In this document: positions 1 to 36,088 of the stretch, one piece after another
How positions within the stretch are numbered: the stretch's first letter is position 1
How the letters are laid out: each line of letters starts with the position of its first letter
Source of the DNA: Solirubrobacterales bacterium
GTDB taxonomy: Bacteria > Actinomycetota > Thermoleophilia > Solirubrobacterales > Solirubrobacteraceae
Length of the DNA stretch: 36,088 nucleotides
Reading direction: 5' to 3'
Assembly (NCBI GenBank): GCA_027451345.1
Contig: DAIDJO010000097.1
Location: 1 to 36,088 of the forward strand
Notes under the pieces: model-generated
What the model was told of the DNA's origin: nothing
What the model saw: the letters and a program-made list of their open reading frames with translations, nothing else
Databases searched by the model: none
Made by a program: the position numbers and the translations under genes

Positions 1-87
1 CGAGTGAGCTGCGGGGGAGCCGTCTTCCGAGCGGGCTCCATCACCGTCCACCGGTACGCTCGCGGCATGGACGGCCATCGCCCGTGA
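1..87 (+). CDS. possible 3' end of an upstream gene
   Basis: The first reading frame is open from base 1 to the TGA at 85-87, with mostly G/C third positions, and overlaps the next gene's GTG as GTGA. This is the usual arrangement of translationally coupled genes, so it may be the last 28 codons of a gene starting outside the window. The fragment is too short to identify. The frame of the next gene is also open to the window edge, so this call is tentative. Confidence 0.3.
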   Translation, partial: RVSCGGAVFRAGSITVHRYARGMDGHRP

Positions 88-1274
88 GCGCCACCCGCAT
101 CGACTGGGTCGGCGAGCACTGCCGCCTTCTGCGCTCGATCGCTGAGGAGTTCCAGCGGACGCAGCCGTTCCAGGGGCTGACGATCGGCACGGGGATTCAC
201 CTCGAGGCCAAGACCGTCGCGCTGATCCTCACGCTTCGCCGCGGCGGCGCGCGGGTCGTGTCGACCGGCAATCTGAACACGACTCAGCCCGATGCGGTCG
301 AGGTGCTGAGGGCATACGGCGTGACCGTGATCGGCGAGGCGACCAAGTCGCGCGAGGTGCACGACGCCCACCTGCGTGAGGTGCTCGCCGCGACTCCGGA
401 CCTGATCCTCGACAACGGCGGCGACCTGTTCGCGGCGTTCCTCGACTCCCCCTACCCGGGCCTGCGCGGGGGGACGGAGGAGACGACATCCGGACGGATG
501 CGGCTCGCGCCACTGCGCGACGAGCTGCGCCGGCCGATCCTGGTGATCAACGACAGCCCGATCAAGCAGTTCGCGGAGAACGAGCACGCCGTCGGACAGA
601 GCGCGCTCGAGTCCTATCTGCGCTTCACCAACCGCGCGACGAACGGTGAGAACGTCACCGTGTTCGGGTATGGCGCCTGCGGGCGCGGGGTCGCTCACAA
701 CTTCCGTGGCGCCCACGCGCAGGTGACGGTCGTCGAGGTCGACCCGGTCACGCGGTTGCGGGCTCATCTCGACGGCTTCCGCACCCCGGATCGTTCGGAG
801 GCCATCGCGTCCGCCGACCTGATCGTCACGGTGACCGGCCAGGCGGGCGTGATCACCGCGGCCGACCTGCCCCTCCTGCGCGACGGTGTGACGCTGGCCA
901 ACGCCGGGCACTTCCCGCACGAGATCGACGTCGACGGCATCCTCGCCGCGAGCGAGGTCAGCGATACGTCGTCCTACGAGGACGACCTGATGAGCGTCGA
1001 TCTGGCCGATGGGCGCCGTGTCCATCTCATCGCCCGCGGTCACATGTTCAACCTCGCCGGCCCGCGGCCGCTCGGCAACTCGATCGAGGCGATGGACCTC
1101 GGCTTCGCCCTGCAGGCGCGCTGCCTGGAGGCGGTCGCCCGCGGCGCGGTGGACGCCTCGCACTGCGTGGTGCCGGTGCCGGGCGACATCGATGCCGCCG
1201 TGGCCCGGAGCTACCTCGACCAGCGGTATCCGGCGGGGGAACCGGTTCCCCGCGGGAGCGGCGCGAAGGTCTGA
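84..1274 (+). CDS. divergent S-adenosylhomocysteine hydrolase family protein
   Basis: The 396-residue product matches the SAHH family. The substrate-domain motifs DNGGDL (about residue 110) and EETTSG (about 131) correspond to canonical DDGGDL and EETTTG. NDSPIKQFAEN (about 153-163) aligns with NDSVTKSKFDN, keeping the substrate Lys and Asn but changing the catalytic-loop Asp to Glu. The NAD site GYGACGRG and the LANAGHFPHEIDV segment are clear. It differs from true SAHH (about 430-490 residues): the GHPSFVMS segment reads GPRPLGNSIEAM, and the C-terminal Lys/Tyr tail that closes over NAD is absent. Normal SAHH recycles S-adenosylhomocysteine to adenosine and homocysteine; this homologue may act on a related nucleoside thioether. 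GTG 84 is chosen from the GTGA overlap. No ATG is available upstream. Confidence 0.82.
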   Translation: MSATRIDWVGEHCRLLRSIAEEFQRTQPFQGLTIGTGIHLEAKTVALILTLRRGGARVVSTGNLNTTQPDAVEVLRAYGVTVIGEATKSREVHDAHLREVLAATPDLILDNGGDLFAAFLDSPYPGLRGGTEETTSGRMRLAPLRDELRRPILVINDSPIKQFAENEHAVGQSALESYLRFTNRATNGENVTVFGYGACGRGVAHNFRGAHAQVTVVEVDPVTRLRAHLDGFRTPDRSEAIASADLIVTVTGQAGVITAADLPLLRDGVTLANAGHFPHEIDVDGILAASEVSDTSSYEDDLMSVDLADGRRVHLIARGHMFNLAGPRPLGNSIEAMDLGFALQARCLEAVARGAVDASHCVVPVPGDIDAAVARSYLDQRYPAGEPVPRGSGAKV

Positions 1275-1275
1275 A

Positions 1276-1330
1276 CCCCGGCTCTGGCCGCGCGGCCAGA
1301 GCCGGGGCGCCTGCGGCCGTCAGACGGCCG
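1276..1330. terminator. bidirectional terminator hairpins
   Basis: Bases 1276-1307 form a perfect 32-nt palindrome (15-bp arms around a CG centre). A second stem at 1314-1320/1324-1330 (7 bp, 3-nt loop) follows. The pair lies between the convergent genes ending at 1274 (+) and 1360 (-). There is no U-tract, as is common in GC-rich actinobacteria. Confidence 0.65.
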
Positions 1331-1359
1331 AGGTCAGCCGTGAGTCTGCGGCTCCTCGG

Positions 1360-1830
1360 CTATGGGCGAGGGAACGGTCCGGAATAGCAGTCGCCGTTGG
1401 TGCTGCTCGTCAGAAAGGACAGGCTGCCCGTCGCCGTCACGGTCACGTGCCAGCCGGTGGTGGGGTCGTAGGCGTAGTCCTGGGTGATCATGCCCGCGCC
1501 GGACCGGAAGACCTCGACGCCGTCGCTGATCGCGCCCGTGCTGCTGTCGAGGTTGTACCGATCGGTGTATGAACCGGTCACCGTCCCGAGACTCGCCACC
1601 GGGGTCATGACGTAATTGTTGAGAACCCCGGTCCAGGTTCCCTTGTCGCTGTACAGCGTTCCGCTGACGTCCGTCCTGTTCGCGGTCTGCTGGCCGACGA
1701 AATAGCCACACGCGTCGAGCGTCGTGGTCGTGGTGATCTTCTGACCGGGGGTGGCGTTGACCGCCAGAGCCGGTGCCGCCACACTGGCGAACACTCCAAC
1801 CGTGATAGCCGCAAGCCATCGCGTTCTCAT
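1360..1830 (-). CDS. small secreted protein of unknown function
   Basis: The 156-residue product has a clear Sec signal peptide (MRTRWLAA then a hydrophobic run, with cleavage likely after APALA, about residue 23). The mature part of about 130 residues is rich in Thr, Ser, Gly and aromatic residues, looks beta-rich, and has only two cysteines (about residues 41 and 148) that could pair. No catalytic motif is visible and I do not recognise a family. An AGGGA ribosome-binding site lies just upstream of the ATG at 1830. It is probably exported and stand-alone, since its neighbours are convergent or distant. Confidence 0.75.
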   Translation of the reverse strand: MRTRWLAAITVGVFASVAAPALAVNATPGQKITTTTTLDACGYFVGQQTANRTDVSGTLYSDKGTWTGVLNNYVMTPVASLGTVTGSYTDRYNLDSSTGAISDGVEVFRSGAGMITQDYAYDPTTGWHVTVTATGSLSFLTSSTNGDCYSGPFPRP

Positions 1831-2348
1831 CTGTCCCTCCGCTCGTCTGCGGACCCGCTGAGTTCACGAGGTGAGGTCCCCACCGGGCGTGGCGAAGGGC
1901 CCCCTGCCGCCTTCTCATCCCGGTTGCGCTCCACCCTGTGCGGGCCGCTGTGGGTCGGTCCCGGGGCGACGCTATGCGCTCGCGTCGACGGGCGTCAACC
2001 CGAGCGTCAACACAGGTTGAAGCCGAGCGCGGTGACGGGGGTTCACGGGCGATCGTTGGGGAGCGCGCCGGAGCCGTTCCCTGCCTGGTCGGGGCCTGGT
2101 GCGCTACGCTGTGGGAGTCAGATAGCGAGGGCAACCAGAGGGCGAGACCTTCATCTGAATGTCCCCTTCCCGCGAAAGCCGCCTGATCTTCTGATGGCCG
2201 AGAGTCCACTTACGGGTGGGCTTTCCGCGTTAAGCGGGCCGGCGCCGGCTCCACCGGTCGCCGGGCGTGCCGCGGCGCCCGTCCTTCGCGCGGCAACTGA
2301 CGTTCGACCCTTCGGTCGCGGGCCGCGCGGCCCCCAGACCGTGCTCCT
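1831..2348. other. intergenic gap of about 520 bp with a chain of hairpins
   Basis: I find no convincing gene here. Overlapping open frames lack consistent third-position GC. Short stem-loops are clustered: CCGC-GTTAA-GCGG (about 2224-2237), a 12-nt palindrome at 2238-2249, CGACC-CTTC-GGTCG (2305-2318) and a 14-nt palindrome at 2320-2333. The last two sit where a terminator for the minus-strand gene at 2349-3014 would be. An 11-codon ORF starts at 2159. A small RNA or leader is possible but unproven. Confidence 0.4.
2305..2333 (-). terminator. probable terminator of the DUF7668-like gene
   Basis: Two adjacent stem-loops, 2305-2318 (5-bp stem, CTTC loop) and 2320-2333 (GC-only palindrome), lie 15-45 nt past the stop codon at 2349 on the minus strand. 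Confidence 0.4.
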
Positions 2349-3014
2349 TCAGGGGAGGATGTCGTTCAACGTCGCCTTGAACCGGTCGCCCGATTCCTCA
2401 AGCTCACCCTCGAGGTGCAGGCGTGACGGGCCGCTGTCCGTCCAAAGCTCAAGGAAGTACGCCCAGCCCGGCAGGTCAGGATCCTTGGACCTGGTGATCG
2501 CCTCGACTCGATAGCTCTCCCGCGGCGGCAGCACGAGTGACTCCGGGCAGTCGTCCTCGACACGGCGACGCAGGTCCTCAACCGTGAGTCGGTTCTCGGA
2601 CGCGGCGCGCAGTTCCTCGTATTCGCCGTCGACCACGAAGCCCACGATCTGCTCAAGGGCGCGGTACATCGGCTCGGGCATCAGCTCGCGGCCCTCAGCC
2701 AACGCTTCGCCTCCGCCCAGCTCGTGCTCCGGACTGAGGCCGAGCCGCCGGTAGAAGTAGTCCTCACACGCAGCGCGCGCCTGGCGGTGAATGCTTCTGG
2801 GCAGGCCGGCGGCGGAGAGGGCAAACGCCCCGGCATCGATCGCCTCCTCGAGTGTCCCGTGACGGCGCGTCAGCTGGGCCGTGACCGCGCGACCGTGCTC
2901 GGTGTCGGTCGCCAAGGATGTCCCGTCCAGCAGGATCGACGGAGCATCATGGCGGCTGTACCCCGCACAGCCCCGCACCGCAGAGTGAGCGACGATCAGA
3001 TGGTCGCCCATCAC
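2349..3014 (-). CDS. hypothetical protein, DUF7668-like C-terminal domain
   Basis: The product has 221 residues (GTG 3014) or 220 (ATG 3011). The last 90 or so residues (GEYEELRAAS, VEDLRRRVED, a Pro-rich stretch, WAYFLELWTDSGPSRLHLEG) resemble the DUF7668 pattern, in which a Tyr-rich helix precedes an LWT..G.S.L strand pair. The N-terminal 90 residues carry GYSRHDAPSI, DGTSLATDTEHGRA and then helices ending ACEDYFYRRLG, reminiscent of C-terminal domains of polymorphic toxins; that link is weak inference. The open frame is stopped by a TGA at 3057-3059, so the gene may be a 5'-truncated remnant. No good Shine-Dalgarno sequence precedes the start. Confidence 0.6.
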   Translation of the reverse strand: MMGDHLIVAHSAVRGCAGYSRHDAPSILLDGTSLATDTEHGRAVTAQLTRRHGTLEEAIDAGAFALSAAGLPRSIHRQARAACEDYFYRRLGLSPEHELGGGEALAEGRELMPEPMYRALEQIVGFVVDGEYEELRAASENRLTVEDLRRRVEDDCPESLVLPPRESYRVEAITRSKDPDLPGWAYFLELWTDSGPSRLHLEGELEESGDRFKATLNDILP

Positions 3015-3105
3015 GTCCGCTCGGATCGCGGGTCGCCCCAGGCGAGCCGGCTCGGCTCACCCGCCGGAGGCGTTGGTCGCAGGATGGGCACCGCTTCCAT
3101 GCTAC

Positions 3106-3147
3106 GCCCAACCACCGCCCAGCCACCCCCAGCCACCGCCCAACCGA
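3106..3147. repeat. short imperfect tandem repeat (10-11 bp units)
   Basis: About four copies of a CGCCCAACCAC-like unit run in tandem in the 267-bp gap between the DUF7668-like gene and the alcohol dehydrogenase. I see nothing else but the downstream promoter in that gap. Confidence 0.5.
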
Positions 3148-3293
3148 GCTGTGAACTGGGGCTCCGCCGCACCCAGTGGGCATTCCGGCGGTCGCCCTTT
3201 TGGGAGCAGATGGCCGCCCTCAGGCTGACGCCAGCCCTGCGCTGGTCCGTCTCGGGGCAGTCACAACGTCGGTGAGATGGGTTGCCGGTGGTC

Positions 3294-3299
3294 TACGTT
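3294..3299 (+). promoter_or_regulatory. -10 box TACGTT of a likely leaderless transcript
   Basis: TACGTT ends 6 nt before the ATG at 3306 and no Shine-Dalgarno sequence is present, so transcription probably starts at or next to the start codon. Confidence 0.4.
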
Positions 3300-3305
3300 C
3301 AAGGC

Positions 3306-4388
3306 ATGACAACCACCGAGATGACTACGTCGTTCGCCTCGCCGGGGAAGACCACCGCCCGCGCCTACGGCGCCCAGGCTGCCGATGCGGCGCTTGCTCC
3401 GCTGCGGATCGAGCGCCGAGAGCTGGGGCCCAAGGACGTGCGGATCGACATCAGGTTCTGCGGCATCTGCCACTCCGACATCCACTTCACGCGCGGTGAG
3501 TGGGGTCAGGTGCCCTATCCGGCGATCCCGGGCCATGAGATCACGGGCATCGTTGCCGCGGTCGGCAACCAGGTGACCGGCTTTCAGCCCGGCGACCGTG
3601 TCGGCGTCGGCTGCATGGTCAACTCCTGCCGCGAGTGTGAGAACTGCCGGCGAGGCGAGGAGCAGTACTGCCTGAGCGGCAACACCGGGACCTATGGCTC
3701 AACCGATCGCGATGGCACGATCACCCACGGCGGCTACTCAGACCACATCGTCGTCGACGAGGACTTCGTGTTGCGCGTTCCCGACAGCCTCGCCCTGGAC
3801 GTCGCGGCGCCGCTCCTGTGCGCCGGAATCACCACGTATTCGCCCCTGCGTCACTGGGGCGCAGCGCCCGGCAGGCACGTCGCGGTGGTCGGGCTCGGCG
3901 GCCTCGGTCACATGGCGGTCAAGCTGGCCAGGGCGATGGGCGCGGAGGTCACCATCCTCTCGCAAACATTGCGCAAGAAGGACGATGGCCTCAGGCTCGG
4001 GGCCACCAGCTACCACGCCACCAGCGACGATGCGACCTTTGAACAGCTCGCCGGGAGCTTTGATCTCATCATCAACACGGTCAGCGCGCCGCTCGAAATC
4101 GGGCGGTTCCTCGGGCTGCTGAGTACGGACGGCGCCCTCGTGAACGTCGGCGCCCCGCCGGAGCCGCTGCCCGTCCCGGTGTTCCCGCTCCTCCTCCAGC
4201 GTCGTGCCTTCGCCGGCTCGGCGATTGGTGGGATCCGCGAGACCCAGGAGATGCTGGACTTCTGCGCTGAACGTGGCATCGGTGCCGACATCGAACTGAT
4301 CCCCGCGAGCGGTATCAATGAGGCGTGGGAACGGGTGCTCCGGTCCGACGTGCGGTACCGCTTCGTGATCGACAACTCGACCCTGTAG
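3306..4388 (+). CDS. zinc-dependent NAD(P) alcohol dehydrogenase (CAD/YahK-like)
   Basis: This 360-residue medium-chain dehydrogenase oxidises an alcohol or reduces an aldehyde with NAD(P). The catalytic zinc ligands are the Cys in CGICHSD and the His-Glu of PGHE. The structural zinc site is complete ([15 protein letters not shown], Cys spacing 2-2-7). The Rossmann motif is [17 protein letters not shown]. Overall order and the [18 protein letters not shown] segment place it with the cinnamyl-alcohol/YahK branch. The ATG at 3306 is preferred over an upstream in-frame TTG at 3282, because the -10-like TACGTT sits just before it and the extra residues are not family-like. It is monocistronic, converging on the methyltransferase. 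The exact substrate cannot be read from the sequence. Confidence 0.9.
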
Positions 4389-4390
4389 CT

Positions 4391-4430
4391 GCGGTGATCG
4401 CGGCCGGCGATCGCCGGCCGCGATCACCGC
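4391..4430. terminator. perfect 40-nt palindrome, bidirectional terminator
   Basis: Bases 4391-4410 are exactly the reverse complement of 4411-4430. The palindrome begins 2 nt after the stop of the dehydrogenase and lies between convergent genes. The gap from 4431 to 4518 holds nothing else evident. Confidence 0.7.
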
Positions 4431-4518
4431 GCCCGATGCGCGGCCACGCCCCTCGGCAGGCCCTCCCGCGGGTCCAGGGGCGCGGGTCGCATGACCGAGC
4501 GAGGCCCTCGAGCCCGGC

Positions 4519-5163
4519 TCAGGGGGTCCTCACCAGATACCGCTCGTCCGTGATCGCCCGCCCCCAGAGGCGGGGGTCGGCCAACACGGTGACGGCCGCG
4601 GAGCGGCCCTCGGCCGCCAGGAGATCGCTCACCGCCGCGGCGGGCATCCCGGCGCCCGTCCACCACTGTCCCTCGATGACGATGAGTCGCCCCGCTGGAC
4701 GCAGCAGACGGAGCCATTGCCGAAGCGCGGCGGCGGGATCGTCGAGCGCCCAGAGGACGTGCCGACACAGCGCCACGTCGAAGCTCCCGGTTGGCCACGG
4801 CGGGCGGCTCGCGTCGCCGACGGTGAAGTCAACGGCCAGCTGCGCCGCTCCCGCCTTGTCCCGCGCTCGTTCGATCATGCCCTCGGCGAGATCCAGACCA
4901 CTGACGGTGTACCCCTCGGCGGCGAGCAGCACCGCCAAGCTTCCCGTGCCACAACCCAGGTCCGCGATGCTCGCGGGGGCTGCAGGCAACAGGGGGAGCA
5001 GCAGCTCCCGCCACGCCGCCCGGACCGCCGGCTCCGTCAGACCGTGGTCCGGGGCGTCATCGAACGAGGCGGCCTGCGCATTCCAGTATCGACGGGACCC
5101 GCTCACGGTCACCATCTTCTCGCGCGGGCCGGTGCGCCGCGAACCCTCGCCGATGCGATCCAT
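4519..5163 (-). CDS. class I SAM-dependent methyltransferase
   Basis: The product of about 214 residues transfers a methyl group from S-adenosylmethionine to an unknown acceptor. It has motif I DLGCGTGSLAVLLA, motif II with SGLDLAEGMIERAR, GDASRPPWPTGSFDVALCRHVLWALDDP (motifs III/IV) and LLRPAGRLIVIEG. This is the UbiE/methyltransferase-11 type. The frame continues to an ATG at 5202, but that overlaps the divergent SDR promoter. ATG 5163 is preceded by GGGAC, and ATG 5115 just before the conserved RRYWNAQAASFDD is also possible. It is divergent from the SDR at 5212 and convergent with the dehydrogenase. Confidence 0.85.
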   Translation of the reverse strand: MDRIGEGSRRTGPREKMVTVSGSRRYWNAQAASFDDAPDHGLTEPAVRAAWRELLLPLLPAAPASIADLGCGTGSLAVLLAAEGYTVSGLDLAEGMIERARDKAGAAQLAVDFTVGDASRPPWPTGSFDVALCRHVLWALDDPAAALRQWLRLLRPAGRLIVIEGQWWTGAGMPAAAVSDLLAAEGRSAAVTVLADPRLWGRAITDERYLVRTP

Positions 5164-5211
5164 GTCCCGAGCTGCGCCCGCCGTCGAAGCGCTCGTTAGC
5201 ATCGGCGGGCG

Positions 5212-5982
5212 GTGCGTGCTGACCCCATGACCGATGACGTGACGGGTACCGCGCTGGAGTCCGTCCGTGTCCTCGTTACGGGCGGCACGAGCGGGCTCGG
5301 TAGGGCGATGGCCGTCGCTCTGGTCAGGGCCGGCGCGCGCGTCGTGATCACCAGCCGCGACCTGACGCGTGCCGAGGCCACCGCTGCCGAGATCGGCGCG
5401 GTGGGGGTCGAGATGGACGTTCGTGACGCGGCGTCGGTGGACGCCGGCGTCGGGAGGGTCTACGACACGCTCGGCGGGCTCGAGGTGCTGGTGAACAACG
5501 CCGGCATCGGGATGCGCACGGTGAACCCGCGCTTCATGACCGACCCGCGTGCGTTCTGGGAGGTGTCCCCTGAGGGGTTCCGTGACGTGCTCGCCACGAA
5601 GGTGACGGGGTCGTTCCTCGTCTCCCGCGCGGTCGCGCCGCGCATGCTCGCTGCCGGCTCAGGCCGGATCGTGATGATCTCGATGAACGAGCGGACGATG
5701 ACCCGTCGAGGGTTTGTGCCCTACGGCCCGGCCGGAGCCGGGGTGGAGGCCCTCGCCCGCGTGATGGCGGCCGACCTGGACGCAAGCCCGGTGACCGTCA
5801 ACATCCTGCTGCCCGGCGGCGCGACCGCGACCGGCATGATCCCCGATGACATCGCCCCCGAGGCCAGAGCCGGGCTCCTCGACCCCAGCATCATGGGGCC
5901 ACCCATCGTCTGGCTGTGCTCTCCACAGGCCGACGGGGTCCACGACCAACGCATCGTCGCCACCGAATTTCCCGCGCGTTGA
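5212..5982 (+). CDS. short-chain dehydrogenase/reductase lacking the catalytic lysine
   Basis: This is a 256-residue SDR. TGGTSGLG is the nucleotide-binding glycine motif, DVRDA binds adenine, and NNAGIG is the structural NNAG motif. The active-site region has the Ser (RIVMISMNE) and Tyr (PYGPAGAG), but the YxxxK lysine is replaced by Gly. SDRs normally need that Lys to lower the Tyr pKa and hold the ribose, so activity may be altered or lost. The C-terminus lacks the usual GG.......VDGG ending and finishes with HDQRIVATEFPAR. A TAGCAT box at 5197-5202, 9 nt before GTG 5212, suggests a leaderless start. ATG 5227 is the alternative. Confidence 0.85.
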   Translation: MRADPMTDDVTGTALESVRVLVTGGTSGLGRAMAVALVRAGARVVITSRDLTRAEATAAEIGAVGVEMDVRDAASVDAGVGRVYDTLGGLEVLVNNAGIGMRTVNPRFMTDPRAFWEVSPEGFRDVLATKVTGSFLVSRAVAPRMLAAGSGRIVMISMNERTMTRRGFVPYGPAGAGVEALARVMAADLDASPVTVNILLPGGATATGMIPDDIAPEARAGLLDPSIMGPPIVWLCSPQADGVHDQRIVATEFPAR

Positions 5983-6169
5983 GAGCTTGAGAGCGCCTGC
6001 TCGGTGTCTCCTCCAGTTGGGTGAACTGAGCGATTGGCTGCTGCAGCCCCACGAGCAGCGCGGCACCGGCGGGGATCGGGCCGGCCGCGAACAGTGCCTG
6101 CTGCCACGGTCTGGCGTAGCGCATCCGCTCGACGGACTGGCGCATCAGGATCACGAGACCGCCGTGCAT
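5891..6169 (-). CDS. possible small hypothetical protein
   Basis: A 92-codon minus-strand frame has strongly GC-rich third positions from about 6169 to 6010 and encodes a hydrophobic segment (about residues 25-42: LFAAGPIPAGAALLVGL). AGGAG lies about 13 nt upstream of the ATG, which is rather far. Its 3' part overlaps the end of the SDR antiparallel, where it is probably not under selection. I recognise no family. It could be the remnant of a larger gene. Confidence 0.3.
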   Translation of the reverse strand: MHGGLVILMRQSVERMRYARPWQQALFAAGPIPAGAALLVGLQQPIAQFTQLEETPSRRSQALNAREIRWRRCVGRGPRRPVESTARRWVAP

Positions 6170-6223
6170 GACCGGGCGTCTGCTCCTGCTCGCTGGGGTC
6201 GCGGGATCTGGCGGGGTTCCGAA

Positions 6224-6296
<73 letters not shown>

Positions 6297-6377
6297 GGGA
6301 GACCGGATCGTAGCGGCCGTCGCCGCATGGTGCGATCCCCGCGGGCGCCCGCGGGCCGATCACGCCTGGCCGGCCGG

Positions 6378-6475
6378 CGCTCCTTTCAGGTGCTGCTCAC
6401 CATCGACGCTCACCCGGGCATCCATCAGCGCGAGCTGAGTCGACAGCTCAACCTGACGCCCCGGGAACATCTCGG
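6378..6475 (+). pseudogene. fragment resembling a winged-helix/MarR-type regulator
   Basis: The translation RSFQVLLTIDAHPGI followed by HQRELSRQLNLTPREHL matches the typical helix-turn-helix start of MarR-like or ArsR-like winged-helix proteins (LL.I..HPGI.QRELAR.L). The recognition helix and wing that should follow are lost to a frame disruption. Very low-level homology, judged by eye. Confidence 0.35.
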
Positions 6476-6679
6476 TGCTCGTAACGAGGCTCCCCAGGCG
6501 CGCGCGGATGGAGTTCGCCGACCGGGACGCGGTGCGCGGCCGAACGGGTTTGCCGCCCACAGTCAGGCGCAGACGGCCAATGACCTGCTCGTCGCGCAGT
6601 CCGGGGAGCGTTACGGCATTGCGGCGCTGGGCCACGGGCCGGGGGAACGCCGACACGGGGATCCTCCGTCAACCGCCGC

Positions 6680-6933
6680 TGCACCTGCGGATCCTGTTTC
6701 TCCCGTTCACGCGCAACAAGCGCGCTCCAGGCGACGTCGCGGCACAGCTGCTCGGCCTCCTCGCCGACGGGGCGTGGACGCCCGGTGTCTCGGCGTTCGC
6801 CGACCGCAATGGTCGCTTCGTGCCCGCGCCGTTCGTCACCGACGCGCGTCGCCAGGCCGACGTGCTGCGCGTTCGCCAGGCGCTCCTCAGCGAGGCGTTG
6901 GGCGGCCGGCCCGCCCCGGCGCGCGCCGGCTGA
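6680..6933 (+). pseudogene. coding-like 3' remnant of unknown gene
   Basis: About 85 codons with very GC-rich third positions encode an alpha-helical tail (residues such as AAQLLGLLADG, FADRNGRFVPAPFV and DVLRVRQALLSEALGG) ending at the TGA at 6931-6933. Upstream the frame degrades to an Arg-rich, low-complexity translation without a credible start. It may be the 3' end of the broken gene whose 5' part is the winged-helix fragment. No family recognised. Confidence 0.35.
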
Positions 6934-6981
6934 GCGCACCGGTGGGTCAGCGACGGGCCGCGACTCGGCGGCTCCCGCTGC

Positions 6982-6987
6982 GACAAT
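6982..6987 (+). promoter_or_regulatory. -10 box GACAAT, likely leaderless
   Basis: GACAAT ends 7 nt before the ATG at 6995 and there is no Shine-Dalgarno sequence, so the transcript may start at the initiation codon. Confidence 0.35.
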
Positions 6988-6994
6988 GCCGGGC

Positions 6995-7171
6995 ATGTGG
7001 ACGAGGATCGGGCGGGAGATCCGCCGGGCGGGACCGCGGAAGGTGGCGGTGATCGTGGTGGCCGCCGTGCTCGCGGTCGCGCTCGCGTACGGCAACAACT
7101 CCACCAACGACGCCGCCAGCGGCCGAACCCTGCCGACCCTCCACTCGGCCTCAGCCGCGGATCGGCCTTGA
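6995..7171 (+). CDS. small single-pass membrane protein
   Basis: The product has 58 residues, or 61 if ATG 6986 is used. It has a basic N-terminus (TRIGREIRRAGPRK), one transmembrane helix (VAVIVVAAVLAVALAYG, about 18-34) and a short polar Asn/Thr/Ser-rich tail predicted outside. The stop codon overlaps the next gene's TTG start (TTGA), so the two are probably translationally coupled. No family recognised. Confidence 0.65.
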   Translation: MWTRIGREIRRAGPRKVAVIVVAAVLAVALAYGNNSTNDAASGRTLPTLHSASAADRP

Positions 7172-7866
7172 CCGATCCGGTGGCGCAGATCGACCTGAGG
7201 AGCCCGCGCACGGTCGGGCAGATCCTCGACCTCGCCTTCCGCCTCTATGCCCAGCGGGCGAGGCTCTTCCTCCTCCTCGCCTCGATCGTGCTCGTCCCCT
7301 ACGGGGTCGTCGCCGCGCTCGTGACCCGGGCCAGCCACGTCTCCACGAGCGCCGAGCTCGTCCTCACGCTGGTGGACCTCGCGCTCGTCAACCCGTTCGT
7401 GACGGCGATGCAGATGCAGGTCCTCTCCGATCTCGGCGAGGCCCGGGACCCCCGGATCCCGGGCGTGCTCGCCCGCGGGCTGCGGGTGCTCCCCGTCGTG
7501 GCCGCGGCCGACATCATCGCCTTCCTCGCGGAGTTCGCCGGCCTGCTCGTGTTCATCGTGCCCGGCGTGCTCCTCGCGGTGCGGCTCGCCGTGGTCGCGC
7601 CCGCGGCCGCCACGGGCGCGACCACCTGGCCGGCGGCGCTCAGCCGGAGCTTCCGCCTCACCCGGGGCAACTTCTGGCGCGTGTTCGGCCTGCTGGTGAT
7701 CCAGGCGGTGCTCACCTACCTCGCCCTCGCCATCGAGTCGCAGCGGGCGGCGTTCGCGCTCGTGCTCGGGCTGGCGCTCTCGATTCTCGCCCAGTCGTTC
7801 TGCACGCTGCTGATCAGCCTGCTCTATTTCGACCTGCGCGCCCGCGACGCCGCTTCCGTAGCCTGA
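7168..7866 (+). CDS. GlpQ-type membrane-domain integral membrane protein
   Basis: The product of about 232 residues has several hydrophobic helices (LFLLLASIVLVPYGVVAAL, LVLTLVDLALV, VAAADIIAFLAEFAGLLVFIVPGVLLAVRLAVVAP, VFGLLVIQAVL, FALVLGLALSILAQSFCTLL). The opening RSPRTVGQILDLAFRLYAQRARLFLLL and the RSFRLTRGNFWRVFG motif are typical of the membrane domain also found N-terminal in some glycerophosphodiester phosphodiesterases. No catalytic domain is attached, so it is probably a stand-alone membrane protein of unknown role. The TTG start at 7168 is inferred from the 4-nt TTGA overlap with the preceding small membrane gene. An open frame continues upstream but would be out of character. Confidence 0.75.
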   Translation: MTDPVAQIDLRSPRTVGQILDLAFRLYAQRARLFLLLASIVLVPYGVVAALVTRASHVSTSAELVLTLVDLALVNPFVTAMQMQVLSDLGEARDPRIPGVLARGLRVLPVVAAADIIAFLAEFAGLLVFIVPGVLLAVRLAVVAPAAATGATTWPAALSRSFRLTRGNFWRVFGLLVIQAVLTYLALAIESQRAAFALVLGLALSILAQSFCTLLISLLYFDLRARDAASVA

Positions 7867-7905
7867 GGGGCGCATCACACCCCACGTCGAGAGGAGCCAG
7901 CCAGC

Positions 7906-8688
7906 GTGTCCGTTCGCATCGGAGTCCAGGTCCAGCCCCAGCACGCCGACTTCGCCACGATGCGGCGCGCATGGCGCGAGGCCGAGGAGTTGGGCGTCGA
8001 CACCATCTACACCTGGGATCACTTCTACCCGCTCAGCGGTGACCCGGATGGCAAGCACTTCGAGGGCGTCGTGTCGCTCACCGCGCTGGCGGCGAGCACC
8101 GAGCGCGCTCGCATCGGCGCGCTCGTGTTCTGCAACTCCTACCGCAACCCGCAGCTGCTGGCCGATGTGCACCGCAGCATCGACCACCTCTCCAACGGCC
8201 GCCTGATCGTCGGCGTCGGCGCCGGTTGGTTCGAGCGCGACTACGAGGAGTTCGGCTACGAGTTCGGCACCGCCGGGGATCGGCTCCGTGCGCTCGCGCG
8301 CGACCTGCCGCTGTTGAAGGAGCGATTGGCGAAGGGCAACCCCGCGCCCGTGGGCCCCGTGCCGATCCTCATCGGCGGCGCCGGGGAGAAGGTCACGCTC
8401 AAGCTCGTGGCCCAGCACGCGCAGATGTGGCACACCTTCGCCGACAACCTCGATGCCTACCGCCACAAGGCGGAGGTCCTTGCCGAGCACTGCCGGCGGG
8501 AGGGCCGCGACCCCTCAACGATCGAGCACGTGATCGGGACGTTCGGGGACACGCTCGCGCTCGCCGACGGCCTGGCCGAGGCCGGCGTGGCGGAGATCAC
8601 CGTCGGCGTGAGCGGTCCCGACTACGACCTGGGGACGCTGCGCGAGGCGATCCAGTGGCGCGACCGCTATAACGAGCAGCACCCATGA
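7906..8688 (+). CDS. LLM-class F420-dependent oxidoreductase
   Basis: This 260-residue TIM-barrel enzyme belongs to the luciferase-like monooxygenase superfamily and resembles the mycobacterial Rv1855c/Rv2161c type. Characteristic segments are RIGVQVQPQ, EAEELGVDTIYTWDHFYPL, ALAASTERARIGALVFCNSYRNPQLLA, the LSNGRLIVGVGAGWFERDYEEFGYEFGT block and PVPILIGGAGEKVTLKL. The F420 coenzyme is expected from the family, but its binding cannot be proved from sequence alone. The GTG start is preceded by a good GAGAGGAG site at 7889-7896. Its stop overlaps the next gene's ATG (ATGA). Confidence 0.9.
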   Translation: MSVRIGVQVQPQHADFATMRRAWREAEELGVDTIYTWDHFYPLSGDPDGKHFEGVVSLTALAASTERARIGALVFCNSYRNPQLLADVHRSIDHLSNGRLIVGVGAGWFERDYEEFGYEFGTAGDRLRALARDLPLLKERLAKGNPAPVGPVPILIGGAGEKVTLKLVAQHAQMWHTFADNLDAYRHKAEVLAEHCRREGRDPSTIEHVIGTFGDTLALADGLAEAGVAEITVGVSGPDYDLGTLREAIQWRDRYNEQHP

Positions 8689-9023
8689 GCACGCGCGTCC
8701 CCACCTCCCTGCTCGCCGCCGTCGGCCTGATCGCCGGGTTCGGCACGGCGACGAGCACCGGCTCGCGCCCGCTCGGCGGCGCCGTGATGGCGCTGTTCGG
8801 ACTCACGTGCATCTACTTCTGGGTCCGGCGCGACGGCAACGCCACCGCCGTGCGGCTGACGCTCGTGGGTCTCGCCGCCTTCGTGCTCTCCCACCTGATC
8901 GCGCGCGCGATCGGCGCCTGGCCGTCGGTGCTGCTCGTCTCGGCCGTGACGGCGTGGCTGTGCTGGCGCTGGTCGGACGCGAAGGTCTTCAGTTCAGCTG
9001 CCGGCCCGCTGGCCAGCAGCTGA
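8685..9023 (+). CDS. small multi-pass membrane protein
   Basis: The 112-residue product has about four hydrophobic helices (LLAAVGLIAGFGTAT, GGAVMALFGLTCIYFWV, LTLVGLAAFVLSHLIA, VLLVSAVTAWLCW). Its start overlaps the stop of the F420 oxidoreductase by 4 nt, so it belongs to the same transcript. I do not recognise the family. Confidence 0.7.
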   Translation: MSTRVPTSLLAAVGLIAGFGTATSTGSRPLGGAVMALFGLTCIYFWVRRDGNATAVRLTLVGLAAFVLSHLIARAIGAWPSVLLVSAVTAWLCWRWSDAKVFSSAAGPLASS

Positions 9024-9045
9024 CCCGGCCGCGGAGGGTGGACGG

Positions 9046-9816
9046 GTGGGTCGCGTCGCGCTGATCACCGGGTGCGGCAGCGCGACGGGGATCGGCTTCG
9101 CCACGGCGAAGGTCCTGGTGTCTCGCGGGGTGGACGTGGCGATCAGCTCGACCACGGACAGGATTCACCAGCGCGCGGCGGAGCTTCGCGAGCTCGGTGG
9201 GGTGGCCCGTGCGTACGTCGCCGATCTGCGCGACCGCCAAGCCGCCCGCCGGCTCGTGGCGGACGTGCACGGAGAATTCGCGCGGATCGACGTGCTCGTG
9301 AACGGCGCTGGGATGGTGCAGACGGGGACCGCCGACCCGACGGTTCGGTTCGCGGCGATGTCCGGTGAGGACTGGGACCATCACATCGCGCTGAACCTCA
9401 CGACCCTCTTCAACGTCACGCACGCGGTGGTGCCGCACATGGTGGAGCGCTCGTGCGGGCGGATCGTCAACGTCTCATCGGTGACCGGAACGCTCGCGAG
9501 CTACCCCGGGCAGAGCGCCTACGGCGCCGCGAAGGCGGCCATCGACGGGCTCACACGGGCCCTCGCGGTCGAGCTCGGCCCGGTCGGCGTCACCGTCAAC
9601 AGCGTCGCCCCCGGATGGATCGCGACCGGATCCGCCACAGCGGAGGAGCTCGAGGCCGCGGAGGCGACCCCGCTCGGACGCGCCGGCCGACCGGAGGAGG
9701 TGGCGCGGGCCATCGCCTTCCTCGCCTCCGACGACGCCTCCTACATCACCGGGCAGTCCCTGGTGGTCGACGGAGGGAACATGGTTCAGGAGCTGAGGCG
9801 GTCGATCGCGCCCTGA
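9046..9816 (+). CDS. SDR-family oxidoreductase (FabG-like)
   Basis: This is a complete classical SDR of 256 residues. It has a glycine motif TGCGSATGIG, ADLRD, VNGAGMV (NNAG position), catalytic Ser in IVNVSSVTG, and catalytic Tyr/Lys in SAYGAAKAA. The ending SYITGQSLVVDGGNM is typical. It reduces a carbonyl or oxidises a hydroxyl with NAD(P); the substrate is unknown. The GTG at 9046 follows GGAGGGTGGAC. Unlike the SDR at 5212-5982 it keeps all catalytic residues. Confidence 0.9.
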   Translation: MGRVALITGCGSATGIGFATAKVLVSRGVDVAISSTTDRIHQRAAELRELGGVARAYVADLRDRQAARRLVADVHGEFARIDVLVNGAGMVQTGTADPTVRFAAMSGEDWDHHIALNLTTLFNVTHAVVPHMVERSCGRIVNVSSVTGTLASYPGQSAYGAAKAAIDGLTRALAVELGPVGVTVNSVAPGWIATGSATAEELEAAEATPLGRAGRPEEVARAIAFLASDDASYITGQSLVVDGGNMVQELRRSIAP

Positions 9817-9955
9817 GGGCTCGGCCCGGGCCCAGCCGCGCCTCGGAGCCCCAGCCACGAGGGTTCGGTGGCGCCACATCGGTAGGAACTACGGAGCGAG
9901 TCTGCGTCCCATTCCAGACCACAGCCGCCCCGCGGTCGCCGATCCTTTCGACACG

Positions 9956-11098
9956 ATGGCGACGTGCCTGCATCACCGCGACGAGGACATCGACGACCTT
10001 CCGTCGCGGCCCGGGGGTCGCTTCGACGACGCCGACGGCGGTCCGCGGCCCGCCGCGCCGATCCGCCTCTCCCGTCTGGCCGGATCGTCGATCTGGGGAC
10101 GGGACGCCTCGCCGTGGATCACCGATTTCCTCAACGCGGCCTACCATCGCCGGCCGCCGGATGAGCGCGACGTCGATGACCTGCGCCTGGCCTTCTGCAT
10201 CCTCACGACGTACTGGTACCGCAAGCCGGGCCACCGGCGGCTGCATGCCTCGGACCTCCTCGCCTTCCATCGCGCGTTCGGCGCCCACCGCTTCGACCGC
10301 GGTGAGAGCGCGCGCGGAACCCTGTCGCGCGGGCAGCTCGAGGCGGGCGGGCGGTCGCTTCTGGGGGAGTGGTTCACCGACGCTCATGGCGACCCGGACC
10401 GGCGCGGCTGGGGGATCGCCTTCCCCACCGTGGAGGATCGTGCGGCGTATGACCCGGAGGTCCGGCTCGCGCTCGCGCGGCCGGGTGAGCTCACCCCCGA
10501 GACCGGGCCGCCGGACGAGCAGGTCTGGCACACGTTCCCGGCCGTCGAGATGCCCGCGGCCGAGCGGGTGCTCACCGCGCTCGCGGCGCCCGAGACCTGG
10601 CCGGACTACGCCTCGGCGATCGGGCGCTACACACCGCTGCGGCGCGGCGGCCTCGACGGGCAGACGTTCGAGGTTGAGGTGGCCGTCGTCACCCGCTCGG
10701 GCTGGCCGCTGTTCACCCGCGGCTACATCACCGTCGGCTCGGTCGTCACCCCGAGCGACCGGGCGGCGCTGCGTGCGTACGTCGACCGGGTCGAGGACGG
10801 GATGTGGCGCTACGGACAGGGCGAGCCGGCGGTGCTTCCGTACGCGGCGCAGCCGATCATGGGCTTCGATCTGACGACGCACGCCGGTCACTTCATGGGG
10901 TCGGGACACAACCGGCTCCTGCTCTATCTCCACGACGGCCGGGTCTGGGCGCGCGCCGCCGGCACCTGGGACCCGATGCCCTGCCCGCTGGACCCGGCGG
11001 CCCGATCCGCGGGGCGCCAGGCGCTGCGCGCGTTCTGGGGCGAGGGCAACCTCACGCCCCTCAGCATGCTTCATCAGCTGGCCCTGCAGGTAGCGTAG
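9956..11098 (+). CDS. conserved-looking protein of unknown function
   Basis: The 380-residue product has strongly biased, convincing codon usage. The N-terminal 40 residues are Asp/Arg/Pro-rich and probably disordered. Then comes an alpha-helical part ([51 protein letters not shown]) and a C-terminal beta-rich half ([58 protein letters not shown]). The second half vaguely recalls an SRPBCC/cyclase-like fold. I do not assign a function. It sits 5 nt before the FAD oxidoreductase, whose ribosome-binding site overlaps this stop codon, so the two are probably co-expressed. Confidence 0.75.
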
Positions 11099-11103
11099 GG
11101 TTG

Positions 11104-12609
11104 GTGAGCCACCGGGCGGTCGTCATCGGGGCCGGGCCCAACGGCCTGGCGGGCGCGATCGCGCTCGCGCGGGCCGGCCTGGACACCCTCGTCCTCGAGG
11201 CCCAGGCGCACCCCGGCGGCGCCGTGCGGACCGAGGCGTTGACGCTCCCCGGGTTCCGCCACGACACGTTCTCCTCGGTGTATCCGGCGGCGGTCGCCTC
11301 GCCGGTCTTCGCCCGGCTGCCGCTGGCCGATCACGGCCTGGAGTGGGTGCATCCCGAGGTGTGCATGGCGCATCCGCTCGAGGACGGCGGGGCGATCGGC
11401 CTCCATCGCGACCTGGAGCGCACGGTGGACGCGCTGGAGGGCGCCCGGCCGGGCGACGGCCGCGCGTGGGCGCGCTTCGTCGGGCCGTATCTGCGCCACT
11501 TCGACGCGGTCCGCGCGACGATGCTCTCCGGCTTCCCCCCCGTCGGCGGCCCGCTCCAACTGCTCGCGCAGACCGGACCGCTCGCGGCCGCCCGCTTCGG
11601 CGCACTCGTCGCGGTCCCCGCCACGGAGCTCGCCCGGCGCCTGTTCGCCGGCTCGGGCGCGCGGGCCTGGCTGCTCGGCGCCGCGGCGCACGGGGATGCC
11701 CCGGTGACCGCGGCCGGCTCGGCGGTGGCCGGCTTCTATCTCAACCTCCTCGGCCACGCCGTCGGCTGGCCGAGCCCGCGCGGCGGCGCGCAGGCGCTCA
11801 CCGACGCCCTCGTCGCCCACCTGCGCTCGCTCGGTGGCGAGGTCGTCTGCGGTGCTCGCGTCGACCGGGTCGAGTCCTCCGCCGGCCGGGTCACGGGCGT
11901 CGTCCTGGCCGACGGCACCCGCCATCCGGCGACGGTGGTGCTCGCCGACGTGATGCCCCGGGCGCTGCTCGGGATGACCGGCGATGCGCTCGGTGGCTGG
12001 TACCGCGCCGGCCTCGTCCGCTACCGGCCGGGCCCGGCGACGCTGAAGCTCGACTGGGCGCTCGACGGGCCGATCCCCTGGGCCGCCGAGGCGGCGCGGG
12101 GCGCGGGCACGGTCCACGTCGGGGGCGACGCGGCCGCGACGGCGCGCTCCCTCGCCGAGGCGCGGGCGGGGGTGCCCGAGCGGCCCTTCCTGCTGCTCGG
12201 GCAGCAGAGCGTGGCCGATCCGACGCGCGCGCCCGAGGGCCAGCACACGGCGTGGGCCTACACCCACGCGCCCGTGGGGTGCCGGGCGCAGCTCGCGTCG
12301 GCGTCCTCGGTCGAGGCGGTAGAGCGGCAGGTGGAGCGCTTCGCCCCCGGGTTCCGTGACCGGATCCTCGCCCGCCACGTGCTCGGCCCGGCCGAGCTCG
12401 AGGCTCGCAATGCCAACCTGGTCGACGGCGATGTCGGCGGCGGCAGCTACGGGGGGCTGCAATCGGTGTTCCGTCCGCTGCCGAGCGTCTCGCCGTACCG
12501 CACCCCGATCGACGGCCTGTTCCTGGCCAGCGCCGCCACCTTCCCGGGGGGCGCCGTGCACGGGGTGCCGGGTGATGCCGCCGCGCGCGCGGCGCTGCGC
12601 TCCCTCTGA
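11104..12609 (+). CDS. phytoene-desaturase-like FAD oxidoreductase (PYROXD2 type)
   Basis: The 501-residue flavoprotein begins [19 protein letters not shown] with the ribose-binding acidic residue in [75 protein letters not shown] and the closing [24 protein letters not shown] (second FAD site) match the PYROXD2/CrtI-like NAD(P)/FAD oxidoreductase group. The substrate is unknown; a carotenoid role is not implied because no other carotenoid genes are nearby. GTG 11104 is chosen for its position after the previous stop, with TAGGG upstream. The open frame extends into the previous gene but is a shadow there. Confidence 0.88.
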
Positions 12610-12616
12610 GCCGCCG

Positions 12617-13078
12617 ATGTACGACGCCGTCCTCTTCCTGCACATCCTCGGCGTCCTCGCCTTCGTCTCCGGCATCGTGCTCGCCGGGGCCGCGTTCGAG
12701 CGCGCCCGTCGCGCCGAGCGCCCGGCGGAGGTGGCGGTCCTGCTCGGTCTGAGCCGGCTCGGGGCGGCGCTGGTGGGTACCGGGACGCTCGTGATCGGCG
12801 CCTGCGGGCTGTGGCTCGTGCACCTCGGCCGCTGGCGCTACGGCTCGTTCTGGGTCGTCGCCTCGGAGGTCCTCTTCCTCACCGCGCTCGCCCTCGGCGC
12901 CCGCGGCGGGGTCCGGCCCAAGCGCGCCCGGCAGCTCGCCTCCCGCCTCGCCGCCGAGGGAGCGGAGCGCACGCCGGAGCTGACGGCGCTGCTCGAGGAC
13001 CGACCCTCCCGGATCGCGAACTACGTCTCGCTCGTGCTCGTGCTCGCCGTCATCGCCGTGATGTGCTTCAAGCCCTGA
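12617..13078 (+). CDS. DUF2269-type integral membrane protein
   Basis: The 153-residue product has four hydrophobic helices (AVLFLHILGVLAFVSGIVLAGAA, LVGTGTLVIGACGLWLV, FWVVASEVLFLTALALGA, YVSLVLVLAVIAVMCF). The N-terminal LHILGVLAFVSG and the conserved helix arrangement fit the DUF2269 family (predicted membrane proteins). The gene starts 7 nt after the FAD oxidoreductase and is likely the last gene of that transcript. Confidence 0.7.
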   Translation: MYDAVLFLHILGVLAFVSGIVLAGAAFERARRAERPAEVAVLLGLSRLGAALVGTGTLVIGACGLWLVHLGRWRYGSFWVVASEVLFLTALALGARGGVRPKRARQLASRLAAEGAERTPELTALLEDRPSRIANYVSLVLVLAVIAVMCFKP

Positions 13079-13081
13079 GCT

Positions 13082-13101
13082 CCGGGGCGGTGCGGCCCCG
13101 G
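13082..13101. terminator. short bidirectional hairpin
   Basis: A CCGGGGC/GCCCCGG 7-bp stem with a 6-nt loop lies in the 28-bp gap between convergent genes ending at 13078 (+) and 13107 (-). Confidence 0.5.
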
Positions 13102-13106
13102 GGACG

Positions 13107-14237
13107 TCACCGGCCCCAGACCTCGGCGGCGACCTCGACGATCAGTTCGAGCTTGGCCCTCTGCTCGTCGAGCGTGAGGTTGTTGCCCTCCTCGGTCGAG
13201 GAGAAGCCGCACTGGCCGGAGATCCCCAGCTGATCGATGTCGACGTACCGTGCCGCCTCGTCGATCCGCCGCTTGAGCAGGTCCTTGTCCTCGAGCTCGG
13301 GCCGCTTGGTCGTGACCAGCCCGAGGATCACGCGCTTGTGCCCGCGCGGGAGGTGCCGGAGCGGCTCGAACGTGCCGGAGCGCTCGTCGTCGAACTCGAG
13401 GAAGTACCCGTCGACGTCGAGGCGGCCGAAGAGCGCCTCGGCCACGAAGTCATAGCCGCCCTCGGCCGCCCACATCGACTGGTTGTTGCCCCGGCACAGG
13501 TGGGTCGTCACGACCAGATCGGCCGGCTTGTCCGCCAGCACGCGGTTCATCACGTCGATGTAGCGCTCGTGCAGGTGCTCGGGATCGCCGCCGATCGCCT
13601 CGATGTGCTGACGCTGCGCGGGGTCGTTGACGTAGGCGAGGCTCGTGTCGTCGAGCTGGAGGTAGCGGCAGCCGAGGCCGTGCACGGCCTCGAGCTCGCG
13701 CCGGTAGGCGAGCACGAGGTCGTCCCAGAAGGCCTCGACGTCGGGGTAGACGTCGCGGTCGATCGCGGCGTTGCCGCCCCGGTAGTGCACCATGCTCGGC
13801 GAGGGGATCGTCAGCTTCGGCGTCTGACCCGGGTGCGCGTGGTCGCGCAGGAAGGTGAACGCGTCGGCGAAGATCGTGTGGCCGAGCCGCACGCGGCCGG
13901 AGACGCGCATCGCCGGCGGCGCGTAGTCATACGTGCCCTGCTCGTTCTTGAACTGGACGTGCAGCGACTCGCCCTGCACCTGGGTGATCCCCTCGAGCTG
14001 GTAGATGAAGTCCATGTGCCAGGAGGTCCGTCGCAGCTCGCCGTCGGTGACCGACTTCAGCCCCACGGCGCGCTGCATCTCGATCACCTCGAGGATCGCC
14101 GCATCCTCGACCGCCCGCAGTCCCTCGGCGTCGAGCCGGCCGGCACGGTGTTCGGCGCGGGCCTGCGTGAGCGCGGGGGGACGCAGCAGGCTGCCGACGT
14201 GATCTGCTCGAAACGGGGCGGTGTCCGGGGTGCTCAA
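13107..14237 (-). CDS. MetE C-terminal-domain methyltransferase (cobalamin-independent type)
   Basis: The 376-residue zinc-dependent methyltransferase belongs to the group with only the C-terminal barrel of MetE (YxjG/YxjH-like). It has RADHVGSLLRP at the N-terminus, GLKSVTDGELRRTSWHMDF, YLQLDDTSLAYV, and the zinc ligands in VTTHLCRGN (His/Cys) and GQCGFSS (Cys), plus a Glu in YFLEFDDER. Such short enzymes move a methyl group to a thiol such as homocysteine; the natural donor is uncertain because the folate-binding N-terminal half is missing. The start is a TTG at 14235-14237 with a strong GAGGAGAG site 5 nt upstream. Confidence 0.85.
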   Translation of the reverse strand: MSTPDTAPFRADHVGSLLRPPALTQARAEHRAGRLDAEGLRAVEDAAILEVIEMQRAVGLKSVTDGELRRTSWHMDFIYQLEGITQVQGESLHVQFKNEQGTYDYAPPAMRVSGRVRLGHTIFADAFTFLRDHAHPGQTPKLTIPSPSMVHYRGGNAAIDRDVYPDVEAFWDDLVLAYRRELEAVHGLGCRYLQLDDTSLAYVNDPAQRQHIEAIGGDPEHLHERYIDVMNRVLADKPADLVVTTHLCRGNNQSMWAAEGGYDFVAEALFGRLDVDGYFLEFDDERSGTFEPLRHLPRGHKRVILGLVTTKRPELEDKDLLKRRIDEAARYVDIDQLGISGQCGFSSTEEGNNLTLDEQRAKLELIVEVAAEVWGR

Positions 14238-14334
14238 CCGTTCTCTCCTCCTGCTCGCGGGCGGTGTCGGTGGTCAGGCTAGCGACCGCGGCCGGAGGGG
14301 GCGCTCAGCGGGCGTCGGGGTCCCCGAACACGTG

Positions 14335-14368
14335 GCGAGGCCCCGGCCGAGAACGGCCGGGGCCTCGC
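14335..14368 (-). terminator. strong hairpin terminator of the DUF6458 gene
   Basis: A 15-bp perfect stem with an AGAA loop lies 35 nt downstream of the stop at 14403 (minus strand). It also precedes the MetE-like gene, separating the two transcripts. Confidence 0.7.
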
Positions 14369-14402
14369 GGAACCCTCTGTCACGCTGTTCGAGCCGGTCG
14401 GC

Positions 14403-14651
14403 TCAGACGCCGCGCTCGTGCTCGATGTAGCCGCCGCGTCCATCTGAGGAGACACGACGCTCGCGGCTGTAGCCGTTGCCGAATCCGCCCCAGCTGCTCC
14501 AGAAGAGCATCGAGAGCACGAGGCCGACGCCGCCGATGATCAGCAGGATGACGCCGATCGTGTGAATGTTGAAGCCGCTCGTGGTAACGGTGACCGCGAA
14601 CCGCAGAATCGCGCCGATCGCGATCAGAACGAGGCTTGTCCCGACTCCCAT
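14403..14651 (-). CDS. DUF6458-type small membrane protein
   Basis: This 82-residue protein has two transmembrane helices (GTSLVLIAIGAILRFAVTV; IGVILLIIGGVGLVLSMLFW) and a charged Arg/Ser/Gly/Glu tail. The MGVGTSLVLIAIGAILRFAV start and the HTIGVILLIIGGVGLVL segment match the actinobacterial DUF6458 family, whose function is unknown. AGGAGAAC upstream of the ATG is a good ribosome-binding site. Confidence 0.8.
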   Translation of the reverse strand: MGVGTSLVLIAIGAILRFAVTVTTSGFNIHTIGVILLIIGGVGLVLSMLFWSSWGGFGNGYSRERRVSSDGRGGYIEHERGV

Positions 14652-14804
14652 GACCTGTTCTCCTATCTGGTGTGCCCGACACCCTCACGTGAGAGACCGC
14701 TTGGCCGTCTCTCGTTGTTGGCTTTACTCCTTTCCTGTGTAGGTCTGAAATAAACCCCGGGCCGCTCCCGCCCGCGCGAGCGGCCGCCCTGAACGGAGTC
14801 CGCG
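14652..14804. promoter_or_regulatory. divergent promoter region with CACGTG and hairpin
   Basis: The gap between DUF6458 (-) and the DsbA-like gene (+) has an unusually AT-rich patch (14720-14755) among GC-rich DNA, a CTCACGTGAG palindrome (about 14684-14693) and a 7-bp inverted repeat GAGAGAC/GTCTCTC (14691-14697/14707-14713) with a 9-nt loop. I cannot assign clear -35/-10 boxes. Confidence 0.35.
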
Positions 14805-15473
14805 GTGGACGTAGAGATCTGGTCTGACATCAACTGTCCGTGGTGCTACATCGGAAAGCGCCGGTTCGAGACGGCGCTGCGGCGCTTCGCCCACAGCCCC
14901 GAGGTGACGGTCACGTGGAGGAGCTTCGAGCTCGATCCCGAGGCGCCGGCCGAGACGCCGGGCACCGGCGCCGAGCTGCTCGCCGGCAAGTACGGCGTCG
15001 GCCTCGATCGCGCGCGCGAGATGGAGCGCAACGTCGCCGCGGTCGCGGCGGGGGAGGGCCTCGCCTACGACCTCGAGCACGCGCGCATCGGCTCGAGCTT
15101 CGACGCGCACCGGCTGCTGCAGTGGGCCCGGCGCCGCGACCGGCAGGACGAGATGACCGAGCGCCTGTTCGCCGCTCGGTTCGTCGAGGGCCGGCTGCTC
15201 TCCGACGCCGAGACGCTCGTGGAGCTCGCCGTCGAGGTCGGGTTGGACGCGGGAGAGGTCCGGGCGATGCTCGCCGGCGATGAGCTGGCGAGTGCGGTGC
15301 GCGCGGACGAGGCGACGGCACGTCAGCTCGGGATCACCGGCGTGCCGATGTTCGTGGTGGATCGGCGGATCGGGATGTCGGGAGCGCAGCCGGCCGAGCA
15401 GCTGCTCGCCCTGCTCGAGCACGCATGGGAGGGCGGCGGTGGGGTTGATCAACCTCGAACCGACGCTGCATGA
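14805..15473 (+). CDS. DsbA-family (FrnE-like) oxidoreductase
   Basis: This 222-residue thioredoxin-fold protein has the active site CPWC near the N-terminus (SDINCPWCYIG), an inserted helical domain, and the cis-Pro region TGVPMFVVDRRIGMSGAQP. The FrnE/HCCA-isomerase-like branch is indicated by FELDPEAP and HRLLQWARR. There is no signal peptide, so it is probably cytosolic, acting in thiol-disulfide exchange. The start GTG 14805 has ACGGAG upstream. The next gene begins inside its 3' end. Confidence 0.88.
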   Translation: MDVEIWSDINCPWCYIGKRRFETALRRFAHSPEVTVTWRSFELDPEAPAETPGTGAELLAGKYGVGLDRAREMERNVAAVAAGEGLAYDLEHARIGSSFDAHRLLQWARRRDRQDEMTERLFAARFVEGRLLSDAETLVELAVEVGLDAGEVRAMLAGDELASAVRADEATARQLGITGVPMFVVDRRIGMSGAQPAEQLLALLEHAWEGGGGVDQPRTDAA

Positions 15474-15807
15474 GGGCGAGCGCGTGCGCTGGCGGCGGCC
15501 GGCGGCGCTCTCGCTCGAGGACCGGATGGTGGCGGGCCTGCTCCTCCTGACCTCGGAGGCGGTGCTGTTCATGCCCAACCGATTCAACCGCCGGCGCGAC
15601 ATCGTCTCGACCCGCGTGCCGCTCGAGCGGATCGCCGAGGTCGACACCGTCGCCGCGGTCCTGTCGCTGGCGTCGAAGCGCAACGGCGCGATGCGGCGCC
15701 GCCTGCGCGTGCGCGCCGACGAGAGCCACCTGTTCGTGATCAACCACCCGGAGCGGGTGGCCGAGGAGCTCAGAGCCGCTCTACGTGGATGGCCTGGGCC
15801 AGCCTGA
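15439..15807 (+). CDS. GRAM/PH-like domain protein
   Basis: The 122-residue product (EPTLHEGERVRWRRPA, LTSEAVLFMPNRFNRRR, RVPLERIAEVDTV, LRVRADESHLFVINHPERVAEELRAAL) has the strand order of bacterial PH/GRAM-like domains, in which a nonenzymatic beta-barrel ends with one helix. It starts 34 nt inside the DsbA-like gene with GGGAGGG as ribosome-binding site (15427-15433), implying coupling. Its 3' end overlaps the convergent DtxR gene by 38 bp. The function is unknown; the fold is my inference. Confidence 0.7.
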   Translation: MGLINLEPTLHEGERVRWRRPAALSLEDRMVAGLLLLTSEAVLFMPNRFNRRRDIVSTRVPLERIAEVDTVAAVLSLASKRNGAMRRRLRVRADESHLFVINHPERVAEELRAALRGWPGPA

Positions 15808-16450
15808 GGCCGAGGCTGCGTTCGAGCCGGTCGCCGAGCCGCACCAGGCAGGGGCCGTCAAAGGGCTGGCGATCCACCAGCTCGAGCTCCGCGCCGATGC
15901 CGATGCCCTGCTCGGTGAGGTAGCGCAGCATGTCGGGCTCGGCGTCGGAGACCCGCGCGACGCGCGCGTGCTCCCCCGGCCGCAGCTCCGCCAGCGTGGG
16001 CTGCGCGCGGTCGTCGACCTCGAGCAGGCGGTTCGGGATCGGGTCGCCGTGGGGGTCCGCCACCGGGTCGCCGAGCTTGACGGCGATCAGCTCGATCAGG
16101 TCGTCGGAGGCGGCGTGCTCGAGCGCGTCGGCGAACCGGTGGACGTCCTCCCAGGGGATGTCGAGGCTCGTGGCCAGGAACAGTTCGAGCAGGCGGTGGC
16201 GGCGGATGACGGCGAGGGCGAGGTGGCGGCCCGTCGGGGTCAGGCGCACGCCCCGGTACGGGACGTGCTCGGCCAACCCCGAGCTGTCCATCCGCTTGAG
16301 CATCGTCGAGACCGAGCCGGCCGTGATGCCGAGGCGGTCGGCGATCTGGCTCGTCGACGCCGTCTGCTCGGGTTCGAGGGTCAGCGCGTAGATCGCCTTG
16401 ACGTAGTCCTCGACCGGCGCCGAGGCGGGGATGGGTTCGGTCGTCGACAC
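15770..16450 (-). CDS. DtxR/MntR-family metal-dependent repressor
   Basis: The 226-residue regulator has an N-terminal winged helix (VEDYVKAIYAL, TSQIADRLGITAGSVSTMLKRMDSSGLAEH, RGVRLTPTGRHLAL), the metal-binding/dimerisation helix with RRHRLLELFLATSLDIPWEDVHRFADALEHAASDDLIELI (the HR.LE and E..HE-type residues; here E..EHA), and a C-terminal FeoA/SH3-like domain (LRPGEHARVARVSDAEPDMLRYLTEQGI). It is expected to bind Mn or Fe and repress uptake genes. The divergent Nramp-like gene is the obvious target. The start is GTG 16450. Confidence 0.9.
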   Translation of the reverse strand: MSTTEPIPASAPVEDYVKAIYALTLEPEQTASTSQIADRLGITAGSVSTMLKRMDSSGLAEHVPYRGVRLTPTGRHLALAVIRRHRLLELFLATSLDIPWEDVHRFADALEHAASDDLIELIAVKLGDPVADPHGDPIPNRLLEVDDRAQPTLAELRPGEHARVARVSDAEPDMLRYLTEQGIGIGAELELVDRQPFDGPCLVRLGDRLERSLGLRLAQAIHVERL

Positions 16451-16456
16451 CCGATC

Positions 16457-16518
16457 AAGCTTAACTCACACCGCCACCATAACGGCGATTTTGAGCCTGT
16501 GAACTTCACGGTAAGCTT
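16457..16518. promoter_or_regulatory. divergent promoter/operator between DtxR and Nramp genes
   Basis: The same box reads outward on both strands: GTTAAGCTT on the minus strand (16465-16457, 6 nt before the DtxR GTG) and GGTAAGCTT on the plus strand (16510-16518, 10 nt before the Nramp ATG). Each can serve as a -10 element, and the pair forms a widely spaced inverted repeat that a dimeric regulator could span. DtxR control is inference. Confidence 0.45.
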
Positions 16519-16528
16519 CCGAAGGGAA

Positions 16529-17917
16529 ATGGAGCGTCCCGCCCCCTCCGACACCATCCCCTCGGGCGCGTTGCCCGGCGAGCTCGCCGAGCTCACGCGC
16601 GAGGACGTGGCCCGCTCGCTCGACCGCTCGCGCGTGCAGCGGGCCCGCGGGCGGCGCTCACGCTGGTATCTGCTGTGGTTGCTCGTCGGGCCCGGAATCC
16701 TCGCCATGCTCGGCGAGAACGACGGGCCGAGCATGATCTCCTACACCGCCACCGGGGCGATCGACGGGATCGGGTTCTTCCTGCCCTTCATCGTGGTGAC
16801 GTTCCTGATGGCGATCGTCTGCCAGGAGATGTGCATGCGGATCGGTGCGGTGACGCACCGCGGGTTCGGGCAGCTCGTGCGTGAGCGCTACGGCAGCTCC
16901 TGGGCGTGGCTGGCCGCCGGTGACCTGCTCTTCACCAACCTCGTCACGCTGATCGGAGAGTTCGTGGCGATCCGCGTCGGACTCGCCTACTTCCACCTCG
17001 GCGCCGGCGTGGCGGCCCTGCTCGGCGTGATCCTCGTCGTCTTCGCCCTGAGCGGTGGGCGCTACTGGCGGTGGGAGCGGATCGTCCTCGGTCTCGCCAC
17101 CTTCAATGGGCTGTTCCTCGTCTGCGCGATCCTCGTCCGGCCGAGCCTCGCGCACCTCGGTCACGCCTTCGTCACCTTCTCGCCGCTGCCGCGCGGGAGC
17201 TTCAACGAGCTCCTGCTGCTGCTCGCCTCGACGATCGGGGCCACCGTCACGCCGTGGATGGTGTTCTTCCAGCAGAGCGCGTCGGCCGACAAGGGGCTGA
17301 CTCCGCGCGACCTCCGCCAGGGGCGGCTCGACACGATCGTCGGCGGGGTCTTCGCGGCGTTCTTCGGTTGCGGCGCCCTCGTCGCCGGCGCGGCCCTGTT
17401 CGGCCACGGCGGGACGAGCGTGAACGGATTCGCCGGCGCGGGCTTTCCGCTGGCACTCGGGCACCGGGCGGGCGGCACCGTCGGCACGCTGTTCGCCCTG
17501 GGCATGGTCGAGGCGGGCGCCGTGGCGATCCTCACGATCTCAGCGAGCACCGGGTACGCCGTGGGGGAGTGCCTCGGTGGCGGCACCAGCTTCAACCTCA
17601 GCCCGCGCGACGCCGCGCCGTTTTACTCGATCAACGTGCTCGTGGCGGCGGTCGCGGCTGCCGTGATCCTGCTCCCGGGGGTGCCGCTGCTCTCGATCGC
17701 GCTGAACGCCAACGTCCTGGCGACCGTGCTGCTGCCGTTCACGCTCGTGTTCGTGCTGATGCTCGCCAACGACCGCCAGCTGATGGGCCGCTGGGTGAAC
17801 GGGCTGCGGACCAACGTGCTCGCCCTCGGCATCGTGCTCGTCGTCTCGGTGTGCGGCGCGGCGTACGGCATCGACTCGTTCCTCCTGCAGATCCACGTCC
17901 TCGGCGGCGGGGCGTGA
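16529..17917 (+). CDS. Nramp-related metal transporter with altered metal-site motifs
   Basis: The 462-residue protein has 10-11 transmembrane helices of the Nramp (LeuT-fold) family. Canonical Nramp carries DPGN in helix 1 and MPH in helix 6, both lining the Mn/Fe site. Here helix 1 reads GPGILAMLGENDGPSM and helix 6 reads STIGATVTPWMVFF, so the DPGN is END-GPS and the MPH is TPW. This resembles the divergent Nramp-related branch that includes Mg transporters (NRMT); which metal it moves is unresolved. ATG 16529 has a GAAGGGA site. An open frame extends upstream only as a shadow of the DtxR gene. Divergence from a DtxR/MntR-type regulator suggests metal-responsive control. Confidence 0.88.
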   Translation: MERPAPSDTIPSGALPGELAELTREDVARSLDRSRVQRARGRRSRWYLLWLLVGPGILAMLGENDGPSMISYTATGAIDGIGFFLPFIVVTFLMAIVCQEMCMRIGAVTHRGFGQLVRERYGSSWAWLAAGDLLFTNLVTLIGEFVAIRVGLAYFHLGAGVAALLGVILVVFALSGGRYWRWERIVLGLATFNGLFLVCAILVRPSLAHLGHAFVTFSPLPRGSFNELLLLLASTIGATVTPWMVFFQQSASADKGLTPRDLRQGRLDTIVGGVFAAFFGCGALVAGAALFGHGGTSVNGFAGAGFPLALGHRAGGTVGTLFALGMVEAGAVAILTISASTGYAVGECLGGGTSFNLSPRDAAPFYSINVLVAAVAAAVILLPGVPLLSIALNANVLATVLLPFTLVFVLMLANDRQLMGRWVNGLRTNVLALGIVLVVSVCGAAYGIDSFLLQIHVLGGGA

Positions 17918-18114
17918 TGTCGTCTCGCGCGCGCGAGGAGGAGGACGAGGAGCTGATCATGTTCCTCGAGCGCGACCAGCTCGCGGCGGATCGGCGCCGG
18001 CCGCTGCCGCCGGCCGAGATCGGCTGGCGGGCCCACACAGCCCTCTGGTCGCTGCGCATCTTCGTCCTGATCGTCGGGGCGATGGTGATCTACACGTTCT
18101 GCGCTCAGCTCTGA
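17917..18114 (+). CDS. small single-pass membrane protein coupled to the Nramp gene
   Basis: The 65-residue product has an acidic start (REEEDEELIMFLERDQLAADRR), a linker, and one C-terminal transmembrane helix (LRIFVLIVGAMVIYTFCA, about 45-62). Its ATG overlaps the transporter stop by one base (TGATG), so translation is coupled. It could be an accessory subunit or stabiliser of the transporter; there is no known family. It overlaps the convergent permease gene by 10 bp. Confidence 0.7.
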   Translation: MSSRAREEEDEELIMFLERDQLAADRRRPLPPAEIGWRAHTALWSLRIFVLIVGAMVIYTFCAQL

Positions 18115-18929
18115 GCGGCGGAGCTGCGCGATCCCCGGCGCGACCCGCCGGCCCGCGCCGGGCTCGTGCCGAGCCGGGCCGCGAGGAAGGCCGCCGCGCC
18201 GAGGCTGCCGACGAAGAACCCGATCGGCCATTCGGTGAGGTAGGCGAGGGCGGTCGCGCTCCACACGATCGCCAGCGCGGTGATCACGGAGAGGCTCAGC
18301 GCGCGCCCCGGTGTCCCGGCGAGAGAGCGCGCGGTGGCGGCCGGGGCCACGAGCACGCTGAAGATGAGGGTCGTGCCGACCACCGGCACCGTCATCGTCG
18401 TGGCGAGGGCGACGAGCAGCAGGAAGGCGAGGTCGAGCGTCACCGCCCGCGCGCCCACCACCGCCTCCGGCAGGGCGGACGCGAGCAGCAGCGGGCGCCA
18501 GAGCGTCGCCAGCGCCGCCAGGCAGACGGCCGTGAGCGCGGCGGTCGGGAGCAGCTCGCCGCGCCCGACGGCGAGCACCTCGCCGAAGAGCAGGGCGAAG
18601 ATCGACGAGGCGGGCTCGGCGCTCAGGCTGACGAAGAGCGCTCCGAGGCCGAGCAGCAGCACGAGCGCGAGCGCCGTGCCGACGTCCCGCCGTCCGCGGT
18701 GGCTGAGCCCGGCGATGCCGAACGCTCCCAGGACGGCGAAGAGGCCGAGTCCGAGCAGCGTGGAGACGCCGACCAGGGTGGCGCCGGCGGCGCCGGCGAA
18801 CGAACCGCTGGGGATCGCGTGGGCGGCAAAGGCGGCCCCGCGGAGCACCACGAAGAAGCCGATCGCGCCGCCGACGACGGCGACCATCGTCCCCACGATC
18901 CAGGCGTCGGGCATCGTGCCGCTGAACAT
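18105..18929 (-). CDS. metal ABC transporter permease (ZnuB-like), second
   Basis: The 274-residue integral membrane protein of the ABC-3 (ZnuB/MntB/TroC) family has about eight helices. Recognisable segments are GFFVVLRGAAFAAHAIPSGSFAGAAGATLVG, SHRGRRDVGTALALVL and [31 protein letters not shown]. The C-terminal tail is Arg/Ser/Gly-rich. It is the last gene of the znu-like operon, 4 nt after the other permease, so the channel may be a heterodimer of both. Confidence 0.88.
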   Translation of the reverse strand: MFSGTMPDAWIVGTMVAVVGGAIGFFVVLRGAAFAAHAIPSGSFAGAAGATLVGVSTLLGLGLFAVLGAFGIAGLSHRGRRDVGTALALVLLLGLGALFVSLSAEPASSIFALLFGEVLAVGRGELLPTAALTAVCLAALATLWRPLLLASALPEAVVGARAVTLDLAFLLLVALATTMTVPVVGTTLIFSVLVAPAATARSLAGTPGRALSLSVITALAIVWSATALAYLTEWPIGFFVGSLGAAAFLAARLGTSPARAGGSRRGSRSSAAQS

Positions 18930-18933
18930 GGCC

Positions 18934-19806
18934 CTACCTCCCGCGGCCGGGTCGGTGCGTCCAGGCTCCGGCGAGGAGATAACTGAGGACGACGAGGGCG
19001 ACGATGAAGAAGCTGGCCGGCCAGCCGTGGTGCAGCGGCGGCCAGTAGTAGCTGTCCCAGGCGAGCAGCAGCCCGCCCCAGGTGCAGGCGAGACCGATCA
19101 GCGCGGCGGCGAGGAGGGCGCGCGCGGGGCGGCTGGTCAGGCGCAGGGCGCTCGCCGCCGGTCCGACGACGAGTGCGGTGGAGAGGATCGCCCCGATCGT
19201 CTCGGCGGCGAGGGCGACGGCCGTGGCGAGCGCCAGCAGGTAGGCGAACCCCACCAGGCGGGCGGAGATCCCGCGGGCGGCGGCGAGCTCGGGGCTGATG
19301 CTCACGAGCAGGAGCGGGCGGTAGATCACCGCGAGCAGGAGCACCGCCGTGCCGCCCAGGAGCAGAACGAGCGGGAGGGCCGTCGCCGGTATGGCGAAGA
19401 TGGAGCCGAAGAGGATCGTCGCGGTGGCTCCGCTCGCGCTCTCGCGGCTGCTGGCGAGGTAGAGGAACAGCGCGGTGAGTCCGAAGCCGAGCCCGAGCAC
19501 GATGCCGGTCGCGACGTCCCGGCCGCGGGCGCGCTGCACGCCGATCAGCTCGAGCACCGTGGCCGCCGCGGCCGAGAAGGCGACGAAGCCTGCGAGCGGC
19601 CCGGCGCCGACCAGGAAGGCGCTCGACCCGCCGGAGGCGCCGATGTCCCCCACCGCCTCGGCCGCAAACGACTGGCCGCGCAGCACCGTGAAGACGCCGA
19701 CGAGCGCGGCGACGACGGTCACCGCGCCGCCCAGCTCGACGGCGGCCCGGACGACCGGGCTGGCGAAGAACCCGGGTTCGACGATCGCTCGCAGTACCGC
19801 GCCCAT
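18934..19806 (-). CDS. metal ABC transporter permease (ZnuB-like), first
   Basis: The 290-residue ABC-3 family permease has about eight helices: GVFTVLRGQSFAAEAVGDIGASGGSSAFLVG, RGRDVATGIVLGLGFG, RGISARLVGFAYLLALATAVALAAETIGAILSTALVVGPAASAL. It pairs with the adjacent ATPase and the second permease. Six nucleotides separate it from the ATPase gene, so the operon is tight. Substrate Zn or Mn, judged from the binding protein and the Zur-type regulator. Confidence 0.88.
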   Translation of the reverse strand: MGAVLRAIVEPGFFASPVVRAAVELGGAVTVVAALVGVFTVLRGQSFAAEAVGDIGASGGSSAFLVGAGPLAGFVAFSAAAATVLELIGVQRARGRDVATGIVLGLGFGLTALFLYLASSRESASGATATILFGSIFAIPATALPLVLLLGGTAVLLLAVIYRPLLLVSISPELAAARGISARLVGFAYLLALATAVALAAETIGAILSTALVVGPAASALRLTSRPARALLAAALIGLACTWGGLLLAWDSYYWPPLHHGWPASFFIVALVVLSYLLAGAWTHRPGRGR

Positions 19807-19812
19807 CGCCGC

Positions 19813-20625
19813 TCAGAATGCTCCGTCGTGGTGGTGAGGATGGCTCGGCTCGGCGTCGTCGCTGTCGCCGGCGATGACGAGCACGCGCCCGCCGACCCGG
19901 ATCACCTCGACGCGGTGTCCGTAGAGACGGCTGAGCACGTCCGGCCGCACCACCTCCTCGGCGGTGCCACAGGCGGCGCGGCCGTCCGCCAGGTAGATGA
20001 CGCGGTCCATCGCCGGCAGCAGCGCGTTCATCTCGTGGGCCGAGATGAGGACGGCGACCCGCTGCTCGCGGGCGACCCGCGCGAGCAGGTCGACGACCTC
20101 CCGCGCGCTGCGCAGGTCGAGGTTCGCGAGCGGCTCGTCGAGCAGGAGCAGGCGCGGCCGGCTGACGAGCGCGTGGGCGATCAGGATGCGCTGCTGCTCG
20201 CCGCCCGACAGCCGCCCGACCCGCTCGTCGGCCACGGCCTCCGCGCCGACCGCCCGCAGGATCTCCGCCACCCGCCGGCGCCGCTCCCGGTTTGGCAGCG
20301 GGAAGCCGAGCCGGTGCCCGTCGAGGCCGAGCGCGACGAGATCGCGGCCGCGCACCGGCATGTCGGGGTCGAGGAGGAACTTCTGCGGCACGTACCCGAC
20401 GGCCCGGTGGCCGGCCACGTCCGGCAGCAGGACGGCGCCGCGCGTCGGGGAGAGCTGTCCGAGGATGACCCGCATCAGCGTCGTCTTCCCCGCGCCGTTG
20501 GAGCCGATCAGGCCCGTCAGGGTGCCCGCCGGGAGCTCGAAGCGCACCTCGTCGAGCACTCGCCGGCCCCCGAGCTCGACGGTCACGTCCTGCACCCGCA
20601 GGCCCACATCGCCCCCGAGGCTCAT
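19813..20625 (-). CDS. znuC: metal ABC transporter ATPase (ZnuC-like)
   Basis: The 270-residue ABC ATPase has Walker A (GSNGAGKTT), Q-loop (VPQKF), signature LSGGEQQR, Walker B (RLLLLDEPLANLD) and H-loop (ISAHEM). The short C-terminus ends HPHHHDGAF, a His-rich tail seen in some zinc importers that may sense metal. Its ATG overlaps the stop of the binding-protein gene (ATGA), so translation is coupled. The true start is the ATG at 20625; the open frame beyond it lies inside the binding-protein gene. Confidence 0.9.
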   Translation of the reverse strand: MSLGGDVGLRVQDVTVELGGRRVLDEVRFELPAGTLTGLIGSNGAGKTTLMRVILGQLSPTRGAVLLPDVAGHRAVGYVPQKFLLDPDMPVRGRDLVALGLDGHRLGFPLPNRERRRRVAEILRAVGAEAVADERVGRLSGGEQQRILIAHALVSRPRLLLLDEPLANLDLRSAREVVDLLARVAREQRVAVLISAHEMNALLPAMDRVIYLADGRAACGTAEEVVRPDVLSRLYGHRVEVIRVGGRVLVIAGDSDDAEPSHPHHHDGAF

Positions 20626-21572
20626 CGGGCCAGGCTCGTGGTCGATCGTCCGGTCGAGACGGCGCGGTCGAGCGCCGCGAGCTCCGCGAGCATCCAGGAC
20701 TGGTAGTCGTAGCCCTGGGGCATCGTCTCGTACACCGCCACCTCCGGGATGTGGCGCGCCGCCGCGGCGCGCAGGAACGACTGCGTCACCGTGTCGGTGA
20801 CCTGGCGGTTGTAGACGATCGCCCGGATCCGGCGGGTCTGGATGATCCGGTCCTCGGTCGTGAGATCCTGGGGGGCGGGATCGACCCCGTTCATCAGATC
20901 CGCCTGCAGGTTCCACGGGGTCAGGTTGCGCACCCCGGCGGCGCGCAGGAGGTCGTTGGCGACCGGCTCGGTGCTCGCCACCGGGACTCCGGCGTGCGCC
21001 CGCCGGAAGGCCGACAGCGCGGCGAAGACCGGGGCGAGCGCCCGCCGGAACCGCGCCTCCCGGGCGCGGAAATAGCGCGCGTGGGCGGGGGCGAGGCGGC
21101 CGAGGTCCCTGGCGACCGCCGCGGCGACATCGGCGACGGCGCGCGGGTTGTACCAGAGATGTGGGTTCGGGGTCGCCGCGGGGAGTCCGAGCAGCCGCTG
21201 CACGTCGATCACCCGCCGGCCGGGCGCGGGCGAGGCGGCTTCGAGCTGGGTCATGAAGGCGTCGTAGCCCAGGCCGTTCTGCACGATCAGCCGGGCCCCG
21301 GCGATCGTTCGCGCGACGCTCGGGCTGACCTCAAAGGTGTGCGGGTCGACGGCGGGATTGCGGAGGATCGCCGTCGTGGCGACGTAGCGGCCCCCGACCT
21401 GAGCGAGCACGTTCGCGTACTGGCTCTCGGCTCCGACGACGCTGATCCGTCCCCCGGACGCCGGTGGCCTCGACGCGGTCGCGCCGCAGCCGGCCACCGC
21501 GAGGGCCATCACCGCGAACGGCAGGAGCGCGAACGCGCGGCGTGGGTGGGGGTGGAGGCGGACGTGGAGCAT
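20622..21572 (-). CDS. znuA: metal ABC transporter substrate-binding lipoprotein (ZnuA/TroA-like)
   Basis: The lipoprotein of about 316 residues has a signal sequence with lipobox AVAGC. It is a periplasmic-type cluster A-I binding protein for Zn or Mn. Metal ligands visible are His in DPHTFEVSP, His in NPHLWYNP and Glu in VASTEPVAND, with acidic YETMPQG near the end. No Asp/His-rich loop like that of E. coli ZnuA is present. The chosen start is ATG 21572. A TTG three codons earlier (21581) is possible. It is divergent from the Fur/Zur-type gene across a Zur-like box. Confidence 0.88.
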   Translation of the reverse strand: MLHVRLHPHPRRAFALLPFAVMALAVAGCGATASRPPASGGRISVVGAESQYANVLAQVGGRYVATTAILRNPAVDPHTFEVSPSVARTIAGARLIVQNGLGYDAFMTQLEAASPAPGRRVIDVQRLLGLPAATPNPHLWYNPRAVADVAAAVARDLGRLAPAHARYFRAREARFRRALAPVFAALSAFRRAHAGVPVASTEPVANDLLRAAGVRNLTPWNLQADLMNGVDPAPQDLTTEDRIIQTRRIRAIVYNRQVTDTVTQSFLRAAAARHIPEVAVYETMPQGYDYQSWMLAELAALDRAVSTGRSTTSLAR

Positions 21573-21588
21573 CGTCGTCAACAGTAAC

Positions 21589-21613
21589 GATAATGATTCT
21601 GATTCTCATTATC
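21589..21613. promoter_or_regulatory. Zur/Fur-type operator
   Basis: Inverted repeat GATAATGA (21589-21596) and TCATTATC (21606-21613) with a 9-nt spacer, in the gap between the znuA-like gene (-) and the Zur-like gene (+). Its AT-rich sequence and AATGATT...CATT core match the general Zur/Fur box pattern. It overlaps the -35 region of the plus-strand promoter, so repression of both divergent units is expected. Confidence 0.7.
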
Positions 21614-21632
21614 ATCGGCGTGGTGAGAGCCC

Positions 21633-21638
21633 TATCAT
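21633..21638 (+). promoter_or_regulatory. -10 box TATCAT of the Zur-like gene, likely leaderless
   Basis: TATCAT ends 8 nt before the GTG at 21647 and no Shine-Dalgarno sequence is present, so the transcript may begin at the start codon. The Zur-like box lies 20 nt further upstream. Confidence 0.4.
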
Positions 21639-21646
21639 CCGCGAGC

Positions 21647-22129
21647 GTGAGCGCCACCGGCGAACTGACCCGCGAGCAGCGGGCATGGGTCGATCGCTCC
21701 CGCGCGCTGCTCCGCCAGGCGGGGCATCGGCGAGGGGCGGCTCGCGACGTGCTGATCGAGCTCTTCGCGCGCGAGGACTGCGCGCTGACCGTCCAGGAGA
21801 TCGACCGCCGTCTCGCGGCGTGGCGGCGCAGCGGCCTGGTGGACCGCCCGGTCGGCATCGCGAGCGTCTACCGCGGCGTCGAGGTGCTCCAGGACCTGCG
21901 CCTGGTCGCCCGCGTCGACCTCGGGGACGGCCTGGCCCGGTACGAGCGCGCCGCGCTCGAGCAGCATGACCACCATCACCACCACTTCGTGTGCGAGCGC
22001 TGCGCCCTGCTCGTGCCCTTCGACGACGACGCGCTCGAGCGGGCGATCGGCGCGCTCGAGCGTCGTCTCGGCTTCACCGCGACCGAGCACGAGGTCGTGC
22101 TCCGCGGGATCTGCCGGCACTGCCGCTGA
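21647..22129 (+). CDS. zur: Fur-family regulator, Zur-like
   Basis: The 160-residue repressor has a Fur-family winged helix (RRGAARDVLIELFAREDCALTVQEIDRRLAAWRR, IASVYRGVEVLQDLRLVARVDLGDGLARYE) and the metal-binding hallmarks DHHHHHFVCERC and a final CRHC: two CxxC pairs for a structural zinc. Fur family members bind DNA with metal; Zur is inferred from the divergent Znu-type operon. GTG 21647 is chosen because the frame upstream is an open shadow of the promoter. Final residues are CRHCR. Confidence 0.85.
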   Translation: MSATGELTREQRAWVDRSRALLRQAGHRRGAARDVLIELFAREDCALTVQEIDRRLAAWRRSGLVDRPVGIASVYRGVEVLQDLRLVARVDLGDGLARYERAALEQHDHHHHHFVCERCALLVPFDDDALERAIGALERRLGFTATEHEVVLRGICRHCR

Positions 22130-22184
22130 GCGCGCCGGCGAGGCGCCTCCGGCCGGCGGCTGAGCCGGTCATGACGATCTCCGC

Positions 22185-22212
22185 GGTTTGTCCGGTGAGC
22201 GGTGCCGGGTAC
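22185..22212 (+). promoter_or_regulatory. sigma-B/F-type promoter of the gas-vesicle operon
   Basis: GGTTTG (22185-22190) and GGGTAC (22207-22212) are separated so that GTTT and GGGTAC are 17 nt apart, close to the actinobacterial sigma-B consensus GTTT-N15-17-GGGTAT. The predicted start near 22219 gives a 5' leader of about 27 nt ending in the GGGAGG at 22234-22239 and the GTG at 22246. Confidence 0.6.
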
Positions 22213-22245
22213 TTCCTGGCGAGAACCGAAGTCGGGAGGTGTCCG

Positions 22246-22593
22246 GTGGCGTCAGGCATCCAACGAGGGCTCCGCCGTTCCGGGCGGCGTCTGCTCCGCA
22301 GGGCGCGTCGCCGCCGCAGGGGCCCGCTCGCTGGGATGCTCGGTCGGCTCCGGGACGCGGCCGTCTGGACCGACCTCTCCGGCGTGAGGGGCGTTGTCCT
22401 CGGCGCAACGCTCGCCGCCCTGGTTCCGCTCGCGCTGCGATCGGGTAGGACGAGGGAACCGCCGGCTGAGGAGCCCCCTCCCGAGGGCCCGCTCGACGAC
22501 GACTTCTGGTCCAGGGTCTCGCACGCGGGGACGAGCCCACGGCGGGTGAGACAGCGACCGCGGTCGCGCAGTCGAAACCAACATGGACGGTGA
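22246..22593 (+). CDS. gas-vesicle-operon small membrane-associated protein, unknown
   Basis: The 115-residue protein is probably the first gene of the gas-vesicle transcript. A very basic N-terminus (RGLRRSGRRLLRRARRRRRG) precedes a hydrophobic stretch (GVVLGATLAALVPLAL, about 52-67), an acidic Pro/Glu segment (EEPPPEGPLDDDFWSRV) and a basic Arg/Ser tail. It starts with GTG after a strong GGGAGG site. No family is recognised. The charge pattern and single hydrophobic segment suggest it lies on a membrane or a vesicle surface. It overlaps the following frame by 11 nt if ATG 22583 is used there. Confidence 0.6.
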   Translation: MASGIQRGLRRSGRRLLRRARRRRRGPLAGMLGRLRDAAVWTDLSGVRGVVLGATLAALVPLALRSGRTREPPAEEPPPEGPLDDDFWSRVSHAGTSPRRVRQRPRSRSRNQHGR

Positions 22594-22600
22594 GCCAGGC

Positions 22601-23137
22601 ATGCCAATCGATATTCGCCGGTGCGCGGTGGCCGCGGCCCACGCGGCCCTGACCGAGGCGTTCGCGCCCACACCGACCCCGCCACCGCACCGCCGCCGGC
22701 TGCGCCCGCTGCGGGCCATCCTGCTCGGGGTCGGGATCGTCACGACGACCCGGGTGGCGCTGAGCCCCGACCGCCGGCAGGAGTTGCTCGACGCGCTGGC
22801 CAGCCGTGTGCCGCTGCAGGAGCTGCTCGACGAGCTCCGGCGCGAGGAGGACGCGGACCTCGACGACCCCGAGGGCGGTGACGAGGAACCCGAGGGCGGC
22901 GGCGAGGAACCCGAGGGCGGCGACGAGCCGGACGCGGGCGAGCAGGAACCCGGCGAGGACCTCGGGGTGGCACGGGCCGCCTCGACGCCCGCGGACACGA
23001 CCGCCGAACCGGCCGGCCCGCCGGTCCGGCGCAGCCAGGCGGCCGAGAGCTCGCGGCGACGCCGCGCCAGCCGCGCGCGAGGGGCCGGCGAGGGCCAACG
23101 CCCGCGCACGCCTCCCCACCGGGGATCGCGGGCGTGA
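22601..23137 (+). CDS. gas-vesicle-operon protein with acidic repeat
   Basis: The 178-residue product has a hydrophobic N-terminal stretch (LRAILLGVGIVTTTRVAL, about 35-52), a helix (PDRRQELLDALASRVPLQELLDELRREED), three tandem 7-residue acidic repeats (PEGGDEE type, encoded by 22868-22930), and a basic C-terminus rich in Arg/Ser/Gly. An alternative start is ATG 22583, but GGTGA fits ATG 22601 better. No known family. It shares general architecture with its two neighbours (one hydrophobic segment plus charged tails). Confidence 0.6.
   Translation: MPIDIRRCAVAAAHAALTEAFAPTPTPPPHRRRLRPLRAILLGVGIVTTTRVALSPDRRQELLDALASRVPLQELLDELRREEDADLDDPEGGDEEPEGGGEEPEGGDEPDAGEQEPGEDLGVARAASTPADTTAEPAGPPVRRSQAAESSRRRRASRARGAGEGQRPRTPPHRGSRA
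22868..22930. repeat. three 21-bp tandem repeats inside the acidic-repeat gene
   Basis: Three consecutive 21-bp units (22868-22888, 22889-22909, 22910-22930) encode the repeated PEGG(D/G)EE. In-frame expansion or contraction would change the acidic tail length. Confidence 0.8.
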
Positions 23138-23211
23138 GCGGCCATGCAGCCGGGTACTGAAGACAGAACGTCTTTGCCCACCGGGGAAGACCTGAAACGA
23201 GGTGATGAGTG
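23138..23211 (+). promoter_or_regulatory. gap with strong ribosome-binding site
   Basis: This short gap contains GGGTAC near 23153 without a matching GTTT upstream, so a promoter is doubtful. GAGGTGA at 23199-23205, 6 nt from ATG 23212, is an excellent Shine-Dalgarno site and fixes the next start. Confidence 0.5.
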
Positions 23212-23739
23212 ATGGCCGCGACCACGTCAGGCGGAAAGAGCGGAAGCAGTCGTACGTCAGGGCGCTCGCGCTCGACGTCGAGTTCGAGCGCAGGCAGGAG
23301 TGCATCGGGAACCGGGAGCGGTCGAGCCTCGCGCGGGCGATCCGGGTCGAATCAGAACGGTGCGGCGGCCGGCCAGGGCGGCGCCGCACAGAGCAGCCGG
23401 GAGGGCCTCATGAGCAGCCTGCCGCATCTGGGCGCCCCGAGCATGCCGAGCATGCAGAGCATGCCGAGCATGAACGGGACGGTCAAGACCGTCCTCACGA
23501 CCGTGGTGCTGCCGGTGACCACGGCCGCGGCCGGCGTGGCCGGCGGCATCGTGCTGGCTCGGACCAAGCTCCGCCGCCAGCGCAAGATCCTCGGCGTTCC
23601 CCTGCCGGGAGCCAAGGTCGACCTGGCCGATTTCACCAAGCAGGTGGGCGAGGCGGGGCGTCAGCTCGGCCACCTCGCGGGCGAGGTGAAGGCCGCGCGG
23701 GAGCGAGCGGAGGAAATCGGCCGAGCCATCGGCGGGTGA
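23212..23739 (+). CDS. Ser/Arg/Gly-rich gas-vesicle-operon membrane protein
   Basis: The 175-residue product has a low-complexity N-terminal half rich in Ser, Gly and Arg (about residues 6-55), a PSM-repeat (PSMPSMQSMPSMNG), a hydrophobic segment (TVVLPVTTAAAGVAGGIVLA, about 96-115), and a C-terminal part with LRRQRKILGVPLPG and a helix (VGEAGRQLGHLAGEVKAARERAEEIGRAI). Its SR/SG-rich tail closely mirrors the C-terminal tail of the nearby GvpA-like protein. Unknown family; probably an accessory gas-vesicle component. Confidence 0.65.
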   Translation: MAATTSGGKSGSSRTSGRSRSTSSSSAGRSASGTGSGRASRGRSGSNQNGAAAGQGGAAQSSREGLMSSLPHLGAPSMPSMQSMPSMNGTVKTVLTTVVLPVTTAAAGVAGGIVLARTKLRRQRKILGVPLPGAKVDLADFTKQVGEAGRQLGHLAGEVKAARERAEEIGRAIGG

Positions 23740-23748
23740 GGATCTGAG

Positions 23749-24681
23749 ATGGCGCAGGCGGAGCTCCGTCAGATGAGCGAGGTGCGCGAGCAACATGCCG
23801 TGCGCCCACACCGGCCGCGCCCGGCGCGGAAGCCCGGGGTGCCGCAGTCGGCAAGTCCGGCGAGCGCGGCGACACCGAAGCGCCGCGGCTCCGGCGACGC
23901 CGGGGGTCCGGCCGACGGGCGTCCAGGCCTCCGCTCCGGGACCGGGCCCGGGGGCGGCGGGTCGGGTGCGGGTCTGCCCGAACGGCTCGAGGGCGAGGTG
24001 CGCGAGCGCCTCGGGGGTGAGGGCATCTCGCTCCCCACCCCCCACCTGCCGAGGTGGTCCCGGCTCGCCCTCTGGCTGCTACGGCGCCTGGGCCGGCACG
24101 AGCTGCGTCGACTCGCGGAGGCCGCCGCCGCCTCCCTGCCCGACCATCTCCCACCCACCGCGAGTGAAGCCGTCGAGCGGCTCGGCCAGGCCTCCCGGAC
24201 GGTCGAGCCGCGCCGGGGCGGACTCGGCACGGTGCGGCCGTCGCTCCCGATCCAGGAGGCGGTCGAGGTGGCGGTCCCGCTGGAGTTCGCCTGGCGACGC
24301 TGGATGGAGCTGGGCTTCCTGCCGGAGGGGGTCGACGAGGTGGCCGACATCACGCGGACCGCGGACGGTCTGCGTGGTCGGGCCGAGGGCGGCGACTGGT
24401 CCGCGGAGATCCTCGACGAGCGCGAGGAGGAGAGCTTCGCCTGGCGATCCACCGCCGGGTCCGACTGCGCGGGCCTGGTCACCTTCCACCGTCTCGGTGA
24501 GCGTCTGACGCGGATCGAGCTGACCCTCGACGTGATGCCGCGCAACCTGGCCGAGACGGCCCTGCTGCTGACCCACCTCGCCGACCGGCGGGCGCTCCGG
24601 CGTCTGCGCAGGTTCAAGGCGGAGCTCGAGGTCGTCAGCCCCGATGTGTACGCCGGCGACGGAGACTCCCCGTCGCGCTAA
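23749..24681 (+). CDS. SRPBCC-domain protein of the gas-vesicle operon
   Basis: The 310-residue product has a disordered, Gly/Pro/Arg-rich N-terminus (about 1-75), a helical region, and a C-terminal SRPBCC/START-like domain (about 160-300): IQEAVEVAVPLEFAWRRWMELGFLPEGV, ITRTADGLRGRAEGGDW, FAWRSTAGSDCAGLVTFHRLGERLTRIELTLDV. The cavity fold usually binds a hydrophobic ligand. Similar SRPBCC proteins neighbour gas-vesicle genes in actinobacteria, but their role is unclear. It begins 9 nt after the Ser/Arg-rich gene and precedes gvpA. Confidence 0.72.
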   Translation: MAQAELRQMSEVREQHAVRPHRPRPARKPGVPQSASPASAATPKRRGSGDAGGPADGRPGLRSGTGPGGGGSGAGLPERLEGEVRERLGGEGISLPTPHLPRWSRLALWLLRRLGRHELRRLAEAAAASLPDHLPPTASEAVERLGQASRTVEPRRGGLGTVRPSLPIQEAVEVAVPLEFAWRRWMELGFLPEGVDEVADITRTADGLRGRAEGGDWSAEILDEREEESFAWRSTAGSDCAGLVTFHRLGERLTRIELTLDVMPRNLAETALLLTHLADRRALRRLRRFKAELEVVSPDVYAGDGDSPSR

Positions 24682-24703
24682 CCCACGAGGGAGGTAATCC
24701 CTG

Positions 24704-25246
24704 ATGCCAATGGCCATGCAGAGAGGAGCGGGCGCGGGCTACGTACAGCGCGGCGGCGCCGGGCTCTACGAGATTGTGGACGTGCTCCTCGACAAGGGGC
24801 TCGTGATCGACGTCTTCGTGCGCGTGTCGCTCGTCGGCATCGAGCTGCTCACGGTCGACGCCCGGATCGTGCTCGCCAGCGTCGACACGTACCTGCGCTT
24901 CGCCGAGGCCGTCAACCGCCTCGACCTGCTCCAGTCCTCCAACGACGAGGGTCTGCCCGAGCTGATGGACGACATGACCGAGGGCGGCGCCGAGAACAAG
25001 ACCAGGGGCGTGCTGCAGGGCGCCAGGGAAACCCTGTTCGGCTCCGGCGGCGGTGACGAGGAGGGCGGCGGCGAGGAGGCGGACGGCGAGGAGGCGGACG
25101 GCGGGGAGGACGGCGCCTCCCGCGCCTCGCGCGGCGGATCCTCCGGGTCGCGGACGAGCAGCGCGTCCGCCCGCAGCGGCGGTTCCGGCTCGGGTGGCCG
25201 CTCCCGTTCGCGCAGCACCTCGAGTCGAGGGCGCTCGAGCTCGTGA
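24704..25246 (+). CDS. gvpA: gas-vesicle structural protein GvpA with long C-terminal tail
   Basis: This is the major shell protein, 180 residues instead of about 70-75. The conserved core is residues 18-80 ([51 protein letters not shown]), nearly canonical. The tail has an acidic part ([23 protein letters not shown]) and a Ser/Arg/Gly-rich end. GGGAGGTAA precedes the ATG. In known GvpA the C-terminus is short, and longer variants are related proteins such as GvpB or GvpS, so this tail is unusual. Its stop overlaps gvpF as GTGA. Confidence 0.92.
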
Positions 25247-25983
25247 GCACCGCGCCCGTCTATGTGTACGGGGTGGTCGCGGCGGCGCCGCGCGGCCTCG
25301 GTGCCGCCGCGGCCAGGCAGCCCGGGATCGGCGGCCGGCCCGTTCGGCTCGTGGTGAGCGGCGGGGTCGGTGCGGTCGTCAGCGGCGTGCCCGACGACGC
25401 GCCCGGGTTCGGCCGCGAGGCGCTCACCGCCCACAGCGACGTGCTCGAGGCGGTGCTCGCCGACACGACCGTGCTGCCGATGCGCTTCGGGGTGATCATG
25501 GACGGCGAGCGGGCGCTCCGCGATGAGTTCCTCGCGCCCCACCGCGCCGAGCTGCTCGCGCAGCTCGACCGGCTCGACGGGCGCGTCGAGCTGACGTTGC
25601 GGGCGACCTACGAGGAGGCGCCCCTGCTGCGCGAGATCATGGCCGAGGAGGCGGAGATCGCGGCGTTCCACGCGACGGGGCGGGGAACGTACCTCAAGCA
25701 GATCCGTCTCGGCGAGATGATCGCGGCCGCCATCGACGCCCGCCGGCGCCGGGATGCCGAGGAGATCCTGGCCCGGCTCACGCCGTTGGCGGAGGACGTG
25801 GCGCTCGGCGAGCCGCGCCACGAGCGGATGGCGCTCAGCGCGTCCTTCCTGATCCCCCGCGAGGGGATGGACGCCTTTGACGCGGCCGTCGACGATGTCG
25901 GCCGCCGCCAGCAGCGACGCATGCGCCTGCGCTACACCGGTCCGCTGCCCCCACACTCCTTCGTCCGTCTCGAGGCGGTGTGA
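25243..25983 (+). CDS. gvpF: gas-vesicle protein GvpF/L family, first copy
   Basis: The 246-residue product begins [12 protein letters not shown] and has [25 protein letters not shown] (the conserved catalytic-like TVLPMRFG region), LRRLAEE-type helices, and ends with [16 protein letters not shown]. GvpF/L proteins assist assembly and bind GvpA. GTG start overlaps the gvpA stop (GTGA). It is the first of three GvpF/L copies here. Confidence 0.92.
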
Positions 25984-25984
25984 G

Positions 25985-26263
25985 ATGGGCCTGATCACCG
26001 GGGTGCTCACGCTGCCCCTGGCCCCGGTCCGGGGGCTCGCCTGGGTGGCGGGTCAACTGCAGGACGAGGCCGAGCGTCAGCTCTACGACGAGGAGCGCAT
26101 CCGGGCCGAGCTGCTCCAGCTCGAGCTTGACGGCGACGATGGTCGGCTCGACGAGCGGGAGCGGGCCGCGCGGGAGGGCGAGCTCCTGGACCGGCTCGCC
26201 GTCGCCGCCGCGCGCCGGCGCGAGCTGATGCACCCCGACCCCGTGGAGGATGGCGATGGCTGA
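25985..26263 (+). CDS. gvpG: gas-vesicle protein GvpG
   Basis: The 92-residue protein (MGLITGVLTLPLAPVRGLAWVAGQL, then an acidic coiled-coil-like helix and a LDRLAVAAARRRELM tail) matches GvpG, a small assembly protein with a characteristic LPLAPV...WVA start. ATG 25985 sits 1 nt after the GvpF stop. It overlaps gvpO by 8 nt. Confidence 0.9.
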   Translation: MGLITGVLTLPLAPVRGLAWVAGQLQDEAERQLYDEERIRAELLQLELDGDDGRLDERERAAREGELLDRLAVAAARRRELMHPDPVEDGDG

Positions 26264-26558
26264 GTCCAACGCCTCCTCCCGACGCCGCTCGGGCAAGGGG
26301 CTGACGGCGACCGAGGCGATCCAGCGCGTGCGCCGGGAGCTTCCCGAGCTGCTCGGCCACCCGGTCGAGTCGGTCCTCGGCGTGGAGCGCGGCGAGGATG
26401 GGGACTGGCAGGTGACGGTGCAGGTCGTCGAGCTCGCCCGGATCCCCAACTCCACCGACGTGCTCGGCGCCTACGAGGTGAGCCTCGACGGCGACGGCGA
26501 GCTCTCCGGCTACCGGCGCCGGCGCCGCTACACCCGCGGACAGGCGGACGACGACTGA
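26256..26558 (+). CDS. gvpO: gas-vesicle protein GvpO
   Basis: The 100-residue product has a disordered Ser/Arg-rich start and the GvpO core (ATEAIQRVRRELPELLGHPVESVLGVERGEDGDWQVTVQVVELARIPNSTDVLGAYEVSLDGDGELSGYRRRRRYTRG). GvpO is needed for vesicle formation in some clusters. ATG 26256 has GGAGG 6 nt upstream; ATG 26250 is alternative. Its stop overlaps the gvpJ ATG (TGATG). Confidence 0.92.
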   Translation: MAESNASSRRRSGKGLTATEAIQRVRRELPELLGHPVESVLGVERGEDGDWQVTVQVVELARIPNSTDVLGAYEVSLDGDGELSGYRRRRRYTRGQADDD

Positions 26559-26932
26559 TGCCCGGGCTCGAACCGGAGAGCCTCGGCCGGCCGCTCTCCT
26601 ATCACCGCGCCGACATGGACCCCCGGGGCGGGGGGCCCGCGAATCTCGCCGACATCCTCGAGCGGGTGCTCGACAAGGGGATCGTGATCGCCGGGGACGT
26701 GCAGATCCGGCTGCTCGACATCGAGCTGCTCACCATCCGGCTGCGTCTGCTCATCACCTCCGTCGACCGGGCCCGGGAGATGGGCATCAACTGGTGGGAG
26801 GGAGATCCGATGCTCTCGGGTGGGGCCAAACAGCTCCAGTCCGAGAACCGGGAGCTGCGTGAGCGCCTCGCGCGCCTCGAGCGGACGATCGGCGTGGGCG
26901 ACGGCGAGACGATGACGGCGAAGGATGAGTGA
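26558..26932 (+). CDS. gvpJ: gas-vesicle GvpA-family protein GvpJ
   Basis: This 124-residue GvpA paralogue has the core LADILERVLDKGIVIAGDVQIRLLDIELLTIRLRLLITSVDRAREMGINWWEGDP, then a coiled coil (QLQSENRELRERLARLERTIG). It is a minor shell component or nucleator. The start overlaps the gvpO stop, and the 3' end overlaps the next gene by 8 nt. Confidence 0.92.
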   Translation: MPGLEPESLGRPLSYHRADMDPRGGGPANLADILERVLDKGIVIAGDVQIRLLDIELLTIRLRLLITSVDRAREMGINWWEGDPMLSGGAKQLQSENRELRERLARLERTIGVGDGETMTAKDE

Positions 26933-27716
26933 GACCGGGCTCTACGTCTACGGGCTCGTGCCGCGTGGCGCGCTGGAGCGGGCGCCGGACCTGCCGGGGG
27001 TCGACTCCGCTCGCCCGGTGGAGCTGCGGTGCGAGGGTGGGATCTGCGCGATCGTCTCCCGGGTCGACCTCGACCGCTTCGACGAGGAGCCGCTGCGCGA
27101 GCGCCTCGCCGACATGGACTGGGTCGAGCGAACGGCCCGCCGCCACCAGGAGGTGCTTGACGCCGTGCTGGCCGCGTGCACGCCGATCCCCATGCGCCTC
27201 TGCACCGTCTACCAGGACGACGCCGGGCTGCGCCGGATGCTCGACGAGCACCAGGAGGGCCTGCTCGCCGCGCTGACCGAACTGAGCGGAACGCTCGAGT
27301 GGGGCGTCCAGGCCTTCCACGTGCCGGAGACCCCGGCGGCCCCGCCCCGCCCGGGAGGGCAGCCCGGGGAGACGGCCAGCGGCACCGCCTATCTGCAGAC
27401 GAGGCTCCGGCAGCGACACGCCGCCGAGCACGCGGAGGCGGAGATCGCCCGGGCCTGCGAGGAACTGCACGACGCGCTCAGCGGGCTGGCGCTGGCCGCC
27501 CGCCTGGGCGCGCCCCAGCGCCCCGAGGCGAGCGGTCGCGACACCCCCATGGTCCTCAACGCGGTCTACCTCGTGGCCAACGCGGACCGCGCGCGTTTCA
27601 CGCAGCGGACCGCGCAGCTCGGGTCGGCGCTCGCGCCACGGGGGGTGGCGCTGCGGCTCACCGGCCCGTGGGCGCCGTACAGTTTCGTCCCCGCCGCCGT
27701 GGGAGGGGCGCGGTGA
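26925..27716 (+). CDS. gvpL: gas-vesicle protein GvpL/F family, second copy
   Basis: The 263-residue product starts TGLYVYGLVPRGALERAP, has RRHQEVLDAVLAACTPIPMRLCTVYQDDAG and ends with LTGPWAPYSFVP. The helical middle is longer than in the first copy. It is probably the GvpL-type chaperone or minor component. Its ATG overlaps gvpJ, and its stop is overlapped by the GTG of the next GvpA paralogue. Confidence 0.92.
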   Translation: MSETGLYVYGLVPRGALERAPDLPGVDSARPVELRCEGGICAIVSRVDLDRFDEEPLRERLADMDWVERTARRHQEVLDAVLAACTPIPMRLCTVYQDDAGLRRMLDEHQEGLLAALTELSGTLEWGVQAFHVPETPAAPPRPGGQPGETASGTAYLQTRLRQRHAAEHAEAEIARACEELHDALSGLALAARLGAPQRPEASGRDTPMVLNAVYLVANADRARFTQRTAQLGSALAPRGVALRLTGPWAPYSFVPAAVGGAR

Positions 27717-27892
27717 GCGCCGTGACCGTCGCCGATCGGGACGTCGCTCTGATCGATCTCCTCGACCGGCTGCTCCAGGGCGGCGTCGTCATTCAGGGGC
27801 AGATCACGCTCTGCGCCGCCGACATCGATCTCGTCGCCCTCGACCTCCGCGTGGTCGTGTCCGCCATCGACAGGCTGGCGGCACCGAAATGA
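27713..27892 (+). CDS. gvpS: small GvpA-family protein (GvpS/GvpM-like)
   Basis: This 59-residue GvpA-family paralogue reads ALIDLLDRLLQGGVVIQGQITLCAADIDLVALDLRVVVSAIDRLA. It has only the core fold and no tail. GvpS is the actinobacterial name for the third GvpA family protein; GvpM is the archaeal counterpart. The GTG overlaps the previous stop (GTGA) and the stop overlaps the next ATG (ATGA). Confidence 0.85.
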   Translation: MSAVTVADRDVALIDLLDRLLQGGVVIQGQITLCAADIDLVALDLRVVVSAIDRLAAPK

Positions 27893-28530
27893 GCGTGCTG
27901 GTCTACGCGATCAGCCGCGACGACGCCCGGGCCCCGGCCGCCGCCGAGCTGCAGGAGATCTGCGCCGCGGGCCTACGCGCCCTCGCCGAGCCGGTGCGCG
28001 AGCCCCTCAGGGCCGATCTCGCGCAGCTCGTCCGCTACGAGGAGACGGTCGAGACGGTGATGGCGCACCACACGATCCTGCCGATGCGCTTCGGCAGCGT
28101 CGTGGAGGACGAGAACCGGGTGCGGGCCCTGCTCACCTCGCGCCGGCGGGAGTTCGCGGCGGCGCTCGCGCACCTCGACGGGGCCGTGGAATTCGGCGTG
28201 CAGGCGACGCACGCCGCCGCGGCGCCCGGGGAGCCCGCGGCCGCCTCCGGGGCCGCGTACCTGCACGCCCGCCTGATCGAGCAGCAGGCTCGGCGCGAGC
28301 TGCGGGACTGGCTCGACGACACCCTGCGCGAGACCGCCCGCGAGCGGGTCGTCCGGGCGGCGCCGAGCCCCGGCCACCCCGCCTCGGTCAGCGCCGCGTA
28401 TCTCGTCGACCACGGCCAGGAACCGGCGTTCGTCGAGCGGCTCACGGAACTCGCCGACCGCGCCGAGCACCGCCTCAGCTGGAGCGGGCCCTGGCCGCCG
28501 TACTCCTTCGTCGGGGGCCTCGAGGCATGA
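27889..28530 (+). CDS. gas-vesicle protein GvpF/L family, third copy
   Basis: The 213-residue product is the most divergent copy: it starts SVLVYAISRDDARAPA (no YVYG), has VMAHHTILPMRFGSVVEDE and ends SWSGPWPPYSFVGG. It is likely an assembly factor like the other two. The ATGA overlaps on both sides imply coupled translation with the GvpS-like gene and gvpK. Confidence 0.9.
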   Translation: MSVLVYAISRDDARAPAAAELQEICAAGLRALAEPVREPLRADLAQLVRYEETVETVMAHHTILPMRFGSVVEDENRVRALLTSRRREFAAALAHLDGAVEFGVQATHAAAAPGEPAAASGAAYLHARLIEQQARRELRDWLDDTLRETARERVVRAAPSPGHPASVSAAYLVDHGQEPAFVERLTELADRAEHRLSWSGPWPPYSFVGGLEA

Positions 28531-28790
28531 CCCGGGTCTCCGCCGACCCCGAGCAGGTCGAGCGTGGGCTCGTGCAGCTCGTGCTGACGATCGTCGAGCT
28601 CCTGCGCCAGCTGATGGAGCGCCAGGCCGTGCACCGGATGGAGGCCGGCGCCCTGAGCGACGAGGAGGTCGAGCGGCTCGGGCAGACGTTCATGGCGCTC
28701 TCCGAGCGCATGCAGGAGCTGAAGGACCACTTCGGCCTGACCGACGCCGATCTCAACCTGAACCTGGGTCCCCTCGGGGACCTGCTCTAG
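28527..28790 (+). CDS. gvpK: gas-vesicle protein GvpK
   Basis: The 87-residue product has DPEQVERGLVQLVLTIVELLRQLMERQAVHRMEAGALSDEEVERLGQTFMALSERMQELKDHFGLTDADLNLNLGPLGDLL, complete GvpK. It ends with the typical LNLNLGPLGDLL. GvpK is a small helical accessory factor. The start overlaps the third GvpF/L gene. Confidence 0.93.
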   Translation: MTRVSADPEQVERGLVQLVLTIVELLRQLMERQAVHRMEAGALSDEEVERLGQTFMALSERMQELKDHFGLTDADLNLNLGPLGDLL

Positions 28791-28814
28791 AACGCGCGAG
28801 CGAAGGGAGTCCCC

Positions 28815-29054
28815 ATGGCCAGCGACGCCACCCAGCAGCGGTACCTCGATGTCCTCATGGAGCGTGTGCGCCAGGACCGCTACCCGAGTCACCAGCTGCT
28901 CGACCGGATCGAGGCGGCGCTCTACACCTCCGAGCAGGTGGCCGACTACGCCGAGCTGCTGCTCGTAAAGATCGACGAGTCCTGGTATCCGAGCGGCCAG
29001 CTGCTCAACCGCATGCAGCGGGTCCTCGCCTTCGTCGCCCGGGCTGGCGCCTGA
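28815..29054 (+). CDS. repeat-built small protein closing the gas-vesicle operon
   Basis: The 79-residue protein has two similar halves: LMERVRQDRYPSHQLLDRIEAAL (about 14-36) and LLVKIDESWYPSGQLLNRMQRVL (about 49-71), joined by a YTSEQVADYAEL linker. An AAGGGAG site precedes the ATG. It is 24 nt from gvpK, so in the same transcript. The shared motif (Y/W)YPS.QLL(D/N)R suggests a duplicated helical hairpin. I do not recognise the family. Confidence 0.75.
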   Translation: MASDATQQRYLDVLMERVRQDRYPSHQLLDRIEAALYTSEQVADYAELLLVKIDESWYPSGQLLNRMQRVLAFVARAGA

Positions 29055-29073
29055 CCGGCGGGCATCGCCGTGA

Positions 29074-29079
29074 GAGGAT
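29074..29079 (+). promoter_or_regulatory. GAGGAT ahead of the aminotransferase ATG
   Basis: GAGGAT 6 nt before the ATG could be either a Shine-Dalgarno site or a -10 of a leaderless transcript. There is no clear terminator between this gene and the gas-vesicle operon (31-bp gap). Confidence 0.3.
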
Positions 29080-29085
29080 GCGGCG

Positions 29086-30228
29086 ATGCAGACACGCGCT
29101 GACCGGCTCGCCGGGCTCGGGACGACGATCTTCGCCGAGATGACGGCGCTGGCCGAGCGAACCGGCGCGATCAACCTGGGCCAGGGCTTCCCGGACACGG
29201 ACGGACCGGCCGCGGTGATCGACGCCGCGGTGGCGGCGCTGCCCGGCGGCGCCAACCAGTACGCCCCACTGCCCGGCGTCCCGGACCTGCGTGAGGCGAT
29301 CCGCCGCCACCAGCGCGAGCGCTACGGCCTCGAGCCCGAGGAGGTGCTCGTCACCTTCGGCGCCACCGAGGCGGTCGCCGCCGCGATCCTCGGCCTCACC
29401 AACCCCGGCGACGCCGTGATCCTGTTCGAGCCCTACTACGACTCCTATGGCGCCTGCCTCGCGCTGGCCGGCGCCTCCAGGAGCGTCGTGACGCTGCGCC
29501 CGCCGGACTTCGCGCTCGACCCCGACGCGCTGCGCGCCGCGGTGGCGCGCACCGGCGGCCGCGCCCGGGTGCTGCTGTGGAACTCGCCGCACAACCCGAC
29601 CGGGCGGGTGTTCGACCGGGCGGAGCTGCAGGCGGTCGCCGAGGTCTGCGTCGAGCACGATCTCGTCTGCGTCAGCGACGAGGTCTACGAGCACCTCGTC
29701 TTCGCCGGCGAGCACATCCCGCCGGCGACCCTGCCCGGGATGGCGGAGCGCACCCTGACGATCTCGAGCGTCGGCAAGTCCTTCAGCTTCACCGGTTGGA
29801 AGATCGGCTGGTGCTCGGGGCCGGCGGAGCTCGTCCGCGCGGTGCGCACGGTCAAGCAGTTCCTCACGTTCGCCGGCGGCACCCCGTTGCAGCACGCCGC
29901 CGCGGCCGCGCTCGGCCTCGGCGCGGCGCCGCTCGAGCGCCTGCGCGCCGAGCTGCGAGCCAACCGCGACACGCTCGCCGCGGCGCTCGCCGCGGCCGGC
30001 TTCGACGCGATCGTGCCCGCCGGCACGTACTTCATCAACGCCGACGTCGGGGCCGATGCCGCGCGCTTCTGCGTCGAGCTGCCGGAGCGCTGCGGGGTGG
30101 TCGCGATCCCGACGAGCGCCTTCTACGACGACCGCGAGGCCGGCGCCTCGCTCGTGCGCTTCGCCTTCTGCAAGCGCCCCGAGGTGATCGCCGAGGCGGC
30201 ATCCCGGCTCGCCGGACTGCGACGGTAG
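29086..30228 (+). CDS. PLP-dependent class I/II aminotransferase
   Basis: This 380-residue fold-type I aminotransferase has INLGQGFPDTDGPAAVIDAA, NQYAPLPGVPDLREAI, FGATEAVAAAILGLTNPGD, NSPHNPTGRVF, CVSDEVYEHLVF, and the PLP-Lys in SSVGKSFSFTGWKIGW, with PTSAFY near the end. This fits the YbdL/KAT group (methionine- or kynurenine-type transaminases), which acts on aromatic or sulfur amino acids with 2-oxo acids. The substrate is not determined. It shares the strand with the gas-vesicle operon but is probably separate. Confidence 0.9.
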   Translation: MQTRADRLAGLGTTIFAEMTALAERTGAINLGQGFPDTDGPAAVIDAAVAALPGGANQYAPLPGVPDLREAIRRHQRERYGLEPEEVLVTFGATEAVAAAILGLTNPGDAVILFEPYYDSYGACLALAGASRSVVTLRPPDFALDPDALRAAVARTGGRARVLLWNSPHNPTGRVFDRAELQAVAEVCVEHDLVCVSDEVYEHLVFAGEHIPPATLPGMAERTLTISSVGKSFSFTGWKIGWCSGPAELVRAVRTVKQFLTFAGGTPLQHAAAAALGLGAAPLERLRAELRANRDTLAAALAAAGFDAIVPAGTYFINADVGADAARFCVELPERCGVVAIPTSAFYDDREAGASLVRFAFCKRPEVIAEAASRLAGLRR

Positions 30229-30232
30229 GGCG

Positions 30233-30260
30233 TGCCCGCGGCCCAGCGGGGCCGCGGGCA
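30233..30260 (+). terminator. hairpin terminator after the aminotransferase
   Basis: An 11-bp GC-rich stem with a 6-nt loop (arms 30233-30243 and 30250-30260) begins 5 nt after the stop. Confidence 0.65.
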
Positions 30261-30284
30261 TTGCCGGCCCCGCCGGGCAGTCGA

Positions 30285-30290
30285 TACCGT
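30285..30290 (+). promoter_or_regulatory. -10 box TACCGT, likely leaderless
   Basis: TACCGT ends 6 nt before the ATG at 30297 with no ribosome-binding site between them. Confidence 0.4.
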
Positions 30291-30296
30291 GAGCGC

Positions 30297-31820
30297 ATGG
30301 CCCAGATGACGCGCGGTGAGGCGGTCGAGCACGTCGACGTGCTGATCATCGGCGCGGGCATCTCCGGGATCGGGTGCGCCCACTACCTGCAGCGACACCA
30401 TCCCGAGCGCCGGTACCGGATCCTCGAGGCGCGCGAGCGGATCGGCGGGACCTGGGACCTCTTCCGCTATCCCGGGATCCGCTCCGACTCGGACCTGCAC
30501 ACGTTCGGCTTCGAGTTCAAGCCGTGGGTGAGCGAGAACGCGATCGCCGACGGCGCCGAGATCCTCGAGTACCTGCGCGAGGCCGCGCGCGAGGAGGGCA
30601 TCGACCAGCACATCCGCACCGGGCATCGGGTCACCGCCGCCTCCTGGTCCTCGGCCGACGCCTGCTGGTGGGTCACCGTCCAGCGCCACGGGGCGCCGCC
30701 GCTGCGCATGAGCGCGAGCTGGATCTTCGCCGGGACGGGGTACTACCGCTACGACGGCGGCTACCTGCCGGAGCTGCCCGGCCTGCCGGCGTTCGCCGGC
30801 CGGGTCGTGCACCCCCAGCGGTGGCCGCAGAACCTCGACCATGCCGGCAAGCGGGTGCTGATCGTGGGCAGCGGAGCCACCGCCGTGACGCTCGTGCCGG
30901 CCATGGCGCGGACGGCCGCGCACGTGACGATGCTCCAGCGCTCCCCGAGCTACGTGATGTCGATCCCGCGCCGCGACGCCCTCGCCATGCGGCTGCAGCG
31001 CCGGCTGGGGCCGGAGCGTGGTTACGCCTGGACGCGGCGCAAGAACATCCTGCTGCAGACGGGCCTCTACCAGTTCTGCCAGCGGTTTCCCCGCCAGGCG
31101 CGGCGCCTGATCCGCCGCCTGACCGCCCAGCAGCTGCCGCCGGGCTATCCGGTCGATCTCCACTTCAATCCGCGCTATGACCCGTGGGACCAGCGCCTCT
31201 GCTTCGTGCCGGGCGGCGACCTGTTCCGGTCGATCCGGGAGGGACGGGCGTCGGTGGTCACCGACGAGATCGAGACGTTCACCGCCACGGGGGTGCGGCT
31301 CGCCTCCGGGCAGGAGCTCGAGGCCGACATCGTCGTCACCGCCACGGGGCTGCGCCTGCAGGTCTTCGGGGGCATCGCGCTCGACCTCGACGGCCGCCCC
31401 GTCGACATCAGCCGCCGGGTGGCCTTCCGCGGCATGATGCTCGACGGCGTCCCGAACCTCGCCTTCCTGATCGGGTACACCAACGCCAGCTGGACGCTGA
31501 AGGTCGGTCTCGTGTGCGAGCACCTGTGCCGCCTGCTCTCCCACATGGACGAGCTCGGGGCCGACACGTGCGTCGCCGAGCTCCCGTACCCGAACCTGCC
31601 GACGCGCCCGCTCCTCGACTTCCAGGCCGGGTACGTCCAGCGGTCCCTGCACGAGCTGCCGCGGCAGGGGACGCACTCGCCCTGGCAGCTCCCGATGAGC
31701 TACCGGACGGATGCACGGGTGCTGGGCGGGCCGATCGAGCACCGCAACCTGCACTTCTCCCGGGTGCGGGAGATCGAGCCCGACGATCAGGCGCTGACGG
31801 CGACGAGCCTGACCGTCTGA
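30297..31820 (+). CDS. flavin-containing monooxygenase (Baeyer-Villiger type)
   Basis: The 507-residue FAD/NADPH enzyme opens with VLIIGAGISGIGCAHYL (FAD site), then ILEARERIGGTWDLFRYPGIRSDSDLHTFGFEF (BVMO family). The second dinucleotide motif is VLIVGSGATAVTLVPAM, and the fingerprint-like region lies around HPQRWPQNLDHAGK. The C-terminal half has DIVVTATGLRLQVFGG. It likely adds one oxygen to ketones or sulfides, like EthA. Start is the ATG at 30297; the frame is open upstream through the aminotransferase. It overlaps the convergent protease gene by 34 bp. Confidence 0.9.
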   Translation: MAQMTRGEAVEHVDVLIIGAGISGIGCAHYLQRHHPERRYRILEARERIGGTWDLFRYPGIRSDSDLHTFGFEFKPWVSENAIADGAEILEYLREAAREEGIDQHIRTGHRVTAASWSSADACWWVTVQRHGAPPLRMSASWIFAGTGYYRYDGGYLPELPGLPAFAGRVVHPQRWPQNLDHAGKRVLIVGSGATAVTLVPAMARTAAHVTMLQRSPSYVMSIPRRDALAMRLQRRLGPERGYAWTRRKNILLQTGLYQFCQRFPRQARRLIRRLTAQQLPPGYPVDLHFNPRYDPWDQRLCFVPGGDLFRSIREGRASVVTDEIETFTATGVRLASGQELEADIVVTATGLRLQVFGGIALDLDGRPVDISRRVAFRGMMLDGVPNLAFLIGYTNASWTLKVGLVCEHLCRLLSHMDELGADTCVAELPYPNLPTRPLLDFQAGYVQRSLHELPRQGTHSPWQLPMSYRTDARVLGGPIEHRNLHFSRVREIEPDDQALTATSLTV

Positions 31821-34528
31821 CCGGGCCGCAGCGCGACCTGCAGCTCGATGGGGCGGCGCAGGACCACGGCCGCCGAGCCCGACCGGACCGTGCGACCGGA
31901 GAGCAGGTAGGCCCACACGCGCACGCGTGCGGCGCTCGCCGGTGAGACGGCGAGCGTCAGGCGGCCACCGCGCTCATCGACCACCCGCACCTGGGCGAGC
32001 GGGCGTCCCGTCGTCCCGCGGATCACCGTGACGGCGGCGGCGCGCCCCCGGGCGGCGAGGCCGATCGAGCCGGCCGTGGCCGCGGCGATCGGCCCGATCC
32101 AGCGCGTCGTGGTCCGGCGGCGGGTGCGCCCGGGAGCGGTCCGGGGCATCTCCGTGACCACCTTGATGTACCGGCCGCGATCGAGCAGCCCGGGTCGATA
32201 GACCCTCGCCCCGTGGGTCGGGATCAGCCGACAGGAGCGCGCGCAGCGGAAGAAGCGGACCCTCGTTCCGGTCCTCGCGCCGGAGATCGGGTCGCCGAGG
32301 GTGGGGGTCGAGCCGACCGTGGTGGTGCCGGTGCCCGTGGTGGTGCCGGTGCCCGGGGTGGTGCCGGTCCCGGATCCGCCGGGGGCCGTGCCGGCCGGGG
32401 CCGTGCCGGTCGGGGCGCTGCCGGTCGGGGCGCTGCCCGGAGTGGAGCCGGTCGCGGCCGAGCCGGTGCTCGAGCCGGTGCTCGAGCCGGCGGTCGAGCC
32501 GGCGGTGGTCGAGCCGGCGCCCGTCGGCGCGGGCGCCACCGGTCCGAGCACCGCCGAGGTGAGCGTCGTCGAGCCGGCCGCGTTGCTCTCGCTCACCAGC
32601 ACGCGCAGGTAGCGGCCGACGTCGGCGGAGGTGAGTGGCTGGGAGGCGCCCGTGCCGACGCTCGTCCATGGGCCGCCGCTCGCGGTCGATTCCTGCCACT
32701 GGTCACTCGGCGCCGAGTTGCAACTCTGGTTGTTCCAGCCGGTCTCGGCGACGAGGGTCTGTCCGGCGACGGGCGACCCGCTGATGACGGGGGCGGAGGC
32801 GGCCGACGGCGGCGCCTCGCCGGAGGCCGTGGTGAACGAGCTCTGGTAGCTCGTCGCCGAACCGCTCTGGTTGGTGGCGAGCAGTTCGTAGTCGTAGGTC
32901 GTACTCGCGGCGAGCCCGCAGAGGGCGGTCTGCACCGGCTGCAGCGCCGCTCCGGTCACCACGGTCGCGGCCGTGCCCGCCGGGTTGGACGACTGACCGG
33001 CGGGCCAGTAGCGCCACTCATACGTCGTCGCCTCCCCGTTCGGGTAGAGGCCGCCGGCGAGGGTGACGTCGTTGCCGTTGACGTGCACGGCCGACTCCCC
33101 GCCCGTGCCGGGACCGCCGGTGGTCAGCTCGCCCCCCGGGGACCCGTTGCCGGACGGCCCGTCCCAGCCGGGAGCGGCGGTGCAGATCAGGGACCAGCCG
33201 GTCGGACAGGTTCCATCGGAGCCGGAGGTGATGTCGTTGAGGAGGGAGGCGCTCTGATACGCCCACGCCGGCGTCGTGCCGGCCACGCCGGTGAGTGCCT
33301 CGATCGCCGCGGTCAGTGGCGTGGCGAGGCTCGTCCCACCGACGATGCACCAGTGGCTCGTCGTGCCGCAGCCCTCGCCGCCGGGCTCCGAGTCATAGAT
33401 CTCGAGCCCCGTGTTCGGGTCCCCGTCGGCCGAGACGTCGTTGTAGGCGCGCCCGGAGCACCCGGTCGTGAGCCCGACCTGATAGACGGGCACGCCCTGG
33501 GAGGTGTCGCAGCCGGACTCGGTGCCGCACGTCCCGGCACCGCACGCCTGCTGACTCCACGTCGACTCGTCGAACCCTCGCGGCACCGACGGGTCGGCGG
33601 TCAGCGACGTCCCGCCGACGGCCGTCACGCTCGGCAGCGCTGCGGGATACCCGACGTTCGGCCCGGGGTAGGAGGAGTCGCCGGCCGCGGCGAGGATGGC
33701 GGCGGAGGAGATCGAGCTGTAGGGGGACGCGTTGGCCGATGCGGCGGGCGGGACGTCGGAGCCCCAGCTCAACGAGATCTGGTTGGCGCCGAGCGCGGCC
33801 GCGGTCGAGACCGCCGTCTCGAGGTCGGGCTGGCCACCGGAATCGTCGGTCGTCGCTTCGACCATCAGGATGCGGCAGAGCGGGCAGAGCGCCGACACGG
33901 CGTCGAGATCGAGCGACTCCTCGACGTTCCAGGAGCCGGTCTCATCGTGGAGGTTCCCGGGGAGATTCGTCGTCTGTCCATTCTGGTTGACGAGCTCGAA
34001 GCAGCTCGTGGTCGTCGAGCCGCCGCAGGTGGGCAGCGAGGGCAGGCCGTTGGCGCTGCGGAACTGCTCCATGTCGGTGTACGCCGTCGGGTCCCCGTAC
34101 GCGTCGACGATCGCCACCGTGTCGCCCGCGCCGCGGTTGGCCGCCAGCCACGTCACGTCGTAGGCGGACTGGAGGAACGCGGCGGTGTACGGGCTCGGGG
34201 CGGAGGTGGCCGCGGCGACGGGAGTCACGTTCGCGCTCGGGGACGCGGCCGGCGCGTACAGGGGAGCCACGGGCCGGCCGTCGGTCCGGACCGCGAGCAC
34301 CCGGGCGTAGCAGCGGATCCGGCCCGCCGGCACGTTCCCGCACGCCGCCCGGCTCGTGAGCTGGCTCGCGGGGTAGCCCGTCGCTCGCTGCAGCTGGCTG
34401 GCGGTCCGCTGCGCCGCCTGGACGGGCGCGGCCGTTGCGGCGGCCGCGCCTGCGCCGGCCGTGGCGAGGCAGGTGGCGAGGAGCGTCGCCGTCAGGCGCC
34501 CGGCGGTGTGTCCTGGGGAACGGAGCAT
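31787..34528 (-). CDS. secreted sedolisin-type (S53) serine-carboxyl protease
   Basis: The 913-residue product has a signal peptide (about 1-38), a short propeptide, and an S53 catalytic domain (about 112-470): catalytic Glu203/Asp207 in NVEESLDLD, oxyanion Asp284 in AAGDSSYP, and Ser400 in VGGTSLATP; a GWDGPSGNG loop is the Ca site. Then come two beta-sandwich (fibronectin/Ig-like) domains (about 485-665), a Thr/Gly/Ser linker (about 670-745) and a C-terminal part of unknown function. Only about 75 residues separate the signal from the catalytic core, less than the usual S53 pro-domain (about 170-200). It should digest extracellular protein under acidic conditions. The ATG at 34528 lacks a clear Shine-Dalgarno. 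Confidence 0.85.
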   Translation of the reverse strand: MLRSPGHTAGRLTATLLATCLATAGAGAAAATAAPVQAAQRTASQLQRATGYPASQLTSRAACGNVPAGRIRCYARVLAVRTDGRPVAPLYAPAASPSANVTPVAAATSAPSPYTAAFLQSAYDVTWLAANRGAGDTVAIVDAYGDPTAYTDMEQFRSANGLPSLPTCGGSTTTSCFELVNQNGQTTNLPGNLHDETGSWNVEESLDLDAVSALCPLCRILMVEATTDDSGGQPDLETAVSTAAALGANQISLSWGSDVPPAASANASPYSSISSAAILAAAGDSSYPGPNVGYPAALPSVTAVGGTSLTADPSVPRGFDESTWSQQACGAGTCGTESGCDTSQGVPVYQVGLTTGCSGRAYNDVSADGDPNTGLEIYDSEPGGEGCGTTSHWCIVGGTSLATPLTAAIEALTGVAGTTPAWAYQSASLLNDITSGSDGTCPTGWSLICTAAPGWDGPSGNGSPGGELTTGGPGTGGESAVHVNGNDVTLAGGLYPNGEATTYEWRYWPAGQSSNPAGTAATVVTGAALQPVQTALCGLAASTTYDYELLATNQSGSATSYQSSFTTASGEAPPSAASAPVISGSPVAGQTLVAETGWNNQSCNSAPSDQWQESTASGGPWTSVGTGASQPLTSADVGRYLRVLVSESNAAGSTTLTSAVLGPVAPAPTGAGSTTAGSTAGSSTGSSTGSAATGSTPGSAPTGSAPTGTAPAGTAPGGSGTGTTPGTGTTTGTGTTTVGSTPTLGDPISGARTGTRVRFFRCARSCRLIPTHGARVYRPGLLDRGRYIKVVTEMPRTAPGRTRRRTTTRWIGPIAAATAGSIGLAARGRAAAVTVIRGTTGRPLAQVRVVDERGGRLTLAVSPASAARVRVWAYLLSGRTVRSGSAAVVLRRPIELQVALRPGQTVRLVAVSA
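32310..32530. repeat. low-complexity repeats encoding a Thr/Gly/Ser/Pro linker
   Basis: Tandem GC-rich units of 15-18 bp (for example around 32319-32370 and 32385-32440) and a short GTGCTCGAGCCG repeat (about 32464-32490) encode the flexible linker between the Ig-like and C-terminal domains of the protease. Confidence 0.7.
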
Positions 34529-34853
34529 GGAGGGATCCGGAGGGGGTATCGACCGGCACGCGCGGCAACCCGAGCGGGCGGGCCGATTCTGCCCGGCTAC
34601 ATGGACGTCTGATCGGCGGGCGCGACGCCGGATCGGCGTGCGGGACCTCTCGCCCGCGGGGCCCCTGGCCGGCCCCCGCGCGGGAGCGAGGGTCGCTGCG
34701 GGCGTCCGCGGCGGATGACAGCGCGGTCAGAAAGGTCAAGCTTTGCCGTGCTGCGCCGATGAGGCCCCGAGGAGTGAACGGCTACGCAGGCCGCAGTCCG
34801 CACCGGGGCGGGCGGTCGCCGCAGTCGCGTGCCGCGCGCTCAGATGTCGAGCG
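34529..34853. promoter_or_regulatory. divergent intergenic region of about 325 bp
   Basis: This region separates the protease (-) from the EAL-HDOD gene (+). The plus side holds a sigma-28-type promoter (listed separately). On the minus side I cannot find a clear promoter. No ORF in it looks coding, and no riboswitch consensus is convincing. Confidence 0.5.
34736..34762 (+). promoter_or_regulatory. sigma-28 (FliA/WhiG)-type promoter
   Basis: TCAAGCTT (34736-34743), an 11-nt spacer and GCCGATGA (34755-34762) closely match the sigma-28 family consensus TAAAGTTT-N11-GCCGATAA. The predicted start is near 34769, giving a leader of about 85-105 nt before the EAL-HDOD gene. Confidence 0.6.
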
Positions 34854-36088
34854 ATGCCCGGGAGTGGGAACAGCGTGTCAGGAGGTTCCGAGGTCTTCAT
34901 CGGGCGTCAGCCCATCTTCGACCGGGGACAGCGGGTGGTGGGCTACGAGATCCTCTTCCGTGCGGAGGACGCCGGGCCGGCCGGTCAGCTGGACGCGGAG
35001 ATCGCCACCGCCACGGTCGTCCTCAACGCCCTCACCGAGCTCGGCCTCGAACGGATCGTCGGGTCGCACCGGGCCTGGATCAACCTCTCGCGCGAATCGG
35101 TCCTGAGCGGGATCGCGGCGATCCTGCCCGCGGCGGTGGCGGGCTTCGAGCTGCTCGAGGGACAGGAGATCGACGACGAGCTCGTCGAGGGGGTGGCCGA
35201 GCTCCGGGAGCTCGGCTACCCGATCGCGCTCGATGATTTCGAGTTCGCGCCGGAGTACGAGCCCCTGCTCGAGAGCGTGGACGTCGTCAAGCTGGATTTC
35301 CTCGCCCTCGGGATGACGCGGTTCGCGGCGGAGGTCGAGCGGCTGAAGGCCTATCCGGTGAAGATCCTGGCCGAGAAGGTCGAGGACGCGAACGCCCATC
35401 AGTACTGCCTCGCGCTCGGCTGCGATCTCTTTCAGGGCTTCTTCTACAAGAAGCCGGAGCTGCTGCGGCGCCCCCGCATCGAGCTCACGACCGGCTCGAT
35501 CCTCCAGGTGATCTCGGCCCTGCAGAACCCGGACCTCGAGTTCGAGGAACTCGAGCCGCTGATCGCCCACGATCTGCCGCTCAGCCTGCGCCTGCTGCGC
35601 TACATCAACTCGGCCTTCTTCTCCCTGCGCCAGGAGGTGACCTCGGTTCGCCAGGCTCTGGTCCTGCTCGGGATGGAGAACGTTCGGCGCTGGGCGACGC
35701 TCACCGTGATGGGGAGCATCGAGGGCAAGACGCCGGAGCTGACCTCGACGGCGCTCATCCGGGCTCGCTTCTGTGAGCTCGCCGGCCAGGCGGCCGGCCT
35801 GGACGGGCCGGGCCTCTTCACGCTCGGGATGTTCTCGCTGCTCGACGCGATGCTCGACGCCTCGCTGGAGGAGGTGGCGGCGGAGCTCCCCTTCCCGGAG
35901 CAGATGCGCCGCGCACTGCTCACGCACGAGGGTCCGATGGGTCGCATCCTCGACGCCGTGACCTCGCTGGAGAGCGGCTACTTCGGCGACGCCAAGCTGC
36001 TCGTGCCGAGCGCCGGCGAGCTGTACGTGCAGTCGCTGCTCTGGGCCCAGGAGGCGTCGGGCGCGCTGTTTGACTCGATCGCCGGCGG
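34854..36088 (+). CDS. EAL-HDOD signalling protein (YuxH-like), 3'-incomplete
   Basis: The frame runs from ATG 34854 (or GTG 34875, with GGGAG upstream) off the window end, at least 411 codons. The N-terminal EAL domain (about 15-205) shows GYEILFRA (EAL position), WINLS, FELLEGQEI, ALDDFEFAPE, VVKLDF, ILAEKVED and LFQGFFYKKP, keeping most metal-binding residues though the DDFGTG loop is DDFEFA. The HDOD domain follows (LQVISALQNPDLEF, LPLSLRLLRYINSAFFSLRQEVTSVRQALVLLGMENVRRW). Such proteins link c-di-GMP with motility or development, fitting the sigma-28 promoter. Catalytic activity is uncertain. Confidence 0.9.
   Translation, partial: MPGSGNSVSGGSEVFIGRQPIFDRGQRVVGYEILFRAEDAGPAGQLDAEIATATVVLNALTELGLERIVGSHRAWINLSRESVLSGIAAILPAAVAGFELLEGQEIDDELVEGVAELRELGYPIALDDFEFAPEYEPLLESVDVVKLDFLALGMTRFAAEVERLKAYPVKILAEKVEDANAHQYCLALGCDLFQGFFYKKPELLRRPRIELTTGSILQVISALQNPDLEFEELEPLIAHDLPLSLRLLRYINSAFFSLRQEVTSVRQALVLLGMENVRRWATLTVMGSIEGKTPELTSTALIRARFCELAGQAAGLDGPGLFTLGMFSLLDAMLDASLEEVAAELPFPEQMRRALLTHEGPMGRILDAVTSLESGYFGDAKLLVPSAGELYVQSLLWAQEASGALFDSIAG

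What the first reader, a model, noticed from the sequence alone, without database searches (positions are those of the whole stretch)
24704..25246. GvpA with a ~110-residue acidic and Ser/Arg-rich tail
The core is almost canonical GvpA, yet the protein is 2.5 times the normal length. The tail has an acidic block followed by an SR/SG-rich block, so the vesicle surface might be decorated with a charged, disordered brush. That could control clustering, attachment or phosphorylation.
Basis: partly seen in the sequence, partly recalled or inferred. Interest (0 to 1): 0.72.

Follow-up and report, generated by a model that had tools for sequence, protein, structure and literature searches.

The report
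Gas-vesicle shell protein with disordered tail
A soil actinobacterium's gas-vesicle shell protein carries an unusually long, unstructured acidic-then-arginine/serine tail that is really encoded and kept by selection; it is an extreme version of a tail found on many actinobacterial relatives, and neighbouring vesicle genes encode charged tails too, which suggests (untested) that the tails organise the vesicle surface.

Summary
The ORF 24704-25246 is real: a 180-aa GvpA in a gvp cluster, with no sign of a frameshift. Long-tailed GvpA is already a curated subfamily (NCBIfam NF006872, 143 positions; 157 bits, cut-off 151). The tail is modular: residues 74-111 are a conserved, predicted-helical segment; only 112-180 looks disordered (acidic, 11 D/E; then Ser/Arg/Gly, 9 R and 19 S). 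It is the longest of 91 tails collected and its S+R density exceeds 292 sampled genes of its genome. Three close pairs of relatives show dN<dS in the acidic+SR part. In two genomes a second gvp cluster encodes a GvpA without the SR block. Beyond the finding: a companion gene (23212-23739) has an S/R-rich N-terminus, and 50 of 80 named actinobacterial gvp loci carry a GvpY-like protein; all 50 of its tails tested run acidic-then-basic. Best reading: an exterior polyampholyte brush that organises vesicles or recruits these proteins. Partner and mechanism are inferred, and outside the window's family the companion is mostly missing. New variant of a known kind; moderate interest.

The parts
24704..25246 (+). 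gvpA, 180 aa, long-tailed shell protein
24764..24922 (+). GvpA core (residues 21-73): predicted alpha-beta-beta-alpha, matched by PF00741 (21-58) and by sequence to solved GvpA chains 7r1c and 8gbs
24923..25036 (+). tail module 1 (residues 74-111): GLPxL...GGAxxKTKGxLEGAKE-type segment, predicted helices 84-94 and 96-111 (low confidence); a segment of this kind found by pattern in 81 of 91 GvpA-type ORFs collected
25037..25111 (+). tail module 2 (residues 112-136): acidic/glycine block, 11 D/E and 0 K/R
25112..25243 (+). tail module 3 (residues 137-180): Ser/Arg/Gly block, 9 R, 19 S, 0 D/E, ending SSRGRSSS
23749..24681 (+). gene directly upstream; homologues (E<=1e-3) in 50 of 80 named gvp loci (GvpZ-like by position; SRPBCC-type by recollection only, no Pfam match)
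23212..23739 (+). companion protein, 175 aa: S/R/G-rich N-terminus (low-confidence/disordered), then GVAGG..L.R..RKxLGVPxP hydrophobic/helical domain; GvpY-like position beside the Z-like gene and weak GvpY-like similarity
22583..23137 (+). 184-aa ORF with acidic block then S/R-rich end; no convincing homologue among the loci held at that time, so weak evidence
25243..25983 (+). gvpF/L (PF06386), start overlaps the gvpA stop
25985..26263 (+). gvpG (PF05120)
26250..26558 (+). gvpO (PF05800)
26558..26932 (+). gvpJ-like GvpA paralogue (PF00741), no SR tail
26925..27716 (+). gvpF/L (PF06386)
27668..27889 (+). gvpS-like GvpA paralogue (PF00741)
27889..28530 (+). gvpF/L (PF06386)
28527..28790 (+). 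gvpK (PF05121)

Best explanation
The protein is the major shell protein GvpA of an actinobacterial gvp cluster. Its core builds the vesicle wall. Residues 74-111 form a helical segment lying on or just outside the wall, and residues 112-180 project into the cytoplasm as a dense, disordered polyampholyte brush (acidic near the wall, Ser/Arg outermost). With one GvpA per about 12.07 A x 48.8 A of wall (geometry of the B. megaterium wall, PMC9994262) there would be one tail per ~5.9 nm2. Shown here: gene, modular anatomy, predicted disorder, dN<dS in the tail, acid-then-base order in most relatives tested, and S/R-rich or acid-then-base tails on accessory proteins of such clusters. Inferred: the brush faces outward in this organism, and its function is spatial organisation, that is electrostatic cross-bridging between vesicles and recruitment of GvpY-type accessory proteins (in this window the S/R-rich protein at 23212-23739, whose positive N-terminus could pair with the GvpA acidic block).
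For: Core and subfamily membership. AF2: helices 84-94 and 96-111, residues 112-167 below pLDDT 50. C-terminus of GvpA faces the exterior and tolerates substitutions (passages of PMC10961726). Same kind of tail in the same frame in relatives; six of 91 tails end in RGRS plus 0-2 further S. Acidic+SR part dN 0.14/dS 0.85, 0.19/0.50, 0.10/0.85 in three close pairs. Ser encoded by TCC, TCG, AGC and AGT, so not a DNA-repeat expansion. Basic after acidic in 63 of 74 GvpA tails tested (24 at p<=0.05) and in 50 of 50 GvpY-like tails tested of 51 ORFs (38 at p<=0.01). Within the window's family, clusters whose GvpA tail has 4 or more SR/RS dipeptides have the companion on the same contig in 8 of 8 cases that can be judged; clusters with 3 or fewer have it in 0 of 7 (threshold set after looking). 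Published analogue: GvpU/GvpT act on the elongated GvpA C-terminus in B. megaterium (review passage).
Against: No interaction, localisation or clustering was measured, and it is not shown that this organism makes vesicles. Outside the window's family the link to the companion breaks down: G052, G053 and G060 (same order; GvpA tails with 17, 4 and 5 SR/RS) have no match to the companion model, G387 (13) has only a weak match on another contig, and L070 (12) has none in its 5.4-kb locus; G389 has a weak match beside a GvpA with only one SR/RS. In G052 an S/R-rich ORF does lie upstream of gvpA but is not matched by the model. Homologues of the companion domain occur in 9 of 399 class genomes without an NF006872 match; the five of these nine that I looked at also have S/R/K-rich N-termini, so that family is not gvp-specific. 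11 of 74 GvpA tails lack the acid-then-base order, eight of them in another family of the same class. The 8-of-8 against 0-of-7 contrast may reflect one cluster lineage. The tail is less constrained than the core (core dN 0.01-0.05 in the three pairs). Companion relation to GvpY is weak (hhalign probability 86.6). One paper could not confirm the GvpU effect (PMC11223475); GvpU is said to be confined to Bacillota.
Confidence: 0.4

Rival explanations
1. Generic solubilising or protective brush: the tail keeps a very hydrophobic shell protein soluble before assembly and keeps finished vesicles apart or hydrated under drought or salt, without any specific partner.
For: High charge, Gly and Ser content, predicted disorder, and length change with preserved composition; no companion match in several SR-tailed clusters of the same order; S. 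coelicolor gvp genes are reported as salt-induced (passage of PMC5839063).
Against: Does not explain the order acid-then-base, the same order in 50 of 50 GvpY-like tails tested, or a tail-poor GvpA in a second cluster of the same genomes (L016, L018).
Confidence: 0.29
2. Built-in GvpC substitute: the functional part is the helical module 74-111, which runs over the ribs and stiffens the wall; the disordered end is secondary.
For: No GvpC repeat (PF01304) over the curated cut-off in any of 20 gvp-bearing genomes searched (4 of 20 have sub-threshold matches at E<=1); a module-1-like segment is in 81 of 91 GvpA-type ORFs.
Against: Explains module 1 but not modules 2-3; helix confidence is low (block means 51-54); several of the 20 genomes are incomplete.
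Confidence: 0.15
3. Anionic-polymer binding: the SR/RGR end binds RNA, DNA or polyphosphate and tethers vesicles to them.
For: Dense S/R/G sequence with RGRS at the GvpA end (6 of 91) and RGR[ST] in 5 of 8 companions (shuffle mean 1.0; related sequences, motif chosen after looking).
Against: Pfam and NCBIfam show only gas-vesicle families in this protein; the adjoining acidic block would compete.
Confidence: 0.08
4. Nitrogen store or neutral drift: charged tails accumulate without mechanical function.
For: PMC5839063 proposes that Arg/Glu/Pro-rich actinobacterial Gvp proteins are nitrogen storage (passage); S/R/K-rich proteins of the companion family exist outside gvp clusters.
Against: dN<dS in the acidic+SR part, ordered blocks, and SR-poor GvpA in second clusters of the same genomes.
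Confidence: 0.08

Closest known systems
NCBIfam NF006872 (PRK09368), long GvpA subfamily, 143 positions
   Same: Core plus module 1 and most of the acidic block; residues 16-133 match positions 12-129, 157 bits against a cut-off of 151
   Different: The last 47 residues (essentially the Ser/Arg/Gly block) lie beyond the match
B. megaterium GvpA/GvpB (7r1c) and Anabaena GvpA (8gbs)
   Same: Core sequence (E 1.5e-19 and 1.1e-17)
   Different: Chains of 88 and 71 residues without acidic/SR tail; the Foldseek search with the low-confidence full-length model ranks these two first but not significantly (E 0.37 and 0.2)
B. megaterium GvpU/GvpT clustering acting on the elongated GvpA C-terminus (Li et al. 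2024; not held, known through passages)
   Same: Proposed role of a GvpA C-terminal extension in vesicle organisation
   Different: No GvpU/GvpT search was made; the review says these are confined to Bacillota; this tail lies on a different, much longer GvpA
S. coelicolor gvp cluster with gvpO, A, F, G, Y, Z, J, L, S (SCO6499-SCO6507; table in PMC5839063)
   Same: Similar gene set; a Y-like and a Z-like gene side by side
   Different: Y-like and Z-like genes lie upstream of gvpA here; giving the GYLLGR family the name GvpY rests on position and was not checked against the S. coelicolor protein

Membership tests
GvpA shell protein (PF00741) | Gas_vesicle domain over the gathering score | tested here: met
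   45.8 bits against 25
GvpA shell protein (PF00741) | alpha-beta-beta-alpha core | tested here: met
   AF2 H21-31, E33-44, E47-59, H60-81, block pLDDT 74-83 in residues 21-70; a model, and its Foldseek matches to solved GvpA were not significant
GvpA shell protein (PF00741) | Incorporated in the vesicle wall | not testable with these tools
   needs purified vesicles
Long GvpA subfamily NF006872 | Score over the curated cut-off for the whole protein | tested here: met
   157 against 151 bits
Gas vesicle gene cluster | gvpA with F/L, G, J-like, K and S-like genes in one run | tested here: met
Gas vesicle gene cluster | gvpN present (a review calls it present in all clusters) | tested here: not met
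   0 of 20 gvp-bearing genomes over the cut-off; 19 of 20 have weak matches, as have 12 of 14 control genomes. The S. coelicolor list in PMC9501494 shows no gvpN either
GvpU/GvpT clustering system | GvpU and GvpT homologues in the cluster | not tested
   no search for them was made; the three unassigned upstream ORFs scanned gave no match at E<=0.001
GvpY-like (GYLLGR family) for the companion 23212-23739 | Sequence similarity of the hydrophobic/helical domain | tested here: inconclusive
   hhalign probability 86.6, E 4.5e-6 over 54 columns; HMM hits of the companion model to such ORFs are weak, e.g. L089 E 7.8e-4

The most novel reading that the evidence does not exclude
Actinobacterial gvp clusters encode a charge-patterned surface system: the shell protein and a GvpY-type accessory protein both carry acid-then-base disordered tails that recognise one another and condense vesicles into ordered arrays or onto a membrane, a counterpart of GvpU-driven clustering that arose separately; in Solirubrobacteraceae it has turned into matching Ser/Arg-rich brushes.
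Probability: 0.19. Interest if true: 0.72.

Novelty: new variant of a known kind. Interest (0 to 1): 0.45.

Why it matters
Soil actinobacteria carry gvp clusters whose use is unclear; PMC5839063 cites that disrupting them does not change the buoyancy of Streptomyces (passage). A natural GvpA with a long tail shows that a wall may bear ~100 extra residues per subunit, if the tail survives on the vesicle; that bears on engineered vesicles, where GvpA does not tolerate fluorescent-protein fusions (PMC10961726). The charged-tail pattern in several gvp proteins turns the question of what these clusters do into a testable interaction question.

Tried and rejected
Frameshift or mis-translation: rejected for the window (same frame and kind of tail in relatives, gene overlap with gvpF, dN<dS). 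L005 (G021) alone has a tail that looks shifted inside the SR block; not followed.

DNA-repeat expansion: rejected, mixed Ser and Arg codons.

Genome-wide S/R bias: not supported in 292 genes called in 20 stretches of G000. The crude gene caller cut the companion to start at 23410 and so missed its SR part, which hides one further S/R-rich window gene.

Fold search with the full GvpA model: nothing significant; 80 residues of the model are under pLDDT 50. No fold search was made with the companion model (low confidence). GvpN and GvpC searches: nothing over the cut-off. Weak Pfam/NCBIfam matches of the upstream ORFs (LcrG, MCP_Sipho, DUF2076; E 0.009-1.2, below the curated cut-offs) I take for chance. 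Literature: disordered GvpA (2 papers, neither opened); gvp in Thermoleophilia (10 of 167 listed, none of the ten holds 'gas vesicle'); GvpA with 'C-terminal extension' (one cyanobacterial paper, not opened). Searches gave the papers used; none of the passages I saw describes an SR-tailed GvpA, but I did not read any paper whole.

Full report
What is there. The ORF at 24704-25246 encodes 180 residues and lies in a gvp cluster that runs from at least 23212 to 28790: companion, Z-like gene, gvpA, gvpF/L, gvpG, gvpO, J-like, gvpF/L, S-like, gvpF/L, gvpK. PF00741 is found three times in the own genome (3.3 Mb in 133 contigs, 85% complete), all in this cluster. Of the four best named relatives two are labelled Solirubrobacteraceae or Solirubrobacterales and two only Actinobacteria; all four are metagenome-assembled genomes.

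Is the tail real? Yes. The stop codon overlaps the gvpF start, there is a ribosome-binding-like GGGAGGT before the ATG, and relatives encode the same kind of tail in the same frame. In three close pairs the acidic+SR part has dN 0.14/dS 0.85 (54 codons), 0.19/0.50 (41) and 0.10/0.85 (42), with core dN 0.05, 0.01 and 0.05; a fourth, distant comparison of the window with G018 gives 0.51/1.13 on 54 codons with an uncertain alignment. Serine is encoded by TCC, TCG, AGC and AGT, so the block is kept at the protein level.

How unusual is it? Relative to the 71-residue Anabaena chain the protein is 2.5 times as long, but NCBI already has a subfamily model of 143 positions for such GvpA, and this protein passes its cut-off (157 against 151 bits). 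Among 91 distinct complete GvpA-type ORFs taken from the loci held, the median tail after the core is 69 residues, 88 of 91 have 40 or more, and the window has the longest, 107. These 91 are not a random sample: they came from searches ranked by similarity. 60 of 91 have at most two SR/RS dipeptides; the window has 11 and the maximum is 17 in L013. In 20 stretches of the own genome (292 called genes, crude caller) none reaches the window GvpA's S+R density (0.65 against at most 0.42).

Anatomy. The tail has three parts. Module 1 (74-111) is a conserved GLPxL...KTKGxLEGAKE-type segment, found by a loose pattern in 81 of 91 ORFs and predicted helical with low confidence. Module 2 (112-136) is acidic. 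Module 3 (137-180) is Ser/Arg/Gly. Modules 2-3 look disordered (112-167 below pLDDT 50). In six of 91 tails the protein ends in RGRS plus 0-2 further S: the window and five members of its genus. Acid-then-base order holds in 63 of 74 tails tested, 24 at p<=0.05 by shuffling, and the window at 0 of 1000; 11 do not show it. Tails of related species are not independent.

An internal control. G022 and G023 (same genus) each have two gvp clusters. One GvpA has the SR tail (L008, L009; 14 and 12 SR/RS), the other ends after module 1 (L018, L016; none). G060, of another family, shows a similar but weaker contrast (L011 with 5, L017 with 2). So the brush belongs to the cluster type, not to the genome's general composition.

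Outside the coordinates. Two genes upstream (23212-23739) lies a companion with a positively charged S/R/G-rich N-terminus and a conserved C-terminal domain; homologues sit at the same place in close relatives, with S/R-rich parts of 89-184 residues in the eight rows aligned, three of them (L007, L008, L009) cut by the locus end. The upstream start is supported by L059 and L060, whose reading frames have no internal ATG. AF2 gives helices 93-119 and 138-174 and low confidence in 21-122. In the window's family, clusters whose GvpA tail has four or more SR/RS have the companion on the same contig in 8 of 8 cases that can be judged (G000, G007, G018, G021, G022-C284, G023-C32, G247, G384); G406 has it on another contig. 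Seven clusters with three or fewer (G022-C145, G023-C276, G003-C253, G003-C12, G030, G160, G303) have none. Left out: G009 (contig ends at gvpA; one SR/RS), G258 (GvpA tail not recovered) and the second cluster of G406 (short upstream side). The threshold was set after looking.

Against this, outside the family: in the same order G052, G053 and G060 have SR/RS-bearing tails (17, 4, 5) and no companion match; G387 (13) has a weak match on another contig; G389 has a weak match next to a GvpA with one SR/RS; named locus L070 (12) has none. G052 does have an S/R-rich ORF upstream of gvpA that the model does not match. In a class-wide sample 16 of 399 genomes match the companion model; the five strong matches (E<=6e-31) all lie in genomes with an NF006872 match (34 of 399 have one), two of the eleven weaker ones do, and nine do not; the five of these nine that I looked at have S/R/K-rich N-termini too. 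So the companion family is wider than gas vesicles.

A wider pattern. In 50 of 80 named actinobacterial gvp loci (plus one unnamed) I found an ORF of one family (hydrophobic GYLLGRTKK-type N-terminus) with a long charged tail; 30 of 80, among them the four closest relatives of the window, showed none within the DNA held. In all 50 tails tested of 51 ORFs the basic residues lie on average after the acidic ones, 38 at p<=0.01. By position it corresponds to gvpY of S. coelicolor, which PMC5839063 lists next to gvpZ (passages); I did not check the S. coelicolor protein itself. The companion is weakly similar to it (hhalign probability 86.6). The window ORF 22583-23137 also runs acid to S/R but had no hit better than E 0.18 among the loci held.

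GvpN and GvpC. Neither reaches the curated cut-off in any of 20 gvp-bearing genomes. A review calls GvpN present in all clusters, while the gene list for S. coelicolor in PMC9501494 has none.

Literature seen, all by passages only: PMC9994262, wall geometry, 12.07 A between monomers and 48.8 A pitch; PMC10961726, C-terminus outside, fluorescent-protein fusions not tolerated; PMC10903477, GvpU/GvpT and the elongated GvpA C-terminus of B. megaterium, said to be confined to Bacillota; [quoted passage not shown] PMC11223475, could not confirm the GvpU effect; PMC5839063, actinobacterial Gvp proteins rich in Arg, Glu and Pro, a nitrogen-storage proposal; also PMC9501494, PMC12081810, PMC12695634 and PMC10344784. 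Li et al. 2024 itself is not held.

Verdict. That the tail is an exterior brush is likely; that it organises vesicles together with accessory tails is the best mechanism I can offer, with moderate confidence and no direct test.

Noticed in passing
23212-23739 (+): S/R/G-rich companion protein with no Pfam or NCBIfam match at E<=0.001; its family also occurs in genomes of the class without an NF006872-type GvpA match.
   Followed up: partly
22583-23137 (+): ORF with an acidic Gly/Glu/Pro block followed by an S/R-rich end, no convincing homologue among the loci held.
   Followed up: partly
L068 5509-6468, L091 1371-2594 and 48 further named loci: GYLLGR-family (GvpY-like by position) proteins with long charged tails in actinobacterial gvp loci; L068 and L091 are strongly Ser/Arg-rich.
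   Followed up: partly
L016, L018 against L009, L008: Two gvp clusters in one genome (G023, G022): one GvpA with an SR brush, one without.
   Followed up: partly
window and 19 further gvp-bearing genomes: No GvpN over the curated cut-off in 20 of 20 genomes, although a review calls GvpN present in all clusters.
   Followed up: partly
L044, L045, L048, L051, L053, L055, L056: In another family of the same class each of these loci holds two GvpA genes, one of them with an Ala-rich hydrophobic tail segment.
   Followed up: no
L005 (G021): The SR block of this GvpA seems to change frame part-way; assembly error or real, not decided.
   Followed up: no
18105-22129: Upstream of the gvp cluster: ORFs that look like a metal ABC transporter (recalled, not searched) next to a Fur-family regulator (PF01475).
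   Followed up: no
31787-34528 (-): 913-aa ORF with a Ser/Thr/Gly-rich low-complexity linker, looks like a secreted serine peptidase (recalled, not searched).
   Followed up: no
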